Positions 1 through 64,000 of a DNA stretch of 64,000 bases are shown here, piece by piece (the first letter of the stretch is position 1; the number at the start of each line of letters is the position of its first letter). The notes beneath the pieces were generated by a model, which ran no database searches, was not told the origin of the DNA, and saw nothing but the letters and a program-made list of their open reading frames with translations. The position numbers and the translations under genes are program-made. Origin of the DNA: a virus; IMG/VR virus record IMGVR_UViG_3300033149_002985, positions 1 through 64,000 of that record. The stretch is one strand, 5' to 3'.

Positions 1-13
1 TTAATCTAATCAT
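1..13 (-). CDS. Start of a minus-strand gene leaving the window (partial)
   Basis: Only the first four codons (M-I-R-L) are inside the window. They start at the ATG at 13-11, seven bases after the stop of the preceding small gene. The tight spacing fits the same minus-strand operon as the next three genes. Nothing can be said about function. Confidence 0.4.
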
Positions 14-19
14 AGTTTT

Positions 20-175
20 TTATCCCTCTTCTGCATATCCTAACTGTAAAAGCGTATCATATACTTGTTTGCTTATCGGCATAATTGACACTTTACCTGA
101 TTTATAGTGAATTATCATACTCCATGTATCGAATGCTAGTTTATGCCCTGACCCCTTATAGATAATTTTATCCAT
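20..175 (-). CDS. Small hypothetical protein, 51 aa
   Basis: The frame runs from an ATG preceded by a GGGGGAC ribosome binding site to a TAA. The product begins MDKIIYKGSGHKLAFDTW and ends LGYAEEG. No family is recognised. It overlaps the end of the upstream gene, as is common in phage early operons. Confidence 0.55.
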   Translation of the reverse strand: MDKIIYKGSGHKLAFDTWSMIIHYKSGKVSIMPISKQVYDTLLQLGYAEEG

Positions 176-276
176 GACTTGTCCCCCTTTTGTAATTCTT
201 CTAACAATGCAATAATAGTATAGATTGACTTTGCCCGTTTTAATGCTTTTTCTAATTGTTTGCGATTTTTAGTCAT
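136..276 (-). CDS. Small basic hypothetical protein, 46 aa
   Basis: The ATG follows the stop of the upstream gene by four bases. The N-terminal half is Lys/Arg-rich (MTKNRKQLEKALKRAKS) and then helical (IYTIIALLEELQKG). The frame overlaps the next gene by 40 bases. No family is recognised, and coding status rests on operon context only. Confidence 0.45.
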   Translation of the reverse strand: MTKNRKQLEKALKRAKSIYTIIALLEELQKGDKSWIKLSIRGQGIN

Positions 277-280
277 AATA

Positions 281-427
281 TTATATTCTATTGCTTAGTT
301 CGTTTAATTGTTCAAGTATACGGATAATAGTATCGTTATTATATCCTGCGTCCTGCAAGTCGATCATCTTATCAATAGCGATCTCGACTTTTTTAATTGC
401 TTTTTCTTGTGTGATTGTCTTTTTCAT
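281..427 (-). CDS. Small helical hypothetical protein, 48 aa
   Basis: First gene of the leftmost minus-strand operon. The product begins MKKTITQEKAIKKVEIAID and looks like one or two amphipathic helices. A candidate promoter lies about 40-70 bases upstream. The opposite-strand frame at 291-482 is hydrophobic nonsense and is treated as a shadow. Confidence 0.5.
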   Translation of the reverse strand: MKKTITQEKAIKKVEIAIDKMIDLQDAGYNNDTIIRILEQLNELSNRI

Positions 428-466
428 TGTCTTATTGCCTTCGTATTATTGTTATTATCTAATTAA

Positions 467-494
467 AGTATGCAATACATAAAGGAATTGTCAA
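467..494 (-). promoter_or_regulatory. Candidate sigma70 promoter, leftward
   Basis: On the minus strand TTGACA (494-489) is followed after 16 bases by CATACT (472-467). The spacing and -10 are weaker than in the other promoters here, which have 18 bases and TATACT. It faces the small genes at 1-427. Confidence 0.45.
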
Positions 495-1072
495 GGGCAC
501 AAGATAAAATAAATTAAATCATAACTTGTTTATTTTCAATAACTTATAAATAATTTAACTATTAAATTAAATAAAATAACACAATAATTCTCTTATCCAT
601 AACATACTGATACACAATAACTTATGAATCAATAAATAATCGGATAATCCCCGAAAATAAAAGAATAACCATTAATTAAATAATTCAGGTAGTAAAAGAG
701 ATAAAAAGTAAAGATTATTCTAATAAATACATCCAATAAGACAATAAATATAATTTAATTCATAAGTCTATTGATTGTAATAGGTTAAATAAAATACTTA
801 ATTAAATAAGCTTTAAATGGTTGTAACAAGTTCGAAAAAGACAAAGAAATTCGGCACGATTTTTTTTTATAATCCTAATATCCGCACAGCGCAAGGAATG
901 ACTGATAGTGTCATCCTATCAGACAGTTAATATGTCATAAGTCCTTTGATAGCAACAAACACCCCATAGGGTCTAATTTAGCAGATCACTGAAAAGGGGC
1001 TATATCACCCCCTACTGTTACCTTATTTCGCACCTGAAGTGCTCATTTAGGGGCTTATCCCCCCTTCGAAAC

Positions 1073-1093
1073 GGCTTATCTCAAGCCTTTTTT
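1073..1093 (+). terminator. Intrinsic terminator
   Basis: GGCTT and AAGCC pair around an ATCTC loop and are followed at once by six T. It is the last of several hairpins (995-1013, 1030-1042, 1050-1062), and no + strand gene precedes it. It could end an unannotated RNA made from the AT-rich region. Confidence 0.55.
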
Positions 1094-1462
1094 ACGGAAA
1101 ATGAACCCAAATAAATAAAAACGAGCATATATATTGATTGAACACCAATAATGGCAAATAAGCCCTATTGGGTCATTTCTAGGGGGTTTTAAATAAGGTT
1201 TACCATTCCTTTTTACTAGTTATTTAATAGGATCTTTTTTAAGGTATTTATCTCTTGTTTTATTTTCTTTGTAAACAATAATGGTAATTTATTTGTCGAT
1301 AAAAGTATGTATTGTTCTCGACATCGGGTTCGGTAAGGTAATATTTAGCTAATGTATTGTAGCACAAGGAGTTATATAAAGACAACGTTTTCTCAAGGTT
1401 CAATAATGATTTGCAGGGAATTTAATTTAAAATTCATGCACTTTTTAGCCTTTTGGCAATTG

Positions 1463-1496
1463 GTTAACCTAAGTTAACTTAATATTAAAGGTTAAC
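1463..1496. repeat. Three GTTAAC palindromes (operator-like)
   Basis: GTTAAC occurs at 1463, 1473 and 1491. The first two sit exactly 10 bp apart, one helical turn, and lie in larger palindromes (GGTTAACC, AAGTTAACTT). The cluster is about 95 bp upstream of the promoter at 1589, so a regulator site is possible. Confidence 0.35.
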
Positions 1497-1574
1497 ACGA
1501 CTGCTGAGACTTTACTCAGCCTCGCTTTAGCGAAAACGCCAAAAGAGATGACGTTACGGAAGAACGTGGCGTAA

Positions 1575-1585
1575 GGGCTTCGCCC
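1575..1585. other. Small GGGC/GCCC hairpin before promoter
   Basis: GGGC and GCCC pair around a TTC triloop just upstream of the -35 box. It follows other short hairpins at about 1500-1570. It resembles the perfect triloop hairpins at 37632-37695. Confidence 0.4.
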
Positions 1586-1588
1586 CAC

Positions 1589-1618
1589 TTGACATGGAGG
1601 GGTAAGATATGCTATACT
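1589..1618 (+). promoter_or_regulatory. Sigma70 promoter (TTGACA-18-TATACT, extended -10)
   Basis: TTGACA lies at 1589-1594 and TATACT at 1613-1618, with TG one base before the -10. The same box pair and 18-base spacing recur at 2770, 5618, 6087 and, on the minus strand, 46628. The predicted start of transcription falls near 1625, which is the A of the next gene's ATG. Confidence 0.8.
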
Positions 1619-1624
1619 TATAAT

Positions 1625-2002
1625 ATGAAAAGAAATATTCAATTAGAAAAATATATAAAACGACATACAGGGCACAATGTTAAAGTTTTTACTGTAAAAT
1701 GGCTCAAAGGTGGTTATGGAGCTAAAATGAATACTGTAACTGGATTAAAAATTTGCGAAGAAGTTTCAACTTACAAACCTTTAATATGGCATGAAATGGG
1801 ACATTTAATAGACGAAGATATGAATTGGGTTAAAAACGAAATTAAAGCTCAGACCTGGGCATTAAAAAGACTTAAAAAATTAGGTTATAATAAAATTTAT
1901 GAAGAGTCCCTTGATTGGATAAAATCTTGGCAAAATATAAAAAATGCAAGTACTCAATACTATAAAGAGGCAAGTGAAATAATATTAAACGAAATCCGAT
2001 AA
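1625..2002 (+). CDS. Putative small zinc metalloprotease (HExxH), 125 aa
   Basis: The product has one HEMGH motif at residues 56-60, inside LIWHEMGHLIDED. This is the metal-binding and catalytic signature of zincin peptidases. The rest is helical and Lys-rich, and no exact family is recognised. The longer frame from a TTG at 1589 would place that codon in the -35 box, so the ATG at 1625 is chosen. No ribosome binding site precedes it, and it coincides with the expected transcript start, so translation may be leaderless. A single motif is thin evidence for protease activity. Confidence 0.6.
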   Translation: MKRNIQLEKYIKRHTGHNVKVFTVKWLKGGYGAKMNTVTGLKICEEVSTYKPLIWHEMGHLIDEDMNWVKNEIKAQTWALKRLKKLGYNKIYEESLDWIKSWQNIKNASTQYYKEASEIILNEIR

Positions 2003-2035
2003 CTTGCCATCACGTAGGGTACGTACCTACTTTAT

Positions 2036-2773
2036 ATGGAAAGAAGAATTGTGAAATTAATTTTAGGTGATTGTTTAGAAAAAATGAAAGATATACCTGA
2101 TGGTTCCGTTGATATGATTTTAACTGATCCTCCTTATGGTAAAACTGCTTGTAAATGGGATTCTATTATTCCTTTAGAACCTATGTGGGAACAATTAAAT
2201 CGAATCATCAAATCTAATGGGGCGATTGTGTTAACTTCAAGACAACCTTTTACATCCAAGTTGATAATATCAAATTTGAAAATGTTCAGACAAACTTGGG
2301 TATGGGACAAAATAATTGCAACTAATTTTATGAATGCAAAGAAAATGCATACTCAAGGTTTTGAGGATATTTGTATATTTTATAAAAAATTACCAACATA
2401 TAATCCGCAAATGGAAAAAGGTAAACCGTTTAAAGATAATAGAAAGACGAACTATAGGACAAATACAGAGGCTTTGGGGAGCAGGGTCAAGTATAATAAA
2501 CAAAATAATAATGGTGAAAGATATCCTAGAGGATTATTAAAAATAAGCGGAAGAAATAACAAACCTATTCACCCAACTCAAAAACCGGTAGCTTTAATGG
2601 AATACTTAATCAAAACTTATACTAATGAAAATGAAACTGTTTTAGACTTTACTATGGGTAGCGGCACTACTGGCGTTGCTTGTAAAAATTTGAATAGAAA
2701 AATTATTGGAATAGAATTAGATGAAAATTATTTTAATATTGCCAAAGAAAGAATAGAAAACTTTAACCCTTGA
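2036..2773 (+). CDS. DNA adenine/cytosine-N4 methyltransferase, 245 aa
   Basis: DPPYG (residues 31-35) is the catalytic motif of amino-methyltransferases. VLDFTMGSGTTG near residues 204-215 is the SAM-binding FxGxG motif. The order, catalytic motif first and SAM motif last, marks the beta class. HPTQKP precedes the SAM motif, as is usual. It probably methylates N6-adenine or N4-cytosine of phage DNA against host restriction. No good ribosome binding site precedes the ATG; a GTG at 2051, giving VKLILGDCLE with a GAAAGAAG site, is an alternative start. No partner restriction enzyme adjoins it. Confidence 0.88.
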   Translation: MERRIVKLILGDCLEKMKDIPDGSVDMILTDPPYGKTACKWDSIIPLEPMWEQLNRIIKSNGAIVLTSRQPFTSKLIISNLKMFRQTWVWDKIIATNFMNAKKMHTQGFEDICIFYKKLPTYNPQMEKGKPFKDNRKTNYRTNTEALGSRVKYNKQNNNGERYPRGLLKISGRNNKPIHPTQKPVALMEYLIKTYTNENETVLDFTMGSGTTGVACKNLNRKIIGIELDENYFNIAKERIENFNP

Positions 2774-2799
2774 CACCAAGGGGTGTAATATGGTATACT
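2770..2799 (+). promoter_or_regulatory. Sigma70 promoter (TTGACA-18-TATACT)
   Basis: TTGACA at 2770-2775 overlaps the stop of the methyltransferase gene. TATACT at 2794-2799 has TG one base before it. The expected start is near 2806, immediately ahead of the structured region 2806-3080. Confidence 0.8.
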
Positions 2800-2805
2800 T
2801 GTAAT

Positions 2806-3080
2806 AGATAAAAGATACCTTCTGATCGAAATGTGGAGAATGTTATTCTTCTGGTGCTGTTATATCCATACAAAGGATATAAGAAGTTGGGAGGGTTTGG
2901 CTACCAAAAACATTCTAACACCAGCACAAAATAGATCTAAATTTGCTCCTCATTTGATTCCTATCATGATAGGTTTGAATGAGGTTATATGTGCTACGCC
3001 AGTAGCCTGGCATAAGAGAGGTGGTGGCAAGATTCGCAAAGCGTTTCCCGAAATCACCCCTCAATCTATAAGGAATTTTT
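2806..3080 (+). ncRNA. Candidate structured non-coding RNA or long 5' leader
   Basis: This stretch follows a strong promoter and is visibly richer in G+C than the genes around it. It holds TTATATCC/GGATATAA (8 bp), the palindrome CCTATCATGATAGG, and overlapping GCTAC/GTAGC and GCCAG/CTGGC stems. GAATGTT and CTGGTG upstream can pair with AACATTC and CACCAG downstream in crossing order, as in a pseudoknot. An open frame of 85 codons (2831-3088) exists but has no ribosome binding site and no recognisable protein features. The gene at 3081 begins where the structure ends. Confidence 0.5.
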
Positions 3081-3260
3081 ATGATTAAATTTTTAAGATA
3101 TTTATGTTTTATTTTTCATCTACCATTTTTAATTACAATTACTTATGAATTAGGAATGGAACCAATAGAAGGAACATTAAGAGTTTTTAGAAATAGAAAA
3201 GAATTAAAATTAGAGAAAGATTATATTTTATCTAACAATAAGGAAATACAATTACTGTGA
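3081..3260 (+). CDS. Small membrane-anchored protein, 59 aa
   Basis: The ATG has an AAGGA site six bases upstream. Residues 4-23 (FLRYLCFIFHLPFLITITYE) are hydrophobic enough for one membrane segment; the rest is charged. Its TGA overlaps the GTG of the next gene, which implies coupled translation. No family is recognised. Confidence 0.6.
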   Translation: MIKFLRYLCFIFHLPFLITITYELGMEPIEGTLRVFRNRKELKLEKDYILSNNKEIQLL

Positions 3261-3499
3261 AAAATAAACGAGGTCGCAAAAAAGGAACTAAAAATATATC
3301 TTTAGGTGAACCTCATAATTTAAGCTTCTGGAAAATAACTTTAAAAAGACCAGAAGAAGTTCATGATTTTTTAACCAGAGGAGATTCAAGACAAAAAGAA
3401 GAGATCAAAAACATTTTATTATATTTAAAGAGAGCAGAAATAGATTTTTTTGATGATGTTAATGGCGAAGAAATATTAAGGAAATTAAATGAAAGATAA
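3257..3499 (+). CDS. Hypothetical basic protein, 80 aa
   Basis: It starts with GTG overlapping the previous stop. The N-terminus is basic (MKNKRGRKKGTKN) and could touch nucleic acid; the rest is helical (ILLYLKRAEIDFFDDVNGEE). It overlaps the next gene by 11 bases. No family is recognised. Confidence 0.65.
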   Translation: MKNKRGRKKGTKNISLGEPHNLSFWKITLKRPEEVHDFLTRGDSRQKEEIKNILLYLKRAEIDFFDDVNGEEILRKLNER

Positions 3500-3683
3500 T
3501 TATTCTTTAAAATGTCAAATTAAAAAAGGTTGGATGAATGCAGGTAAAGAAGGCCAATATTTTGGTGAATTTAAAATTAAAGGAAGAATTTGGGCGATTG
3601 TTTTATGGAATAACTCGGACGAACCAGATTTATATAAAATCGAATCTTTGGAGATAGAAAATGAAATCAGAACTACAAAATAA
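3489..3683 (+). CDS. Hypothetical protein, 64 aa
   Basis: A good AAGGAAATTAA site precedes the ATG. The fold looks beta-rich (YFGEFKIKGRIWAIVLW). It is embedded in an overlapping chain of small genes, which supports coding. Function unknown. Confidence 0.65.
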   Translation: MKDNYSLKCQIKKGWMNAGKEGQYFGEFKIKGRIWAIVLWNNSDEPDLYKIESLEIENEIRTTK

Positions 3684-4065
3684 ATTATATCAAAAATATC
3701 CAAAAATTTTTAAACAAAAAGATTTGCCAATGAATCAGACTTGTATGTGTTGGGGTATTGATACTGGTGATGGTTGGTATTGGTTAATTGATAATCTTTG
3801 TTCTCAACTTCAATGGGATACTGATCATAATAATTATCCTCAAATCGAAACTGTACAAGTAAAAGAGAAATTTGGAACTCTAAGATTTTATGTTAATGGA
3901 TCAAATGAAAAACAAGAAGCTATAATTAGTTTTGCAGAATCATTAAGTGGTAAAATTTGTGAAACTTGTGGTAGTGTTGATGGAGTTAAACAAACAGAAG
4001 GTTGGATAAATACTCTTTGTAAAAAATGTTTAGACAAGAGTGGAAAGTTTGAAAGGTATCCCTAA
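3661..4065 (+). CDS. Phage zinc-finger protein of unknown function, 134 aa
   Basis: GGAGATAGAAA precedes the ATG. The N-terminal half has GDGWYWLIDNLCSQLQ and VQVKEKFGTLRFYV, a pattern recalled from many phage hypothetical proteins. The C-terminal half holds two CxxC pairs (CETCG and CKKC) around a Gly-Trp turn, a zinc ribbon. Its role is unknown. Its stop overlaps the ATG of a 12-codon frame leading into the phosphatase. Confidence 0.7.
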   Translation: MKSELQNKLYQKYPKIFKQKDLPMNQTCMCWGIDTGDGWYWLIDNLCSQLQWDTDHNNYPQIETVQVKEKFGTLRFYVNGSNEKQEAIISFAESLSGKICETCGSVDGVKQTEGWINTLCKKCLDKSGKFERYP

Positions 4066-4103
4066 TGAAATATTATTTAGACACAGGAACTGATGTCCTA
4101 TGA
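4065..4103 (+). CDS. Possible 12-codon linking peptide
   Basis: The frame MKYYLDTGTDVL starts inside the previous stop (TAATG) and ends inside the next start (ATGA). It would let ribosomes pass by termination-reinitiation into the phosphatase gene. It may have no function as a peptide, or may not be translated. Confidence 0.3.
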   Translation: MKYYLDTGTDVL

Positions 4104-4828
4104 AAACGTTTGTAATTGGCGATATACATGGAGCATATAAAGCATTGATACAATGTCTTAAACGATCTAAATTTGATTATGACAGAGATAGATTAATTTG
4201 TCTCGGAGATGTAGTAGACGGTTATCCAGAAACAAAAGAATGTATTAATGAACTCCTGAAAATTAAAAATCTTATCTATGTAATCGGAAATCATGATATG
4301 TGGGCATTAGACTGGATGGCTTCTGGTTATATTGATGCTCCTAATATTTGGGTTGGTCAAGGTGGAAGAGCAACAATGGATTCATACAGAACTAAGTGGG
4401 CTCATTTAGACGGTGTTGATGAATATTTTGTTCCAGAAGAACATATAAAACTTTTAAGAGATTCTTATGCTTATTACAAAGAGGATAATAATATTTTCGT
4501 CCATGGTGGATTTAATCCTGCAAAGCCAATAGAAAAACAAGATGTAAACGATTTAGTTTGGGATAGGGATTTATTTAAAAGTGCTCATGATAAACATTAT
4601 GGCGGAAGAAAAAATTTAAAATTTGGAAAGTATGATAATATTTTTATAGGACACACAACTACTGAAACTTATAATTCACTTGAACCTCTTCATTATTGTA
4701 ATGTTTATAATCTGGATACGGGAGCAGGATGGTCAGGAAAATTAACAATTATGAATGTCGATACGAAGCAATATTTTCAATCAGATCTCACCCCAAGTCT
4801 TTACCCCAAAATTCAGGGTAGAACTTAA
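4100..4828 (+). CDS. PPP-family metallophosphatase (lambda phosphatase type), 242 aa
   Basis: The order GDIHG (7-11), GDVVDG (36-41), GNHD (63-66), HGG (135-137) and a late GHT is that of the Ser/Thr protein phosphatase family with two bound metal ions. Length and motif spacing match bacterial and lambda-type members. It could dephosphorylate proteins or nucleotides; the substrate cannot be told. The canonical DRG after GDxV is DG-Y here. It is the last protein gene before the tRNA array, on the same strand. Confidence 0.85.
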   Translation: MKTFVIGDIHGAYKALIQCLKRSKFDYDRDRLICLGDVVDGYPETKECINELLKIKNLIYVIGNHDMWALDWMASGYIDAPNIWVGQGGRATMDSYRTKWAHLDGVDEYFVPEEHIKLLRDSYAYYKEDNNIFVHGGFNPAKPIEKQDVNDLVWDRDLFKSAHDKHYGGRKNLKFGKYDNIFIGHTTTETYNSLEPLHYCNVYNLDTGAGWSGKLTIMNVDTKQYFQSDLTPSLYPKIQGRT

Positions 4829-4829
4829 A

Positions 4830-4858
4830 GCGAGGGTTAACATCAGTTCCCTCGCCCA
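4830..4858 (+). tRNA. Acceptor-stem minihelix ending in CCA (tRNA remnant)
   Basis: GCGAGGG (4830-4836) pairs perfectly with CCCTCGC (4849-4855) around a 12-base loop and is followed by CCA (4856-4858). It abuts the first base of tRNA-Trp, just as the full tRNAs abut each other. It looks like a tRNA that lost its D, anticodon and T arms. It cannot decode. Confidence 0.5.
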
Positions 4859-4933
4859 GAGGGAATAAGTTAACTGGCAAACTCGCTGTCTCCAAAACAG
4901 TAAATCTTAGTTCGAATCTAGGTTCCCTCGCCA
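4859..4933 (+). tRNA. tRNA-Trp (CCA anticodon)
   Basis: Acceptor GAGGGAA/TTCCCTC, D stem AGTT/AACT, anticodon loop CTCCAAA and T arm CTTAG-TTCGAAT-CTAGG all form. The 3' CCA is encoded. It is the first full tRNA of the array. Confidence 0.9.
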
Positions 4934-5009
4934 GGGTGGTTAGTTCTAATTGGTAAAACGCACGGCTGTAGACCGTCAGTTCTCTGTTCGAATCAGAGCC
5001 CACCCACCA
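4934..5009 (+). tRNA. tRNA-Tyr (GTA), short variable loop
   Basis: Acceptor GGGTGG/CCACCC and T arm CTCTG-TTCGAAT-CAGAG form; the anticodon loop is CTGTAGA. The outermost anticodon-stem pair and pair 7-66 are mismatched. The variable region is only about five bases, unlike the long arm normal for bacterial tRNA-Tyr. CCA is encoded. Confidence 0.8.
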
Positions 5010-5084
5010 GGTGATTATAGTTTAACGGTAGAATATCTGATTGTGACTCAGATGGTTTCGGTTCAACTCCGAATAATCACACCA
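5010..5084 (+). tRNA. tRNA-His (GTG)
   Basis: Acceptor GTGATTA/TAATCAC forms, with an extra G at 5010 in the -1 position typical of tRNA-His. Here it faces an A discriminator rather than C. The anticodon loop is TTGTGAC and CCA is encoded. Confidence 0.85.
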
Positions 5085-5159
5085 CTCTCTATGGTGTAAT
5101 GAATAGCATATGAAGCTACGAACTTCATGGTAAAGGTTTGAATCCTTTTAGAGAGTCCA
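5085..5159 (+). tRNA. tRNA-Arg (ACG)
   Basis: Acceptor CTCTCTA/TAGAGAG, anticodon stem TGAAG/CTTCA with loop CTACGAA, and T arm AAAGG/CCTTT form. A34 would need conversion to inosine by the host deaminase to read CGN codons widely. CCA is encoded. Confidence 0.85.
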
Positions 5160-5235
5160 GGCGGATTAGCCCAACGGCAGAGGCAATAGTTTTAGAAACT
5201 ATTCAGTAAGTGTTCGAATCACTTATCCGCTACCA
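5160..5235 (+). tRNA. tRNA-Leu (TAG), short variable loop
   Basis: Acceptor GGCGGAT/ATCCGCT (first pair G-T), D stem GCCC/GGC, anticodon stem ATAGT/ACTAT with loop TTTAGAA, and T arm AAGTG/CACTT form. The anticodon UAG reads CUA leucine codons; it is not a stop suppressor, which would be CUA. The variable loop is about five bases, whereas tRNA-Leu normally has a long arm, so charging identity is uncertain. Confidence 0.7.
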
Positions 5236-5310
5236 GCTAGGATAACTCAGATGTAGAGTGCCTGTCTGAAGAACAGGAAGCCAGAGACTCAAACCCTCTT
5301 CCTAGCACCA
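5236..5310 (+). tRNA. tRNA-Phe (GAA)
   Basis: Acceptor GCTAGGA/TCCTAGC, D stem ACTC/GAGT and anticodon stem CCTGT/ACAGG with loop CTGAAGA form. The T arm is poor: AGAG/CTCT with loop CTCAAAC instead of TTCnAnn. CCA is encoded. Confidence 0.8.
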
Positions 5311-5388
5311 CAGAGCGTAGGCTAGTCTGGTCAAGTCACTCGGTTTGGAACCGAGAATTCGTTGGTTCGAATCCAACCGCTCTGACCA
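5311..5388 (+). tRNA. tRNA-Pro (TGG)
   Basis: Acceptor CAGAGCG/CGCTCTG, anticodon stem CTCGG/CCGAG with loop TTTGGAA, and T arm GTTGG-TTCGAAT-CCAAC are all well paired. CCA is encoded. Confidence 0.9.
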
Positions 5389-5463
5389 TGTTCGTTAGCT
5401 CAACGGCTAGAGCCCCGAACTGATAATTCGGTGATGATAGTTCGATTCTCGGTATCCCTACCA
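5389..5463 (+). tRNA. tRNA-Ile (GAT), degenerate acceptor and T arms
   Basis: D stem GCTC/GAGC and anticodon stem CCGAA/TTCGG with loop CTGATAA are intact and give anticodon GAU. The 5' bases TGTTCGT cannot pair with the 3' TATCCCT, and the T stem is mismatched. It is probably a decayed or chimeric tRNA, though CCA and the exact junctions are kept. Confidence 0.55.
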
Positions 5464-5538
5464 AGTAGAGTAGTGTTAGCGGTAGCACGTCTGACTGTTA
5501 ATCAGAAAGGAATGGTTCGAATCCATTTTCTACTGCCA
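5464..5538 (+). tRNA. tRNA-Asn (GTT)
   Basis: Acceptor AGTAGAG/TTCTACT, D stem GTGT/GCAC, anticodon stem TCTGA/TCAGA with loop CTGTTAA, and T arm AATGG/CCATT form. CCA is encoded. Confidence 0.9.
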
Positions 5539-5613
5539 AGAGGATTGGTGTAATCGATAGCACAACAGGCTTTGAACCTGTAGGTTTTGGTTTGACTCCA
5601 GAATCCTCTGCCA
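5539..5613 (+). tRNA. tRNA-Gln (TTG)
   Basis: Acceptor AGAGGAT/ATCCTCT, anticodon stem ACAGG/CCTGT with loop CTTTGAA, and T arm TTTGG/CCAGA form. It is the last of the array and lies five bases before the next promoter. CCA is encoded. Confidence 0.9.
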
Positions 5614-5617
5614 GACC

Positions 5618-5647
5618 TTGACACCCCCAGGGGTGATGTGTTATACT
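5618..5647 (+). promoter_or_regulatory. Sigma70 promoter (TTGACA-18-TATACT)
   Basis: TTGACA at 5618-5623 and TATACT at 5642-5647, with an extended -10 (TGT). It lies between the tRNA array and the zinc-ribbon gene. Confidence 0.8.
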
Positions 5648-5689
5648 TATAGTATAATGGTTAATTGAAAATAGTTTTTATTTTGTATT

Positions 5690-5721
5690 GGGAGGAGGGA
5701 TAAATAAATATCTTTCCTCCC
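5690..5721 (+). promoter_or_regulatory. Leader hairpin sequestering a strong SD-like sequence
   Basis: GGGAGGA (5690-5696) pairs with TCCTCCC (5715-5721), with GATA/TATC inside. The 5' arm contains a near-perfect ribosome-binding sequence, yet no start codon lies at the proper distance. The next gene starts 17 bases after the hairpin without its own site. Confidence 0.5.
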
Positions 5722-5737
5722 TAAAATATTAATAATT

Positions 5738-5926
5738 ATGCCAATTTATCAATTTGAATGCCAAAATTGCGGATATCAGGATGAAGTTATGATTTCTGTT
5801 TCTAAAAGAAATGATAGTAGGATTTGTCCTAAATGTCAAAATGTTCTAACCCGTTTGATTGGAACGGTTTCTGGATTTATTCTACGTGGAAAGGGCTTTT
5901 ATTGCAACAATCATTTAGATAAATAA
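5738..5926 (+). CDS. FmdB-type zinc-ribbon protein, 62 aa
   Basis: The start MPIYQFECQNCGYQDE, a second pair CPKC, and the end GFILRGKGFY match the small FmdB-family putative regulators, which bind one zinc through two CxxC pairs. Their biochemical role is not established; binding nucleic acid is a guess. It has its own promoter and leader hairpin and stands alone between the tRNA array and the late operon. Confidence 0.75.
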   Translation: MPIYQFECQNCGYQDEVMISVSKRNDSRICPKCQNVLTRLIGTVSGFILRGKGFYCNNHLDK

Positions 5927-6086
5927 TATACTTTTATTTTTAATAAATCCATTAAATAAACTCCAACTTCTTGTTGAAAATAAAGAACTTACAACAATCA
6001 ATTTTGGGAATTTAAATGTTTTTCATTTTTTAAGTTTTTGTAACTTTAACAGTATCAATAGTTTATATCTTAATTAATTTTATCCC

Positions 6087-6116
6087 TTGACACGCCCCCC
6101 TTTTATATGTTATACT
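6087..6116 (+). promoter_or_regulatory. Sigma70 promoter of the late operon
   Basis: TTGACA at 6087-6092 and TATACT at 6111-6116 with TGT before the -10. It is the last + strand promoter of this type seen before the 31 kb virion operon. Transcription would start near 6123. Confidence 0.8.
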
Positions 6117-6219
6117 TATAATAGTATACTTTATAAAGGGGAATTGTAATCGAAAATTTAACTTTACATCAAAACTTTATTACTTACCTAACTTCTTTAA
6201 TATCAGAGATTTAACTTAG

Positions 6220-6245
6220 GAGCTGTTTTTACAGCTCTTTTTTTT
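6220..6245 (+). terminator. Leader terminator ahead of the late operon
   Basis: GAGCTGT (6220-6226) pairs with ACAGCTC (6231-6237) around four T, followed by eight T. It is a textbook intrinsic terminator placed between the promoter and the first late gene, so read-through must be regulated or partial. Confidence 0.8.
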
Positions 6246-6257
6246 GTGAGGATTATA

Positions 6258-6965
6258 ATGGCTTCAAAAAAAGATACTGGATTTAAACCCAAATTTTCAG
6301 GATTAACAACAAGAGAGAAAAAATGGGGATCGGTGCGCTTTAGAGATTACCAAAGCAATTATCCGCATCTACATAAGATGGGTCAATTGTTAATGCTTGA
6401 GGAATTAGTATTTACTGAGGCTCTGCACGAGAAAATAAAAGAAAAAATTGAACAACTTGTGAAATTAAAAAATGATGTAACGGGTTCTGTTGATCCGCTC
6501 CTTCCCAAAAGTATTCAAGATGCTTTAAGGGAAAGTAACGAGGCACAACTTAGACTTAAAGAACGCCTTGGTTTATTTGAAAACAAACAAAAGCTCGATG
6601 CCTTTCGTTCATTTGAGGAACTGAAGGAAGACTTTCGAGAGTACCGTCGAAAAAATCCAAACAGTTTTAAATGCACCTGCCCGTCGTGCTCTTTTATTTT
6701 CTTTTTGAAACGTAGAACTGATTGTTATGAGGAAATTGATTCACCTTGGTTTAAAGACAAAGTATTATACAATCCTCAATTATGGGATGCTTATAAATGT
6801 AAAGAAATTTCTAAGAAGCGGATCGCCGCAGTTTTAGGAACTTCTGAAGACTATATTGATTGGTTAGCCGAAAAGATTTTTGCTGTGAAGAAAAATAATG
6901 TAAGCTCTGATGAACCCTCATTAGAGACACTTTCTCTTCCTGTTGATGATTCTTCTAAGAAATAA
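6258..6965 (+). CDS. Putative terminase small subunit, 235 aa
   Basis: First gene of the virion operon, three small genes upstream of the large terminase. It begins MASKKDTGFKPKFSG, has a long helical stretch (residues about 45-115) and a CxCPSC zinc pair (FKCTCPSCSFIF), then a C-terminal helical region (KEISKKRIAAVLGTSEDY) that could be a helix-turn-helix. Position and DNA-binding look suggest the packaging-recognition subunit; sequence alone does not prove it. The ATG is chosen over an upstream GTG because GTGAGGATT supplies its ribosome binding site. Confidence 0.55.
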   Translation: MASKKDTGFKPKFSGLTTREKKWGSVRFRDYQSNYPHLHKMGQLLMLEELVFTEALHEKIKEKIEQLVKLKNDVTGSVDPLLPKSIQDALRESNEAQLRLKERLGLFENKQKLDAFRSFEELKEDFREYRRKNPNSFKCTCPSCSFIFFLKRRTDCYEEIDSPWFKDKVLYNPQLWDAYKCKEISKKRIAAVLGTSEDYIDWLAEKIFAVKKNNVSSDEPSLETLSLPVDDSSKK

Positions 6966-7053
6966 TTAGAAGACCTTTCCTGTTGTATCTTTTCTAAATC
7001 ACAATTTAAAAATAAATAATGTTCTATAATATATTATAAAGGGGTATTTAAAA

Positions 7054-7506
7054 ATGCTTCGAGATTTAGGTTGGTTAAAAAAAGTTAAAATTTGGAATGG
7101 TACAAATACTGCTGAAGTAACTCCAGCAGGAAGATTACAAGTTGATACTGCTCTCCCTGCTCCTCCTGCGGAGGCTACTGCTGTCTCAGTCACAGAATAT
7201 GGAAATGTTGCTACTGAAAAGGATTATGATTATCTTATTCCAAATGGGGAGACTTTAATAATACAAAGATTCTCAGCAGGTGCAGAACCAGCAGGAGGTA
7301 GTAATATAGAATTATGGTATGACCCTGATGGAACGAAATTAAATATGGAAATTATAGATGTTATTTTTTCAGATGGACAATCAGATCAACATGATTTAAA
7401 TGCTGAATATATTGGAGACGAAACTAAAAGAATTATTATGCGTAGAACGGGAATAGGATCTTCTAATGCAAGACTTATTTTTGGTCGCTGGGAGGGTTAC
7501 TATTAA
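7054..7506 (+). CDS. Putative virion accessory protein, 150 aa
   Basis: The N-terminal segment (residues 11-31, KIWNGTNTAEV then GRLQV) resembles short beta-hairpin modules seen in phage virion proteins. A Pro/Ala stretch (ALPAPPAEATA) links it to a beta-rich C-terminal domain. AAAGGGGTA precedes the ATG. It may be a head decoration or tail protein; function is inferred from position only. Confidence 0.5.
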   Translation: MLRDLGWLKKVKIWNGTNTAEVTPAGRLQVDTALPAPPAEATAVSVTEYGNVATEKDYDYLIPNGETLIIQRFSAGAEPAGGSNIELWYDPDGTKLNMEIIDVIFSDGQSDQHDLNAEYIGDETKRIIMRRTGIGSSNARLIFGRWEGYY

Positions 7507-7742
7507 TGAAATTATATTGTTCCTGGACTTCTTTAAAACAAATAAAAGAGACTTATCAATTAGATATATATTATTATGATATCACTTGTTATTATGAAAT
7601 TTTAATAATTAATGGATATACAACTTGGTATACTAAAATTTGGCAGGATTGTAGTAAATGTGCAGGTATAAATATAGAAGAAAATAATCTAAATTTATCT
7701 GATTTTATTGATAATTTTAAAACTAATGCTCAAAAATTATGA
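7506..7742 (+). CDS. Hypothetical Tyr-rich protein, 78 aa
   Basis: It overlaps the previous and next genes by one to four bases. It is rich in Tyr, Ile and Trp (YYYDITCYYEILIINGYTTW) with two Cys near residue 50. No family is recognised. Being inside the virion operon, it may be structural. Confidence 0.6.
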   Translation: MKLYCSWTSLKQIKETYQLDIYYYDITCYYEILIINGYTTWYTKIWQDCSKCAGINIEENNLNLSDFIDNFKTNAQKL

Positions 7743-8269
7743 TTAATATAGAAAATAATATTAGTTTTGAAGATGAATTTATAGTAGTAGATGAAGATGA
7801 TAATCCTGTAACTGGATTAACGCAAGGTGATTTTACTGTTCTTTTATATAATCCGTCTGGAGCCGAAGTATCAGGTTCTGTAACTACAACAATTTCAGAA
7901 ATAGGCAATGGTATTTATAAAATTTTATTTACTCCTAATAAATTAGGAAACTGGGAATTATTAATTTCTAATCCAACTTATTTTCCTTGGAGTAAATATG
8001 GGCATTATAAATCTGTTAAAGCAACAAATGATAAACTCTTTGATTATTTAGAAAGAATTGTTGGATTATCTCAAGAAAATTTTAGGATTTTTAATTCAGA
8101 ATATAATCGTGCTGGCGATTTAACACAAGGTATTATAAAAATTTATGAAAATGCAAATGATGTTGATACTGATACCAATCCAATAGCAACTTATGAAGTG
8201 ATAACCTCTTATGGAAAAGGTAAATATAATAGAAATGTTGTAGGATATAAAGTAAAGAAAACAACTTAA
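7739..8269 (+). CDS. Putative virion protein with Ig-like N-terminal domain, 176 aa
   Basis: Residues about 1-85 form an alternating beta pattern (FTVLLYNPSGAEVSG, IYKILFTPNKLGNW) like the BppU or Ig-type domains of phage accessory proteins. The C-terminal part (LTQGIIKIYENANDV) is also beta-like. It sits directly upstream of the large terminase. The role is unknown. Confidence 0.5.
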   Translation: MINIENNISFEDEFIVVDEDDNPVTGLTQGDFTVLLYNPSGAEVSGSVTTTISEIGNGIYKILFTPNKLGNWELLISNPTYFPWSKYGHYKSVKATNDKLFDYLERIVGLSQENFRIFNSEYNRAGDLTQGIIKIYENANDVDTDTNPIATYEVITSYGKGKYNRNVVGYKVKKTT

Positions 8270-8277
8270 AGGTATGC

Positions 8278-9936
8278 ATGGCACAGACAAATCTGACAGA
8301 TGAAGACATCGAGTTCCTTGGGCTTTGGTATACTCCAGTTGCTTTGGTTGAGTGTTTATTCAACGACTTTAACAACTTCACAGCATATAAAAAAGGAAAA
8401 TTTGGCGATGTTAGATTATATCAGTACCCAATGCTTTCAGATGAAGCCTTGATTGATTTTGAGTTGACTGCGGAGCATCACGGAATGAATTTAAAAGAGC
8501 AATTTCAACTAAGAAAAAATGTTGGAGATTTGTATTGTTTTGGAGCTAGAAAATTCGGGAAAACAATGTGTGTTGAAGCTCTCGATTTATTAGTTCATAT
8601 GTTGACCAATGATGAAGGTGGCACAGTAGCATTTTCGTCGGTTGATTTGGCTCATTTAAAACAAGTTTTAGATCCGATTAAAAATGCTCTTGGTAATCAT
8701 AAAATTTTACAGCAATTTAAACGAAAGTTAAAAGGAGCACCAGATTTCCAGTTTGAATTAAAAAATAATGTACTTTTAAGTAGTGTGAATTTTAATTTAA
8801 ATTCCACTACGCCAGGAAGACAATGGTACGGAAAGCACGTTTTTAGATTATATATTGAAGAGGCTTCGCTGGAAACGGATGAAGTGTACGATAAACGCAA
8901 AGACGCACTTTCAGAATTTGGTGCTGTAATGAGATGTAGTGGCATGACTGATTTTACAGTTTTCTCACCACCAGGTAAGGCATTTTATAAATTACAGAAT
9001 CAAAAGTTTGTTTTGAATTTGCCACAATTTGTAAATCCTTTTTGGGATGAAAAAGAAAAGTTAGATCGCATTGAAGAGTATGGTGGCGAAGATGCAATTG
9101 GATATAAAGTTTTTGTCAAGGGCGAAGTAGTGGAAGACGGCGTTACCGCTTTAGATATGAAAAGAATTCGAGATAATTGTTATCTTCTTGACCGTAAAGG
9201 AAATTTTCTAAAGAAAATAAAAAGATTTGAAATTAGTAAAGAGAATTTTCATTTTTGGAGAAATTTAATTGTTGTTCAAAGACCCGACAACGCCGAAAAA
9301 ATTTATATTTCTGCTGATATTGGCAAAAGAGTTACAGAATTAATTATTCATTCAGAAGTTGATAAAACCTATGAATATATTTACAATATCACCCTTTACA
9401 ATTTAACACAACAAGAAGTCGAAACAATTTTCAAGCATGTTATTAAAAAAATCGGAGCAAATGTTATTGCTATTGATTGTGGAGATGGAGAAGGTCGGGG
9501 AATTTTTAGTGCATTTGAACTTGAGTTTCCAAAAGACCATTTGGTTTATTATGATGGTAGTATGAAAATAAAAGTTGGATATGAATATGAAGAAGAACAG
9601 GATGAAAATGGCGAAATAGATAAAGTAATAAAAATGGAGAATAATAAACCTGTTTATAAGTACGAGTTAATGTCAGATTTTTCTGTTCAAAGGTTAAAAC
9701 ATTTATTGTATAATGCGAGATGTAGAATCCCGAAAGATTTTAAGTTTGATCTCCAGTTTAGCAAAGTTATCGAAACAGTAATAGGCGGTAAAGTAAAATA
9801 TAAATGTTTAAGTACTCAAGGAGACCATCTTTTTGATGGTTGGAAAGTTTTTGCGATTGCACAGTTTATAAAGGACGATTTTGTAAGTTTAGAAGAAATT
9901 GAAACGGACGAACCTGGAAGCGGAGCAATATCTTAA
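8278..9936 (+). CDS. terL: Terminase large subunit, 552 aa
   Basis: DNA packaging motor that pumps phage DNA into the prohead and cuts it. The ATPase half shows a Walker A GARKFGKT (89-96) and a Walker B LYIEE (191-195). The C-terminal half has the acidic positions of the RNase H-like nuclease, D347 in ISADIGKR and D400 in AIDCGDGEG. Length is typical. It is followed at once by the portal gene, the classical order. The Walker A is slightly divergent (Arg-Lys-Phe between Gly residues). Confidence 0.9.
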   Translation: MAQTNLTDEDIEFLGLWYTPVALVECLFNDFNNFTAYKKGKFGDVRLYQYPMLSDEALIDFELTAEHHGMNLKEQFQLRKNVGDLYCFGARKFGKTMCVEALDLLVHMLTNDEGGTVAFSSVDLAHLKQVLDPIKNALGNHKILQQFKRKLKGAPDFQFELKNNVLLSSVNFNLNSTTPGRQWYGKHVFRLYIEEASLETDEVYDKRKDALSEFGAVMRCSGMTDFTVFSPPGKAFYKLQNQKFVLNLPQFVNPFWDEKEKLDRIEEYGGEDAIGYKVFVKGEVVEDGVTALDMKRIRDNCYLLDRKGNFLKKIKRFEISKENFHFWRNLIVVQRPDNAEKIYISADIGKRVTELIIHSEVDKTYEYIYNITLYNLTQQEVETIFKHVIKKIGANVIAIDCGDGEGRGIFSAFELEFPKDHLVYYDGSMKIKVGYEYEEEQDENGEIDKVIKMENNKPVYKYELMSDFSVQRLKHLLYNARCRIPKDFKFDLQFSKVIETVIGGKVKYKCLSTQGDHLFDGWKVFAIAQFIKDDFVSLEEIETDEPGSGAIS

Positions 9937-9947
9937 AAGGAATAAAT

Positions 9948-11741
9948 ATGGTAAATAACGATACTCAATTTTTAATAAATAATTTAATGCATTTAATGAT
10001 GCAAAAGATTTATGTACCCTCAGATTTTCATGGTAGGGTACAAGCTGTTAAAGAAATGCAAGATAATGATGTATCTGGCTTAGTAGACTCTTTAACTGAT
10101 TTTCAAGTTCAATCTGCTTCTGTAGATTTTAATATTGAAACTAGTAATGATGAGCTTACTGCCATTTATAAAAATTGGTCGGATAATATTAATCGAGACT
10201 ATGATGGAAAAATTCCTACTGGAATTAAACCATTAGCTGAAGAATATTTCAAAGAGAGATGGAAATACTCTTCTTTTCCTATATTAAATATTGCAAAATG
10301 GGAAGCAGACCCTAAAAGTAAACTTATATTACCTTCAAAAATGTTCTTTTTCGATGGCGAAAGTGTTTATGCTAAAGATAAAAACCCAGATAGTCAAGCA
10401 CTAGGAATAGACCAATACAATTATTATATTGGCCAGGAAATGAAATCTCAACATCTTTTAAAGAGCAATGTTATTTTTAGTAGAGCTAATGGTAAATGGA
10501 GCGACAAATATCCTAATCCTGTATTAATTAAAAGGGGAATATATTATAATTGGAGAATTATCGAGGCATTAAAACGAAACGAAATTGATGTGTTAGACCA
10601 AGTAATACCTTATTTATTTGTTATTAAAAAGAATACTGAACGATTAATGATTGATAAAAATCGCAAGTATTCAGATGAAAAATTACAAGAAATAATTACT
10701 AAATTTGAAGAATTGATTAATAAAAGCCAAGATGCTAAAACATCTCTTGCTGGTAAATCAACACCTATTAGGGCAACTCAAATTGACGAAGAAATTCAAC
10801 ATTTAATTCCAGATTTAGAAGCTTTATTTAAACTGGAATTATTTGCGTCTGCTGAAAAAAATATTTTATCAGGATTAGGATTTATTGATGTTATAGATTC
10901 CGCAACTTCGACAAGAAGAGAATCAATTTTAAATCCAAAACCGTTTATTCAAGAAGTTACGTCAGGAGTAGAAGGATTTAAACAAGTTATGAAAGACCTT
11001 GTTATTAAAATTAAACAAAAAAACGAGGAACATTCTAAATATATGAATGCGTCTTATGAAATTACCTCTACACCGATTAAAGGTTTTATGACTGATAAAT
11101 TTAAAGAAAGAATTCGCCAGTTATGGGATAGGGGTGTTATTTCTTCTCAAACAGCAGTTGAGATTATTGGAGAAAATATTAATCCTAAAGTTGAAATTCA
11201 AAGACGTGAAAATGAGGCAAAAACTGGTATTGACCTTGTTTTATATCCTCATTTAACAGATAATACAGAAGATAAAGGAATTGATATTGCAGGGCAACCA
11301 GAAGAAGATGATACCGATATTCCAGATGATAAAAAAGACAAAGTTGAAAAGCAAAATTTTGATAAAGCATCTTTAAATAATCCTTTAGAAGAAGAAATGG
11401 AATTAATTGGTTCTCCTTATGCTTCTATAAAAGATTTGCCAAAAAGTATTTCTGAACGAATTAGAGGTATTGACAAAAGACGAGCTTGGTTAAGAATTTT
11501 TAATAGTGCTTATAATTATTATCTAGGAAAATTTGGAAGTGCCCAAAGAGCTGAATCTTTAGCTTTTGCTACTGCAAATTCAAAAATTAAAACTGTTAAT
11601 TTGAAAGTTAAGAAGAAAAAAATAATCAAACAAAAAACTCCAGATAAAGCACAATTAGAAAAGGAAACGGTAGACAAGGAAATAAAAAACAAACAAAATT
11701 CATTATTGGACAAATTACTTGGGCGACAAAATAAGGAATAG
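9948..11741 (+). CDS. Portal protein with C-terminal ChaB-like domain, 597 aa
   Basis: Position after the large terminase and length fit the dodecameric portal at the DNA-entry vertex. The middle (VLDQVIPYLFVIKK, then helical) resembles portal clip and stem regions. Residues about 490-548 (ASIKDLPKSISERIRG, WLRIFNSAYNYY, ESLAFATANSKI) follow the ChaB pattern of small helical domains. The tail is Lys-rich. The fusion is unusual. The portal call rests mainly on synteny. Confidence 0.8.
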   Translation: MVNNDTQFLINNLMHLMMQKIYVPSDFHGRVQAVKEMQDNDVSGLVDSLTDFQVQSASVDFNIETSNDELTAIYKNWSDNINRDYDGKIPTGIKPLAEEYFKERWKYSSFPILNIAKWEADPKSKLILPSKMFFFDGESVYAKDKNPDSQALGIDQYNYYIGQEMKSQHLLKSNVIFSRANGKWSDKYPNPVLIKRGIYYNWRIIEALKRNEIDVLDQVIPYLFVIKKNTERLMIDKNRKYSDEKLQEIITKFEELINKSQDAKTSLAGKSTPIRATQIDEEIQHLIPDLEALFKLELFASAEKNILSGLGFIDVIDSATSTRRESILNPKPFIQEVTSGVEGFKQVMKDLVIKIKQKNEEHSKYMNASYEITSTPIKGFMTDKFKERIRQLWDRGVISSQTAVEIIGENINPKVEIQRRENEAKTGIDLVLYPHLTDNTEDKGIDIAGQPEEDDTDIPDDKKDKVEKQNFDKASLNNPLEEEMELIGSPYASIKDLPKSISERIRGIDKRRAWLRIFNSAYNYYLGKFGSAQRAESLAFATANSKIKTVNLKVKKKKIIKQKTPDKAQLEKETVDKEIKNKQNSLLDKLLGRQNKE

Positions 11742-11743
11742 AT

Positions 11744-12088
11744 ATGAAATATTTTACTAATCAAAGTTTAACTGAAGAAATTTCTGGCGATACTTTATAT
11801 TTGGGAATAGTAGATGCTGGAGACTCAAAAAAATATTCAATATGGGTATTAAATGATTATGGAACTTTGATTAAAGATTTGAAATTTGCGATAACTAAGA
11901 TTAAAATAGAAAACGGTAAAAAAATTGTAACCTCTTTACCACATCCAGAAATAAAAATAACAAAGGCTCCTGAAGCAATGCCAATAGATGATAGACAAGA
12001 AATAATTTTTACGTGGTTGCCAGAAGTAACTTTAAAAGAAGGATTATTAGTATCTTTAAATATGGTTGGCAGAGAACTTTGGGGATAA
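11744..12088 (+). CDS. Hypothetical head-region protein, 114 aa
   Basis: It starts three bases after the portal stop. The sequence is beta-rich (LYLGIVDAGDSKKYSIWVLNDYGT, shortened) with a C-terminal Ig-like look (PEVTLKEGLLVSLNM). No family is recognised. Position between portal and protease suggests a minor capsid component. Confidence 0.55.
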   Translation: MKYFTNQSLTEEISGDTLYLGIVDAGDSKKYSIWVLNDYGTLIKDLKFAITKIKIENGKKIVTSLPHPEIKITKAPEAMPIDDRQEIIFTWLPEVTLKEGLLVSLNMVGRELWG

Positions 12089-12101
12089 TTTAGATTTTTA
12101 T

Positions 12102-12683
12102 ATGAAAATAAGAGCACTTTCATTAATTACAAAAGGAATTTTAGCAGGTAGAAAAGCGATAAGCCTTGTAACTAAAGGTATTTTAGATAAAATTGCTTAT
12201 GGTGGAGAACCAACTACTAAACTTAGAGATATTTCTTCTAGTTTAGTTTTAATTGGTAAGAAACGATTAAATATAGATAGTTCTTTACAAATAACAGGTA
12301 AAAAATTAATTTTGATAGAATCTTCTCTTATAATAGTAGGAAAAAGAGAATTGCCTATTGAAAGATTGTTACTTATAAAAGCAATAGTTTCAAAGTCTTT
12401 AGAAGATCATTTGAATTTAACAGGTTCACGAACAATTCCTTTGAATAGTCGATTAAAATTAAAAGCTTCAAAAAGATTTGATATATCTAAAGATTTGTTG
12501 CTTCAAGGAAAGAGAATAATCCCTTTTACTGATTCAAAAAAATTAACAGGTAAAAGAACGATTTCGTTTAATAAAGAGATAAGACTTAGAGGTAAGAAAC
12601 AATTAAAGATAAATCAAAATTTAGAAGTTAAAGGCAAAAGAGGAATAACAAACATTTTGTTTGCTCTTGATTTGCTAAAATAG
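12102..12683 (+). CDS. Basic protein made of ten 14-residue repeats, 193 aa
   Basis: Residues 46-185 are ten consecutive 14-residue units with no gaps, for example SSLVLIGKKRLNID, SSLQITGKKLILIE and KEIRLRGKKQLKIN. The pattern is x-x-L-x-hydrophobic-x-G-K-K/R-x-hydrophobic-x-hydrophobic-x. Two shorter related units (SLITKG, SLVTKG) precede them. Alternating hydrophobics with a Gly-Lys turn suggest two short beta strands per unit, as in a solenoid. It is strongly basic, so it may contact DNA. A TTG start at 12066 would overlap the previous gene; the ATG is preferred although its ribosome binding site is weak. Confidence 0.65.
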   Translation: MKIRALSLITKGILAGRKAISLVTKGILDKIAYGGEPTTKLRDISSSLVLIGKKRLNIDSSLQITGKKLILIESSLIIVGKRELPIERLLLIKAIVSKSLEDHLNLTGSRTIPLNSRLKLKASKRFDISKDLLLQGKRIIPFTDSKKLTGKRTISFNKEIRLRGKKQLKINQNLEVKGKRGITNILFALDLLK

Positions 12684-12702
12684 GTTTTTGGAGGAAATTA
12701 TA

Positions 12703-14631
12703 ATGGCTCAACGATTAACGAACACAGGAATTCAAAGTTTTTTACAAGATTTTAAAGAGAATTCTCGTACACAAATTTATGAAAGTGGAAAACAGAAAGA
12801 CGAAATTATAGCTATTGCTAAAGCTAAAATGGGAATAGATTTAAAAAACAATAGCGATCTTGCAGGATTCAAAACAATTTATACCTTTGCTGATAAGTTT
12901 AATGGGAATGGATCTCGTTTACCAAAGCAATTATTATTAAAAGCCCTCCCTACTTTGATTGGAAAACCTGTTAATATTAACCACGTTCGGAACTACGTAG
13001 TTGGTTATTATATTGATTATTGTTATGTTGAAGCTAAAGACCAAGTGGTTGCTTATGGTCTATTTTTCAAGAGTAATTTTGGAGAAGAGTGGGCGGAAGC
13101 CAAAAATCTTTTAAAATCCAATCAATTAGGCACAAGTCATGAAGTGTGGAGTCCAGAAAAAACTAGAAAGTATTTTGCAGATGGTACATATGAATCTACT
13201 GTAATTGAATTCGCAGGTGGCGCATTAATTTATCGAGGACAGCCAGATCCTTTAATGCCTGGAAGAAAAATGCATACTGCTCATCGAGGTTGCGACGTTT
13301 TAGAATTGGCAATGCAACATATGGACAAAAAACCTGGTGATATGCTTTTCGCTTCTTTAGAAGACTCTAAGAAAATTTATAATAAAGAAGATTTAATTGT
13401 TGCTTCAGAAGCCGAAGAATTTGTGGAAAGAATTAAAGAAGATATTCAGCAACGAGTTGATTCTGGTTCTTATAAGGAAAATAATTCACCTCAACAAGTT
13501 CCTAAAGTTATTTGTGAGCATTGTAAATATGAATTTGAAACTTTAGAAGTAGGAGAAATAACTTGTCAAGAATGCAAATCTATTATTGATAGAACAGGTA
13601 AGGTTTTATTCCCTCCTCAAGTTATAGATTTTAATTTTAATGATCCCGATGACGGTTATGCAAATTGGCGTTTAATTGAAAATAGTAACGAATCTGCTAT
13701 TATTAAAAATACTGATACTGGAAAAATTTATGAATTGAATTTTAAGATGTCAGATTCTAATGATGAAATTTTAAATAAAATAAGTTTTGTTTATATTGGA
13801 AGTGCTTCTTGTCCTCAATGCGGATATACCCAATCAATTTCAACAAGTTCTAAAGATGAAAATTTTGAATTAAATTGTCCTCGTTGTGAATTAAGATTTC
13901 ATAAAAATATAAAACGAGATGGTTTAAGGAAACAAATTACGAATTACATAGATATCACAGAAGATTTTAAAAATAGAACTACAAAGAAGGTGGTTAAAGA
14001 ACAAATGACCGATCAAATAACAGAACTAGATGTGGCAAGTTTGCCAACGGAAAATAAAATGGAATTAGAAGTTGCAAGTTTAATTAAGAAGGAAGAGGTT
14101 ATTTGTAATTTAGAAGTAGCCAACCTTCAAGAAACTGAGGTTTCTCTTGACCTTGAAATAGCAAATCAAGTTTCCACAGTTGTATTAGAAACAGCCTCTT
14201 TAAATAATGTAGAGGTAACAAATGTTAATCAAATTGAAAGGTATAAATCTTTCATTAAAAAGATTGTAAACAAGGTTCGTAAATTAAGGAAAGAAGCGAA
14301 TCTTGATACTGCAAGTTTAAAGTCTGCAAATACGCTAGAAATAGCAAAGATACAAGAGAAAGCAGATACAAAGATAGAGTTTTATAAAACCAATGCTGTT
14401 GAATTAGTTAAGCGTAGAGATGTGCTTGGTGAATTCGGAAGCGAATTATCCAATGAAAAGATAATGGATGATAATGCTTATGCATTGGCAAAGTCTGAAA
14501 AAGACAATGCCCTTCTTAAAGCAAGTTTGAACAGTGGAATCGAAGTTATTGGAGATAAACCTTCAATACACGGAGACAATTCTGAGCTAAAACGCTTGAG
14601 TGATGAGATAACTAAGAAGGCATTTAAATAA
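12703..14631 (+). CDS. Prohead protease-scaffold fusion (putative), 642 aa
   Basis: Residues about 80-180 carry GKPVNINHVRNYVVGYY and LGTSHEVW, with His94 and Ser145 placed like the catalytic pair of phage prohead serine proteases. Two four-Cys zinc ribbons follow (C271/274/288/291 and C370/373/392/395). From about 441 the repeated words ELDVASL, ELEVASL, NLEVANL, DLEIANQ and VLETASL appear, then a charged helical C-terminus typical of scaffolds. It lies directly before the capsid gene. GGAGG before the ATG fixes the start. The zinc ribbons are unusual for this family. Confidence 0.65.
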   Translation: MAQRLTNTGIQSFLQDFKENSRTQIYESGKQKDEIIAIAKAKMGIDLKNNSDLAGFKTIYTFADKFNGNGSRLPKQLLLKALPTLIGKPVNINHVRNYVVGYYIDYCYVEAKDQVVAYGLFFKSNFGEEWAEAKNLLKSNQLGTSHEVWSPEKTRKYFADGTYESTVIEFAGGALIYRGQPDPLMPGRKMHTAHRGCDVLELAMQHMDKKPGDMLFASLEDSKKIYNKEDLIVASEAEEFVERIKEDIQQRVDSGSYKENNSPQQVPKVICEHCKYEFETLEVGEITCQECKSIIDRTGKVLFPPQVIDFNFNDPDDGYANWRLIENSNESAIIKNTDTGKIYELNFKMSDSNDEILNKISFVYIGSASCPQCGYTQSISTSSKDENFELNCPRCELRFHKNIKRDGLRKQITNYIDITEDFKNRTTKKVVKEQMTDQITELDVASLPTENKMELEVASLIKKEEVICNLEVANLQETEVSLDLEIANQVSTVVLETASLNNVEVTNVNQIERYKSFIKKIVNKVRKLRKEANLDTASLKSANTLEIAKIQEKADTKIEFYKTNAVELVKRRDVLGEFGSELSNEKIMDDNAYALAKSEKDNALLKASLNSGIEVIGDKPSIHGDNSELKRLSDEITKKAFK

Positions 14632-14655
14632 AATTTTTAAGGAGAAATACAGAAA

Positions 14656-15648
14656 ATGTTAAATGAATTTGACCCAAACAGACGTTATGATTTGGAAATC
14701 GCTAAACTTATTAACGAGCCAATCAATACGCAACTTCCTTGTGCCGTCGCAATTACTGAAATTGCTGACGTGTATACTGCGGAGCCTGGCGAACACGTTT
14801 GGAGAATTAAAAATCTAGATAATACGGCTGATATTGTGTTATCCGTAGATGCTAATGGGATTCTTACCCCTGTGAAACGAACACCTTTACAGGATGTAGA
14901 ATTAGCCTTTAGTGGTTTTAACTCCAAATTAGAGTATGTTTTGCTTGAAGATGTTTTAAATAAAGTAGATACTGATGCTTTATCTCGAAGGAAAGAATCT
15001 ATTACTAGAGGAATGGATAAGAAAGAAGTTAAATTAATTCTGGATGCTATCTTGACACCTACTAATGCGGTATTTCCTCACAATAAAGTTGGAGGTTATA
15101 CGGTTTCTATTGAGTCTGGAGATGACATTTATGATGTTTATTTCAAGGCAAAACACGGCGTTGAAGATTACGGTGACAATTATAGTTCTTTAGTCGGTTC
15201 TACTGTTAAAGAAAAAATTGACACTTATGATAAGGATAATGTAACGACTTTCAATTACAACATTGTTTTAACTGATCGTCTTGCAAAAATCGGAGTTTCT
15301 GTTCGAAAGGTTTTCGGTAAAGTTTCTGTGGCATCTAACGAAGCAGAAGTAGATCTTTTGGATAAGAAAACGATGATTTTAGTTGCGAAGGATTCAACTA
15401 TTACTGACGGAAAGCCAATTCAGTTTGTGCGTCGCAAAATTAGTCCTGCGATTGCTAAATGGATGGGTGTTAATCCTGATAGTGCTCAACGAGCAATTAT
15501 AGTTGGTAATACGCCTGTTGTTATTAATACGGCCGGTGTTACTGACCAGGTACTTGGATTTAGCGTAGTTGGTTATGAGAGTTTTGTAATGTGTATTAAG
15601 AACCCTTATGCCATTGCAACGGCAGATCTTACTTCGATCCTTTCGTAA
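14656..15648 (+). CDS. Major capsid protein, 330 aa
   Basis: Length, position after the protease/scaffold and mixed alpha-beta composition fit an HK97-fold capsid protein. Residues 55-75 and 180-330 have the alternating beta pattern of the P and A domains. The N-terminus holds DLEIAKL (12-18), close to the words repeated in the scaffold, so it may be trimmed. A good AAGGAGAAATACAG site precedes it, and a strong hairpin follows it. No diagnostic motif exists for this fold, so the call rests on synteny. Confidence 0.75.
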   Translation: MLNEFDPNRRYDLEIAKLINEPINTQLPCAVAITEIADVYTAEPGEHVWRIKNLDNTADIVLSVDANGILTPVKRTPLQDVELAFSGFNSKLEYVLLEDVLNKVDTDALSRRKESITRGMDKKEVKLILDAILTPTNAVFPHNKVGGYTVSIESGDDIYDVYFKAKHGVEDYGDNYSSLVGSTVKEKIDTYDKDNVTTFNYNIVLTDRLAKIGVSVRKVFGKVSVASNEAEVDLLDKKTMILVAKDSTITDGKPIQFVRRKISPAIAKWMGVNPDSAQRAIIVGNTPVVINTAGVTDQVLGFSVVGYESFVMCIKNPYAIATADLTSILS

Positions 15649-15667
15649 GTAATTTTTGATAGATGTA

Positions 15668-15705
15668 AAGGAGATGGGGAGTCGCCAAGCGTCTTCCCTC
15701 TCCTT
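15668..15705 (+). terminator. Strong hairpin after the capsid gene
   Basis: AAGGAGATGGGGAG pairs along its length with CTTCCCTCTCCTT (13 bp, one G-T) around TCGCCAAGCGT. No T run follows, so it is more likely an mRNA-stabilising or processing hairpin, or a partial terminator. Confidence 0.6.
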
Positions 15706-15734
15706 AGTTTGATATAAATGAAGAAAGGAATCAT

Positions 15735-16166
15735 ATGATAGTTTTTAAAACTGGTGTATCCAACAAAGAAAAGAAAGAGATTATATCTATACTCGCAGAA
15801 AATGTCGATTTATTTTCAGATTTTTATATCACAAAAAATAATCTAAGATTATCTATTAAAGAAAATCTTCCTGTTTTGTTTGATTGTTTAAAAAAAGGTG
15901 ATAAAATAGCTTTTGATGAAAATGGAGTGGGTATAATTGTCGGTTATTCTGATAATGCACCAAGAAAATATTTAAAAATATTAGCTAAAAAGGATAAAGA
16001 TGTCGAAGCCTTGGTTAAGATTATTTCTTGGAATATAAAAGAAGATCTTTGGGTTAAGATTAAAAAAAATAATCCAATGAGAAAGATATTAGAAAAAAAT
16101 AATTTTAGATTTAAAGCAGGAAGAGGAGCTGAAGTGCTTTTAATTAAAAGGAAATCCAACCAATGA
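15735..16166 (+). CDS. GNAT-like acetyltransferase domain protein, 143 aa
   Basis: The layout of an N-terminal helix pair, a beta pair (KIAFDENGVGIIVGY), a helix and a C-terminal strand (NPMRKILEKNNFRF then EVLLIK) resembles GNAT folds, where the end fragment forms the last helix and strand. The acetyl-CoA loop (R/Q-x-x-G-x-G/A) is not evident, so catalysis is doubtful. It may be a structural relative. It overlaps the next gene by four bases. Confidence 0.45.
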   Translation: MIVFKTGVSNKEKKEIISILAENVDLFSDFYITKNNLRLSIKENLPVLFDCLKKGDKIAFDENGVGIIVGYSDNAPRKYLKILAKKDKDVEALVKIISWNIKEDLWVKIKKNNPMRKILEKNNFRFKAGRGAEVLLIKRKSNQ

Positions 16167-16735
16167 CAGATAAAATTTTAATAAAAATTCGTAGTTTGAT
16201 TGAGGATTCTTCAAAATCAGATTTTCATATTTTTACTTATACAAATTCAGATGTATTTACTTTACCAGAACCTAATGTCACATCTGTAACCTCTGTATTA
16301 ATAAATGGTAATTCTCTTCAATCTGGAGAAAGTTATTCTTTTAATTCTATTACAAAACAAGTAACTATTATAGGCGTAGATTTTTCAATAGGTGATAGTA
16401 TTGAGATTAATTATATTTTCAATGAATATAACGATACTGATTTAAAAAATTATATCATGGCTTCTCTAACTTGGTTAAGTATTTTTGGTTCTAAATGTCA
16501 AGATTTTGAATTTGAAGATGATGATATTTATCCATCGCCTGATAATAAAACTTGTGATTTAATTTCTATCATAGCATCTATTATAATCAAGCCAGATTAT
16601 CATGAGTATAAATTACCAGATTTAATAGTAAAATGTCCACAAAAGATTCCTAAAGAAGATAAAATCGAAGATTTAATCGAAAAGTTCAATAGAGGAGTAG
16701 GGGCTATTGGAGTTATAGAAATCGCTTTAGACTAA
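16163..16735 (+). CDS. Putative head-tail connector (adaptor), 190 aa
   Basis: Helical segments around residues 95-110 and at the C-terminus, acidic character and position after the capsid gene fit gp6/gp15-type adaptor proteins that bind the portal. Residues about 35-88 are an inserted beta module (VLINGNSLQSGESYSFN). The call is by synteny. Confidence 0.5.
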   Translation: MTDKILIKIRSLIEDSSKSDFHIFTYTNSDVFTLPEPNVTSVTSVLINGNSLQSGESYSFNSITKQVTIIGVDFSIGDSIEINYIFNEYNDTDLKNYIMASLTWLSIFGSKCQDFEFEDDDIYPSPDNKTCDLISIIASIIIKPDYHEYKLPDLIVKCPQKIPKEDKIEDLIEKFNRGVGAIGVIEIALD

Positions 16736-16747
16736 AGGAGCAAAGAT

Positions 16748-17095
16748 ATGAGTGTATGCAAAGATTTAGTAATGTTAAGACGCTCCACAAGAGCTTTTGA
16801 ATTAATTTTTACTAAAGATAAAGTAGCAAAAGACATTACTGGTTGGACAATATATGTCACTGTAAAAACAAAGATGGAAGATAGTGATGCAAATGCAGTA
16901 ATCAATAAAGTGATTACTTCTTTAACTAATCCTACTAGTGGTAAAGCCCTGATAGAATTTACGACTGATGATACTGACCTCGACCCGAAGAATTACTGGT
17001 ATGCGATTGACTATAAAGATTCTGATAACAATGAAGGAACATTATTCTCTGGAAAATTAACAATTAGAAAATCTGTTCGAGATGAGAGGAATTAA
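16748..17095 (+). CDS. BppU-like N-terminal domain virion protein, 115 aa
   Basis: The sequence (FELIFTKDKVAKDITGW, KALIEFTTDDTDLDP, YWYAIDYKD) follows the beta pattern of BppU N-terminal domains, which anchor accessory proteins in lactococcal phage baseplates. Here it stands alone and lies in the head-tail region. Its partner is unknown. It has a GGAGCAAAG ribosome binding site. Confidence 0.55.
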   Translation: MSVCKDLVMLRRSTRAFELIFTKDKVAKDITGWTIYVTVKTKMEDSDANAVINKVITSLTNPTSGKALIEFTTDDTDLDPKNYWYAIDYKDSDNNEGTLFSGKLTIRKSVRDERN

Positions 17096-17439
17096 TGATG
17101 GCTAATCAAGAATTTCATGTCGAACTTGTTGAAAAAGATTTAGTAAATGTTGAAATTGTAGAAAAAGAATTAGTAAATGTTAAATTAAATGTTATTGACA
17201 TTATTCATAGCATTTTTGATGATCAAATAATTGAAGATCATTTTATTTATAATGAAGAACCAATTCAACTTACTGTTACAAAATTTTTAACGAAGAAAAA
17301 TTATATCAGTGGTACTTTACGTGTATTTTTAAACGGAATTAAAGAAGCATATATTATTGAAGATAGTAATAATACATTTTCATTTGAAATTGATATAATT
17401 GGTACAGATTTTATTGAAGTTAGTTATATTACAACATAG
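17095..17439 (+). CDS. Virion protein with C-terminal beta module, 114 aa
   Basis: It starts within the previous stop codon. The N-terminus repeats the word (V)EKxLVNV twice (VELVEKDLVNV, IVEKELVNV). Residues about 65-114 (LRVFLNGIKEAYIIED then FIEVSYIT) form the same beta module as in the proteins at 16163 and 17504. Function unknown. Confidence 0.55.
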   Translation: MMANQEFHVELVEKDLVNVEIVEKELVNVKLNVIDIIHSIFDDQIIEDHFIYNEEPIQLTVTKFLTKKNYISGTLRVFLNGIKEAYIIEDSNNTFSFEIDIIGTDFIEVSYITT

Positions 17440-17503
17440 ATATAAAGATAAACACAGAAATTACTAATATTTCTGAAAAATAAACAAAAGAAGGTGAATA
17501 CAC

Positions 17504-18172
17504 ATGGCAAAACGAAATACTAGAATCAGAGGAGCGCAAATTCTTGCGGCTGTAGCTGGTGGTGGTTTAAAATTCGACGCAAGTGAAAATCTTGAGTTGG
17601 ATCTTAATGAGTTAAGTGCGGCATCTGTTGATGTTGCCGCAGATAGCGTTGCTATCGTTGACGCAACCGATAGTTCTACTAAGAAAGAGGCTATCGCTGA
17701 CATTATTACTGCTGTTGCTGGAGTTGGTTTAGTTGCTACTTCTGGAGTTATGGCTGTAGATATTAATGAAATTAGTGAAGTTGCTGTTGATGTTTCTGCT
17801 GACTTGATAGCTATTGAAGATGCTACAGATAATAGCACCAAGAAAGAATCTATAGCTGATTTAGCTACTGCTATGGCAGGTACAGGTATTACTGCTACTG
17901 ACGGAGTTTTATCTGCTGATAGCGTTTCTGATAATATCGTAGAAGGAGATATTCAGAAAGAAGACGAGTCTGCTACTTGTGATGGTAACGAAACTACCTT
18001 TACATTAAGCAATACTCCATTAGCAAATTCTGTTCAAGTTTATCTAGATGGTTTGTTACAGCAAGAAGGATCTGGAAATGACTATATCCTTTCAGGAACA
18101 ACGGTAACTTTCGCTATCGCTCCTGAATCTGGATCGCTCTTGATTGTTTATTATATAATTGATAACGCTTAA
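17504..18172 (+). CDS. Fibre-like virion protein with duplicated 53-residue unit, 222 aa
   Basis: After an N-terminal RNTRIRGAQI motif there are two consecutive units of about 53 residues, each containing VDV(A/S)AD, DATD(S/N)STKKE and AGxG(L/I)xAT. Such units form shafts of marine-type phage fibres. The C-terminus (VQVYLDGLLQQEG then LLIVYY) is the beta module common to phage fibres. Ala- and Asp-rich. A 13-bp hairpin follows the gene, as after other abundant virion genes here, so the product may be plentiful. Confidence 0.6.
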   Translation: MAKRNTRIRGAQILAAVAGGGLKFDASENLELDLNELSAASVDVAADSVAIVDATDSSTKKEAIADIITAVAGVGLVATSGVMAVDINEISEVAVDVSADLIAIEDATDNSTKKESIADLATAMAGTGITATDGVLSADSVSDNIVEGDIQKEDESATCDGNETTFTLSNTPLANSVQVYLDGLLQQEGSGNDYILSGTTVTFAIAPESGSLLIVYYIIDNA

Positions 18173-18200
18173 TCTTAATTGATAAGCTGTTTGTAAATTA

Positions 18201-18236
18201 GAGTAGAGGGTTCGGAATAATCTGAGCCTTCTACTC
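18201..18236 (+). terminator. Strong hairpin after the fibre-like gene
   Basis: GAGTAGAGGGTTC pairs with GAGCCTTCTACTC (13 bp with G-T pairs) around about ten bases. No T run follows, so mRNA stabilisation or partial termination is likely. Confidence 0.6.
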
Positions 18237-18270
18237 ACCTAAATGTTACATAATATGTAAGGAGTTTTAC

Positions 18271-18495
18271 ATGGGTAAAACAAGTAAGAAAAGAGCAGAA
18301 AAAACTTTAAAAAGAATGAAAAAAACACGACAAATTGATTCTAATAATTTAAGATTGATTATTCAACAGAAGTTAAAATGGGCTGAAATAGAAAAAGAAA
18401 AAGGATTAAAAATTATCAAAGAGAATCAAAGAGCAATTACACAATTAGACGGTATTATTTTATTCATAAAAGATTTGTTGGAACCAGAGGAATAA
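18271..18495 (+). CDS. Basic coiled-coil protein, 74 aa
   Basis: The N-terminus is Lys/Arg-rich (KKRAEKTLKRMKKTRQ) and the rest is a single long helix ending in acidic residues. It starts after an AAGGAG site. No family is recognised; it may be a small virion or chaperone protein. Confidence 0.6.
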   Translation: MGKTSKKRAEKTLKRMKKTRQIDSNNLRLIIQQKLKWAEIEKEKGLKIIKENQRAITQLDGIILFIKDLLEPEE

Positions 18496-18509
18496 AAAGG
18501 AGATTTTTC

Positions 18510-20231
18510 ATGTCAGTGGAGAGAAACACCAGGGTGAGATCAAGCCAAATTAAATCTATTTTACCAAATGATTTAGAAGCTACTAATGAAAGAACGGATA
18601 ATTACATTCCTTCGTATGATTTAGCAACGGAAAAGTTCCAATGGGTTCCAAATGCCGCAGGAGCCTCTAATATTGAAGATTTAGGAGATGTAAATTTTGA
18701 TAGTGGAACACCTATTGACGGTCATTCTTTAGTTTATGACAATGCGACTAGTAAATGGAAATCCGATTTTCCCACTTCTTTACAAGATTTAGACAACGAT
18801 ACAAAAATTCAAGTAGAAGAATCAGCAGATGAAGACATTATTCGTTTTGATGTTGCTGGAACACAAGAAGTCCAAATGGACGCAAATGGTTTAAAATTAA
18901 AAACAGGTGCAGATATCAATGAATTTTCCATTGACGGGCTTTTAGCTGGAAATAGTGATGATGTGATTCCAACCGAGAAGGCAGTAAAAACTTATTCTGA
19001 TGTTATTGATGATAAAACTATAAAAAATCAAGATAATATTGCTTTAGTAGCATTTAAAACAGCTATTGCTGGATCTTTTTCACAATTTAATATGATTGAT
19101 GGTATTGTAGATTATTATGTTGATGAAAGTGGTATTGATACTGTAAATTCTTTAAATGAGAATTATAATTCAACGGATGATTATTATAGTCCATCAAGAA
19201 TTTCTACTCCTTATGCACATTATAAATGTAATGACAATGCATCTAATACAACAGTTACAGATGATGGTACTGGAGCAAATAATGGTATAGGAAATGTTAA
19301 TACCTCAAATTATTCGGTAACAGGAAAAATAAATCAAGCTTTTGAATTTAACGGAACAACAGAATATATTAATTTAGATGCCTTATCAACAGATATTGCT
19401 TCTGATAATATCGGTTCTATTTCTTTTTGGATGAAACCAACCATAGGAGGACAATCTGATTCACAAAATGGTACAATATTTTCTATTTCTGATACTGATT
19501 CAGGAACTACTTTGTGGGTTCATTATACAGACGGAGTAGGACAAGATAGAGTTAAAATTAAACTTGATAAACAAGATTCAGCAGATCCTTGGTTTATCGC
19601 AACTCCATCAGGAGATGTTCCAGATGACGACTCTTGGATTCATATTGTAATTACTCATAATGGAATAGAACCAAAATTATATGTAAATGGTTCTAGTGTG
19701 ACTGTTATTTATTTAGCAGATAACGACAGAACACTATGGTTTAATGATTTAACTGGTTTGGATAATGGTAGATTTGGTTGTTTAAATTATAATAATGCAG
19801 GAAATAGTGATTTTTATGATGGTGATATTGATGATTTTCGTTATTATTCTGGAGTAGTTTTAACATCAGATGAAATAGCCTTATTATATAATTCTAATTC
19901 AGGTACAGAAAAAAGTCAACCCCTTTTAAATATGACATTAATTTCTGATATATTTACAGCAGAAGCAGAACCAGATACTGCTAGAATAGTTCTTCTTGAA
20001 GAGGATGTTAGTGCTATTTCTTTAAATACGGATTTAGAGGTTTGGGCTACAAAAGACGGTTCAAATTGGGCACAAGGCACATTATCAGATGAAGGTGATT
20101 ATGATGCTTCTAAAAGAATTTTAGTAGCTGATTTTACTTTAACAGGTTCAGGAACATCTTTAGAATATAAATTATTAACAAAAAATAATAAAGATTGTAA
20201 AATACATGCATCTTCATTAAATTGGGATTAA
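18510..20231 (+). CDS. Tail fibre/appendage with LamG domain, 573 aa
   Basis: It begins MSVERNTRVRSSQI, nearly the same anchor as the protein at 17504. Residues about 50-190 are a fibre shaft (DLGDVNFDSG, VIPTEKAVKTY). Residues about 235-460 (YAHYKCNDN, GKINQAFEFNG, SISFWMKP, DDFRYYSG) are a laminin-G/concanavalin-like lectin domain that usually binds sugars. The C-terminus is another beta domain. It probably binds host surface glycans, from either head or tail. Confidence 0.8.
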   Translation: MSVERNTRVRSSQIKSILPNDLEATNERTDNYIPSYDLATEKFQWVPNAAGASNIEDLGDVNFDSGTPIDGHSLVYDNATSKWKSDFPTSLQDLDNDTKIQVEESADEDIIRFDVAGTQEVQMDANGLKLKTGADINEFSIDGLLAGNSDDVIPTEKAVKTYSDVIDDKTIKNQDNIALVAFKTAIAGSFSQFNMIDGIVDYYVDESGIDTVNSLNENYNSTDDYYSPSRISTPYAHYKCNDNASNTTVTDDGTGANNGIGNVNTSNYSVTGKINQAFEFNGTTEYINLDALSTDIASDNIGSISFWMKPTIGGQSDSQNGTIFSISDTDSGTTLWVHYTDGVGQDRVKIKLDKQDSADPWFIATPSGDVPDDDSWIHIVITHNGIEPKLYVNGSSVTVIYLADNDRTLWFNDLTGLDNGRFGCLNYNNAGNSDFYDGDIDDFRYYSGVVLTSDEIALLYNSNSGTEKSQPLLNMTLISDIFTAEAEPDTARIVLLEEDVSAISLNTDLEVWATKDGSNWAQGTLSDEGDYDASKRILVADFTLTGSGTSLEYKLLTKNNKDCKIHASSLNWD

Positions 20232-20235
20232 AATT

Positions 20236-20376
20236 ATGACAGTAAAAAGACTTATAACAGAAAAACAACGTAAACAAATTAGAGAATCTAAAAAATATAA
20301 AGGTAAATCTGAATTGACTCGCCAAGAATTAGACGAATTGATTATTATTTTAGCTAAAAAAACAGGAATTCTTTAA
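20236..20376 (+). CDS. Small basic helical protein, 46 aa
   Basis: The product begins MTVKRLITEKQRKQIRES and ends AKKTGIL. It fits snugly between two genes with start and stop a few bases apart on each side. No family is recognised. Confidence 0.5.
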   Translation: MTVKRLITEKQRKQIRESKKYKGKSELTRQELDELIIILAKKTGIL

Positions 20377-20377
20377 T

Positions 20378-20755
20378 ATGACAGATTGCATAAAAAATTT
20401 ATTTAAAAAAAATTCAAAATGGATTAATATTTATCAAGGTATAGAAACTGTTGATGATCCTTTTGAAAAAAATACTACTGTAACTTATATTAATCCTAAA
20501 TCAATTAGAGCTCTTATAAGCGATCTTACTTTTGCTAAAATTAAGTGGTCAATGCCAGGCGTAATAACTTCTAGAGCTAAAATTATTCTGATTGAAAAAA
20601 GATATCTAACTCTTTTAGAAAATTCTCAAATGATTGAAATTAAAACTGATAATCATAGTGTAGAATCTTATGAGGGTTGGCGAGAGAACTCGAAATTACA
20701 ATATAAAATCGAAGGAGACTATATAAGAGCTTATATATATAGTAAACATATTTAA
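20378..20755 (+). CDS. Putative head-closure/stopper protein, 125 aa
   Basis: Beta-rich protein of the right size and place for the head-completion protein that follows the adaptor and precedes the gp10-like protein. Segments such as KIILIEKRYLTLLENSQMIE and YIRAYIYSK fit small beta-barrel stoppers. It would seal the portal channel after packaging. The call is by synteny. Confidence 0.45.
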   Translation: MTDCIKNLFKKNSKWINIYQGIETVDDPFEKNTTVTYINPKSIRALISDLTFAKIKWSMPGVITSRAKIILIEKRYLTLLENSQMIEIKTDNHSVESYEGWRENSKLQYKIEGDYIRAYIYSKHI

Positions 20756-20756
20756 A

Positions 20757-21269
20757 ATGATTAAAACTACTGTACATTTTGGAAATATGTTTAAAGAAAT
20801 CAAAGAAAGTATTAATATTCACGAAAAAAATGTACGTTTAAGACTTAACAAATTAGGATCTGAAACCAAGAAAAAAATGCATGAAGTTATTCAAAGTAAT
20901 AAAGTTCGCCCACAAGCTGGCGAACCTACAAAATTGGAAGATAATATTGATGTTGAGTTTTATCCTGCTGAAGCAGGGTGGGGCGTTGGAGAAATTGATA
21001 AATTAAATAAAAATGCTAAACATTGGCGAGCCGTTAATTATGGCTCATCTCACATGGTTGGTAAACATTTACCACCTGGAATATTTGACCCAGGAACAGC
21101 GTCTCCAGACGCAGGCTCTTTCAGAGCAGGAAGATTTAAAAAGGGAATGAATAAAGATGGGAAATCTTATTCTCCTATTGTAACTAAAGAAATTTCCCCT
21201 ATGAATTACATCACGAAAACTATTAATTTTGTCCGAAGAGAAATAAACAAATTAAAATTTATTAAATAA
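20757..21269 (+). CDS. HK97 gp10-like head-tail joining protein, 170 aa
   Basis: An N-terminal helix (FKEIKESINIHEKNVRLRL) followed by KVRPQAGEPTKLEDNIDVEF and a GRF-containing C-terminus fit the gp10-like family, which helps attach tail to head. Gly/Pro-rich loops (GKHLPPGIFDPG) are unusual. Position between the stopper and tail terminator supports the call. Confidence 0.5.
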   Translation: MIKTTVHFGNMFKEIKESINIHEKNVRLRLNKLGSETKKKMHEVIQSNKVRPQAGEPTKLEDNIDVEFYPAEAGWGVGEIDKLNKNAKHWRAVNYGSSHMVGKHLPPGIFDPGTASPDAGSFRAGRFKKGMNKDGKSYSPIVTKEISPMNYITKTINFVRREINKLKFIK

Positions 21270-21280
21270 GAGGTAAAAGA

Positions 21281-21784
21281 GTGGCAACTATTTACAGAAT
21301 TTCTAGAAATCTCGAAGCCAGTGTTATTCAATACATTGAAGCAGAATTAGTTTCTGCTAATTGGACTAATATAACTGTTGCAAAATCCTTTAAAAAGATT
21401 TATGAAATTCCTATAAATACTTTTCAAAAACAAGGTGCAATTTGTGTTCGTCTAAGCGAAACAGTTCATGACAAGGTTCAAATTGGTGACGATTCAACAG
21501 TGAGGAAACCAAACATTTTAATTGATGTGTTTGCCACTTCAGATGGACAAAGACTTGATTTAAAAGACATTTTAGTTAGTATTTTTAAAGGCGGATTTCC
21601 TTATTATGAGTATGAAACTGATAAAAAAAATATTACTAAAAAAACTTTGAATGGAAGAATAAGAGTTGTAAAAATTGATGACACAGAGGTAAATTTAGGT
21701 GTAGATAAATCATTGCTCGAAGTTTATGATAGATTCAGACATCTTATTGGAATTTCTTGTAATTGTGGAAAGATTGAGGTATAA
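21281..21784 (+). CDS. Putative tail terminator/completion protein, 167 aa
   Basis: It starts with GTG after an AGAGGTAAAAG site. Size and sequence style (AICVRLSETVHDKVQIGDD, ILIDVFATSDGQRLDLKDIL) match tail terminators, which cap the growing tail tube with an alpha-beta ring. It lies just upstream of the tail tube. It ends with CNCGK, a possible metal pair. Confidence 0.55.
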   Translation: MATIYRISRNLEASVIQYIEAELVSANWTNITVAKSFKKIYEIPINTFQKQGAICVRLSETVHDKVQIGDDSTVRKPNILIDVFATSDGQRLDLKDILVSIFKGGFPYYEYETDKKNITKKTLNGRIRVVKIDDTEVNLGVDKSLLEVYDRFRHLIGISCNCGKIEV

Positions 21785-21787
21785 GAA

Positions 21788-22012
21788 ATGGCAAATATGC
21801 TAAGAGTTTTAATGATGGTCTTAGACAAATATGGAATGGATACTCTCCAAATAGGAATTATTCTTGGATTGTTTTGGAAATTGTTTTATAATCATTTGAA
21901 ACATATAAACATTTCATTGAAGGAAAATAATAGTGAAATAAAATGTGTTAAGACTGAGGTAATAGATTTAAAAGAAAGAGTATCTAAAGTTGAAGGTAAA
22001 TTAGATATTTAA
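21788..22012 (+). CDS. Membrane-anchored coiled-coil protein (holin-like), 74 aa
   Basis: Residues about 19-35 (LQIGIILGLFWKLFYNH) form one membrane segment; residues 40-74 form a heptad-type coiled coil (VIDLKERVSKVEGKL). One membrane helix with a coiled coil resembles some holin or XhlA-type lysis proteins, though XhlA has the opposite order. It is odd to find it between tail genes. No lysin adjoins it. Confidence 0.5.
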   Translation: MANMLRVLMMVLDKYGMDTLQIGIILGLFWKLFYNHLKHINISLKENNSEIKCVKTEVIDLKERVSKVEGKLDI

Positions 22013-22102
22013 TAAATGTAGAGTTAGAAAAGATAAAAATTAGATAGGGAGAACCCCACAAAAAGATAAGTTTTTAAAAAAAAGTCTAAGGAGGACTTAA
22101 TA

Positions 22103-23350
22103 ATGCAACATAGTTCAAAATATTGCCCTAGAATTTTTCCCGTTAATGGTGATGGAGCACCAGTAGAAATTGATAGGGTACAAAGTATTGACCCTACGGT
22201 TGATTTAAATCGTAGAAAAGTAGAGGAAGTTGGTAATCCTGATGTAGTGGGGTATGTGAAGAAGTCGCCGACTGTAACATATCGTATGACACAGTTGGAG
22301 TATGGTTCGTTGGAATTTTGGAGAAAAATTGCTAATAAAAGTGATTCAGTAAATACAATCACATTAGATGATTTTAAAACTCCTACTTTTGACATCGCCG
22401 CATTTTTAACAGACGATGTTAATGATGTTTACAAAGGAACATTGTGGTATCCTAAATTAAGAACAACAGGTTTTTCTTTTAATATCGGAGATCCAGAAGC
22501 TGATGGAGAAAGAACCTTTGATCTAGTTGGAGAAGAAGCTATTGAGTGGCAAGGAGATAACAAATATGTTATTTTTGTGGCTCATGACGCTCCTGTAGGA
22601 AATGAAACAACTGTAGACCTAAGCACTAGGGTTCCTGCAATTGACCCCGATGTTTCTGTCGGAAAAACCGACGCAGAAAAGTATATTTATAGGGTTATGA
22701 GATACAGAGGAACTACATCAACTGAATTAGATTTAAGCTCTGATGTTAGTTACGATATAGGAACAAAGGTGTTAACGATTAACAGTGTTAGCGCAGGAGA
22801 CAAGTTTAAAGTTTGGCATACGTCTGCTACTGCACCTGATACGTTATTTACACCAAATACAAGTGACCCTGCCGCATTATCAGCGGACTCTGTATCAATT
22901 TATTTATATATCCCTGGTTCTGGTAAACCAGATTCAGCAGATTATATTTATAGATTGCAAAGTGTAACAATGGATGTTTCTTTTGATCGTGAAGACCTTA
23001 AAGAAATTGGAAATAAAAGGGTTGTTCAACGAGGTATTAATGAGAAAACAGTATCCATTACTCTTGGACAAATCATGGAAGGTTTCACTATTGAAGAAGT
23101 GTTAAGAGGCGAAGTTGCTGGATACGGAAAATTAGACGTTGAAAAAATGACAGATAATGCTTCGATAATTATCAAAGTTTTTGAAGATAATACTAAATCA
23201 ACTTTGAAATACGGTTTTAAAGCGGATGGTTTATCGCCTACTAACCTTTCTAACAGTGTTGGTGTTGCCGCTTATGTTAATAAAGAAAATGCCATCGAAG
23301 GCAGTCGTTTGACTATTAGCAATGAAAATAGTGAGCTCGGTGGTCTTTAA
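22103..23350 (+). CDS. Major tail tube protein, 415 aa
   Basis: Position after the terminator and before the chaperones and tape measure marks the tail tube. Stretches such as VTYRMTQLEYGSLEFW and TFDLVGEEAIEW resemble tube proteins. It is long for the family because residues about 190-265 insert an extra beta module (YDIGTKVLTINSVSAGDKF). AAGGAGGA precedes it and a GGGGCTAC/GTAGCCCC hairpin follows. No sheath gene is present, so the tail is non-contractile. Confidence 0.7.
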   Translation: MQHSSKYCPRIFPVNGDGAPVEIDRVQSIDPTVDLNRRKVEEVGNPDVVGYVKKSPTVTYRMTQLEYGSLEFWRKIANKSDSVNTITLDDFKTPTFDIAAFLTDDVNDVYKGTLWYPKLRTTGFSFNIGDPEADGERTFDLVGEEAIEWQGDNKYVIFVAHDAPVGNETTVDLSTRVPAIDPDVSVGKTDAEKYIYRVMRYRGTTSTELDLSSDVSYDIGTKVLTINSVSAGDKFKVWHTSATAPDTLFTPNTSDPAALSADSVSIYLYIPGSGKPDSADYIYRLQSVTMDVSFDREDLKEIGNKRVVQRGINEKTVSITLGQIMEGFTIEEVLRGEVAGYGKLDVEKMTDNASIIIKVFEDNTKSTLKYGFKADGLSPTNLSNSVGVAAYVNKENAIEGSRLTISNENSELGGL

Positions 23351-23368
23351 GAAATAGATTAGTATTTT

Positions 23369-23394
23369 GGGGCTACCGATTTTAGAGTAGCCCC
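23369..23394 (+). terminator. Hairpin after the tail tube gene
   Basis: GGGGCTAC and GTAGCCCC pair (8 bp) around a ten-base loop. There is no T run, so it probably protects or processes the tube mRNA. Confidence 0.55.
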
Positions 23395-23432
23395 TAGAGA
23401 ATTTTGTAAGTGATAAATGTAAGGAGTTTATT

Positions 23433-23681
23433 ATGAAAAATGAAGAATTAAAACAGTTAAAAGAATTTGTTAGTCTTAGCACAAAGCATTTAGTTGGTGT
23501 TTTGATGAAACGACTAGAAATTTTAGCCGAAGAAAATAAAGGCTTAACTGTTAATCAATATCAAAATATATTAAAAAGTGAAATTAAAGAACGTATTTAT
23601 GAAAATGGCAGAGAACTTGAAGTAGTTTTTAATGCTTTTGATAAAGGCGTAAAATTCACAATAGCACCTCGGACTAAATAA
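23433..23681 (+). CDS. Hypothetical protein, 82 aa (tail chaperone region)
   Basis: A helical small protein (MKNEELKQLKEFVSLSTKH) with a beta end (LEVVFNAFDKGVKFTI). It has an AAGGAG site. It lies between tail tube and chaperone, so a tail-assembly role is plausible. Confidence 0.6.
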   Translation: MKNEELKQLKEFVSLSTKHLVGVLMKRLEILAEENKGLTVNQYQNILKSEIKERIYENGRELEVVFNAFDKGVKFTIAPRTK

Positions 23682-23706
23682 CAGTTTATGTTCAGAGGTG
23701 TTTTTT
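23665..23706 (+). terminator. Possible attenuating terminator
   Basis: CACCTC (23665-23670) pairs with GAGGTG (23695-23700), followed by six T. The loop is long (24 bases), so strength is uncertain. It would lower expression of the tape measure and tip genes relative to the tail tube. Confidence 0.45.
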
Positions 23707-23723
23707 ATTTAAAGGAGAAACGT

Positions 23724-24371
23724 ATGGAAAACAAAATAGATAAAGTAAAATTATTACAAAATGCTAATAATGCTCTTAATGAACTTGAAAAAATTAAAGA
23801 TATAGAAGAAATGATTCAAGATAACATGATTGAATTTGGGTTTGAAGAAGAAATTTATAGAGTTAGAAAATTGACTCGTCGAGAACGTCACGAAATTCAA
23901 AGAATTACTAGTAAAGAAAAATATCGTTTATTGAATGAAAAGGATAATGTTACTGAAGAAGAATTAATACAGACTTATTTAAATAGGAAGAATCCTATAA
24001 ATATTTCAGCAATGCGCCAACAAATTAGAGATATTCAATATAAAATAGAAAAATTAGCTATTATTGTAACAAAATCTTCCATTGATAGCACAAAGAAAGA
24101 ATTAGAAACTAAATGCGATGATTTAAAATTAGAACAACTTGAGATAATGTATAAAATTGATGATTGTCTTAATATTTCTATTGAACAGCAATTAAAAAGC
24201 TTTGTTCAAGAATATATGATTTATTTATGTCTTGAAAAAATGGTTGGAGAAGATTGGAAGCGTCGTTATGAAACTTATGATGTTTTTATGGATACCAACG
24301 GCGAAAAAGAAGATAAATTGGTTTATATGGCAACATATTATTTTAACGAACTAATAAATAAAAATGAATAA
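23724..24371 (+). CDS. Putative tail assembly chaperone, 215 aa
   Basis: Strongly helical and charged; it precedes the tape measure gene, where tail chaperones lie. RRERHEIQRITSKEKYRLL and VTEEELIQTYL fit chaperones that coat the tape measure. The ATG follows AAAGGAGAAACGT; the longer upstream frame is rejected. It overlaps the next gene by eight bases in another frame, with no clear slippery site. Confidence 0.55.
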   Translation: MENKIDKVKLLQNANNALNELEKIKDIEEMIQDNMIEFGFEEEIYRVRKLTRRERHEIQRITSKEKYRLLNEKDNVTEEELIQTYLNRKNPINISAMRQQIRDIQYKIEKLAIIVTKSSIDSTKKELETKCDDLKLEQLEIMYKIDDCLNISIEQQLKSFVQEYMIYLCLEKMVGEDWKRRYETYDVFMDTNGEKEDKLVYMATYYFNELINKNE

Positions 24372-24726
24372 GCGAAAATCTGACCCTCTTAGAAAGTTAG
24401 CTAGAACCATAAAATATCAAAGCCTTTATAATGCAACTAAAGAAATACCAAATATTCAGTTATTTCAAAATGTAAAAGACATTTCTAAGATACAATTAAA
24501 CTTTCTTTATTGGCTGGCTATTTATAATAGACTTTATTGCGACCTTGTATCTTGTGATAACAAATATTTAACTAAAAAAGTTATTGAAGATGATTTTTTA
24601 TGTGATTGTTATCTTATTTGGGAAAGAAAAAAGAGAGATAAAACTGATAAAGTAAATAACAATAAAAAAGGAATAAACAGAAATTCAAAAGTACCTTCTG
24701 TTGTTTTTACAAGAGGTAAAAAATAA
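24364..24726 (+). CDS. Second tail chaperone-like protein, 120 aa
   Basis: The core IQLNFLYWLAIYNRLYCDL is helical and aromatic, as in the short second chaperone before many tape measure genes. The C-terminus is Lys/Asn-rich. It starts by overlap rather than by frameshifting from the upstream gene, so fusion is not required. Confidence 0.5.
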   Translation: MNKRKSDPLRKLARTIKYQSLYNATKEIPNIQLFQNVKDISKIQLNFLYWLAIYNRLYCDLVSCDNKYLTKKVIEDDFLCDCYLIWERKKRDKTDKVNNNKKGINRNSKVPSVVFTRGKK

Positions 24727-24728
24727 TT

Positions 24729-27700
24729 ATGGATGAACATAAAAGATTTATAATCGATACTATTTATAATGCACGTGGATTAAAAACTTATACCCAAGAT
24801 ATGAATAGGGCGAGAAGAGTCGCAAAAGTTTTTGGTATAGGTTTAAGCAAACAAGCAAAAATTTTAGAAAAAACCACTTCTCAGTCTTATAATAAACAAG
24901 GCGATGCAGTTAGAAGAACAACAACTATTATGGAAGATCAAGGAAAAAAGGTTCGAACCGTTTATGATCAAATAGGTAAAAAGGTTAAAATTGTAAATGG
25001 AACTTTTACGAAATCCCAAGGTGCATTATCAAAAACAGGAAATGAACTAAAAAAATTAGTAACTAGAGCAGGATTAGTTATCCCTGTTTGGTTACTTTTG
25101 CGTGGTGCTATGATGGCTACTCTCCGAGTTATTAAAGAGAGTATTAAATTTATGGTAGAATGGGAATATCAGCTTGCGCAAATTCGCCTTGTCGGCGATT
25201 CTACCGAAGCACAGATTAATAATTTATCTAGTTCTTTGTTACGCTTATCTACTTCTCTTGGAATTTCTAATGGATTATTGGGCGAGGGCGCAAAGTTATT
25301 TATTCAGCAAGGTAGAGCAATTGAAGAAATTGTTCCTTTAATGGAATCTACTGCAAAACTTTCGCTTTTAACAGGACGAACAATTGTTCAGTCAGTCGAA
25401 GACCTTACCGCTGTTTTAAAAGCTTATAAACTAGAAGCCTCAGATGCAAGTTCTATTGTTGACTTAATTACTGCTACGATGCTGAAGCATGCTATAACCG
25501 CCTCAGATTTAGCTTCTGCTTACAAAGCGACTGCTTCAACTGCTGAAGCATTAGGGGTTTCTTTAGCTTCCTTAACAGGATTTGTTACTGCTATTAAAGT
25601 AGTTACTAGGGATACTGGTACAAAGGTTGGTACTGCTCTTAGAACAATGTTTTCTAGAATTTCTACGAGTTCAGCGGAATCTCTTCAAAAATTAACACAA
25701 GTTCCTTTTTATTTAGATAAGATGGGGAAAACCACTTCTAAAGTCACCCCAAGAATGAGAAACATGTCTACTATTATTTCTGAAATGGCTTTAGTTTTTG
25801 GCACTTTAGAAAACGCTCAACAATCTCAAATTGCTAAATTAATTGGTGGTATACGAAGACAGAATCAAGTTTTTGCCCTTTTTAATAATTTTACAGAAGC
25901 AGTAGAGGCTCAAACAGATGCTTTGTTGGGATTAGGTAAAGCCGATGAAGCGATTGCAAAATTAACAGATACAACAAAAATAGGAATAGAACAATTAAAA
26001 GGTGCTTGGGGTGAATGGGTTGATGTGGTTGGAGATACTCAAATTTTTAAATCTAGTTTAGATTTTATAAAGAATCAAATACTAGGTGCCATTACACTTT
26101 TAGACCCTGCTAGGGCTTTTGCTATTGGATTTGGACAAGAGCTTAGAAAACAAGGTGAGTTGTTTGTTCAAGAAGGGAAATTTGTTGAGGGTATTGAAGA
26201 AATACAGAAAGAACTTTTAGAAATGCAAGAAATTGCTTCTAGAACTACAGATGTATTTCAATTAGAGCAATTAGCTCAAAGAACTAGAGTTTATGCTAAA
26301 GCATTCTATGAAGCTTTTGCGGAGCATGGTATTGAGGTTCCAATTAATCCAAAATTAGAAGATTGGAAAAAATTGTCTAAAATCATAGAGCAAACAATGC
26401 CAGAATTATTTGAATTAGATGTGAAGGCTAAAGTAGATTTAGACACTTTAAATTTAAAACAACAACTTTTAGATTTAAGTGAAACTCTTAGATATACTTT
26501 CCAAGAGAAAGAAATACAGAATATGAATAAGGCTGTTTATAGTCTTAATCCTGCGTTAAAAGTTCTTCAAAAAACAGTCAAAGGCATTGAATTTATAGGT
26601 GCTAGAAAGTCATTAGAAAAACTTGCCAAAGGAATGAATTTATCAAAAAAAGAATTTAAAGAATTGGAAAAAGCAGGTCAAAAAGTATTTAAAGATAATG
26701 AGTTAGAAGGATTTTTAAATCTTCTAAAAAAAGTAGATTCTATATCTTCAGACATAGTTGATGTTGACCAAAGAAGAATTGATAAGATTAAGGAATTAAC
26801 AACCAAAGCAGAAAATCATAAAAAAATTCAAATTTTAGAAGCAGAAATTAAAAGGAAATTAAATTCTTTTGATAGGGAAGCTATTAAATTAAATTTAGAT
26901 AGATTAACAATTGTAAATGGCATGCTTAAAATTTTAGAAAATATTGATAATGTAACGGGTTCTAATCAAGATAATCAAATTGAAAGTTTAAAAACTGAAA
27001 AATATAAATTAGAAGTTTTAAAAGATAGAAATAAATTACAAGCAAAACAGGATATTCTTTTAAATAAATTAAAAGTTTCAGGAGCATCAAAGCTTCAAAT
27101 TTTAATTCAAGAATTAGCTTATCTAGAACAAATAAATGCCCATGAAGATAAAAGACTTGAAAAACAGAAACAAATTGCTATAGAACGTCAAAATTTAGAA
27201 GTTACTACTTTAAATACTATTTTACAAGGACAATTGGGTATTCTTAAAGCTCAAGGAGCAAGTGAAATACAGATTATTAAAACTCGAATTGAGATGGAAA
27301 AGAAGTTAGGAATTGAGAAAAAAGGGTTAGCTTATTTAAAACAACAGTTTGAAATTCAACAAGCAATTACAAAAGAAACTAAAAGAACTCGCCAAGAAAG
27401 ACAAGCAGACCTTAAAGCGGCTATTATTAAAAAACGTAAAGAAGAGTTTGAAGCTGATCCATTTAGACAAGCAGAATTTAAAACTCAAGAACGTCGCATG
27501 GAAAGCCAAGCCAAAGAAGCAGGTCTAACACAAGAAGAAATAGATGCGATTCTTAGACCAACTGAGGATTTAGAAGCAGATTTACCACAATCAATGCAAG
27601 ATCTAGTGATTGAAAACGGAGTGTTATCAGATTCTATGTTTACTTTGCAGGGAGCCATTGAAAATTTAACAAATACAATTCTTGGTAAGCCAGTAGAATT

Positions 27701-28049
27701 TCAGGGGGATTTAGGATTACCTAGTGTAACTCCTTTAGGTGAAAAAGGATTTACTCCAACACAAGAACAATATGAATTGCAACAATTAGAAAAATATAAA
27801 ATACCAGAAGATGTTTTAAGGGCTAGGCAAGAAATGAAAGTTACACCTAAAGAACCGTCAAAATTTGTTATTACTATTGGTGAAACTGTTTTTCATATAG
27901 AGGGTGGTACTTCAGAGGAAGTGTTAGAACAAATAGACAAAAAAATAGGATCGTTTAAGACAGAACTTCCTGCGATACTTGCGAAAAAAATAAAAGACGC
28001 CAATGATCCTATGGGTAAAGCGGTAGGAGAAAGAATTGTTGGTGATTAG
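24729..28049 (+). CDS. Tail tape measure protein, 1106 aa
   Basis: Residues about 140-450 show the conserved domain of phage minor tail/tape measure proteins (ALGVSLASLTGFVTAI, GTALRTMFSRIS). A hydrophobic segment (LVIPVWLLLRGAMM, about 110-125) may insert in the membrane during DNA entry. The rest is long coiled coil. It sets tail length; at about 1.5 angstrom per residue the tail would be roughly 160 nm, an estimate from the family. Confidence 0.9.
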   Translation: MDEHKRFIIDTIYNARGLKTYTQDMNRARRVAKVFGIGLSKQAKILEKTTSQSYNKQGDAVRRTTTIMEDQGKKVRTVYDQIGKKVKIVNGTFTKSQGALSKTGNELKKLVTRAGLVIPVWLLLRGAMMATLRVIKESIKFMVEWEYQLAQIRLVGDSTEAQINNLSSSLLRLSTSLGISNGLLGEGAKLFIQQGRAIEEIVPLMESTAKLSLLTGRTIVQSVEDLTAVLKAYKLEASDASSIVDLITATMLKHAITASDLASAYKATASTAEALGVSLASLTGFVTAIKVVTRDTGTKVGTALRTMFSRISTSSAESLQKLTQVPFYLDKMGKTTSKVTPRMRNMSTIISEMALVFGTLENAQQSQIAKLIGGIRRQNQVFALFNNFTEAVEAQTDALLGLGKADEAIAKLTDTTKIGIEQLKGAWGEWVDVVGDTQIFKSSLDFIKNQILGAITLLDPARAFAIGFGQELRKQGELFVQEGKFVEGIEEIQKELLEMQEIASRTTDVFQLEQLAQRTRVYAKAFYEAFAEHGIEVPINPKLEDWKKLSKIIEQTMPELFELDVKAKVDLDTLNLKQQLLDLSETLRYTFQEKEIQNMNKAVYSLNPALKVLQKTVKGIEFIGARKSLEKLAKGMNLSKKEFKELEKAGQKVFKDNELEGFLNLLKKVDSISSDIVDVDQRRIDKIKELTTKAENHKKIQILEAEIKRKLNSFDREAIKLNLDRLTIVNGMLKILENIDNVTGSNQDNQIESLKTEKYKLEVLKDRNKLQAKQDILLNKLKVSGASKLQILIQELAYLEQINAHEDKRLEKQKQIAIERQNLEVTTLNTILQGQLGILKAQGASEIQIIKTRIEMEKKLGIEKKGLAYLKQQFEIQQAITKETKRTRQERQADLKAAIIKKRKEEFEADPFRQAEFKTQERRMESQAKEAGLTQEEIDAILRPTEDLEADLPQSMQDLVIENGVLSDSMFTLQGAIENLTNTILGKPVEFQGDLGLPSVTPLGEKGFTPTQEQYELQQLEKYKIPEDVLRARQEMKVTPKEPSKFVITIGETVFHIEGGTSEEVLEQIDKKIGSFKTELPAILAKKIKDANDPMGKAVGERIVGD

Positions 28050-28062
28050 GAGGAGATAAATT

Positions 28063-28476
28063 ATGACATGGACTCCAAAATTTTCACTGTGGAATGATAC
28101 AGGGGTTACTAAACTTTATCAATTTTACGCCGTCAACTATACAAATGCTCCGCAATCTGTTAAAAAAAACATTAGAGTTTCTAATTTAAGAGGTAAGGGA
28201 GAAATTATTATTGACGGAGGTACAGCTCCTTGGGAATTAGAAATACGTTTCGCCTTAGTTGGCGAAGATTATACAGAAGTAGCTTCTTTAGTTGATACTT
28301 TGGAAAGTACAATTTTATTAAACACTCCGTATATATTTTTAATGGATAAATCAGTTTCAACTTTTTATCAATATCAGATTAAAAGGATTCTTCCTTTTGT
28401 TTATACAGATGTTGAAAGAAATTTAAGAAATAATTACCAAAAAGTAACAGCAAAATTTTCAGTAAATGCCTGGTAA
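28063..28476 (+). CDS. Putative distal tail or tail-tip protein, 137 aa
   Basis: A beta-rich protein directly after the tape measure (KLYQFYAVNYTN, GEIIIDGGTAPWELEI). Size and place fit the N-terminal part of a distal tail protein, which forms the hub ring. GGAGGAGATAAATT precedes the ATG. Confidence 0.5.
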   Translation: MTWTPKFSLWNDTGVTKLYQFYAVNYTNAPQSVKKNIRVSNLRGKGEIIIDGGTAPWELEIRFALVGEDYTEVASLVDTLESTILLNTPYIFLMDKSVSTFYQYQIKRILPFVYTDVERNLRNNYQKVTAKFSVNAW

Positions 28477-28490
28477 AGGAGGAATAAATT

Positions 28491-29123
28491 ATGAGTACAG
28501 CTTTAAATATTCACGTTAATATGGATACACAAGATGAAGCTCTTGGAGCAAGTGCTGTTGAATGGACTGAAATTAGTCCAAGTAATGATGACATAATAAT
28601 GTCAAATGGGAGCCTTATTGTTGCCGATGGACAATCGATTCCATCATCTTTTGAATTGAGTCAAGCAGGAATTCTTCTTGACGGAACAGAACAAATTGTG
28701 GATAAATATTTTTTAGCAGATTTAAGTGCAAATGAGTTAAAAGAAATTCACAATATGGGAAATCAGAATAAGAGATATGTTTTGGCTTTTGATTTTGACG
28801 GTGTTACGACTTCAGAACCAGTATTAGAAGCTTGGGATAATATTAGTATGAATACGATTAATGCAATTGTTCTCGGAAGCGGAACACCTTCTAGCAGTTT
28901 TCTAAGAGGAATAACAACCACTGATGCACTTCCTGGTGTAGATTGGGTTGGTAGTAGACTTGCTGGTTCAAGTGCTGGTAATTTTCTTTATTTAAATGCT
29001 GGTAATGGAGCATTAAGTGGAGCAAAAACTTTATATGCTCAAATAAAATTGATATTTCCATCTTCTCAAACAGAGGGAGGAGCAGAAGTCCCTATTTTGA
29101 TATGTAAGTACACCACATTATGA
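28491..29123 (+). CDS. Tail-tip structural protein, 210 aa
   Basis: Beta-rich, Ser/Gly-rich protein (ILLDGTEQIVDKYFLAD, NFLYLNAGNGALSGAKT) with a strong AAAGGAGGA site. No family is recognised. It lies between the distal tail candidate and the hub. Confidence 0.5.
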   Translation: MSTALNIHVNMDTQDEALGASAVEWTEISPSNDDIIMSNGSLIVADGQSIPSSFELSQAGILLDGTEQIVDKYFLADLSANELKEIHNMGNQNKRYVLAFDFDGVTTSEPVLEAWDNISMNTINAIVLGSGTPSSSFLRGITTTDALPGVDWVGSRLAGSSAGNFLYLNAGNGALSGAKTLYAQIKLIFPSSQTEGGAEVPILICKYTTL

Positions 29124-29140
29124 TTTAATAGGAGATATTT

Positions 29141-29950
29141 ATGAGAATTTGTATAGATTGCAGAAATCCTTTAGGACAAGGATCAAACAAGACAGGTAGA
29201 TGTTGGCAATGTTATGTCAATCATCAAAAGAAATATGCAAAAAAATCTTATTGTATTGATTGTGATAAAGAAACTGTTAGAGGAGCAAAACACTGTAAAT
29301 CTTGCGAAATGATTAGAATTAAAAAAGTTTATTTTTGTTATGATTGTAAAAAAACAGTCAGAAATAAAAATGTAAAACGATGTTGGGAATGCCATAAAAA
29401 ACGTATTTATAAAGTAAAAAATAAATGCGTAGATTGTGAAAAAGAATTAAGTTTAAGAAATTGTACTCGATGTGTAAAATGCAATGGTATTTTTCATGCA
29501 AAAAATATTACAGGAAAAAAACATACAGAAGAACATAAAAAGAAAATAGGTAAAGCTTCTAAAAAACGATGGGCAGAAGAAAATTTTAGAAATAAAATTT
29601 TAAAAGCGCAAAGAGCAGGTATGTTTATAGCTCCAAATCGCCCAGAAACTAATTTAAATTCTTTATTAAATATTTTATTTTCTCAAGAATATAAATTTGT
29701 AGGTGATGGAAAAGTAATAATAGATGGCTTCAATCCTGATTTCATAAATTGTAATGGTCAAAAGAAAATAATCGAACTTTACGGAGATTATTGGCATAAT
29801 CTTCCTGGATATAAAGAAAGAGATATTAGAAGATTAAAATCTTATAAAAAATATGGCTATCAAACTCTGATTATTTGGGAACACGAATTAAAGAATTTAA
29901 ATCGAATAAAGGAAAAAATAAAGAATTTTCATTATGACTTTAAATTTTAG
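29141..29950 (+). CDS. Free-standing homing endonuclease (zinc fingers, NUMOD3, EDxHD-like nuclease), 269 aa
   Basis: Residues 1-115 hold at least six CxxC pairs, a string of zinc fingers for DNA binding. Residues about 124-145 (TGKKHTEEHKKKIGKASK) are a NUMOD3-type DNA-binding helix. Residues 165-250 (RPETNLNSLL, GFNPDF, KIIELYGDYWH, TLIIWEHEL) fit the Vsr-like EDxHD nucleases of phage homing genes. It breaks the run of tail genes and its last 17 bases overlap the next gene. It likely spreads its own gene into related phages. Confidence 0.85.
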   Translation: MRICIDCRNPLGQGSNKTGRCWQCYVNHQKKYAKKSYCIDCDKETVRGAKHCKSCEMIRIKKVYFCYDCKKTVRNKNVKRCWECHKKRIYKVKNKCVDCEKELSLRNCTRCVKCNGIFHAKNITGKKHTEEHKKKIGKASKKRWAEENFRNKILKAQRAGMFIAPNRPETNLNSLLNILFSQEYKFVGDGKVIIDGFNPDFINCNGQKKIIELYGDYWHNLPGYKERDIRRLKSYKKYGYQTLIIWEHELKNLNRIKEKIKNFHYDFKF

Positions 29951-30542
29951 AAATTATAATTTTGATAAAAATCAAGTAACTGCTCTTGCCACAGATACTG
30001 TAAATGGAGAATTTTTGTGGATTGCTTTTGCTAAAGATGCGACAACAGGAAAATGTACTCTACGAAAAGTTAGTGCACATAATCCTAATCAAGTTTTTTA
30101 TAATATCAATCTTTCTGTAGATAGTATTGTTAGATTAAAAATAAAAAGCAATTCGATTTATGTTGCAGTAGAACATTCTACTATTATGGGCTATAAAATA
30201 TTAACTACAAATCCTTTGACATCACAAGTTCCTATTAATAGACCTATAAGTATAGTAGAAAATCCTATTGATATTGCCGTTGGTGCAACTTACGTATATT
30301 ATTTGTTTCCTGGTGATACCAGTGGAGAAAATACTAAAATCGTACAAGTAGATACTGATGGAGTTATAGAAGAAACGATTGATTTATATCAAAGTGCGGA
30401 AATAGTTATAAATGCAAGAAGTATCACTTATGAAAATTCTAATCTTTGGGTTATAACTTATACTGATCCTGTTGATTTAATTAGAGTATATCAAAACAGT
30501 GGAGGAATTTGGACTTTTTCTGTTACTAGTATAGGGACATAA
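29934..30542 (+). CDS. Beta-propeller-like tail protein, 202 aa
   Basis: Repeated strands such as GEFLWIAFAKDATTGKCTL, NSIYVAVEHSTIM and YVYYLFPGDTSGE resemble blades of a propeller. The gene starts inside the end of the homing endonuclease gene, without a clear ribosome binding site of its own. It is probably part of the tail tip or fibres. Confidence 0.5.
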   Translation: MTLNFRNYNFDKNQVTALATDTVNGEFLWIAFAKDATTGKCTLRKVSAHNPNQVFYNINLSVDSIVRLKIKSNSIYVAVEHSTIMGYKILTTNPLTSQVPINRPISIVENPIDIAVGATYVYYLFPGDTSGENTKIVQVDTDGVIEETIDLYQSAEIVINARSITYENSNLWVITYTDPVDLIRVYQNSGGIWTFSVTSIGT

Positions 30543-30566
30543 ATATAATAAAAGGAGAAGAAAATA

Positions 30567-31040
30567 ATGTCAAAAAAGAAAACAATACAAGCAGGAACTT
30601 TTATTACAAAAGAGAATTGGGTAATAAAAACTGTTAATAATGAAACTGGTAATGTTTTGAGTTATGAAGAAAAAAATCTCATTGTTAATGATGGATTAAC
30701 TCTTCTACGTAATTTGCTTGCTGGGGATGCTGTCGCTAATCCACAAGCAATAGGTATTGGAACTGGAACTACTTCACCTGTAAATGCGGATACAACATTA
30801 GAAACTGAATTAACACGAGCTTTAGCAATAATTACGAAACCAGCTAGTTACCAAGTTAAATATAGTAAAACTTTTACTTTTGGATCTGGAGTATCAGAAA
30901 ATATTACAGAAGCAGGACTTTTTGATAGTGATACAGTATCAGGATCAATTATGTTAGCAAGAACAACTTTTTCTGCAAAACCAGTAAGTGCAGTTGTTGA
31001 TTTAATTGTACAAGCAATAATTACAATTTCAAGAGTATAA
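30567..31040 (+). CDS. Tail-tip protein, 157 aa
   Basis: The core KNLIVNDGLTLLRNLLAG, then IGIGTGTT, then ITEAGLFD is a pattern recalled from phage baseplate and fibre-attachment proteins. AAAGGAGAAG precedes it. It likely links the hub with fibres. Confidence 0.6.
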   Translation: MSKKKTIQAGTFITKENWVIKTVNNETGNVLSYEEKNLIVNDGLTLLRNLLAGDAVANPQAIGIGTGTTSPVNADTTLETELTRALAIITKPASYQVKYSKTFTFGSGVSENITEAGLFDSDTVSGSIMLARTTFSAKPVSAVVDLIVQAIITISRV

Positions 31041-31058
31041 TTAAGGAGATAATTTATT

Positions 31059-34000
31059 ATGGCTTTTAAAGCAGGATGGTCTTATAGAAAAAAATTAACT
31101 ATAGATTCTACTAAAATAGATTCAGTTTTAACAGATTTTCCAATTTTAGTAAAATTAACTAGTTCTAATTTCGATTTCAGTAAAGCAGAATCAGATGGTA
31201 TAGATGTTTGTTTTACCACTGATGACGGTACAACTTTATTAAAATTTGAAAGAGAAGACCATAATATAGATACTCAATATAATGTTGATTTAACAAGTCC
31301 GAGCACTATAGTAATTAAAGATACTGAAACAGGAGGCGAAGAAGCAACTAAAGCTTGGGATAATGGTGCTTCTAGTTTTTGGGGATCTTCTACTGGAGCT
31401 TTCCCTCATTATATTGGAGTAGATTTTGGAGTTGGTAATTCGGAAATTATTAATCAATATACTATTAGTGCAAGAACTGATGGTGGATATATTGAAACTC
31501 CTTATGATTGGAAATTACAAGGAAGTAATACTGGTGCATGGGGCGGAGAAGAAGTTGATTTAGATATTCGTACAAGTGAAGTTTTCGCACAAAGTCAAAA
31601 AAGAACTTTTAATAATTTTTCTGAAGGTCAAAATTCTACTGCTTATAGATATTATCGAATCCGTATTACTGATAATCAACCATCAGCAACCAATACAAAA
31701 GCCTCTATTGCTGAAGTAGAATTAATGGATATCTCTACAGAAGGCGAAGGTTTTTATTGGGTGAAGATTCCCTCAGTTTCTTCATCTATCGATACTGAAT
31801 TTTATGTTTATTATGACAATACAGGAGCCTTGGATGGAGAAGATTCGCCAAACGTGTGGGATTCTGACTTCAAAGGAGTTTGGCATTTAAAAGAACTTGA
31901 AGGAGCAAGTGGAGGAACAGATTATTTAGATTCTACTTCAAATAATAATGATGGTATTGGTAACTTAGAACCAATTAGAACCAAAGCAAAAATATCTTAT
32001 GGAGAATTATTTAATGGAACTAGTAAAAAATTAGAAATTCCAGATTCTGCCAATTTAGAACTCGGTACAAGTGATTTCACAATTAACGCTACAATTAGTT
32101 TTTCAACTACAGTAGGAAATCAAGCTATTTTAGGAAGATTTGCAAACAGTGGAAGTTATTTTTATTTTGCTTGGGAGTCTGGAGCCATACGATTTCGAGA
32201 TTATGGAGGGAGTATTGATTTTTGGAGATTATGGTCACCTTCTGCTGGAGTTTATTATGATATTGAAGTTACAAGAAATGGTAATGATTTTAAAATCTTT
32301 GTTGATGGTGCTCAATTAGGAGCTACATATACTTCTGGTGCTTCTTTAGTTGACCGACCAGAAGATTGGAATATAGGTTCTTTCGGAACAAATTATTATT
32401 TTAACGGTTTAATTGATGAAGTTAGAATTACTGTTGGAACAGATCGAGGACAAGATTATCGAGATGCTAATATTGATTCTTTAAATGATAGTTTATTAAG
32501 TTTTGGAAATGAAGAAGCTGGAGAAACTGCATTAATTCCAGATACTATTGAAGTAGCCGATGATTGGACTATTCTTACTAATCCTGACTTGGTTGATTTG
32601 ATTGAAGATGTTAATATTAATGACGATTGGTCTATTATTTCAAATCCAGAATCGGCAGAGATTTTAGATTCTGTTTTATTATCTGATAGTTGGACTATCG
32701 AAAGTTTTGGTACAGCGTCTTATGCTACGAAAATTATAAGTTATAATCCTCTAGTTTTTATTACCGATACTACTCCTATGAGAATAGTTAAAGTAGATAT
32801 TAGTGATCGGGAAAATCCTACTTGGGATGTTTATGAAATATCAGGTCTAAGTGGAGCAACAGATATCATATATAATGATTTGTTTGGTCTTATTTATGTT
32901 TCTACAGCAGACGGAAAAATTCTGGAAATAGACGCTTCTGATTTTACAATTACAACGATACGAGATACAGGAGACACAGATGATTTATTACAAATTGCTT
33001 CTTTAGATAGTTTTCATAATATTTATGTAGGTACAGAAGATTTAGATGGAGAAGTTATAATGATGGACAAATCTGAGATAGAATCTTTGGGTTTAGATAT
33101 TAGATTTCTTCAAGAAGTTCAAACATCAATAGGTTTATCTATTAATAGTATAAATGGAGTGTCTATTGGTACAGATATTAGATTTTTAGGAGAAAATACC
33201 CAAACTATTGGTATGGATATCAGATTCCATCCCCAAACAAATCATCCTTTTGATCCTCAAACAAATAATCCTTTTCCTACATCTGGAGCTCCAGCAGAGC
33301 CTATTAAAAGAGAAGATTTTCACATTTATATTAATTCGGTAGAAATCGATGATGCGAAATTAGATTCTATTTTAATTTACCATACTATTGATAATAAAAG
33401 TACAGCTTCATTTATTTTAAATAGAAAACATGACCAGTTAGATTTTTATTTAGATGGTACTCCATCTCAAATTACAAACCAAAATGAAGTAAAAATTTAT
33501 ATTCAAAGTGTTTTAGAATTTATTGGAAACATAGAAACTATTGATTGTCAAAGTGATACTGAGACTGTTAAAATAGAAGCTATTGGAGATTTTAAACAAG
33601 ACGATAGGAAAACTGTTACGCTATCATTACCAACTATAGATGAACAATTACATTTATATCATGCTTTAATTCATAATCCAGTTATATATACTCCAATAAT
33701 TGATGAAGATGAAGAAAATCCTAAATTAGCCAAAGGGATTAAAGTTAATCTAGGTAAAATTACAGAACAAAGTATCTATCGTAATATACAATTTGATAGT
33801 GCTCCTGGAGTTGTAGGAGGAAATAGAGCAGAACAAATTATGGAAGGAACATTTCAACCTACTCAAAATTATACCTATTTTTGGGGAAGTATAAATGCAG
33901 ATAATTTTTTCACAGGTCAAACTATTAGTGTTCCTTATGTTGGAACAAGTCTAGCAGGATTTACAACAGATCTATGGTTTTTAAATTCAGTTGCTTATAG

Positions 34001-34628
34001 AAAACAACGAGAACGTGATGATATAATTACTGATAGATTTACATTAAACAATGCTTCTCCAGGAAGTACTGAACAAATTGAATTAGAAGATGGTACTTAT
34101 GAAACTTATTATTTAATTGGGGAAACTCCTTATGAAGAAATAAATGTTAGAAGTGGTAAACTTATTACAAAAAATAAATGGGTAGATAAACCTAATGGGT
34201 TATATAGAGAAAAAGATGCTGGATATGATTTTTTAAATTATGCAAAACAGGTTGCTGACTTAGAATATGATAAATTAAAAAATATTAATGGAGATATTTT
34301 TCCAAAATCTTCAGCAGAGATTGGAATTTTTATAGATGGATACTATTATTATGGACTATCATTGTTGACAAGAATAAATATTGATAATACTACTACTGCA
34401 TCTATTTATAATTCCAATAACGGTTTTCCTGTAAGTGTTAAAGGAATAGAAATCAATTCTTCTACTATGAGAGTAACGCTACGAACAGATAATTCCTTTT
34501 CAGATTTAGAGCTATTAGAAATAGATGAACAAATGCCAGATGAAGATTCAGACGAATTTAATTTTGAAGCGGAATCTGCTTTACAATTTGCAAAATATGA
34601 TCCTGCTAAAAATTCTTTTCCAGAGTAA
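31059..34628 (+). CDS. Tail hub/receptor-binding fusion (DUF2341, discoidin-like, LamG, hub), 1189 aa
   Basis: Residues 1-75 and about 230-262 look like two halves of a DUF2341 domain (TDFPILVKLTSSNFDFS; FYVYYDNT). Between them, about 95-230 resembles a discoidin/F5-8C domain. Residues about 265-480 are LamG-like (GVWHLKE, VDGAQLGATY, GLIDEVRI). From 490 to 720 are short repeats (DDWTILTNPD, DDWSIISNPE; GLDIRFL, GTDIRFL, GMDIRFH). About 745-1189 looks like a baseplate hub (DFHIYINSVEIDDAKLDSIL). It would join the tail tip to host-glycan binding. Confidence 0.75.
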   Translation: MAFKAGWSYRKKLTIDSTKIDSVLTDFPILVKLTSSNFDFSKAESDGIDVCFTTDDGTTLLKFEREDHNIDTQYNVDLTSPSTIVIKDTETGGEEATKAWDNGASSFWGSSTGAFPHYIGVDFGVGNSEIINQYTISARTDGGYIETPYDWKLQGSNTGAWGGEEVDLDIRTSEVFAQSQKRTFNNFSEGQNSTAYRYYRIRITDNQPSATNTKASIAEVELMDISTEGEGFYWVKIPSVSSSIDTEFYVYYDNTGALDGEDSPNVWDSDFKGVWHLKELEGASGGTDYLDSTSNNNDGIGNLEPIRTKAKISYGELFNGTSKKLEIPDSANLELGTSDFTINATISFSTTVGNQAILGRFANSGSYFYFAWESGAIRFRDYGGSIDFWRLWSPSAGVYYDIEVTRNGNDFKIFVDGAQLGATYTSGASLVDRPEDWNIGSFGTNYYFNGLIDEVRITVGTDRGQDYRDANIDSLNDSLLSFGNEEAGETALIPDTIEVADDWTILTNPDLVDLIEDVNINDDWSIISNPESAEILDSVLLSDSWTIESFGTASYATKIISYNPLVFITDTTPMRIVKVDISDRENPTWDVYEISGLSGATDIIYNDLFGLIYVSTADGKILEIDASDFTITTIRDTGDTDDLLQIASLDSFHNIYVGTEDLDGEVIMMDKSEIESLGLDIRFLQEVQTSIGLSINSINGVSIGTDIRFLGENTQTIGMDIRFHPQTNHPFDPQTNNPFPTSGAPAEPIKREDFHIYINSVEIDDAKLDSILIYHTIDNKSTASFILNRKHDQLDFYLDGTPSQITNQNEVKIYIQSVLEFIGNIETIDCQSDTETVKIEAIGDFKQDDRKTVTLSLPTIDEQLHLYHALIHNPVIYTPIIDEDEENPKLAKGIKVNLGKITEQSIYRNIQFDSAPGVVGGNRAEQIMEGTFQPTQNYTYFWGSINADNFFTGQTISVPYVGTSLAGFTTDLWFLNSVAYRKQRERDDIITDRFTLNNASPGSTEQIELEDGTYETYYLIGETPYEEINVRSGKLITKNKWVDKPNGLYREKDAGYDFLNYAKQVADLEYDKLKNINGDIFPKSSAEIGIFIDGYYYYGLSLLTRINIDNTTTASIYNSNNGFPVSVKGIEINSSTMRVTLRTDNSFSDLELLEIDEQMPDEDSDEFNFEAESALQFAKYDPAKNSFPE

Positions 34629-34639
34629 GAGGTCATAAA

Positions 34640-35290
34640 ATGTTTCAGTCTTTTAAAAATAATAAATATAAATTAAATAAATTATGGAATCAAACTACAG
34701 AAAACGAAGTTAATTCTGATAGAATTAATAAAGAAGAAATAAATGTTCATCCAGTTACTATTATTAAAAAAACAAGAGAATTAATTTTAGATTTTGATAC
34801 TATGTATTATGACCTATATGATTTTTTAGGAATAACTTACCAAGGAGGAGGTTCCTCTCCTCAACCCGAATCCGCATATATAGAAGATCGTCCTAATCAT
34901 TGGTATTTTAAATACCCATCTCATAGCTTCAAAGTTCCTCAAGGAGAAAAGCCTGAAGACATTACAGGAACTTCGGCAGAAGATTGGAATTATGTTAAAA
35001 CTATAGGAAGTATTAAACAAACCTATCATTTTGAATTGTTTCCAGATTGGGCTATTCCATATATAAAAATTAAAACTTATATTTATTCTATAGATGATAT
35101 AGGAATTCCTGTCGAGATAGAGGATTTATCTACTTTTCATAGATGGATTAAAAAGGAACCAGGGTATGATTTTGAATTTCATGGATTTTTTACATTACCA
35201 GAAGAACAAGAATTATTGCTTCAAGTAAGTCTAGTTGGATTAAATAAGGGAGTTATGAATGCAATACAAGGAAACCAAATACAAAGTTAA
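34640..35290 (+). CDS. Tail-tip protein, 216 aa
   Basis: A mixed protein whose middle (YFKYPSHSFKVPQGE, TYHFELFPDW) shares style with the next protein (WTFKYPITDFPVPIGQD), suggesting a related domain. It overlaps the next gene by 32 bases. Function unknown beyond the tail context. Confidence 0.55.
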   Translation: MFQSFKNNKYKLNKLWNQTTENEVNSDRINKEEINVHPVTIIKKTRELILDFDTMYYDLYDFLGITYQGGGSSPQPESAYIEDRPNHWYFKYPSHSFKVPQGEKPEDITGTSAEDWNYVKTIGSIKQTYHFELFPDWAIPYIKIKTYIYSIDDIGIPVEIEDLSTFHRWIKKEPGYDFEFHGFFTLPEEQELLLQVSLVGLNKGVMNAIQGNQIQS

Positions 35291-36521
35291 TACAATAAAA
35301 TCAAGACAAAATAATACTGAACAAGTTCTTATTCAGAAAGATCAGAAAAGTTTAGATTCTAGAGATGCTAGAAAAGTTATAAAAAAACCTGTATTGTTAT
35401 ATGATTCTGACTGGATACTTGCAGAAAAAGAAGATATCTCAAGTGCTATATCTCAAGAAGAAGGTACTCTTTTACCTGAACGAGCTCTTTATGATTTTGA
35501 AACTACTTTAAATGTACCAGAGAAATTTCTCCAAGATTTAAAAATAGAAGTATTAACTAGATCAGAACCAGAAGCCAATATACAAGGAGTATTTCCTTAT
35601 ATTGGTAGTGCCAAAAGAGAACTATCTTTTCAATTATATGATTGGCATGGTATTACATATACCAATACTATTGTTATTTGGTTATTTGAAACTTATTGGG
35701 AAAATGGTATTTTAATTATTACAGATATTTTAAGTCCTCAATATTTTGGATGTTTGGAACCTCCTCAACCAGTAGATGCCTATGATTTTGAGTATACTAT
35801 TAATTATTACGGAGAAGAATATGATGAACATTATGTATGGACTTTTAAATATCCTATTACAGATTTTCCAGTTCCAATAGGACAAGATCCAACATATCAT
35901 CTTCCTGTTGCAGAAGAATATGTGTATCCAAATGTATTAGAATATACTAGATGTGGTGATCCTGCTCCAGATAGTTATTGGACACAAGGCGCAACTAAAC
36001 AATTTTATGAAGTTGTTGCTATTTATGGATTACAAGAAGCTAAAGATCTTTTAAATGAATCTTATAATAATATTACTTATTCTGACGAATCTGATAGTTT
36101 TAAAGGAGAAGTTCCAAATAAAGAATCTCTCCCATTAACTGGAAATGAAAGAGGAGATTATTATATTTCTACAGATATTTCTGTTTATTATGTTTGGTCT
36201 ATTGATGAACCAGATGGAACGATAGATGATTGGGTATCTGCTGGTGCATCTATTTATAAAGCTTATGAGACAATTTTTACACCTGAAGTTGCTACTTCTA
36301 ATCAAATTAAAAAAATTACAAAGTTGTCTGGAACTAGTGCAATTTTAAATGTTTCTGGAGATGTTTTACTTATCTCTCCTGCGAATACAGAAACTATATA
36401 TTCTGATCCTTTATTTCCTACTTATCAAGCAACAACTGGAGGAGATGTAGAAATTCGTTTAAAAGTTTATATCGATAATCCAAATTATTTTACAGAAACA
36501 AAAGGTTATAGTCGTGTCTAA
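35259..36521 (+). CDS. Tail fibre-like protein, 420 aa
   Basis: Residues about 280-340 (FKGEVPNKESLPLTGNERGD, YYVWSI) form a short module widespread in phage fibres and surface proteins, with DLP/SLP, GD-Y and YVW marks. The N-terminal half repeats the FKYP-FPVP pattern of the preceding protein. It probably belongs to a tip fibre. Confidence 0.6.
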   Translation: MQYKETKYKVNTIKSRQNNTEQVLIQKDQKSLDSRDARKVIKKPVLLYDSDWILAEKEDISSAISQEEGTLLPERALYDFETTLNVPEKFLQDLKIEVLTRSEPEANIQGVFPYIGSAKRELSFQLYDWHGITYTNTIVIWLFETYWENGILIITDILSPQYFGCLEPPQPVDAYDFEYTINYYGEEYDEHYVWTFKYPITDFPVPIGQDPTYHLPVAEEYVYPNVLEYTRCGDPAPDSYWTQGATKQFYEVVAIYGLQEAKDLLNESYNNITYSDESDSFKGEVPNKESLPLTGNERGDYYISTDISVYYVWSIDEPDGTIDDWVSAGASIYKAYETIFTPEVATSNQIKKITKLSGTSAILNVSGDVLLISPANTETIYSDPLFPTYQATTGGDVEIRLKVYIDNPNYFTETKGYSRV

Positions 36522-37032
36522 TCCTATTTATAAATATATTATTAAACGTCTTTGGGAACAAGATGAAGCTAATAGGCTAGAAACTTTATCTACAAATGAT
36601 ATTGCTGTAAAGAATGTAGAATTGCGAAAACAAGCTCAAGTTTTACTTTCTGTATTTAAAAAACTTAGAGATCTTTCTTCTGATTGGGAATATATGGATA
36701 GTTTAATTGTAAATGAAGAAACAAAATATTTATATAAACAATGGGAGATAGAGATTGTCTCGGTAAGTTTTGTTCAATTAGAATATGTTACCCATATATT
36801 ATTACCACTTATAAGTTATAATATTATATATGATGAACCTATTACCAATGATTTAGATTTTTATAACACTGGATTGGAATTAAAAAATAATTTCTTTTAT
36901 GATATGAAAGGAGAAACTTTGATATTAAAAGCTTCTGTTTTGATAGAAAAGGTATATGGAACTGAGGAATTAGTAGTTCCACAAGTAAAACTATTAGTTG
37001 ATATTGATAGTTCTTTTTTAGAATTACATTAA
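36514..37032 (+). CDS. Last gene of the late operon, 172 aa, unknown
   Basis: Helical N-terminus (IIKRLWEQDEANRLETL) then strands. Overlaps the previous gene by eight bases and converges with the minus-strand operon, overlapping its last gene by four bases. No family is recognised; tail context only. Confidence 0.55.
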   Translation: MSNPIYKYIIKRLWEQDEANRLETLSTNDIAVKNVELRKQAQVLLSVFKKLRDLSSDWEYMDSLIVNEETKYLYKQWEIEIVSVSFVQLEYVTHILLPLISYNIIYDEPITNDLDFYNTGLELKNNFFYDMKGETLILKASVLIEKVYGTEELVVPQVKLLVDIDSSFLELH

Positions 37033-37430
37033 TTTTTAGGTTTCATTTTAGGAGTAATATTTTTATCCCATTTTCCCTTATGCCAACTTCCGTCTTTCTG
37101 TCCTTGATTTTCCTCGCCATAGTTTACTAGTTTAGTATAAACTTTTCCTTCCTGAAAATCATAAACAGTCTGATATACGTTATTTTTCCATTTTCCCATA
37201 ATAATGACATAAGGAATAGTTTTAAACCCTATATTTACCCCATCAACCCTGGCTACAATGTGCCCATATGCTTCAAATCCTTCTAATACGAGGACTTTTT
37301 TAGTTAAACTATACTCAATCCTAATAATTGGTTTATCAGGCATTTTATCCCATTTACTGTCTGAATAATGTCCTCCTTGCCACTCTGTTCCATCTTCAAA
37401 AAATACTAAATATGAAGTGTTATTTAACAT
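37029..37430 (-). CDS. Hypothetical phage protein, 133 aa
   Basis: The N-terminus YLVFFEDGTEWQGGHYSDSK and the following IIRIEYSL segment are recalled from phage proteins of unknown function. It is beta-rich and ends Lys-rich. It is the last gene of the leftward operon and faces the late operon with no terminator between. Confidence 0.65.
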   Translation of the reverse strand: MLNNTSYLVFFEDGTEWQGGHYSDSKWDKMPDKPIIRIEYSLTKKVLVLEGFEAYGHIVARVDGVNIGFKTIPYVIIMGKWKNNVYQTVYDFQEGKVYTKLVNYGEENQGQKDGSWHKGKWDKNITPKMKPKN

Positions 37431-37617
37431 AATTTTCCTTTTTTATAGAATAATAAATATGTCCTAATTTTTCAAATTGAGTATCTGAAATTCCAAGATG
37501 AAAATCTTCATCCAGAATAGATCGAATTTTGTTAAAGGTATCTAATCCGTTTGGATTTATATCTAATTTGAGTTTATGTAACAATCTAGCTATTTTTAAA
37601 TGTCTTTCTAATTTCAT
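37420..37617 (-). CDS. Hypothetical helical protein, 65 aa
   Basis: MKLERHLKIARLLHKLKLDIN and two further helices; no motif. It starts after AAAGGATAAT and overlaps the next gene by 11 bases. Confidence 0.55.
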   Translation of the reverse strand: MKLERHLKIARLLHKLKLDINPNGLDTFNKIRSILDEDFHLGISDTQFEKLGHIYYSIKKENYVK

Positions 37618-37631
37618 ATTATCCTTTCCTA

Positions 37632-37701
37632 CTAGCCTTCGGCTAGGGGGGCTCTGCCCCCTTGGTTAACCCCCGTTCTTAGGGAGCGAAGCTCCTTTTT
37701 T
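37632..37701 (+). terminator. Three tandem triloop hairpins ending in a terminator
   Basis: CTAGCC-TTC-GGCTAG (37632-37646), GGGGGC-TCT-GCCCCC (37647-37661) and GGAGC-GAA-GCTCC (37683-37695) are perfect stems. The last is followed by six T on the + strand. It can end late transcription running past 37032. On the minus strand it has no T run. Confidence 0.7.
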
Positions 37702-37963
37702 AAATATCCCTAAATTCTTGAGTTTCTATACAATAAATTTTTTTAGCTTTTTTCCCATATGGAGTTTCATCATATCTATCTTTAATATATTTTTGTCTCT
37801 TACGACTATAATAAGAAGTATAATGTAAATATTCCCATTCTACAACAATCCATGTCTTATTTGCGTATTTTTCAAGATGTTCTTGTGCCAGTTGTCTGGC
37901 GACTTTATAAACTTCTTCTGTTATGCCCATTTCTTTTAATTGATCTTCACTTAGTTTAATCAT
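37700..37963 (-). CDS. Hypothetical protein, 87 aa
   Basis: A helical start (LKEMGITEEVYKVARQLAQE) and a basic, aromatic middle (HYTSYYSRKRQKYIKDRY). AAAGGAGGTATTAA precedes the ATG. No family is recognised. Confidence 0.65.
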   Translation of the reverse strand: MIKLSEDQLKEMGITEEVYKVARQLAQEHLEKYANKTWIVVEWEYLHYTSYYSRKRQKYIKDRYDETPYGKKAKKIYCIETQEFRDI

Positions 37964-38090
37964 TTAATACCTCCTTTAATGTGCCGTATTTAGCCCCTGT
38001 GGGACGTTTATGGCTTTTGCCACCATCTTCCCTTAATATGGGCGAAATCGCCTGTTTTCGGTCATGGATAAAACTGTGAAATAACAGCAT
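37956..38090 (-). CDS. Possible small basic protein, 44 aa
   Basis: The frame MLLFHSFIHDRKQAISPIL...KEVLND lies between two genes, overlapping the upstream one by 29 bases and the next start by eight. It explains an otherwise empty 100-base gap and contains the next gene's ribosome binding site. Its own site is weak. Confidence 0.45.
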   Translation of the reverse strand: MLLFHSFIHDRKQAISPILREDGGKSHKRPTGAKYGTLKEVLND

Positions 38091-38259
38091 TATGATGTAT
38101 TCCATATTTGGTTATTAAAGCGTTAAAATCCCTCTCCTTATAAATGGGAGGAAGTTTTGATGCTGTTCTTCTTAAATTTTCTGCCTTCATAGCTTCCATT
38201 TCAATTAGAGCACAGGCTACTTGAGCGTTTACATATGCGACGGTTTGTTCATCTGTCAT
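38062..38259 (-). CDS. Hypothetical protein, 65 aa
   Basis: MTDEQTVAYVNAQVACALIE is a helix, and the C-terminal part (YKERDFNALITKYGIHHNAV) is a second helical region. The start overlaps the previous stop. No family is recognised. Confidence 0.6.
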   Translation of the reverse strand: MTDEQTVAYVNAQVACALIEMEAMKAENLRRTASKLPPIYKERDFNALITKYGIHHNAVISQFYP

Positions 38260-38495
38260 TTTTTCCTCTCTTTTTTTAAGTCATCTAAAAAAGCTGAAAT
38301 ATCATTTAAACATTCATTATTCCAAATTGTTCCCGTTTCTGGAAAGAAGGTATATTGTCTCCATCTTGGAAACCATTTAATAATGGCTAAACGATCCCCA
38401 TGTAATTTAGAGTATACAGCGTAAACTTGCGTTTTTGGTTTGTTTTCTATTATTTTAAATGTAAGATATTTAGAGTCCATATTTAATTTATCCAT
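38256..38495 (-). CDS. Phage protein of unknown function, 79 aa
   Basis: SKYLTFKIIE, KTQVYAVYSK, LAIIKWFPRWRQYTFFPE and IWNNECLNDISAFL form a pattern remembered from many phage and prophage hypothetical proteins. It looks like a small beta sheet with a helix. Function unknown. Confidence 0.75.
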   Translation of the reverse strand: MDKLNMDSKYLTFKIIENKPKTQVYAVYSKLHGDRLAIIKWFPRWRQYTFFPETGTIWNNECLNDISAFLDDLKKERKK

Positions 38496-38787
38496 TAAAT
38501 TTATGAATTAGACAAACTTTTCTTCCACCCATTGTTCCACAAAGACATCTTTCTCTTTGTTCTTTGAGTTCATATTCTTTAATAATTTCTGCAACTTTAT
38601 CAGGATCAATTTCGTTTAAATAATCAAAAACTGCTCTTTCCAATGGATTGCTTTTTATTTCTTGTATTTCCCACCAGGCATTCATAATTTCTAAACCTTC
38701 ATTATAAACTTTATCTTCTTGGCTTTGTTGGAATCCATCGAAATGAGTCGAAGGATCATGGATTCTTTTCTTCGGTTTTTCAATCAT
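38488..38787 (-). CDS. Hypothetical acidic protein with Cys end, 99 aa
   Basis: Helical and acidic (FDYLNEIDPDKVAEIIKEYE), ending in CLCGTMGGRKVCLIHKF, with three Cys and a His that could bind zinc. GGAGATTGTATTA precedes the ATG. No family is recognised. Confidence 0.6.
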   Translation of the reverse strand: MIEKPKKRIHDPSTHFDGFQQSQEDKVYNEGLEIMNAWWEIQEIKSNPLERAVFDYLNEIDPDKVAEIIKEYELKEQRERCLCGTMGGRKVCLIHKFNG

Positions 38788-38800
38788 TAATACAATCTCC

Positions 38801-38971
38801 TTATCTTTGTATCGTCCAATAACTTATTCCAGTACAAACTATTCCAATGGAACCCATGATTTTTCCTATTAAAGGAAAGGTTGTCCATGCGCCTATGAGT
38901 CCTACAGTCATGAGAACAAACCCTGCTATCAATAAATATAAGAATATAGTAAAATAAGTTAAGATTGTCAT
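38801..38971 (-). CDS. Small membrane protein, 56 aa
   Basis: MTILTYFTIFLYLLIAGFVL and MGSIGIVCTGISYW are two membrane segments joined by a short Gly/Trp loop. The ATG overlaps the upstream stop (TAATG). No family is recognised. Confidence 0.6.
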   Translation of the reverse strand: MTILTYFTIFLYLLIAGFVLMTVGLIGAWTTFPLIGKIMGSIGIVCTGISYWTIQR

Positions 38972-39120
38972 TATTTATCTTCTCTAATTAATTTTGCAAT
39001 CGTTTTCCAATAATTTATTTTCTTTTTAAGTATAGGTGCAATTTTTATGGTTTTTCCATCTCGTATCACAAATCCAGCACATAAATAAGAAGTAGTTACT
39101 TGATATAACCCATCTTTCAT
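38971..39120 (-). CDS. Small phage protein, 49 aa
   Basis: GLYQVTTSYLCAGFVIRDGK and IAPILKKKINYW match a short phage family seen in many genomes, of unknown role. An AGGATAAT site precedes the ATG. Confidence 0.7.
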   Translation of the reverse strand: MKDGLYQVTTSYLCAGFVIRDGKTIKIAPILKKKINYWKTIAKLIREDK

Positions 39121-39122
39121 TA

Positions 39123-39344
39123 TTATCCTTTTTGATTTTTAACTTGAATATAAAGTTTTTTATGTTTTAATGCATCATCAGCCATACTTTTTAATTCATC
39201 AACCAAGCCTTTCATTTGTTTTGCAGATTTTGGATTATAACAATCATAATTCCAAGCTACTGCTGAAATATTAAATAATACATCTCTATAATATTTTGCG
39301 GAACCAGGTTTGTAAAGATTACATTTCGTCATTTTCTTAGTCAT
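39123..39344 (-). CDS. Hypothetical protein, 73 aa
   Basis: The ATG preceded by AAAAGGAGAAGT is used; the longer frame to 39413 lacks such a site and overlaps the lipoprotein. Product MTKKMTKCNLYKPGSAKYYRD, then helical. No family is recognised. Confidence 0.6.
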   Translation of the reverse strand: MTKKMTKCNLYKPGSAKYYRDVLFNISAVAWNYDCYNPKSAKQMKGLVDELKSMADDALKHKKLYIQVKNQKG

Positions 39345-39528
39345 ACTTCTCCTTTTGTAACTCTTCATATATAGACCAAAATATGGAAGTTCGTTTATAA
39401 AGATCATTATCATATTTTTGGTAAAATTTAATTCTATTATACATATAATTAGTTAAAGTTTGTGTCTTATTACATCCCATACAAAGACATAAAATAACAA
39501 TTAAGATTAAATATGATATTTTATTCAT
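39337..39528 (-). CDS. Small lipoprotein, 63 aa
   Basis: MNKISYLILIVILCLCMGCN is a signal peptide with lipobox L-C-M-G-C, so Cys19 would carry the lipid after export. The mature part is only 45 residues, charged and aromatic. Phage lipoproteins of this size often block superinfection by binding the receptor or the incoming tape measure; that role is inferred. Confidence 0.7.
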   Translation of the reverse strand: MNKISYLILIVILCLCMGCNKTQTLTNYMYNRIKFYQKYDNDLYKRTSIFWSIYEELQKEKYD

Positions 39529-40025
39529 TTTTCATCTCTCATATAAACATTTAAAATTTTTCGATAAACAAGCATATTGGGTAAGTAATGATCAAAATAA
39601 TATTGATCTGTTTTATTATAAATTAAAGATAAAGCTCCTGCTACTCCTGCACTTCTTGAAATACCTGCTTCACAATGAACAACAATTAAATCAACTTCCC
39701 ATTCATATGTTTGAACAAATTCTAAAATATCTTTCGCTTGTTTTTCAGTAAACAGTTTAACTTCAAATTGATCAGTACAAGCATAACAATGACCATTATT
39801 AATATTAATATATTCTTGTCTAATACCTGTTCCATTACAATCCTTACAGTCTTTTCTATTAACTAAAGATTTAGCAATATCATGAAATTGAAGAGAAAGA
39901 ATATCTAAATAAGTCTTACTTGGTTTTACTTTTTCAGAATTAGGATCTGTAATAGATATTACTATATAAGGTTCGTCACTTATAAATTTTTCGAAGGATT
40001 CTCTGCTTAATACCTTGATTTTCAT
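39525..40025 (-). CDS. Dual-specificity/tyrosine phosphatase-like protein with zinc insert, 166 aa
   Basis: LIVVHCEAGISRSAGVAGAL carries the CX5R phosphate loop (HCEAGISRS) of cysteine-based phosphatases. Upstream, CKDCNGTG and CYAC form a zinc site like a DnaJ repeat. The usual general-acid Asp loop is not obvious; acidic residues lie just before the insert. It could act on protein, lipid or RNA 5' phosphates. Confidence 0.8.
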   Translation of the reverse strand: MKIKVLSRESFEKFISDEPYIVISITDPNSEKVKPSKTYLDILSLQFHDIAKSLVNRKDCKDCNGTGIRQEYININNGHCYACTDQFEVKLFTEKQAKDILEFVQTYEWEVDLIVVHCEAGISRSAGVAGALSLIYNKTDQYYFDHYLPNMLVYRKILNVYMRDEK

Positions 40026-40032
40026 GATTTCT

Positions 40033-40185
40033 TTACCAATCTATTTGAATACAAAAATTTAAGATAGTTAATGATATTCCACAAAAAACCGTATCCAAAC
40101 TCCATTCAATTTGAAAAAGAATGAAAGTTCCTGATGTGATACCATCAATAATGTTTGTCCAACCTTGGTAAAATGAAATACGCAT
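40033..40185 (-). CDS. Small membrane-like protein, 50 aa
   Basis: MRISFYQGWTNIIDGITSGT, then hydrophobic FCGISLTILNFCIQIDW. No family. It fills a 160-base gap and has start and stop placed like its neighbours. Confidence 0.5.
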   Translation of the reverse strand: MRISFYQGWTNIIDGITSGTFILFQIEWSLDTVFCGISLTILNFCIQIDW

Positions 40186-40188
40186 TAT

Positions 40189-40452
40189 TTATTTTTCCTT
40201 TTCATATTCCTTAACTAATTTAATTAAAATATCTCCATGACAGAGTTTCGGAGCACACCAACATCCAAGTACCTTTCCTTTTAATTCATGTAAATCTTTT
40301 AAAAGATTTGGATTATTTCTAATCCATTGTTCATATTTTTTGATAACATCTACTCTTGTACCATCTTTGCCAATAGAAAAAGGATTTCCCCATTTATTTG
40401 GGCGACCAATATAAATATCATATGACTCTTTTTTACAATGAACTATTTTCAT
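40189..40452 (-). CDS. DUF4326 family protein, 87 aa
   Basis: IYIGRPNKWGNPF and GKVLGCWCAPKLCHGDIL are the marks of DUF4326, a small family in phages and bacteria. Two Cys in CWC and another in CHGD may bind metal or nucleic acid. Function unproven. Confidence 0.85.
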   Translation of the reverse strand: MKIVHCKKESYDIYIGRPNKWGNPFSIGKDGTRVDVIKKYEQWIRNNPNLLKDLHELKGKVLGCWCAPKLCHGDILIKLVKEYEKEK

Positions 40453-40455
40453 AAT

Positions 40456-40716
40456 TTATATTCTTTGTGTCAAAGCACGATTATTAGCAACCTTGAAAGC
40501 TTTACTATTTTTCGGATTTTTACGTACTTTAGATACAGCAGAGGATACTCTTTTATTTATTCTTCTTGCTTTGAATTGAATAAATGCTCTCCCAATTGAA
40601 TCTTTAATTAATCTAAAATCTAAAGCATGAACTAATCCACAATCACAGCACTTCATATAATAATTTTTTCGCCTTGGTTGTATCCATTCACCATCTTTTA
40701 CGTTATGATATCTCAT
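40456..40716 (-). CDS. Basic zinc-binding phage protein, 86 aa
   Basis: MRYHNVKDGEWIQPRRKNYY, then CCDCGLVHALDFRL, are recalled from a common phage hypothetical family. The C-terminal half is Lys/Arg-rich. It may bind nucleic acid. Confidence 0.7.
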   Translation of the reverse strand: MRYHNVKDGEWIQPRRKNYYMKCCDCGLVHALDFRLIKDSIGRAFIQFKARRINKRVSSAVSKVRKNPKNSKAFKVANNRALTQRI

Positions 40717-40739
40717 TTATTATTCCTTTGCAAAAGAAA

Positions 40740-40759
40740 AGGGAGACTAATGTCTCCCT
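40740..40759 (-). terminator. Intrinsic terminator inside the leftward operon
   Basis: On the minus strand AGGGAGAC pairs with GTCTCCCT around ATTA and is followed by TTTCTTTT. It lies after the gene at 40773. No promoter is seen just downstream, so it must be leaky or conditional. Confidence 0.7.
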
Positions 40760-40772
40760 AAATCTTTATTCT

Positions 40773-41051
40773 TTAACTGTTTTCATCTTTTTTATCATCA
40801 GGCGGTGGTGTATTTTCAGGGGCCTTGTCTTCTTTTGGTGCAAGTTTATCTAGTAATGCCTTTAACGCTTGAAAAGCTCCTACTTTTTTGAGAAGTTCTT
40901 CATCTACGTTTCGAAGTTGTGCGCCTAATTGTTGTTTCTGTTGAACAAGACCTTTATATTGAATATTTAAATCCTGTATTTCTTTTTCAATTGTTTGTCT
41001 TTCACTGGAAGTCTCTTTTCCAAGATCCTTATTTTTCTCATCTTTGTCCAC
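40773..41051 (-). CDS. Coiled-coil protein with acidic Pro-rich tail, 92 aa
   Basis: Residues 15-70 are heptad-like (IEKEIQDLNIQYKGLVQQKQ). The tail (APENTPPPDDKKDENS) is disordered. Followed by a terminator hairpin, which fits an abundant product. Function unknown. Confidence 0.65.
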   Translation of the reverse strand: MDKDEKNKDLGKETSSERQTIEKEIQDLNIQYKGLVQQKQQLGAQLRNVDEELLKKVGAFQALKALLDKLAPKEDKAPENTPPPDDKKDENS

Positions 41052-41067
41052 GTAATCACCTTCCTTT

Positions 41068-41559
41068 CTATTTAATATTATCTATCCAATTTTCATCATT
41101 CCAAATTTTATTGAATTCCTCTTTCATCACAAACGCTAGCCAGAGTTGTTCCATTGACCATCCAAATTTCCAAAAGTCAATATTTTTATTTAACCATAAT
41201 GAAAAATATGTTGCTAATCCTGCCTTATCTCTATGTTTTGGTAACTCAATCATCTTCTGCAATCGGTCTTGTCGAGGAAGCCAAATATAAGATAAGTATT
41301 CTGGAGTTCTTTCATTATAAAAAGCATGAAAAGTACATGTATCTGCATCTCTTACTAATTTAGCATAAGGCTCATAAACATTTGTTAAATCCCTTTTATT
41401 TATCGAATCCATATCATAATCATGAATATGATAAATAGTCGAATGATCTCCACAAGCATTACAAGCACAAAAATATCTATCGCCAATAGCAGGTTTATGA
41501 AGTCTTTGTATTTCAATAGCTTTTCTACATTGTAAAATATATTCTTTTAAGTTATTCAT
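41068..41559 (-). CDS. Phage protein of unknown function, 163 aa
   Basis: The start (ILQCRKAIEIQRL), a CNACG pair and the segment IWLPRQDRLQKMIELP are recalled from phage hypothetical proteins. No catalytic motif is evident. Confidence 0.65.
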   Translation of the reverse strand: MNNLKEYILQCRKAIEIQRLHKPAIGDRYFCACNACGDHSTIYHIHDYDMDSINKRDLTNVYEPYAKLVRDADTCTFHAFYNERTPEYLSYIWLPRQDRLQKMIELPKHRDKAGLATYFSLWLNKNIDFWKFGWSMEQLWLAFVMKEEFNKIWNDENWIDNIK

Positions 41560-41561
41560 TA

Positions 41562-42212
41562 TTAAACCTTTGTTGTTTTATATTTGGCTCTAATGTTTTT
41601 AAATTTCCAAATAAATCCACCACAAGAATTAACTTTATTAAGACAACATGAACTAATATTTCCTTGAAATAATTTTAATTTTTTAGATGCTTCTGTAGCA
41701 CTTTTCCATTCTTTTATAAAAACACCATTTAAATCAAATTGTAATACAGATTTAATATTACTTTCTTTATTTGATTTAATTATATTTTTCTTTAACTCTA
41801 TAAATCTACAATTTGAAAATTCATAATGTTGATTACTATTTTTTCTATCAATACTAGGTTGTTTCATGAGATAAGCCTTATCTCTATACCAAAGAAATTT
41901 AATATTTTCTAAACTAAGATGATTTTTAATTCCTTTTCCACCGTAATATTTATATGAAATGTGATTTGGATTTACACAACGATTATGAATATTATGCCAT
42001 ATTATTTTCCAAGGACATTTTTCTTTATATTCTTTTTGGTATTTTGTTATTTTTTCTTTGTTTTGATTATAATATTCCACTTGATGTTTATTGTGACAAA
42101 TGATACAATCATTTCTATATTTTCCAGAATCCTTCCGAAAATTGAAAAATTCTTCCGTTTCTGGTTTTTCTTGTTCACAAAGAATACAGATTTTATTTAG
42201 AGATTTTTTCAT
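41562..42212 (-). CDS. HNH-type homing endonuclease with NUMOD1, 216 aa
   Basis: An N-terminal zinc pair set (CILCEQ, CIICHN) is followed by CVNPNHISYKYYGGKGI and SIDRKNSNQHYEFSNCRFIE, a nuclease core shared with the gene at 53921. Residues about 150-205 (VLQFDLNGVFIKEWKSATEA) are a NUMOD1 DNA-binding domain. It is a free-standing mobile gene among early genes. Confidence 0.8.
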   Translation of the reverse strand: MKKSLNKICILCEQEKPETEEFFNFRKDSGKYRNDCIICHNKHQVEYYNQNKEKITKYQKEYKEKCPWKIIWHNIHNRCVNPNHISYKYYGGKGIKNHLSLENIKFLWYRDKAYLMKQPSIDRKNSNQHYEFSNCRFIELKKNIIKSNKESNIKSVLQFDLNGVFIKEWKSATEASKKLKLFQGNISSCCLNKVNSCGGFIWKFKNIRAKYKTTKV

Positions 42213-42408
42213 ATGAATATTTACCTTTTATGTGACTAAAAAAATATTTACCAAGACTTTTACTTTCTATAAAATCCATCCAAACTTTCCTAGGAACATC
42301 TTTATATTCATAAGTTCCACCAGATTTGAACTCTACTCTCAATTTCATTTTTAATTCATTGTATCCAACTGCTTTTATGTTGGAAGATTTAACTGGAATT
42401 AGTTTCAT
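42193..42408 (-). CDS. KTSC domain protein, 71 aa
   Basis: SSNIKAVGYNELKMKLRVEF, SGGTYEYKDVP and SLGKYFFSHI match the KTSC domain, a short beta domain in phages and next to lysyl-tRNA synthetase genes. It may bind RNA; unproven. Its end overlaps the next gene by 20 bases. Confidence 0.85.
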   Translation of the reverse strand: MKLIPVKSSNIKAVGYNELKMKLRVEFKSGGTYEYKDVPRKVWMDFIESKSLGKYFFSHIKGKYSYEKISK

Positions 42409-42725
42409 TTTAATATCTCCTTTAAAATTTTAGCAAATATAGTTAAATTTTTAAATACATCATGAATAGTAGCCAAAGGATGATCATTAATTATTAATTC
42501 TGCTCCATCAAAAACATTATTTTTATTACGATGGATTTGACACCAAATAACATATGGAGATTCTTTAAAAGTTATTCTAATCTCTTCAATATTATCTACT
42601 TCGACATAATCTTCTAAACGTCCCTCCTCGAATCTTTCTAACCAATCTATAATTTCTTTAAGAGATATCGCTTTTCTGTAACTTCGAAATTGTTTTTGCC
42701 ATCTATATCTATATTCAATTATCAT
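42405..42725 (-). CDS. Hypothetical protein, 106 aa
   Basis: Basic N-terminus (YRYRWQKQFRSYRKAISL), then an alpha-beta layout. Start has AGAGGTAATATT upstream. No family is recognised. Confidence 0.6.
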   Translation of the reverse strand: MIIEYRYRWQKQFRSYRKAISLKEIIDWLERFEEGRLEDYVEVDNIEEIRITFKESPYVIWCQIHRNKNNVFDGAELIINDHPLATIHDVFKNLTIFAKILKEILK

Positions 42726-42729
42726 AATA

Positions 42730-43512
42730 TTACCTCTTATATTTTTTTGGAATAAAAGTTAATTCTTCTCTAATTTCTTCTCTTAATTTATTTTGATCAT
42801 AAGTTTGTTTATTTAATTTATTAAAAAATGTAGAATAATTTATCTTTTCAAATGTAGGGATTTTTGAGTTAGGTGAAACATTCCAAATTTTCACATTATT
42901 TTCATTTTTATAAACTCCATATTCATGTTCTGCTCTTGAGATTCTTTTATTGTTTTCTAACTGAGTAGCTTGATACCAATTAACTTTTCCTATACCTCTA
43001 TGCTTTAATGTTAAAGGCTTACCAGTATAACGACTTATTATATTTCCGTATTGATAAAAATGAGTTAAAGCTCTACCTTGAGAATCGTGAACTAAACTAT
43101 CCTTATCTTCACCTTTTTGACTTGAATTATCAAATCCTAATAAAAATATTTCCCCTTCATCTAAAATATAAATAGCTAAACTCAATGCAAATAATCCTGT
43201 CAAAGTAGCAGAATAAACGCCATGATGACAATCTCTGACATATTTAGAAGCCGTAATTAATTCAATATTGTTAGGTTTTGTAGGAACATTAGTATGTAAT
43301 CTTCCAACTGTTAATGGAAGTTTTTCTAAGTATTTTATTTCGTTTAAATAATAAGTATCATCTACATACATCCAACAAGTGCTATCCACAAAATGATGCG
43401 AATAATTTAATCCAATTATAAATTTATCTTTAAGTTTAGAAAATAAATCTTTATCGATTCCTTCTAATACGGAGCAACCACCGCCCAAGATTATTGCTTG
43501 TTTAGCTAACAT
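42730..43512 (-). CDS. DUF115-like glycosyltransferase/MptE-type protein, 260 aa
   Basis: AIILGGGCSVLEGID, then FIIGLNYSHHF and IFLLGFDNS follow the pattern of DUF115 and related sialyltransferase-like proteins: a Gly-rich nucleotide loop, a conserved NxS/H turn, and LLGFD. A second member is at 55237. It may move a sugar or pyrophosphoryl group. Part of a spread-out glycan-gene set. Confidence 0.65.
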   Translation of the reverse strand: MLAKQAIILGGGCSVLEGIDKDLFSKLKDKFIIGLNYSHHFVDSTCWMYVDDTYYLNEIKYLEKLPLTVGRLHTNVPTKPNNIELITASKYVRDCHHGVYSATLTGLFALSLAIYILDEGEIFLLGFDNSSQKGEDKDSLVHDSQGRALTHFYQYGNIISRYTGKPLTLKHRGIGKVNWYQATQLENNKRISRAEHEYGVYKNENNVKIWNVSPNSKIPTFEKINYSTFFNKLNKQTYDQNKLREEIREELTFIPKKYKR

Positions 43513-44060
43513 TATAATATCCTATCAGGATTGATTCTTTTTAATAATTCATGATATATTAAAAAGGTATTTTTAGCATCATCTTTTGCATTATGTTTTT
43601 TACCATCAAATCGCATGCCTAAACGGATTAATGATTTTGCTAATCCCGACCGATGGCTTTCTCCTTTAGAAAACATATAAGATATAAAAAGAGTTTTTAC
43701 ATCTATCCAACGGCGACCAAATAAAAAAATTTCATCATCTAAGTCTAATGCCTTCCGCAAATCTTGACTATCTCCTCCACCCCAAGTTAAAGGATTACGA
43801 AAACATTTATAATGAGCATGAAGAGCCTTTAAATCTTCATAAATTTCAGGAAAAGAAATTCCATGATCTATATCTCTTTGTTTAATTCCAGTTAATTTTT
43901 TAATATATTCTGATAATAGAAGAGTTACTTTAACATGTTCGCAATATTCTTCTAAAATCTTCCCCGATTTTAAATTGCCTATAACAACCCCTATTTGAAT
44001 AATAGTTTGGCAAGGTTGTTCATATTCCATGTCTAAAGAAACAATATTAATATCTTTCAT
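43512..44060 (-). CDS. DnaQ-like 3'-5' exonuclease (DEDDh), 182 aa
   Basis: Exo I is SLDMEYE (D-x-E), exo II lies in GGGDSQDLRKAL and exo III is HNAKDDAKNT, the DEDDh set of DNA polymerase III epsilon and RNase T. It trims 3' ends of DNA or RNA. ITGIKQRDID-type spacing (LTGIKQRDIDHG) is canonical. It overlaps the DUF115 gene by one base. Confidence 0.85.
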   Translation of the reverse strand: MKDINIVSLDMEYEQPCQTIIQIGVVIGNLKSGKILEEYCEHVKVTLLLSEYIKKLTGIKQRDIDHGISFPEIYEDLKALHAHYKCFRNPLTWGGGDSQDLRKALDLDDEIFLFGRRWIDVKTLFISYMFSKGESHRSGLAKSLIRLGMRFDGKKHNAKDDAKNTFLIYHELLKRINPDRIL

Positions 44061-44062
44061 TT

Positions 44063-44437
44063 TTATTCTGGAAAGAATTTATTTTCCCATCCTCTTATAA
44101 AATTAATACCATACTCTAAAATACCATAACAATCATTCATTATTTCATTATATATTTCTTCTGCTTCTTTTAAAGCTTCTATTTCAGTTTCGAATATTTT
44201 ACATTCTCCAAAATAATCTTTTAATACTTTAGGATTTATTTCATTGCGTTTTTCATGTTTAGGTAAATGACCTCCACAATGTTGACATTGATGTTGTCCA
44301 TTACTAATACATTTAGGTATTGGATTATTACAACAAGTAAAAATTTCCCACCAATAGAGATTATCAATAGCTTGTGCATGAGTCACTCTAAAACCATCTA
44401 AAGACTGTAAAATGTAGATCCCGTTGTCTGAACTGAT
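44063..44437 (-). CDS. Hypothetical zinc-pair protein, about 124 aa, start uncertain
   Basis: The first canonical start is a GTG at 44386 (VTHAQAIDNLYWWEIF), but the frame stays open and protein-like upstream (SSDNGIYILQSLDGFR). An AGGAGG site ends nine bases before an ATC at 44437-44435. Either ATC is used as a rare start or the GTG is used with no site. CQHCGG and CCNN suggest zinc binding. The 17-residue extension looks conserved in style. Confidence 0.6.
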   Translation of the reverse strand: MSSDNGIYILQSLDGFRVTHAQAIDNLYWWEIFTCCNNPIPKCISNGQHQCQHCGGHLPKHEKRNEINPKVLKDYFGECKIFETEIEALKEAEEIYNEIMNDCYGILEYGINFIRGWENKFFPE

Positions 44438-44452
44438 CTCTACTGCCCTCCT

Positions 44453-44560
44453 TTATACTTTTTTAACACTTCCAGGTCTTACTCTGCCTTTCTTATCATC
44501 AAGAGCATCATAAACCTTTTGTTTCCTTAATAGTCTATTTACTTTATTTCTATGTTTCAT
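44453..44560 (-). CDS. Small basic protein, 35 aa
   Basis: MKHRNKVNRLLRKQKVYDAL then DDKKGRVRPGSVKKV. Highly basic, with start close to the stop of the upstream gene. It ends just before the AGGAGG of the next gene. Confidence 0.5.
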   Translation of the reverse strand: MKHRNKVNRLLRKQKVYDALDDKKGRVRPGSVKKV

Positions 44561-44895
44561 TTGAGTCCCTCTTTGAGTTGAGCTATACGCTCTATTACAG
44601 AACTAGCACAGTTGAAACAATCGTTATGCAATTCTAACTCCTCTATCCTCGCCTTGATTGTCTCTTTCTTATGATGAAGAGATTGCTCGTTAATACATTC
44701 CTTTTGTGTGTTAATTAATTCTAAATCTTCTTCGGCATTTCTTTCATACATTTTCTCTTGTTTTTCCAATGCAGAACGTAGAAAGAATTTAACTTCCTCA
44801 CCACAACTCACCCAACCATCTTCGCACTTCTTATCTAAGCCATGTGGAAACTTCTCATCGAATTCTTTCATCTTCTGGTCTATATATTCATTCAT
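44557..44895 (-). CDS. Coiled-coil protein, 112 aa
   Basis: The ATG with AAAGGGGTATA upstream is used rather than 44919. The N-terminus (IDQKMKEFDEKFPHGLDKKC) is followed by a long helix and CFNCASS. Its ATG overlaps the upstream TGA. No family is recognised. Confidence 0.6.
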   Translation of the reverse strand: MNEYIDQKMKEFDEKFPHGLDKKCEDGWVSCGEEVKFFLRSALEKQEKMYERNAEEDLELINTQKECINEQSLHHKKETIKARIEELELHNDCFNCASSVIERIAQLKEGLK

Positions 44896-45055
44896 TATAC
44901 CCCTTTGCATATAGCGCATCTACTATTAAATATTCAACCCCATACATAATATCCCCAACTTCTTCTCTTGCATTTTCATTTGTAAAAGAAACCTGTTTGT
45001 GAAGATGTTGTTGTATGCAATCACATACAATATCTGCTATTTTTTCTTTATCCAT
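44888..45055 (-). CDS. Hypothetical acidic protein, 55 aa
   Basis: MDKEKIADIVCDCIQQHLHK, then EEVGDIMYGVEYLIVDAL; helical, with two Cys. Overlaps the next gene by eight bases (ATGAATGA). Confidence 0.55.
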   Translation of the reverse strand: MDKEKIADIVCDCIQQHLHKQVSFTNENAREEVGDIMYGVEYLIVDALYAKGYNE

Positions 45056-45061
45056 TATTTT

Positions 45062-45154
45062 TTACTCCTTCCACATCCATAACATAAAATAGAAACTAAA
45101 TATAAATAGCCATCCACTTATAAATGTTCCAAGAATAATTTTAAGAAATTCCAT
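45062..45154 (-). CDS. Tiny membrane protein, 30 aa
   Basis: MEFLKIILGTFISGWLFIFS continues hydrophobic to WMWKE. The ATG overlaps the upstream stop (TAATG). One membrane span; function unknown. Confidence 0.45.
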   Translation of the reverse strand: MEFLKIILGTFISGWLFIFSFYFMLWMWKE

Positions 45155-45282
45155 TATTGTTTATTTCCTTTTTTATTATTAGAAAGAGCTTTAACATATG
45201 ACCATTCATTATATGTTTTTTGAGGAAATCCATTTTCTTTTAATTCTTTAGCTATTGCTAAATCTACTGTATATTCTTTCAT
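45154..45282 (-). CDS. Small protein, 42 aa
   Basis: MKEYTVDLAIAKELKENGFP then QKTYNEWSYVKA. The NGFPQ-T-x-W pattern is recalled from small phage proteins. Start overlaps the end of the RNA ligase gene region. Confidence 0.55.
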   Translation of the reverse strand: MKEYTVDLAIAKELKENGFPQKTYNEWSYVKALSNNKKGNKQ

Positions 45283-46007
45283 GATTGTCCTTTTGGTTTT
45301 TCATCGTTCAAAATTGTTTTTTTATATAAATGACCAGAAGCTGTGTGATAGATACAAATTCCCTCCGCATTCATAAAACCTGGAACAGCTTTACTTCCTT
45401 CCATTTTTAAACGCATTAAAATAGTATCAATTGTAATAGTATTAAACATCCCTTCATATAAAATAGGAACAACTTTACAGCATTTTGGAGCGGGGGAAGT
45501 ATATTTTTCTTCTTTTGTTTTAGAGTTAATACTAATTAATCTTTTCTCTTTATTATGTTGATGCCATTTTTTAACATTAAATAATGCAAGTCTTTTTTCG
45601 TCTAATCCATAATTTCTATTTATTCCTTTACCGTAAAATTCTCCAAAATGCCTCCCTTTTCCTAGTTTGAGAAGTTCTTCTGCGTTTTCTTTAACCCATC
45701 GAGCAAAACCATGATTATCACAATTTTTTCCGCTATCTACCGAAAGCCATCTTGTACGAGAACCAGCAAACATATATAAAATATCATTTTCATCCGTCAT
45801 TGCGAGTGTTTTATAAAGACAATATTTATCAATAAATTCTTTCATAGCTTCATCTGTGCCTACTCCTTGATTCCATTCAGTAAAAAATGAATTATGTAAA
45901 TCTTGTCTACGCATAATAACAATTTGTCCATTAGTTCCATCAATTTTTTCGCTGATTACTATATCTCTACTTAATCGAGGTATTTTATTAAATTTTTGGA
46001 ATTCCAT
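45279..46007 (-). CDS. RNA ligase family protein, 242 aa
   Basis: ISEKIDGTNGQIVI is the nucleotidyltransferase motif I (KxDGxxG) whose Lys takes AMP. GEFYGKGINRNYGL and EGICIY serve as later motifs. Size fits short Rnl2-like ligases. It would seal nicked RNA, for example tRNAs cut by host anticodon nucleases. No end-healing kinase is seen in the window. Confidence 0.8.
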   Translation of the reverse strand: MEFQKFNKIPRLSRDIVISEKIDGTNGQIVIMRRQDLHNSFFTEWNQGVGTDEAMKEFIDKYCLYKTLAMTDENDILYMFAGSRTRWLSVDSGKNCDNHGFARWVKENAEELLKLGKGRHFGEFYGKGINRNYGLDEKRLALFNVKKWHQHNKEKRLISINSKTKEEKYTSPAPKCCKVVPILYEGMFNTITIDTILMRLKMEGSKAVPGFMNAEGICIYHTASGHLYKKTILNDEKPKGQS

Positions 46008-46308
46008 TTTTACTCCTTATAAAATAAAAAATACTTGTTAAAATGATTCCTATAAATAATAATGCAATAACAGCAATAGCTGTAATTTCTCCTAAAAATT
46101 CTGAAGTTATGACATTCATAAAACCTTTAATAAAATTAGTCGTTTTTGTTCCTTGTATAATAATACCTGAAAATATCATCCAAAAACCTAAATTAAAAAA
46201 ATTTTGTAAAGTTAAATATTCAACACATCCTTCTTTATATTTTATACTTTTAACATAAGTGAAATACATAATAATTCCACCTAATACAATTATTATATTA
46301 AATAACAT
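45988..46308 (-). CDS. Membrane protein with three segments, 106 aa
   Basis: Hydrophobic stretches MLFNIIIVLGGIIMYFTYV, FFNLGFWMIFSGIIIQ and ITAIAVIALLFIGIILTSIF. Start overlaps the upstream stop. No family is recognised; could alter the host envelope. Confidence 0.65.
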   Translation of the reverse strand: MLFNIIIVLGGIIMYFTYVKSIKYKEGCVEYLTLQNFFNLGFWMIFSGIIIQGTKTTNFIKGFMNVITSEFLGEITAIAVIALLFIGIILTSIFYFIRSKNGIPKI

Positions 46309-46484
46309 TAATTATTTCCTTCTTCACAAACAAATTTAAAATCTAATAAATTATATAAAATTGAACTAAGCATAAAACCATTAAAAATATGTATCCAATG
46401 TATATCAAAAAATTTAGCAGAGAAATTAGCAATGAAAGTGTATAAAATAATTCCTATTAAATGTATTTTTTGTGCTTGAGTCAT
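46308..46484 (-). CDS. Small membrane protein, 58 aa
   Basis: MTQAQKIHLIGIILYTFIAN and WIHIFNGFMLSSILYNLLD are two likely spans. Its stop overlaps the next ATG. Part of a run of four tiny membrane genes. Confidence 0.6.
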   Translation of the reverse strand: MTQAQKIHLIGIILYTFIANFSAKFFDIHWIHIFNGFMLSSILYNLLDFKFVCEEGNN

Positions 46485-46579
46485 TCCAATATTCTCTTTT
46501 TAATATCTTTCCTAATATTCCAAAAACCTGCAAGAGAAATGAGTATTAAAATAGATGCAATTATTTGATAGATATTCAT
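46481..46579 (-). CDS. Tiny membrane protein, 32 aa
   Basis: MNIYQIIASILILISLAGFW, then a basic tail. First gene after the promoter at 46599-46628, with a GGAAGAAAGATC site. Confidence 0.55.
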   Translation of the reverse strand: MNIYQIIASILILISLAGFWNIRKDIKKRILE

Positions 46580-46598
46580 GATCTTTCTTCCCTATATA

Positions 46599-46628
46599 AG
46601 TATAACATACGCTTTAGAAGGCTGTCAA
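46599..46628 (-). promoter_or_regulatory. Sigma70 promoter, leftward (TTGACA-18-TATACT)
   Basis: On the minus strand TTGACA (46628-46623) and TATACT (46604-46599) are 18 bases apart with TGT before the -10. It matches the + strand promoters. It restarts transcription for the genes below 46.6 kb. Confidence 0.8.
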
Positions 46629-46822
46629 GAGCTCAACCTGATAATAATATGAGTAGGAAAAGCATAGTCATTTAAGAACACTTTTATACAATTATCATCT
46701 TCATCATGCAAAAGTCTCCAAACATTACTACCTCCAGATTCTTCATAACCCTCTGCAATTAAACCATTTACAGTAGCTCGTAATAATTTTTTATAAAATT
46801 CTAAATTCTCAAGAACGTCCAT
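46625..46822 (-). CDS. Hypothetical protein, 65 aa
   Basis: MDVLENLEFYKKLLRATVNG helix, then beta strands (VWRLLHDEDDNCIKVFLND). Its stop lies in the -35 of the next promoter. No family is recognised. Confidence 0.6.
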   Translation of the reverse strand: MDVLENLEFYKKLLRATVNGLIAEGYEESGGSNVWRLLHDEDDNCIKVFLNDYAFPTHIIIRLSS

Positions 46823-47421
46823 TAAGATCTCCTATTTTTAAATTCCCTACTTTTCTGCCAATGTATAATTACAGGCTCTTTAATGTAATTAGGAACTTCT
46901 TTTTTCATATTTATCACAACACAATAGCTGGCTGGTAATTTATAAATATTCAAATCAACTTGTTTTTCGATTATTCGTTCCAAAATTTTTTGTTCCCAAA
47001 CATTAGGAGCTTCTTTACAATCTCTAATACATTGTTCGAAAATTTTAATCATTTTTTCATTATATTTTATAAACATTGTGCCAGATAATAGATGGAAATT
47101 ATCCCCCCCTGTTTGATTCCTCCAATTTAAATACCAATCTAGCCAATGAGCTCCAAAATCTGTTTCTTTTGGCAAATCAAAAAGTAATTGGGGATAAGAT
47201 TCTATTATTGCATCTGCATCTAAGAATACGACATCTTCTTTAAATTTATTCATTGTATTCAATATAAAAGTAGGTTTATATGATGTATTTGCATTCCAGT
47301 TTTGAAGATCAATAACTTTTTCAATATGATAATCTAACTTCCACTTTTTTAAAGAAGGTAATAAATAAGTATTCATTACATTTTCATAATTTCCTGGAGT
47401 GTAATATGAAATAAATTTCAC
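46822..47421 (-). CDS. Glycosyltransferase-like (GT-A) protein, 199 aa
   Basis: VVFLDADAIIESYPQLLF carries a DxD metal/sugar-nucleotide motif; FGAHWLDWY and LLSGTMFIKYN fit the acceptor side of GT77/GT8-like folds. It starts at GTG overlapping the upstream stop. First in a line of sugar-related genes. Confidence 0.7.
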   Translation of the reverse strand: MKFISYYTPGNYENVMNTYLLPSLKKWKLDYHIEKVIDLQNWNANTSYKPTFILNTMNKFKEDVVFLDADAIIESYPQLLFDLPKETDFGAHWLDWYLNWRNQTGGDNFHLLSGTMFIKYNEKMIKIFEQCIRDCKEAPNVWEQKILERIIEKQVDLNIYKLPASYCVVINMKKEVPNYIKEPVIIHWQKSREFKNRRS

Positions 47422-47579
47422 TTTTTAACCTCAACTAATTTATATATTTTTCCATTTTTAAGTATTATTTTAGCATCTTTGGCTTCTTCTAAAGTTAAAG
47501 AACCGCCTATTAATTCTCTCCCATCAGATAATCTAATATATCCTTCAGCTAATACACCAATTACATATTGATTTTTCAT
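47418..47579 (-). CDS. Hypothetical protein, 53 aa
   Basis: MKNQYVIGVLAEGYIRLSDG, then LTLEEAKDAKIILKNGKIY. A compact beta-alpha pattern. GAGGTAGGATT upstream is a good ribosome binding site. Confidence 0.6.
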   Translation of the reverse strand: MKNQYVIGVLAEGYIRLSDGRELIGGSLTLEEAKDAKIILKNGKIYKLVEVKK

Positions 47580-48454
47580 AATCCTACCTCCTTTAATTTT
47601 TTAAATAATTCTTGAATCCTAATACTAATATCGTGGTCTTGATAACATATTTTTTGAGTTTGTTTTCCAATATATCCTAAATATTCATATTGTAATAAAA
47701 AAATTAATTTTTTAATCATAGAAAACGAATCATCGTAAAAAAATATTTCTTCATTTTCTTTAAATAACATACGAGTATCTTCTCTATTATATGTTAATAC
47801 AGGAGTGCCACAGGCACTACTTTCAAAAATCCGATGAGCCAAAGCAGAAGTATCATTTGTAATATCTAAAACAATATGGGTTTTATTAATTTCTTCTATT
47901 AATTGTTCTCCTTCTATAAATCCGTGAGTATCTTCGTTTTTGTCCCACTCATGACCAAAAACTTTTACATTAAATCCTAATTCTCGTAGTTTATTAACTA
48001 CTTCATTTCGATTAGGAATAAAGCTATGTTTGCCAACTCCAATTACTAATATATCTGTTTCTTTTTTTAAATGGAGATTTTTATGATAGCGTTTATCACA
48101 AGAAGTTGGATTATAAATAACTAATTTTTTATTTTTTAAATCATTGTATAATCTCCAATCATTAGTAACATAAATATCACAATTTTCCATATGTTCTTCA
48201 GAATAAAGATTAGGATCAGATAATCCAAATGCTATTACAGGTATTTTGATTTTTTCGAATTCTTCTTCTGTAATTTTAGTTCCTGCACCTACAAGCCAAA
48301 CTTGATCATATTTATTGTAATCTATTTTAGGATTTTGATTTTTATTAAATAAATCTACTTTATGTCCAAGAATTTGCAAATATTCATAAGTTGCTCTTGT
48401 TGTAGGAAAGCTATTCCAATTATAGAAAAATGGTATTACCATACAAATTTTCAT
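47576..48454 (-). CDS. Glycosyltransferase, GT-B fold (CgeB/GT4-like), 292 aa
   Basis: The N-terminus MKICMVIPFFYNWNSFPTTR is typical of GT-B enzymes. The C-terminal half has ILVIGVGKHSFIPNR and AHRIFESSACGTPVLTY, the donor-binding E-x7-E type motif. It would transfer a sugar from a nucleotide donor; acceptor unknown. Confidence 0.8.
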   Translation of the reverse strand: MKICMVIPFFYNWNSFPTTRATYEYLQILGHKVDLFNKNQNPKIDYNKYDQVWLVGAGTKITEEEFEKIKIPVIAFGLSDPNLYSEEHMENCDIYVTNDWRLYNDLKNKKLVIYNPTSCDKRYHKNLHLKKETDILVIGVGKHSFIPNRNEVVNKLRELGFNVKVFGHEWDKNEDTHGFIEGEQLIEEINKTHIVLDITNDTSALAHRIFESSACGTPVLTYNREDTRMLFKENEEIFFYDDSFSMIKKLIFLLQYEYLGYIGKQTQKICYQDHDISIRIQELFKKLKEVGL

Positions 48455-48457
48455 CTT

Positions 48458-49735
48458 TTATCCTTTATTATAATTAGTTTGTTTGATTACTCGTTCCATT
48501 TCTCCAACCACCCATTTTTGTTCTTCCATTGTAAGAAATTTGTTATGAATAAGAGGAGTATACTCTCTTTTTTTAGCTTCTTCGCCTATTTTTTGGTAAA
48601 AATCTTTATTATATTGTCGAAAATTTTTACTAAGTATTTCACAATTAAAAGAATCAGGATCATTAAAGATCGGAGTTCCAGGAAGAGGAATAAAAGTACT
48701 AAGCGTAGCATAATCTATTGGGAAAACTTTTAATAAAGTTTCATTAATAAGAGGCGAATCTAGTCGTTCGCCAGGCACACCTGCCATAAAAAGACCTCTA
48801 ACCTTTAATCCTGCTCTTTGAGCATTAATACAACCCTTAAACATTTTTTCAACTGTTGTATTCTTATGTAAGAAATCCAATACTCTCTGATCTAAATTTT
48901 CAATACCAGGAGACATTTCTCTTGCTCCTGAATCATACATTGCGTTAGCAATTTCTTCTGTTACAGATTCGGCTCTAATACTACATCTCCAAAGTATTTT
49001 CAACGGTTTAACTTTCTTACAAAATTCTAAACATCTCTTAGAATTAGAAGTTAAATTATCATCGGCTAATCTAAATTGATTGATGTTATACTTCTTTTTA
49101 AGTAATTCCATTTCTTCTATAATACTATCAATGGAGCGATAGCGAACTTTCCGTGTCCACATAGCTTGAGAAGCACAGAAACTACAATTAAAAGGACATC
49201 CTCTGCTAGTTAAAAAATTGATACTATCTCCTTCTTTTTTATCAAAGAAAATTCCTTTACCTAATTTAGTTTCAACTAAATCATAGTTTATAAAAGGAAG
49301 AGAATCCAAATCTTTTACGTATTCTTTCATAAAATAAACAGGTTTTAATTGATTTTTTTCAACATCGTTTATCATTTCAAGAATTAAATTTTCCCCTTCT
49401 CCTACGCAAATAGCGTCAAATAGTTTGGTTTCGTTAACTTCTTTAAACATAGATGAAACATGAACTCCACCTATAAAAATCTTTGTCTTAGGAAAATGTT
49501 TCCTAATTAATTTAGCACAATCCTCGTTCATAGGATATTCCAAGGTAGTACCTCCCAAGCAAATAATGTCATAATCGGGATAATTTAACAATTCTTTTTT
49601 AAGCATGGGTCGAATAAATTTAACTTCATGTCCTGCGTTTTGGGCAATAGTGGCTACCATTAGTAGTCCCACAGGAATCTGTACGTGTTGGCGCACGAGA
49701 TATGGTGCTGGAGACTCTAGAAAAAGAATTCTCAT
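48458..49735 (-). CDS. B12-binding-type radical SAM protein, 425 aa
   Basis: TSRGCPFNCSFCASQ (Cys 180, 184, 187) is the CxxxCxxC iron-sulfur motif of radical SAM enzymes. The N-terminal 140 residues fit a B12-binding Rossmann fold without the cobalamin His (no DxHxxG). GIENLDQRVLDFLHK and IPLPGTPIF are usual for the class. Likely methylates or rearranges a sugar, lipid or base. The ATG with AAAGGAGATATTTC is used. Confidence 0.85.
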   Translation of the reverse strand: MRILFLESPAPYLVRQHVQIPVGLLMVATIAQNAGHEVKFIRPMLKKELLNYPDYDIICLGGTTLEYPMNEDCAKLIRKHFPKTKIFIGGVHVSSMFKEVNETKLFDAICVGEGENLILEMINDVEKNQLKPVYFMKEYVKDLDSLPFINYDLVETKLGKGIFFDKKEGDSINFLTSRGCPFNCSFCASQAMWTRKVRYRSIDSIIEEMELLKKKYNINQFRLADDNLTSNSKRCLEFCKKVKPLKILWRCSIRAESVTEEIANAMYDSGAREMSPGIENLDQRVLDFLHKNTTVEKMFKGCINAQRAGLKVRGLFMAGVPGERLDSPLINETLLKVFPIDYATLSTFIPLPGTPIFNDPDSFNCEILSKNFRQYNKDFYQKIGEEAKKREYTPLIHNKFLTMEEQKWVVGEMERVIKQTNYNKG

Positions 49736-50217
49736 GAAATATCTCCTTTTAACCAATTTAACCAATTTGCTTTATAATTTTTCTGAAAATGAACAATACC
49801 AAATTGAAAACCCATAGGTGGAAATTCTTTTGGAGTATTAATTAATAAAATTTCTTTAATATCAAAACCATGATTTTGCATATCTCGAACTCTTGCTTTT
49901 GTCCAAATATGATTAATTGTGATTAAAAAAACAATATTTTGTGAAATTTCAAAAGAATGAATTAAAAATTTTCGCATTTTGGAATAAGGTGGATTTGTAA
50001 TAATCCAATCAACTTTTTTATTATAATTAAAAAAATCTTTTCCTTCTTCTATTTCACACCAATCTGCTTTCATATATTTTAAAAAATTACCAGTTCCTTT
50101 ACATGGTTCAAGAATTTTACCAGAAGGTTTAAAATGTTCAACAATAGCTTTACACAAATAATCTGGAGTCATTATAACATCATTACTTGAATAATTTCTA
50201 TTTGGTTGATTTTTCAT
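49732..50217 (-). CDS. N6-adenine-type DNA methyltransferase, 161 aa
   Basis: ILEPCKGTGNFLKYM is the SAM motif and WIITNPPYSKMR the catalytic NPPY; order fits gamma/alpha-type enzymes. It is short, with no target-recognition domain, so it may be a minimal DNA or protein methyltransferase. Overlaps the radical SAM gene by four bases. Confidence 0.75.
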   Translation of the reverse strand: MKNQPNRNYSSNDVIMTPDYLCKAIVEHFKPSGKILEPCKGTGNFLKYMKADWCEIEEGKDFFNYNKKVDWIITNPPYSKMRKFLIHSFEISQNIVFLITINHIWTKARVRDMQNHGFDIKEILLINTPKEFPPMGFQFGIVHFQKNYKANWLNWLKGDIS

Positions 50218-50381
50218 TTTTCCACCTTTTCTTTACATGGATCAACTTCTGCTAATAATTTACCATCTAATGCCCAATATTGAGTTATTCTTCTAGCAAC
50301 TCCACCATTATTTTGTTCTTGTTGACTTGCTCCACGAACTTCGATATCTGTTACTATAACCTGTATTAATTTCGCACTCAT
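50214..50381 (-). CDS. Small phage protein, 55 aa
   Basis: MSAKLIQVIVTDIEVRGASQ and VARRITQYWALDGKLLAEVDP are recalled from a widespread small phage family of unknown role. The ATG with AAAGGAGAAATC is used rather than 50417. Confidence 0.75.
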   Translation of the reverse strand: MSAKLIQVIVTDIEVRGASQQEQNNGGVARRITQYWALDGKLLAEVDPCKEKVEK

Positions 50382-51154
50382 GATTTCTCCTTTGGTTTGA
50401 AAGGACAAGCATCCCATAGAGGATTCAAATTTATTTCTGATTTATTATATTGTTTGAATTTTTGATCAATTAATAAAAAATTAGTTTCCTTATTTATTAT
50501 TAAAGGAATATCGTCTTTACGATTTACAGAAGTAAAATAATCTCGAAATTTAAATCCTTTACCTAGAACTTTTTCAGATAATCGAACCCAAATATTAGGA
50601 ATTCCGTATGCATCTGCTATTATTAACCCATGCAAAGCAGAACTCATAACTTGTTCACTTGCACAAATTTCATCTATAAATTGATAGAGATCTCCTGTAA
50701 TATCAATAAAATGAATATTTTTAAATCGTTTTTTAAGAATAGGAATTAATTCTCTATCTATATGGTGTGGAATAATAGATAAGGCATATTTTTTATCCAT
50801 CCTTGGCTTATAAAATCTTGACATTAATAATGCTGGATCACCATAAATTTTTGGACAGTCATAACCTCTTTTAATTAATTCTTCTCTAGTTAATTTACCC
50901 CTTACTGCACAAATTTTTTTAGGTTTTTCTTGAAACATTGTATTATCTGTTTCAGACATTTTACCAGTGCCCCAAATTATAGTATTTTTATCAGCCCATC
51001 CAATCACACTTCCAATTGCCATATAAATTGTTTCGTTTTCTGGATTCAGAAAACTATTATTAACAATAGTTGGAGCATGTCCAGTAATTAGACGAATTAA
51101 TTCGCTATTTAAAGTATCACCAAAATTTCTTAATTTACAAGCTCTAAGTAACAT
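50378..51154 (-). CDS. Polysaccharide pyruvyl transferase family protein, 258 aa
   Basis: NFGDTLNSELIRLITGH, AVRGKLTREEL, IYGDPALL and MSSALHGLIIADAYGIP are the motifs of the PS_pyruv_trans family. It moves pyruvate from PEP to a sugar in surface glycans. Same operon as the sugar transferases. Overlaps the next gene by four bases. Confidence 0.85.
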   Translation of the reverse strand: MLLRACKLRNFGDTLNSELIRLITGHAPTIVNNSFLNPENETIYMAIGSVIGWADKNTIIWGTGKMSETDNTMFQEKPKKICAVRGKLTREELIKRGYDCPKIYGDPALLMSRFYKPRMDKKYALSIIPHHIDRELIPILKKRFKNIHFIDITGDLYQFIDEICASEQVMSSALHGLIIADAYGIPNIWVRLSEKVLGKGFKFRDYFTSVNRKDDIPLIINKETNFLLIDQKFKQYNKSEINLNPLWDACPFKPKEKS

Positions 51155-51170
51155 TTTTTAAAATCCTCTA

Positions 51171-51656
51171 TTATTTTTGTGCGTATTTTCTTAAATCCAC
51201 AAATTTAATTTTTCTTTGTTTACTTTTGGGTTTAAAAATAATAATAGCAGAAGCAAATGGAGCAGTTGTTTTTTTACCTCCAAACTTTACTTTGCCTCTC
51301 ATAAACCAGATTTCATCTGCATTATTGCAAATAATATCATGCCAATAGGTTCTATCTGTAGCGGAAACAATTAAAAATACTACAGTAGCATTATTATTTT
51401 CTGATTCTGCATATCCTTTTTCTAACCATTCTCTAGTATGTCCACCATAGGGAGGATTAACGAAAACAATCTCATCTTTCCAAGATTTAATTAATCCATT
51501 ATCTTTTATAGTATAATGTTTTTTACATTTTGTATTTTCATGAGTACAACAAGGATCAAGGGTAAAATTAAATATAGAATCTAAATAATTAAATAAATTT
51601 AAAGGAGTAGCCCATTCGTTACTTTTAGATGAAACCATCGCCTTTTGTAATGACAT
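51171..51656 (-). CDS. Phage DNA N6-adenine methyltransferase (Dam-like), 161 aa
   Basis: EWATPLNLFNYLDSIFNFTL, DPCCTHENTKC and VFVNPPYGGHTREWLEKGY match the phage-type DNA N6-adenine methylase family. It protects phage DNA or marks replicated DNA. AAAGGAGTATAATT precedes it. Distinct from the other two methyltransferases. Confidence 0.88.
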   Translation of the reverse strand: MSLQKAMVSSKSNEWATPLNLFNYLDSIFNFTLDPCCTHENTKCKKHYTIKDNGLIKSWKDEIVFVNPPYGGHTREWLEKGYAESENNNATVVFLIVSATDRTYWHDIICNNADEIWFMRGKVKFGGKKTTAPFASAIIIFKPKSKQRKIKFVDLRKYAQK

Positions 51657-51668
51657 AATTATACTCCT

Positions 51669-52268
51669 TTATTTAGCATTAGCTTTTATTCTCCAAAAAT
51701 AATAACCTTTTCCTTTTTCCTTTTTAATACTTATAATATGATATTGTTTAAATAATTCTTTAATTTCTTTAGGGGAATATTCTATCAAAGGTTCGGGTTT
51801 TTTACAATACCTTTTTTGAGTTCCTATCCTAAATAAAATATCAATTTCCCCCTCAGGGGTTAAAACTCTTCTAAAAAAATCTAAATATTGTTTACAAAGT
51901 TTAGGAGAAATATGTTGAAAAACATGCCTAGCATAAACAAAATCTATAGGTAATAATATTTTCTTTTCATAATGTTCTGCAAGAACTAATTTAACCTTAT
52001 ATATATCTCCGTGCATTTTGATAAAATCAAAAGCTTCATTTAATATCTTAGATGACACTTCAATCCCATAAACTTTTTTAGCGTATTTAGAAAAATAATA
52101 TGTTTCCCTGCCATACCCACAGCCAATATCAACAATAACTTTATCCTTAATCTTTTCAATAATTTCTGAATCTTCAAGTGCTAATTGAAAATTTTTATAT
52201 TGTTTATGATTGGCAAAATAATCATTTTGCTGAAGTTTTTTCCAAACACGTAAGTTGTGGTCGATCAT
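51669..52268 (-). CDS. Class I SAM-dependent methyltransferase, 199 aa
   Basis: VIVDIGCGYGRETYYFSKY is SAM motif I and IEVSSKILNEA motif II. No DNA-type catalytic motif. The setting suggests methylation of a sugar or other small molecule. Confidence 0.8.
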   Translation of the reverse strand: MIDHNLRVWKKLQQNDYFANHKQYKNFQLALEDSEIIEKIKDKVIVDIGCGYGRETYYFSKYAKKVYGIEVSSKILNEAFDFIKMHGDIYKVKLVLAEHYEKKILLPIDFVYARHVFQHISPKLCKQYLDFFRRVLTPEGEIDILFRIGTQKRYCKKPEPLIEYSPKEIKELFKQYHIISIKKEKGKGYYFWRIKANAK

Positions 52269-52436
52269 TTATTTCCTTTTTCTTAAATCGTATTTGCTCT
52301 CAATTAAAGATAACAAATCTCCTCTAGCATCTTCCATCTCTCCGTTTAACATATCAGCAAAATAGTCAAGATAATATTCTGACCAACATGATAAAATATC
52401 TTCTTTGGTTATTTTATAATCACTATTTCTATCCAT
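52269..52436 (-). CDS. Small acidic protein, 55 aa
   Basis: MDRNSDYKITKEDILSCWSE, then YFADMLNGEMEDARGD, ending Lys/Arg-rich. Stop abuts the next ATG. No family is recognised. Confidence 0.6.
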   Translation of the reverse strand: MDRNSDYKITKEDILSCWSEYYLDYFADMLNGEMEDARGDLLSLIESKYDLRKRK

Positions 52437-53100
52437 TATACTCTCTTTTATATTTTTCTATGACTTCTTTATATGATAAATGTTCAATATCTTTTAAATT
52501 GTATTTTCCGCCCCATTCTTTATCTATTTTTCTCTTCCAAGAACCAATTCTATTACTATGGAAATCAATACTATATAAAACTTTATTAACATCAGTTGTA
52601 GGATAAACTTTCTCCATTACTTCTCGCCATTTTGCGTCTTCTGCACCAAAATTCATATTTTCTGGAAAACGAATAGTTTTATTTACTGGAAAGAGCAAGG
52701 TAGCAAAACCCCTAGTTGTACCAGGTTTCTTAGTTTTTAAATTTTCCCATGTACAATAAACCATTTTATCTTCTGTCATTTCTTTTAATTGTAGTTCAAT
52801 TCTTTCAGGATGAGAAACGTCGTCAGAATCCATCCACATAGCGTATTTTGTATTGCATAAATCTAATAAACGATTCCTAGCATGACCTACACCCCAATTT
52901 TCATCCCAATAATAATATTTAATTCTATTATCTTGTTGACTTAACTTTTCAACAATTTGTTTAGTATTATCTGTTGATCCGTCATCATAAATAATCAATT
53001 CAAAATTTGTATATGTTTGATTGAGAATACTTTGAATAGATCGCTCTATAAAATCTTCTCTATTATAAACTGGCATTAATACACTTATTTTTTCATTCAT
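52429..53100 (-). CDS. Glycosyltransferase family 2, 223 aa
   Basis: ISVLMPVYNREDFIERSIQS, LIIYDDGSTDNT and YAMWMDSDDVSHPER are the classical GT2 (GT-A) motifs, with DSDD as the DxD. The C-terminal half (TRGFATLLFPVNK) is shorter than usual. It probably uses a nucleotide sugar; acceptor unknown. Confidence 0.9.
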   Translation of the reverse strand: MNEKISVLMPVYNREDFIERSIQSILNQTYTNFELIIYDDGSTDNTKQIVEKLSQQDNRIKYYYWDENWGVGHARNRLLDLCNTKYAMWMDSDDVSHPERIELQLKEMTEDKMVYCTWENLKTKKPGTTRGFATLLFPVNKTIRFPENMNFGAEDAKWREVMEKVYPTTDVNKVLYSIDFHSNRIGSWKRKIDKEWGGKYNLKDIEHLSYKEVIEKYKREYNG

Positions 53101-53344
53101 AATAAACTCCTTTAAATTTATTCCCTTTTAAATAATTACGAACTTGTGTAGCTTTAATTAAAATCTCTTCATATTGACATCTAATACAAGAATTACACTC
53201 ATCTATACAATCACCATGATGCTCATTTTGCGATTCTTTAATAAATTGAGCCCATGTTCTTAATGTTTCACATCTATCAGGTTTTTTATCCATATAAATA
53301 CAATAAACTAAATAAGTAATATCTCTTAATAATAATTTTTTCAT
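53093..53344 (-). CDS. Cys-rich hypothetical protein, 83 aa
   Basis: CETLRTW, then HHGDCIDECNSCIRCQYEE gives a four-Cys cluster that may bind zinc or an Fe-S centre. Overlaps the GT2 gene by eight bases. Confidence 0.6.
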   Translation of the reverse strand: MKKLLLRDITYLVYCIYMDKKPDRCETLRTWAQFIKESQNEHHGDCIDECNSCIRCQYEEILIKATQVRNYLKGNKFKGVYYE

Positions 53345-53931
53345 ATTAATTTATCCTCTCTTGGTATCCCTTCATAAACAATCTCGAATTTTTCAGGATG
53401 TGCAATAACATATTTATATAAAGACCAAGTTGTGAGTTCACTATGAGTTTTTGCACCAAAGGTTTCGCTAAGTGATTTTTTTGCCCAGTATGCAATACGA
53501 TTAATACATATATCTTGATTAGGTAATTGCATGTATCTAGCAAATAATTTTATCCCTGTCAACCAAGTTAAGAGATTTCCAAAACAATTAAGAATATCGT
53601 ATCCTTCATCTAAATCTTCCATTGTTATTTTACATAAATAACTTCTTTCAATGCTACTCATTCCTTTTATTCTAAAAATAAAAAGATTATTATTGGTATT
53701 CAAAAGTTTTGTTGAAGAATTAATTTGCACTTTACTTTGTTGTTCAATAATAGAATCTTTATTTAAAAACATTAAAGCATGATAGTGCAGAGGTTTTTCC
53801 AATTTTCCAACTATCATTCTAAAAAAATCATGCCAAATTGTCGGGCTTCGCATTAAATATTTAACAAATTTAGGACAAATTTTTTTACTATCTACTAATG
53901 CGAAATCGCCTGGTAAAATATTAATTTTCAT
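53341..53931 (-). CDS. Permuted papain-like (YiiX/NlpC-P60 type) hydrolase, putative, 196 aa
   Basis: LPGDFALVDS, then HYHALMFLNKDSIIEQ fits the His-bearing half of permuted NlpC/P60 folds. YDILNCFGNLLTW or DICINRIAYWA may give the Cys. Members act on peptides, lipids or thioesters. GGAGGTATAAAA precedes the chosen ATG; the longer frame reaches into the homing gene. Confidence 0.5.
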   Translation of the reverse strand: MKINILPGDFALVDSKKICPKFVKYLMRSPTIWHDFFRMIVGKLEKPLHYHALMFLNKDSIIEQQSKVQINSSTKLLNTNNNLFIFRIKGMSSIERSYLCKITMEDLDEGYDILNCFGNLLTWLTGIKLFARYMQLPNQDICINRIAYWAKKSLSETFGAKTHSELTTWSLYKYVIAHPEKFEIVYEGIPREDKLI

Positions 53932-54403
53932 TTTTATACCTCCAAATAAAATTACCTGCGTTTGGTTTATTACTTTTACAACATTGACATATATTAGAAT
54001 GATTAATTTTAAGGGTTTTACTTGCAAATATAAGACTTTCCCATTCATTAATAAATTTCCCATTTAAATCATATTGTAAAATTGGTATACTGGAAACTCT
54101 TTTATTTCTTTCTGCACTATTTAATCTTTTTTCAATATATCTGCAATTTTTAAAAGTATAATTATTATCATTTTTTATTCTATCAATAGTGGGTTGTTTC
54201 ATTTCGTAAGCTTTATCAAAATACCATAACTCCCTTAATTGATTTTCTGTTATTAGACATTTAATCCCTCTACCTCCATAATCTTTATAGGACTTATTAT
54301 TGGGATTGGTACATCGTTGTTTAATAACAACTAATGTTTTTCGCCAAGGAAATCTCTTGTAATAATTTAAAATATCTTTATTTATTTTATCTTGATTTTT
54401 CAT
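53921..54403 (-). CDS. HNH-type homing endonuclease paralogue with NUMOD1, 160 aa
   Basis: CTNPNNKSYKDYGGRGIK and TIDRIKNDNNYTFKNCRYIE copy the core of the gene at 41562. The NUMOD1 part (ILQYDLNGKFINEWESLIFA) follows. It lacks the N-terminal zinc pairs of its paralogue, so it is shorter. It lies directly before the hydrolase gene and contains its ribosome binding site. Confidence 0.8.
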   Translation of the reverse strand: MKNQDKINKDILNYYKRFPWRKTLVVIKQRCTNPNNKSYKDYGGRGIKCLITENQLRELWYFDKAYEMKQPTIDRIKNDNNYTFKNCRYIEKRLNSAERNKRVSSIPILQYDLNGKFINEWESLIFASKTLKINHSNICQCCKSNKPNAGNFIWRYKNEN

Positions 54404-54405
54404 AA

Positions 54406-54921
54406 TTAAATCAGCATTAATAAATAACCAGTAAATATAAATCCATAGTTTATTAAATCACTAACTAATAAATTATTTCCAAATACTTTAATTTCTCCCC
54501 ATCCTCGATAACTAAATATTGTTTGTCCTATAATTATGAACAAGCATCCTATAATATAGAACAGCCAATTTGCTTTTAAAATAGGACATACTAAACCTAT
54601 TAAACACATTCCTAATCCAATTGTACCACGCACAAAAATATCAGTTAAACGATGGTTCTGATTTAAAATCTTATACCAAAATCTTCCAAGAGTAGAACCT
54701 GCATCTGTCGCATCAGGAATACCATATCCCATGCTGACCCATATCCCAAATGTACCTAAAAGAATACCTAACCATGATTGTAAAGAGATAACTCCTATTG
54801 TTGCTAAAATAATGGGTAATATTACTCTTCTCCATTCTTTAACTCCTTGACCTCCTAAAGCTCCTAAATAGGCTCCGATAAGGGGCAATAGATATTTTAA
54901 TTGTTTAAAAAATTTGAACAT
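54406..54921 (-). CDS. Polytopic membrane protein, 171 aa
   Basis: At least four membrane segments (LLPLIGAYLGALGG, VILPIILATIGVISL, IGLGMCLIGLVCPIL, WLFYIIGCLFIIIGQTIF). Gly-rich segments are found in small phage membrane proteins. No family is recognised; holin or exclusion roles are guesses. Confidence 0.65.
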   Translation of the reverse strand: MFKFFKQLKYLLPLIGAYLGALGGQGVKEWRRVILPIILATIGVISLQSWLGILLGTFGIWVSMGYGIPDATDAGSTLGRFWYKILNQNHRLTDIFVRGTIGLGMCLIGLVCPILKANWLFYIIGCLFIIIGQTIFSYRGWGEIKVFGNNLLVSDLINYGFIFTGYLLMLI

Positions 54922-55076
54922 TCGTTTATCTCCTCTAATTCATTTTCTGTTATTGAAATACAAACCTCGTTGTCTGGACTTAAATAAGGATTATAACCTT
55001 GTCTACAAAGCGAAACAATTAATTGATCTGCATAATCTTCATTTAGAATTTCTATTTTAAATTCATATTTTTTCAT
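54897..55076 (-). CDS. Small protein, 59 aa
   Basis: MKKYEFKIEILNEDYADQLI, then RQGYNPYLSPDNEVCISITE. Beta-alpha pattern. Overlaps the membrane protein gene by 25 bases. Confidence 0.6.
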   Translation of the reverse strand: MKKYEFKIEILNEDYADQLIVSLCRQGYNPYLSPDNEVCISITENELEEINECSNFLNN

Positions 55077-55240
55077 TTATGAGTCTCCCAATCAAATTTT
55101 AAAATATCTTTCTTTTTTGGTGGTTTATCAAATCTAATAGTATTATCCCCTGTATATTCCCAGGGATTTAAAAAATCAGGAACTCTAATAGTAAATGTCC
55201 ATTTAAAAATTTTTATAATTCTATACATTTCTACTTTCAT
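55073..55240 (-). CDS. Small protein, 55 aa
   Basis: MKVEMYRIIKIFKWTFTIRV, then WEYTGDNTIRFDKPPKKK. Overlaps its neighbours by four bases on each side. No family is recognised. Confidence 0.55.
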   Translation of the reverse strand: MKVEMYRIIKIFKWTFTIRVPDFLNPWEYTGDNTIRFDKPPKKKDILKFDWETHK

Positions 55241-55899
55241 TTTAAAATTTCCTCTATATCTTTGTATTCAATAAATTTATTTAATCGACTTGTTTTTGAA
55301 CAACTAATAATTTTAATATCTGGGCGTTCTTTATTAAGTTTTTTTAAGACTTCTGCAAAATGAGGGTAATAATTACTCAAATTTTTATTGAATTTTTCAA
55401 CACTACGTCCATATCCTCCATGATAATGAGTTTCTTCTGTTGAACACATATCCATCCCAAGCAGGTAGATCTTTTTGAATTTTTTAATAATGGTATACTG
55501 GAATGCACAGAAGCCACTATTATAACCACTGTGGAAGTTATCGAAATTATATCCTACGTCTTTTGCTGAACGGCAAATAATAATCTGGTTAAAATCTGTC
55601 AGATTGTACGTTAAATTATAACGAGTATCAGTAATTTTTCCATTTTTAAGTTGCATAAAGGAAGCAATGAGATTCACGACAAATATCTTCTTGGACGGCG
55701 TTAGCTTCCAGCGATTGTAAAGGTTATACTTTTTCAAATAATTCAAAAAAGTGATATCCGTCGTAATAAAAAAGTTTGCGTTCGGGACATCCAAAAATGA
55801 TTTATTACTAACTATAGTAATTTTGTCTTTCAATTTGTTAAAATCGAATTCTTTTAAACTCGACCCCCCTGCCACAATAAATATAGAATTGTTATTCAT
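55237..55899 (-). CDS. DUF115/sialyltransferase-like protein, 220 aa
   Basis: IFIVAGGSSLKEFDFNKLKD, IVSNKSFLDVPNANFFITTD, IYLLGMDMCSTEETHYHGGY and IKIISCSKTSRL parallel the DUF115 and Cst-type sialyltransferase layout, with GGSSL for the donor and HYHGGY near the catalytic His. Same architecture as the gene at 42730. Probably sugar transfer. The gene has visibly less A/T-biased stretches in its middle. Confidence 0.65.
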   Translation of the reverse strand: MNNNSIFIVAGGSSLKEFDFNKLKDKITIVSNKSFLDVPNANFFITTDITFLNYLKKYNLYNRWKLTPSKKIFVVNLIASFMQLKNGKITDTRYNLTYNLTDFNQIIICRSAKDVGYNFDNFHSGYNSGFCAFQYTIIKKFKKIYLLGMDMCSTEETHYHGGYGRSVEKFNKNLSNYYPHFAEVLKKLNKERPDIKIISCSKTSRLNKFIEYKDIEEILK

Positions 55900-56605
55900 A
55901 TTTGTCCGATTTTCTTAAATTATCTTCAGCCCACATCGGTTGAAGATTAGTATAATTAAAACATTTTAATTGCTCTTCTGGCTTGCTTAAATCAAACAAG
56001 ACACATGGTTTAATATGGTCTATAACCCACTCTTTTTTACCATTCCAACCTCCACCATAATTATCCCAATTCATACCTTCTACAAATTGTTCTTCTAAAT
56101 GTTGTTTTAATTGTTCTATAGAACAACCTAATAGCTCGATTGTTCTTTTACTTTTTGAGTTTATTTTCAACGCCTGTCCGATGCGCCTTCTTAAATTGTT
56201 TGTAATTCTAAAATTAATATCTGTTTTTCTTCTATTTCTTTGATACTTACTTGTTTGTTTATTAATTTTTTCTTTGTTTTTATCTTGGTATTCTTTATTG
56301 TATTTCGCAAACCTTTCTCTATTTTTTCCTTGATAGTCTTTTTGATATTTTGCAACTTTTGCTTTATTTTTATCTCTATACTCTTTTGCGTATTTTAATG
56401 ATTTCTTTTTGTTTTCTGGCTTGGCAAGGTATTTTTTATTTCGTTTAGCGATTTTATCCTTATTATTGTCGTTGTATTTTTTTACACATTCTTTACATTC
56501 AGGTCGTAATCCGTCTTTCATGCTTTTATTCTTACTAAATGCACTCAGAGGTTTTACGGGTTGTTTACAGTTTTTGTTATTACAAATTTTAGTTTCTTTA
56601 TCCAT
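55892..56605 (-). CDS. HNH endonuclease with zinc finger and Lys-rich repeats, 237 aa
   Basis: CNNKNCKQPVKPLSAFSKNK starts a zinc finger closed by CKECVKKY. Residues 50-125 are repeats of the type KYxKEYQDKNKEK. The C-terminus WVIDHIKPCVLFDL, then NYTNLQPMWAEDN, is the HNH nuclease common in phages. Probably a homing gene. Confidence 0.85.
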   Translation of the reverse strand: MDKETKICNNKNCKQPVKPLSAFSKNKSMKDGLRPECKECVKKYNDNNKDKIAKRNKKYLAKPENKKKSLKYAKEYRDKNKAKVAKYQKDYQGKNRERFAKYNKEYQDKNKEKINKQTSKYQRNRRKTDINFRITNNLRRRIGQALKINSKSKRTIELLGCSIEQLKQHLEEQFVEGMNWDNYGGGWNGKKEWVIDHIKPCVLFDLSKPEEQLKCFNYTNLQPMWAEDNLRKSDKYE

Positions 56606-57003
56606 TACAAATCCAGTAAGCCTTTTATTTTTAAAATATCAATAGTATATTCTTTTCCATCGATTATTTTACCACCTAAACTTTTTCTATTAATATCATT
56701 GGGATCGATTTTTCCTTCTTCAACATAAGCCATTTCAATCATTACTGTATCTGTGTCAGCAACAAAACGATGTTTGGTTGGACATCTGACTACCCAACTT
56801 TCATTTTCCATTAATGATGCGCTTCCAAATTCTGTTTCAATTCTGACGTTTCCTGAAATAACAATAAATTTATTAATTTTATTTTTATGTGTATGGGTTG
56901 AACAAAATGTGTTAGCTTTTAAATATAGCAAATCAACTTCATTTTTATCATCTAAATGTATTCTTCTTCGTGTTCCCCAAATCTTATTTATATTTTCGCT
57001 CAT
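56605..57003 (-). CDS. Cupin protein (mannose-6-phosphate isomerase type II-like), 132 aa
   Basis: STHTHKNKINKFIVISGNVRI and KHRFVADTDTVMIEM match both cupin motifs, with His ligands. WGTRRRIHLDDKNEVDLLYL resembles sugar-phosphate isomerase domains. It may alter an activated sugar for the transferases nearby. AAAAAGGAGAATA fixes the start. Confidence 0.8.
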   Translation of the reverse strand: MSENINKIWGTRRRIHLDDKNEVDLLYLKANTFCSTHTHKNKINKFIVISGNVRIETEFGSASLMENESWVVRCPTKHRFVADTDTVMIEMAYVEEGKIDPNDINRKSLGGKIIDGKEYTIDILKIKGLLDL

Positions 57004-57148
57004 TATTCTCCTTTTTGGAATGATATTTTGGATTACACCAAATACAACCATTTTTTGTAAAAAATTTATCACTAGGTAATATTCTAAAACAAGTCTTACA
57101 TTCTAATTCATTTTCAAACCAAGGGCGTGTAAAAATATCATTTTTCAT
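56984..57148 (-). CDS. Small zinc-finger protein, 54 aa
   Basis: CKTCFRILPSDKFF, then CIWCNPKYHSKK form a CxxC/CxxC finger as at the start of many HNH genes. Overlaps the cupin start by 20 bases. May be a broken or independent zinc module. Confidence 0.6.
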   Translation of the reverse strand: MKNDIFTRPWFENELECKTCFRILPSDKFFTKNGCIWCNPKYHSKKENNERKYK

Positions 57149-57809
57149 AATACAAAGTATTAACTCCCTTTATTTTTTCTAATTTTAAAGTTTGTATTTG
57201 TCCATTTCTTATCCATTGCGAAATTGAGCATATTGCATTCTTATCTGTTCTATAATGATGATTGATTTTAATAATGGCATCTTTTAATTTAATACCAGGT
57301 TCTTGTTTCACTAATTCTTCTAATTGTCTCAAAGTGTTTTTATAAGGTGTATATCTTTCTCCATAAGAATTTCCAGCTTTTGCAAAATTTTTTTGATGTT
57401 CATTTAATCTATCCTTTAAAATTTCTAATGGATCATTACATTCTTTAGGTGAAGTACGCTCCTTAATTATAAATTCTTCTTTATAATTATGTTTTCTAAC
57501 AGTAAGAACCCCTATCCCTAATAAACTTGCAATTCGTTCTCTAAAAAGATTGGTATATTTACAAGGAATGCCAATAGACACATAATGTGCATAATCTATC
57601 CAACCATCAGCTTGAGCTAAAACTTTAAATCCAAAATTTAATTTTGTTTCTATTACCCAAATTTTATCATTTTTAACAGCAACTATATCTGCTATACTAT
57701 CATAAGACCTTATTTGTACTTCTTGATAAACTTCCCATCCTTTGGATTTTAACCAAGTTACAATCTGTTCTGCTAATTGCTCTTCATTACTAAATTTAAA
57801 AGATATCAA
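57138..57809 (-). CDS. PD-(D/E)xK-type nuclease-like protein, 223 aa
   Basis: Residues about 20-65 (SIADIVAVKNDKIWVIETK) show the D-x(n)-E-x-K core of restriction-like nucleases. The C-terminal half resembles a helix-turn-helix (GIKLKDAIIKINHHY). The TTG at 57809, with GGAGG at correct spacing and overlapping the upstream TGA, is preferred over the ATG at 57824, whose codons contain that GGAGG. Confidence 0.65.
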   Translation of the reverse strand: MISFKFSNEEQLAEQIVTWLKSKGWEVYQEVQIRSYDSIADIVAVKNDKIWVIETKLNFGFKVLAQADGWIDYAHYVSIGIPCKYTNLFRERIASLLGIGVLTVRKHNYKEEFIIKERTSPKECNDPLEILKDRLNEHQKNFAKAGNSYGERYTPYKNTLRQLEELVKQEPGIKLKDAIIKINHHYRTDKNAICSISQWIRNGQIQTLKLEKIKGVNTLYYEK

Positions 57810-57967
57810 AATTTTCCTCCACATTTAATTCCTATATATTGTCCATTGATATCAAATTCAGGATAACATTTTATTATATCACATCCACTTAATAATAATC
57901 CTGTAATTATTCCAATAATAATTAAAAATCCTATAGTTTTCCACATATCAGTTTCATTCATATACAT
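57806..57967 (-). CDS. Small lipoprotein, 53 aa
   Basis: TIGFLIIIGIITGLLLSGCD is a signal peptide with lipobox L-L-S-G-C. The mature part is about 28 residues with two further Cys. AGAGGAAAAATAAT precedes the ATG. A superinfection-exclusion role is possible but inferred. Confidence 0.6.
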   Translation of the reverse strand: MYMNETDMWKTIGFLIIIGIITGLLLSGCDIIKCYPEFDINGQYIGIKCGGKF

Positions 57968-57985
57968 ATTATTTTTCCTCTTTAT

Positions 57986-58060
57986 TTAAATCAATAATCT
58001 TTTACATTTAGAAAATTCTTTACATGTTGATTTTCTTAAACAAGTATCGTATTTATTCAT
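57986..58060 (-). CDS. Tiny Cys-containing protein, 24 aa
   Basis: MNKYDTCLRKSTCKEFSKCK then RLLI. Three Cys in a short basic peptide. ATG overlaps the upstream TGA. Coding status is uncertain. Confidence 0.35.
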   Translation of the reverse strand: MNKYDTCLRKSTCKEFSKCKRLLI

Positions 58061-58320
58061 ACTTTCTTTTTTATCTGAATACTTTTTTTCCATTTTTTAA
58101 AATCTTTTTGATTAAAATTTGCCATCAAACATTCTTTACCTTCTAACTCTCTTGCCCAACTCAAAATTGTTTCTAGAACACTTATTGCATATCTCCTTTC
58201 AATTTCATCAAGTAAACGCATTCTCTCAGTATCTTCCATATTAGGACATGTTCTGTGCATTTCTAATTCTTCTTCAATTATTTTAACAAACCTTTTATAA
58301 ATTTTTCTATAATTTAACAT
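58057..58320 (-). CDS. Helical protein, 87 aa
   Basis: Highly charged helices (FVKIIEEELEMHRTCPNMED, RYAISVLETILSWARELE). It overlaps the SbcC C-half gene by one base and may belong to the recombination module. No family is recognised. Confidence 0.6.
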   Translation of the reverse strand: MLNYRKIYKRFVKIIEEELEMHRTCPNMEDTERMRLLDEIERRYAISVLETILSWARELEGKECLMANFNQKDFKKWKKSIQIKKKV

Positions 58321-58976
58321 TATTCTATATCCTTTTTTTTGACCTTTTTAAGCTGTATAGCTTTATCTGCACAATTTTTATAAATACTATTGTGAGTAAC
58401 CATAATAATTTGTCTATTGAATTTTTGACTAATTTCTTTTAAAAACTGTCCTGCTTTTTGGTCATAAATTTCATCCTCTTCTTCTTCACCAGAAAGTCCA
58501 GTAAAAGGTTCGTCAAGTAAAAGAAATCCTTCGTTTTTTGGTAAAAAAGTTTCAAGTAAAACTAATCGCAAAGCGAAAGAAACAATACTAATAACTCCAC
58601 CTGAATCAGTATCAATAATATCTGCTTTCTCTTGTAGTTCTGGAGTCTTAATATTAAAATCTAAAGTCCCTAATGAACCTCTTCTATCAAATTCTAAAGC
58701 AAACTCAAATCCATCTTCTTCAAATACATATTGCATAGCATAAGTAACTAACTTTTCAAACTGTTGTTTAGTCTTTTCACGTGTAACTCGTTGAACTAAA
58801 TTTAAAAGTTCAACAGCCTTACTTTCTCGCTCTTTTTGTTCCTTTAATTCAATAATAGTAAGTTCAGCATTTTCAATAGTATTAGAAATAGCAATATGCT
58901 GACCGTTTAAGTTGCCTAATTTAATATTAATATCATTAAAAGTTTGGTCTAAATTTTGTAAAGTAATATTATCCAT
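58320..58976 (-). CDS. SbcC/Rad50-like ATPase, C-terminal half, 218 aa
   Basis: SGG (125-127) in the ABC signature, FLLLDEPFTG as Walker B (151-160) and MVTHN (192-196) as H-loop make it the C-lobe of an SMC/Rad50 ATPase. It has only a short coiled coil (about 30-75) and no Walker A. The N-lobe is a separate gene at 60719. Together they would drive the nuclease at 59576 in end processing. Confidence 0.85.
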   Translation of the reverse strand: MDNITLQNLDQTFNDINIKLGNLNGQHIAISNTIENAELTIIELKEQKERESKAVELLNLVQRVTREKTKQQFEKLVTYAMQYVFEEDGFEFALEFDRRGSLGTLDFNIKTPELQEKADIIDTDSGGVISIVSFALRLVLLETFLPKNEGFLLLDEPFTGLSGEEEEDEIYDQKAGQFLKEISQKFNRQIIMVTHNSIYKNCADKAIQLKKVKKKDIE

Positions 58977-59136
58977 TTTTTAAAATCTCTTTCAAATCTA
59001 AGCCTATAGTTAAAGATTTTGCTTCTTGTTCCATTTCTTTTTCACATACAGAACAGTTACATAAAGGATCATGAATAAGACCCTTTTCAATCTTATTAAG
59101 ATGCTCTAACATTTCTTTTATTGTTATTTTATCCAT
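58969..59136 (-). CDS. Small Cys-motif protein, 55 aa
   Basis: MDKITIKEMLEHLNKIEKGL, then PLCNCSVCEKEMEQ. A helix, a three-Cys cluster and a helix look like a small zinc hook, which is notable inside a split SbcC module. Overlaps both neighbours. Confidence 0.6.
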   Translation of the reverse strand: MDKITIKEMLEHLNKIEKGLIHDPLCNCSVCEKEMEQEAKSLTIGLDLKEILKNG

Positions 59137-59362
59137 TAACCAATCCATTTATTTTTGTTAACTCTTCTTCGATTTCTTTAGTAGATTCCCCAATAATTTT
59201 CTTTAGTTCTTCTGGTTTAACTTCTAAAGGAATTAACTCTTCAACAAGTTTCACCCTATGTTCTTCTGTAGATTTAAGTTGTTGCTCAAAACGGATTTTA
59301 TCTTCCTTATTTTTTTGGGCTTTTTCTTTTAAATCTTTAAGCTGTTTAACATAATTACTCAT
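59129..59362 (-). CDS. Coiled-coil protein, 77 aa
   Basis: Almost entirely heptad-like (KQLKDLKEKAQKNKEDKIRF, ELIPLEVKPEELKKIIGEST). It lies between the two SbcC halves and may be part of the divided coiled coil. Confidence 0.6.
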   Translation of the reverse strand: MSNYVKQLKDLKEKAQKNKEDKIRFEQQLKSTEEHRVKLVEELIPLEVKPEELKKIIGESTKEIEEELTKINGLVNG

Positions 59363-59583
59363 TTCTTTTTCTCCTTAATTATAAATATTGCTTCTCCGTA
59401 TGGGTTCCAAAAAATATGTTTACGAGTATGCCATAAACAAACATTTGTTCCATCTATTCTCTGTAAAGAAACTTCGCATTTATTAGATGGATGTGGTCTT
59501 TGTTCTTTTACTTCTGGAATATCTTCCCATTCTTTAGGAGCAGGTGCTGAACTTGTTCTATAAATATTTATTCCTCTATCCAT
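59359..59583 (-). CDS. Hypothetical protein, 74 aa
   Basis: IYRTSSAPAPKEWEDIPEVK, then beta strands (VCLWHTRKHIFWNPYGEAIF). No family. Overlaps neighbouring genes by four and eight bases. Confidence 0.6.
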   Translation of the reverse strand: MDRGINIYRTSSAPAPKEWEDIPEVKEQRPHPSNKCEVSLQRIDGTNVCLWHTRKHIFWNPYGEAIFIIKEKKK

Positions 59584-60502
59584 TTTCTAATTCTCCTATT
59601 TTATCCATTATACAATCCACTACCGCTTTTTCTATATTATTCTCATTCGCTACCATTTGAATAGCATTCATAGTATCCATCTGTTGAAATTTAACATCAT
59701 TAATCATATCAACAAAATTATCTATACTCTGATTAAATTCTTTCTTTTCTTCATGTTTTTCTATATCAAATAATTCTGAACCATTTTTAGCAACTTTTAT
59801 TTTTTCAATTCTAATAGGTTTTCCTGTTTCATAAATTAAATAAGAAGGTTCAATAACAGATTCGTCAATTTTTCTTCTCCCCAAACATCCGACGTTGATA
59901 TATTTTGTACCATCAATTTCTTTAGTTTTCCATGCCTTGTGATTGTGTGCAATTAATAAATAATCGTAATTAGTTTTAAATTTTCCCACAACACAATGAG
60001 GAATATGTTTAAAAAAAGGTTTTTCTGTAATTAAGGCATGAACAATGCCTATTTTAATTTTTGTAGAAGTATTACACATTAACCCATTTTCATTAATATC
60101 GTTTTCAATTCCAAAATAATAATCATGCCCGTTTATAGTTTCGTCCTCCGTTTCTATTCCTGTTAAAATTTCAATGTTTTTTGACCGTCTAAACATATGA
60201 GCAAGAGAAGCAGTAGAAGAATTTTCTACACTCGCACCAATTTCACAATGATTCCCATAAAGCAGTTTCATTTTAATATTATATTTTTCAAGCAAGTCCA
60301 AAAATTTATCTATCAATCCATAACTTACAATAGGAATTTCAAAAAGATCACCGCCATCAATCCAACAATCGCATTTTTCTTTTTGATAAATTTGACAAAC
60401 TTCTTCTAATTTAGCCATTACAGAATCACAATAATTATCAATACGATTAGTAGGATTCTTTCTTTTTAAATGAATGTCTTGAGTATATATAAACTTAATC
60501 AT
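59576..60502 (-). CDS. SbcD/Mre11-like nuclease, 308 aa
   Basis: TQDIHLK (D-x-H), CDCWIDGGDLFE (GD), LLYGNHC (GNH) and later HALITEK and AHNHKAW follow the metallophosphoesterase order. GNHD reads GNHC here, but the metal-binding Asn and His stay. It resembles T4 gp47 and SbcD: it processes DNA ends with SbcC. The C-terminus lacks the usual capping domain size. Confidence 0.85.
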   Translation of the reverse strand: MIKFIYTQDIHLKRKNPTNRIDNYCDSVMAKLEEVCQIYQKEKCDCWIDGGDLFEIPIVSYGLIDKFLDLLEKYNIKMKLLYGNHCEIGASVENSSTASLAHMFRRSKNIEILTGIETEDETINGHDYYFGIENDINENGLMCNTSTKIKIGIVHALITEKPFFKHIPHCVVGKFKTNYDYLLIAHNHKAWKTKEIDGTKYINVGCLGRRKIDESVIEPSYLIYETGKPIRIEKIKVAKNGSELFDIEKHEEKKEFNQSIDNFVDMINDVKFQQMDTMNAIQMVANENNIEKAVVDCIMDKIGELENG

Positions 60503-60521
60503 TATAAATATTTCTTCAAAT

Positions 60522-60722
60522 TTATATTGAATGTGTTATATCCATTTCTTTTAAATCTCGCCATCTATACAATTTCTTACAAACAGGACATAATAATTTT
60601 TCATTCGGAAAATCTTTATTCCGTAATCCTTGGGGAAAACTGATGAAAATTCTCATTTTACATGAAGGTGTAGCATCTATTGGACATCTGTATTTTTTAA
60701 TTGAAATAAATTTATCTGTCAT
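60522..60722 (-). CDS. Small zinc-ribbon protein, 66 aa
   Basis: YRCPIDATPSCKMRIFISFP and LLCPVCKKLYRW are two Cys pairs. A ribbon fold for DNA, RNA or protein contact. Overlaps the SbcC N-half stop by four bases. Confidence 0.65.
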   Translation of the reverse strand: MTDKFISIKKYRCPIDATPSCKMRIFISFPQGLRNKDFPNEKLLCPVCKKLYRWRDLKEMDITHSI

Positions 60723-61849
60723 AATTTAATCCTTTCCAAACATTCTTCCGTAATTGGATTGTTGCAAGTTGGGCAAATTTTCGATTCTTCTAATAATCGT
60801 TTATATTCAGTTTCTTGTCCTTCAAATTCTATCTCAACTTCCTCTAATGCTATTTCTGTTTCTTTTTTTGTCTGACTTAGAGCATTATTATCCTTAATCC
60901 ACGATTTTAAGGTGTTTAACCTCTCTATTTTAGCTTGTAATGGGATAAAATCAACCTCAGTTAAGCGAATTTCGCCTATTTTAGCCCGTATATCCTTTAT
61001 TTCCTTTTCATTGCTTACAAGCGATTCTCGCAAGGATTCTAGTTTCTCTAATTTCTTTGCTTTTTGTATTGCTTGGTTAAAAATTTCAACATTAACAGTC
61101 TTAATACTTTTCAACTGTTCTTTGGCAATTTCTATTTCTTCTTCATTAATTTCTAACTCTTCTTGAATTTTGGTTAATTTATCCAATCTTTCTTTTAATT
61201 TCTTAACCCTTTCATAATGAATCTTAAAACTATCAACAATCTTTTGGTAATTGTTCCTTTCTTTTTCTATCTCAATCAAATCGTCTTTAGATTTTTCTAC
61301 TATTTCATCTTGAGATTTAACTGAACGCCCTACATTTAATAAACTCTTATTGAAAGCCCCTAATAATTTATCTTGTAATTCATTTCCTGTTAATAAATTA
61401 AATAACTTCATCCTAAAAGAACCAGGCTTATCCAACAAAAAGGGTAACGTAATTTGCTCTGCTATGTTTAAATTTATAGATTCTTTATCGATTTCTATAG
61501 GGTTTAAATTAATAACATCTTTAATTTCTTGAGGAATTTCTTTACCTATAGAATTAAATTCGGATTCTTTTCCATTAACAGTTAAAATATACCTATTTAT
61601 TGATGAAGAACGTACTTTCTCTAAAATAATGTTATCAGAGAAAAATATTTTAACGGAGGTTTTTTTAGTGCCTTCTTTACGCACAGCATCAATCTTCTTA
61701 TTGTTGACTACCCAATCAATTGAACGGCGTAAACAAGATTTTCCTGTGCGACTAGCACCACAAATTACGTTGACCCCTTTAACAAAGTCAATGTTTAGTT
61801 TAGAATGTTTTTGAAAATTAATTATTTCCAAGCGATCAATGGTTTGCAT
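60719..61849 (-). CDS. SbcC/Rad50-like ATPase, N-terminal half ending at the zinc hook, 376 aa
   Basis: IINFQKHSKLNIDF and Walker A GASRTGKS (31-38) form the N-lobe; residues 165-345 are coiled coil; CPTC (359-362) is the zinc hook, and the protein ends 14 residues later. In normal SbcC the second coiled coil and C-lobe follow in the same chain; here they are separate genes. A frameshift is excluded since other intact genes lie between. Confidence 0.88.
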   Translation of the reverse strand: MQTIDRLEIINFQKHSKLNIDFVKGVNVICGASRTGKSCLRRSIDWVVNNKKIDAVRKEGTKKTSVKIFFSDNIILEKVRSSSINRYILTVNGKESEFNSIGKEIPQEIKDVINLNPIEIDKESINLNIAEQITLPFLLDKPGSFRMKLFNLLTGNELQDKLLGAFNKSLLNVGRSVKSQDEIVEKSKDDLIEIEKERNNYQKIVDSFKIHYERVKKLKERLDKLTKIQEELEINEEEIEIAKEQLKSIKTVNVEIFNQAIQKAKKLEKLESLRESLVSNEKEIKDIRAKIGEIRLTEVDFIPLQAKIERLNTLKSWIKDNNALSQTKKETEIALEEVEIEFEGQETEYKRLLEESKICPTCNNPITEECLERIKL

Positions 61850-62335
61850 TTATTTTCCTTCTTCTGTTTTCACATTTGCTTTATCATTGATTTCTTTAGC
61901 CTTTTCAACTATTTCTTCATCTGTTAATCCTTCAACAACGGGTTTTTCAGTTTTATCTTCTTCTTTAGGTACAACCACAGTTGCTGTCTTAGCAGATTCT
62001 TTTAATTCTTCTTGTGTTAAGGGTCGTCCTGCGGTTACTTCTTTTTCAACAACAGGGTCTTCGACCTTTGTTTCTTCCTTCGGTTTTTCCTCAACTTTAA
62101 CATCTTCTTTTTTTGGTTCCTCCTTCTTAACTTCTTCTTTCTTTTCAACAGAAAAATCAAATGCTATTTGTGAAGCCTTGCCTTCTTCTTTATTAGGAAC
62201 TAAATAAAGATTAACTTCGACATTAGCATCTGTTTCTCTAACCTTTTCAAGTTTTTCTGCTAATTCTTTTAACCTACGAGCAGAAATTTCTACCTTTCCT
62301 ACTTTTTTAACATCGGTTGATTTAAATTCTACCAT
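61850..62335 (-). CDS. Lys/Glu-rich low-complexity protein, 161 aa
   Basis: N-terminal 60 residues (VEISARRLKELAEKLEKVRE, VEVNLYLVPNK) may fold; the remainder is repeats of KEE/KKE/VEE with Pro, disordered. AAAGGAGAATAAAACA precedes it. First large gene before the SbcC N-half; may be a scaffold or DNA-binding inhibitor. Confidence 0.6.
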   Translation of the reverse strand: MVEFKSTDVKKVGKVEISARRLKELAEKLEKVRETDANVEVNLYLVPNKEEGKASQIAFDFSVEKKEEVKKEEPKKEDVKVEEKPKEETKVEDPVVEKEVTAGRPLTQEELKESAKTATVVVPKEEDKTEKPVVEGLTDEEIVEKAKEINDKANVKTEEGK

Positions 62336-62355
62336 TGTTTTATTCTCCTTTTTCT

Positions 62356-62538
62356 TTAAATAATCTGATTTTGTTCTAAAATTAAGGTTATGTCATTTTC
62401 GTTGTTTTCATCACAAAGATTCCCAAAATCAATTCCTTCTTTAGTTATTCGATAATTAACATCTTCAATTTGTCTTTGACCATTTCGGAATACTTCTTTG
62501 ACCTTTTGATTATTATTTAATCTAATAATTTTACTCAT
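62356..62538 (-). CDS. Hypothetical beta-rich protein, 60 aa
   Basis: IIRLNNNQKVKEVFRNGQRQ, then YRITKEGIDFGNLC. Good AAAAGGAGAAAACGT site. No family is recognised. Confidence 0.6.
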   Translation of the reverse strand: MSKIIRLNNNQKVKEVFRNGQRQIEDVNYRITKEGIDFGNLCDENNENDITLILEQNQII

Positions 62539-62551
62539 ACGTTTTCTCCTT

Positions 62552-62752
62552 TTAAACTACTCTTTTTCCATTAATATAAAGTTCCATTTTTTTATTTACA
62601 TGAAGATAATTTTTACCCAACCAAAAACTAATATTATCTGGATTAAGAACTTGTGTAATATAATTTTTTAATTTTCCCGGAATTACAACAATTTTTGTAA
62701 ATGTCCCTATTGGTTTATTCTTTACTTTTTTCCCATTCAATTGATAAATCAT
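62552..62752 (-). CDS. First gene of the leftward early operon, 66 aa
   Basis: MIYQLNGKKVKNKPIGTFTK, then beta (MELYINGKRVV). The ATG with AAAAGGAGAAATAAG is used; the longer frame runs into the promoter -10. No family is recognised. Confidence 0.6.
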   Translation of the reverse strand: MIYQLNGKKVKNKPIGTFTKIVVIPGKLKNYITQVLNPDNISFWLGKNYLHVNKKMELYINGKRVV

Positions 62753-62772
62753 CTTATTTCTCCTTTTTATTA

Positions 62773-62801
62773 AGTATACCACATTTCAATGAGTTTAGCA
62801 A
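62773..62801 (-). promoter_or_regulatory. Sigma70 promoter, leftward (TTGCTA-17-TATACT)
   Basis: On the minus strand TTGCTA (62801-62796) and TATACT (62778-62773) with TGG before the -10. The -35 is weaker than in the other promoters. It faces the recombination operon. Confidence 0.65.
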
Positions 62802-62813
62802 ATATTATTACCT

Positions 62814-64000
62814 TTACACTACGTTAGACATTATCCTTTTCTTTTTTGCTTTGTTTAAGCTTTTGGCGTTATAAGCTTCTAATTCTTTAACAATATCATA
62901 TCCTTTAATACCTTCAGTAACTTGTAAATCGACTTTTATGGAATCCCTAGTACCATTTTGGTAAAAAATATGTAGATTTTGACTTGCTCTGCTTTCTAAT
63001 TGTAAAGCACTATCACTAAAAGCATTTGCTCCAACTAAAGATGAACCTCTAGCATAAACATCACCAATCCTAGCCGAATGAAGATGTCCACTTATTACAA
63101 AATCCACATTTATTTTTTGTGATGTGTATTTACCCTTTATTTTTTGAATTGACTGTTCCATACTATTTGATTTTAATTGGTTCCCATGTAACAATAAAAG
63201 ATTTTGACCAGATACTTCTATTATCTGTTCTAATAAATTACCATTTAATAATTTAATATTTGAATTCCTAAAAATTAATTTAAGAATGTTATAAATGGTA
63301 AAATCATAGTTATCAGAAGCCATCATTTCTGTCCAGCCAATATCTTTAGCTATTCTGCTTTCATTCCCAACAACATTAGCAACCGTTACTTGAAAATCTT
63401 TAGAAATATCTAAAATAAACTGTTCTAATATATTAACGGCTAAAAAAGTGGCTTTACTTCTATTAGTGGCTTCGCTTAATAATTCATCTAACCTACGATC
63501 ACTGTTCAAAAGATCGCCAGTCATTGCAATAAGAATTTTTTTAATTCCTAAAGGCTTAAAATATTGTTTCGTTTTAGTTGCAAATAATTGTAACCTTTGC
63601 GAAGCAATAGGAAAATCATATTTATTATGAACTAAGTTCACTAGCTCATTAAAATGGGTATCTGTAATATGAATAATGCCCGTAGCTCCTTTAGATAAAC
63701 TTTTACTCTTCTTAACTGCAAAAGCAGGTAATTTATAATTAGAAAAAACATCAATTAAATTTTTATTATATTCAATTAAAGCATTGTCTAATTTAATTTT
63801 TTCCCTTAATTGTTTTCTTCCTATTCGGGTCAAATCTTTATAACGCTGATTAGAAGCTATTAACTGTGTATTTTGTTTAGTGATTTCAAAATCTTCGTCA
63901 TAATCAACTGAACCTTTTAATCTTAAATTTGTTAAATGGGAATATACAGTTCGTTCTCCACAATCAAGAACATAGGCAATTTCTGTTGCGGATTTGCCTT
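62814..64000 (-). CDS. HTH-metallophosphatase fusion (partial, leaves the window)
   Basis: The frame is open from the stop at 62814 to the right edge; a TTG at 63833 is not needed as a start. The visible N-terminal part (SATEIAYVLDCGERTVYSHL) is a helix-turn-helix. The C-terminal 340 residues carry HITDTHFN (D-x-H), MTGDLLN (GD), VVGNES (GN) and LLHGNQ/SGHLHSA, the calcineurin-type phosphoesterase set. It may cut DNA near a bound site or be a regulator. Full N-terminus is outside. Confidence 0.8.
   Translation of the reverse strand, partial: GKSATEIAYVLDCGERTVYSHLTNLRLKGSVDYDEDFEITKQNTQLIASNQRYKDLTRIGRKQLREKIKLDNALIEYNKNLIDVFSNYKLPAFAVKKSKSLSKGATGIIHITDTHFNELVNLVHNKYDFPIASQRLQLFATKTKQYFKPLGIKKILIAMTGDLLNSDRRLDELLSEATNRSKATFLAVNILEQFILDISKDFQVTVANVVGNESRIAKDIGWTEMMASDNYDFTIYNILKLIFRNSNIKLLNGNLLEQIIEVSGQNLLLLHGNQLKSNSMEQSIQKIKGKYTSQKINVDFVISGHLHSARIGDVYARGSSLVGANAFSDSALQLESRASQNLHIFYQNGTRDSIKVDLQVTEGIKGYDIVKELEAYNAKSLNKAKKKRIMSNVV

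Follow-up and report, generated by a model that had tools for sequence, protein, structure and literature searches.

The record IMGVR_UViG_3300033149_002985 (G000; 92,965 bp in full) comes from an uncultured virus of bacteria, whose DNA polymerase and tape measure protein are only 22-27% identical to those of cultured phages. In the window analyzed here (the first 64,000 nucleotides of the record), the region from 42730 to 57003 is a phage-encoded glycan-assembly cassette with a conserved gene row. The cassette genes are co-directional, and most of them overlap their neighbors by a few bases. They occupy the strand of the replication (early) genes; the virion genes of this lineage are opposite and convergent, and the cassette merely abuts the convergent tail module. 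Promoter and terminator scans gave no excess over the shuffle background. A promoter-like site (11/12 match) is found at 46628-46599 (-), just downstream of the cassette.

A preliminary description of this DNA had placed GT-A, GT-B and GT2 enzymes and two DUF115/sialyltransferase-like genes within 14 kb, and Pfam, phrog_4603 and hhalign bear this out. The GT-A nucleotide-diphospho-sugar transferase (46822..47421 (-)) contains a DAD motif and matches Nucleotid_trans (PF03407, E 3e-5, above the gathering cut-off); the GT-B enzyme (47576..48454 (-)) belongs to Glyco_trans_1_2 (PF13524, E 5e-22). The GT2 protein (52429..53100 (-); Glycos_transf_2, PF00535, E 3e-38) is 223 aa long, has a DSDD motif and, by reading, lacks a membrane tail; among its PHROG matches are some named 'GtrB-like O-antigen conversion'. 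DUF115b (55237..55899 (-)), a GT42/CST-II-like glycosyltransferase, matches phrog_4603 'alpha-2,3-sialyltransferase' (E 6e-20) and, weakly and under the cut-off, Pfam MptE-like (E 7e-4), with conserved THYHGGYG and GYNSG motifs. Its AlphaFold model (pLDDT 83) finds CST-II sialyltransferase as best high-probability PDB match (prob 0.99), at a TM of about 0.5 and E 4e-3; DUF115b is thus a candidate for a CST-like fold and predicted to be sialyltransferase-like. The second GT42/DUF115-like protein, DUF115a (42730..43512 (-)), matches phrog_4603 at E 1e-6 and hits no family in Pfam. Profile comparison with hhalign shows DUF115a and DUF115b to be homologues (probability 97.7%). DUF115a was also aligned with its orthologues from three relatives (G002, G014 and G015). 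The AlphaFold model of DUF115a, built from two sequences, is poor (pLDDT 46). Altogether, Pfam, PHROGs, the DUF115b model and profile comparison place phage-encoded glycosyltransferases at the locus.

Pfam profiles likewise confirm the pyruvyl transferase, isomerase-type cupin, small-molecule methyltransferase and B12-type radical SAM enzyme named at first inspection. The polysaccharide pyruvyl transferase (PyrT; 50378..51154 (-); PS_pyruv_trans, PF04230, E 1e-10) scores 42.5 bits against a cut-off of 25.3 and conserves the SALHG (SxLHG) motif, placing it in the family; its homologues occupy 64 loci across viral contigs. The B12-binding radical SAM enzyme (B12rSAM; 48458..49765 (-)) has both of its domains (PF02310, E 6e-11; Radical_SAM PF04055, E 2e-18), and its CxxxCxxC cluster residues C190/C194/C197 are invariant in the alignment. 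It is the best-conserved cassette protein, at 77% in G002 and about 49% in two other phages (L004 and L007), and its nearest named solved relative is AprD4 (6fd2, 2e-11). A class I SAM methyltransferase of small-molecule type lies at 51669..52268 (-) (PF13649, E 2e-10); the SAM methyltransferase in the G002 cassette is another one, at a different position. The cupin (56605..57072 (-); MannoseP_isomer PF01050, E 2e-7) is of the mannose-6-P-isomerase C-terminal type and has a 45% identical counterpart directly upstream of DUF115b in G002. Since homologues in L035 and L036 (57-58% identical) adjoin polB, the DNA polymerase B gene, without a cassette, the cupin may be a separate lineage gene. Neither the PyrT, GT-B and DUF115b profiles nor the cupin sequence found a counterpart among PDB sequences.

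In the window the cassette is interrupted by homing endonucleases, DNA methyltransferases and small ORFs. The HNH-type endonuclease at 55892..56605 (-), assigned to its family by reading and without a Pfam match, is 46% identical to an ORF within the cassette of G015. A second one inside the cassette, HNH/NUMOD-like (53921..54403 (-)), is a paralogue of the HNH-type endonuclease at 41562-42212, in which NUMOD domains were found; both match one G002 ORF, the former at 44%. DNA methyltransferases had been noted in the region and are indeed present, as a Dam-type N6-adenine enzyme (51171..51656 (-); PF05869, E 4e-28) and an N6-adenine methyltransferase-like protein with an NPPY motif (49732..50217 (-); weak N6_Mtase/EcoRI_methylase matches, PF02384/PF13651). 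Neither has a tblastn match in G002, and both adenine-type enzymes probably stand outside the glycan pathway. Other genes encode an RNA ligase (45279-46007; PF09414), an RNase_T exonuclease (43512-44060) and a membrane ORF (54406-54921). The protein at 53341..54063 (-), originally taken for a papain-like hydrolase, is of unassigned fold: no significant match was obtained in Pfam, PHROGs or PDB sequences.

The diverged relative G002 has a genome colinear with the window; seven genes (cupin-DUF115b-GT2-PyrT-B12rSAM-GTB-GTA) stand there in identical order and place, together with an additional GT-D-like gene and a methyltransferase. Retention of the same genes, order and place, along with the recurrence of parts of the set in unrelated phages, argues against a random mix that relatives do not share, the outcome named as refuting in the preliminary description. 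Identities to G002 are 48% for GT-A, 63% for GT-B, 64% for GT2, 48% for PyrT and 59% for DUF115b. The cassette median is 60.7% as compared to 37.0% for the backbone (Mann-Whitney p = 6.5e-4), which points to exchange of the cassette as a unit, strong constraint, or both. Two further relatives show other glycan genes in the same slot, which lies between sbcC-type genes and convergent tail genes, beside the conserved DUF115 gene. In G014, DUF115a is accompanied by two methyltransferases and two glycosyltransferase-like ORFs (the latter by reading); in G015, by a different PS_pyruv_trans, a MurB-type FAD protein, a Glyco_transf_7C/Glyco_trans_1_2 protein and GT-like ORFs. G014 is the closest relative by one core gene (80%); a B12rSAM match was not obtained there, and its slot showed no PyrT. 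DUF115a is the constant gene of the locus across the four relatives. These comparisons indicate that a fixed genome slot exchanges glycan cassettes among relatives.

Parts of the cassette recur in other phages. PyrT, B12rSAM and GTB occur together in L004, L007 and L015, where the GT-B homologues lie near the B12rSAM gene, and GT2-PyrT or GTA-GT2-PyrT sets are found in L033, L043, L046 and L050. Most B12rSAM matches below 30% identity (L010-L014, L016-L022) come without PyrT and GTB and were left out. Related clusters repeatedly sit among virion genes: before the connector and tape-measure genes (L004), between portal and major capsid (L006), after terminase and portal (L007), directly after a major head protein gene (L009), after baseplate genes (L024), and between a phrog_24071 gene, also present in the L007 head block, and the minor head/tape measure genes (L043). 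The DUF115 cluster of Pseudomonas phage PAJU2 lies between head closure and tail terminator. Other islands encode matching sugar chemistry, fitting glycan assembly: KdsA/KdsB-type genes in LR756500, a UDP-GlcNAc 2-epimerase in L024, LicD and a cytidylyltransferase in L007, and a polysaccharide deacetylase in L006. A distant PyrT homologue is found amid DNA-metabolism genes in two phages (Carin-5, Tunturi_5). A literature search of limited journal coverage returned no paper on phage clusters of PyrT, B12rSAM and glycosyltransferases.

We judge the most likely role of the cassette, at somewhat better than even chances, to be the building, in the cytosol, of an oligosaccharide that is pyruvylated, modified by radical SAM chemistry and carried on a virion protein. 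Assembly in the cytosol is probable because no flippase, polymerase or Und-P transferase was recognized among the scanned genes and because the genes are co-directional and overlapping. The sugars, the order of steps and the protein acceptor are our inference. The soluble glycosyltransferases (DUF115a, DUF115b, GT2, GT-B, GT-A) would draw on host nucleotide sugars to make a short oligosaccharide, onto which PyrT would add a pyruvate ketal; B12rSAM would act on a sugar carbon by methylation or deoxygenation, and an O-methyl group may come from the SAM methyltransferase. The acceptor would be a virion protein (capsid, tail or fiber), and DUF115a, as the constant gene of the slot, is a plausible acceptor-specific transferase. 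There is precedent in mycobacteriophages, whose capsid and tail-tube proteins are reported to be glycosylated by phage-encoded glycosyltransferases (Freeman et al. 2023, as cited in PMC12363180 and PMC11256854). The strand of the cassette, opposite to the virion genes in the window lineage, the PyrT context in Carin-5 and Tunturi_5, the negative B12rSAM and PyrT results for G014, and the cupin beside polB without a cassette are points against this reading.

Virion decoration, host surface change and DNA-base modification had all been proposed as targets at the outset; the first fits best, the second less well, and the third finds no support. Remodeling of the host envelope, in which the enzymes would change a surface or capsule glycan during infection and so block superinfection or adsorption to debris, is an unlikely alternative: bacterial surface polysaccharides typically involve pyruvyl transferases, GT2, GT-B and CMP-sugar-type transferases, the GT2 protein matches GtrB-like PHROGs, and the cassette lies on the early-gene strand. 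However, related clusters sit within head and tail operons elsewhere, and no GtrA-type flippase, Und-P transferase, Wzx/Wzy or exporter was recognized among the scanned genes, the membrane ORF at 54406-54921 being of unassigned role; virion decoration therefore fits better. Since the cassette of the window lineage lies opposite to its virion genes, the operon argument draws on the other phages.

Sugar addition to modified phage bases, conferring restriction resistance, is improbable. DNA methyltransferases are interspersed in the cassette, which lies within a replication-gene block, G002 has a C5-cytosine methylase, and the title of one paper (Pyle et al. 2024, as listed in PMC12619734) reports virus glycosyltransferases that hypermodify DNA with diverse glycans. 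Yet the thymidylate-synthase/hydroxymethylase family (PF00303) and C5-cytosine methylases (PF00145) are absent from the G000 record, which is possibly incomplete, while the controls matched, and this disfavors sugar on DNA. The Pfam-scanned ORFs include no known base-opening enzyme, and the methyltransferases present are the adenine-type ones without counterparts in G002; in a TET profile search (PF12851) the control genomes themselves gave no match. The 'hypermodification' half of the original title is not upheld, nor are the papain-like hydrolase and the DNA methyltransferases as members of the pathway. A loose collection of accessory genes without joint product, held by recombination and homing endonucleases, is more improbable still: endonucleases and methyltransferases do break up the region and cassette content differs among relatives, but the order of seven genes is kept against a backbone of about 37% identity, and the sets shared by L004, L007 and L015 and by L033, L043, L046 and L050 speak for the glycan pathway first suggested.

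If glycans are indeed built on the virion, recombination in the fixed slot would swap cassettes and change the glycan 'serotype' of the particle. A wider generalization, offered tentatively and with less confidence than the virion role itself, is that phages carry capsule-like 'serotype' loci, in which a fixed slot would combine an invariant DUF115 transferase with exchangeable cassettes; the virion would be covered in complex oligosaccharides, pyruvylated and edited by radical SAM chemistry and some of them derived from CMP-activated ulosonic acids, yielding swappable surface identities. Among the papers found, virion glycosylation has been directly shown in few phages, with few glycosyltransferases. 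If the proposal is true, complex virion glycans would be common among environmental phages, which would trade them as bacteria do capsule types, and the recurring PyrT and B12rSAM cassette would give soluble enzymes for unusual sugar chemistry.

As in phage DNA glycosylation (T4-type hmC glucosylation, viral glycan hypermodification), glycosyltransferases here lie near DNA methyltransferases; the difference is that neither a hydroxymethylase nor a C5-cytosine methylase was found in this genome. The GT2 protein recalls GtrABC-type seroconversion, but by reading it shows no membrane tail, and no match to a GtrA flippase or polytopic membrane transferase was found among the Pfam-scanned ORFs (small ORFs such as 45988-46308 and 54406-54921 being outside the scan). 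Bacterial capsule and O-antigen loci share the conserved flanks around variable glycan genes and the swapping at a fixed site; the present locus is in a phage genome, with no export or polymerization genes recognized. PAJU2 ORF10-12 also combine a DUF115b/GT42-like gene with a methyltransferase gene, in a small cluster of putative role without PyrT or B12rSAM. The mycobacteriophages Che8, Corndog and Myrna (Freeman et al. 2023, through the same two citing articles) have in common with our proposal phage-encoded glycosyltransferases and a virion-protein glycan, whereas the locus described here has five GT-type genes, PyrT, B12rSAM and a slot for swapped cassettes. It appears to be a variant among phage glycosylation loci.

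The glycan genes lying between 46822 and 57072 on the minus strand of the window form, as judged from the genomes compared here, a real, conserved and exchangeable cassette. The window represents the first 64 kb of a 92,965-bp record, across the whole of which ORFs were listed. Virion genes occupy the plus strand up to about 37 kb, and replication and accessory genes follow on the minus strand. No near relative was found among cultured phages, the tape measure and polymerase B proteins reaching 22-27% identity at most. A tight array of eight tRNA genes (4859-5613) is located upstream of the virion genes.

Nearly all of the gene assignments made between 42730 and 57003 in the preliminary description, which had proposed a phage-encoded glycan or hypermodification pathway, were confirmed by Pfam and PHROGs; the exception is the putative papain-like hydrolase (53341-54063), for which neither family nor PDB sequence searches provided support. 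The two DUF115/GT42-like genes, DUF115a (42730-43512) and DUF115b (55237-55899), are homologous to one another, and the predicted structure of DUF115b, the better of the two, suggests a fold like that of the CST-II sialyltransferase. The same stretch includes additional genes absent from the original list: an RNase_T exonuclease, HNH-type endonucleases and an RNA ligase (45279-46007; PF09414, 3e-10) that carries a KxDG motif and has a 58% identical copy in G014, one of the relative genomes considered below.

Scanning with the protein sequence of the B12-binding radical SAM enzyme (B12rSAM) identified a 42.9-kb genome, IMGVR_UViG_3300005264_000043 (G002). From the replication genes to the tail genes, G002 and the window are colinear. 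In G002 the cassette genes are arranged in the order cupin, DUF115b, GT2, a GT-D-like gene, pyruvyl transferase (PyrT), B12rSAM, GTB, a methyltransferase and GTA, and are densely packed except for a gap of about 250 bp ahead of B12rSAM. The window maintains this order, with homing endonucleases, small ORFs, a membrane protein, a Dam methyltransferase and an N6 methyltransferase spreading the genes apart. Between the two genomes, identity ranges from 48% to 77% over the six enzyme genes, with a median of 60.7%, whereas the 24 other genes that they share have a median of 37.0% (p = 6.5e-4). Such excess similarity would reflect either stronger constraint on the cassette or its transfer as a unit. 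The radical SAM gene of G002 (8651-10759 of the contig stretch L005) contains an insertion of about 270 residues inside the CxxxCxxC motif; from its sequence, the insertion looks like an intein bearing a homing-endonuclease domain.

Two further relatives, G014 and G015, were found by scanning with a conserved neighbour gene (62814-63833 of the window). Neither yielded a match to the B12rSAM profile. In both, the slot occupies the same position as in the window, with sbcC-type genes on one side and the convergent end of the tail module on the other, and an orthologue of DUF115a, about 32-38% identical, is retained. In G014, DUF115a is accompanied by two methyltransferases and by two ORFs that read as sialyltransferase- and heptosyltransferase-like, assignments made by reading since a Pfam search of these ORFs returned no match. 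In G015 it lies beside a different pyruvyl transferase, a MurB-type FAD protein, a two-domain glycosyltransferase and GT2-like ORFs. In the window, DUF115a sits at the opposite end of the cassette. Given the shared location, the retention of DUF115a and the differing glycan genes, the slot is best read as a cassette-exchange site in which DUF115a would be the constant gene. The sbcC-like gene of the window appears in the form of two separate ORFs (60719-61849 and 58320-58976) with an sbcD-like ORF (59576-60502) between them, an arrangement also found in the relatives.

A profile scan with PyrT (50378-51154 in the window) returned 64 viral loci, in several of which the gene adjoins GT2 or GTA. 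PyrT, B12rSAM and GTB are grouped in the contig stretches L004, L007 and L008/L015. In L007, PyrT and B12rSAM have LicD-family and cytidylyltransferase-like genes (14127-15024) in their vicinity, which hints at phospho-substituted glycans. The island of LR756500, a 462-kb uncultured phage, also carries a DegT aminotransferase and a GT29-like gene; close to its PyrT, GT2 and GT29-like genes are a DAHP-synthase-family gene and a cytidylyltransferase gene (9330-11084 of the contig stretch L033) that read as KdsA and KdsB, of CMP-Kdo synthesis. Inspection by eye pointed to a putative tyrosine recombinase/integrase ORF (L003, 3619-4404) and, within one phage genome (L002, 11955-16434), to a cluster of genes for a putative M42 aminopeptidase, site-2 protease, trypsin-like protease, peptide deformylase and ClpP.

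The cupin gene (56605-57072) has 57-58% identical copies immediately upstream of the DNA polymerase B gene of the relatives L035 and L036, and no glycan cassette was seen in the stretches examined around them. The cupin may have a role separate from the cassette. In the polymerase B ORF of L036 (2624-5908; 1,094 aa), some 300 residues, which may be an intein, separate the homologous parts.

Related clusters lie in virion gene blocks: between portal and capsid in L006, 3' of terminase and portal in L007, following a major head protein in L009, ahead of connectors and tape measure in L004 and L043, following baseplate genes in L024 and, in PAJU2, with head closure on one side and the tail terminator on the other. 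These examples were chosen by inspection among the matches, so the association carries no formal p value. Virion decoration is the most likely function of the cassette. All of the recognised enzymes look soluble from their sequences, and among the ORFs scanned with Pfam there was no recognisable machinery for lipid-linked glycans, which favours a scheme whereby the glycan would be assembled in the cytosol on a protein acceptor. Remodelling of the host envelope by these same enzymes is a less likely alternative. DNA is disfavoured as the acceptor because neither a thymidylate-synthase-type hydroxymethylase nor a C5-cytosine methylase was found in the record, which may be incomplete.

B12rSAM (48458-49765), which is followed on the minus strand of the window by GTB (47576-48454) and GTA (46822-47421), may, on its sequence, carry out either methylation or deoxygenation. 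Its nearest named solved relative is AprD4, an enzyme of apramycin biosynthesis, a relationship that makes a sugar substrate plausible for the phage enzyme.
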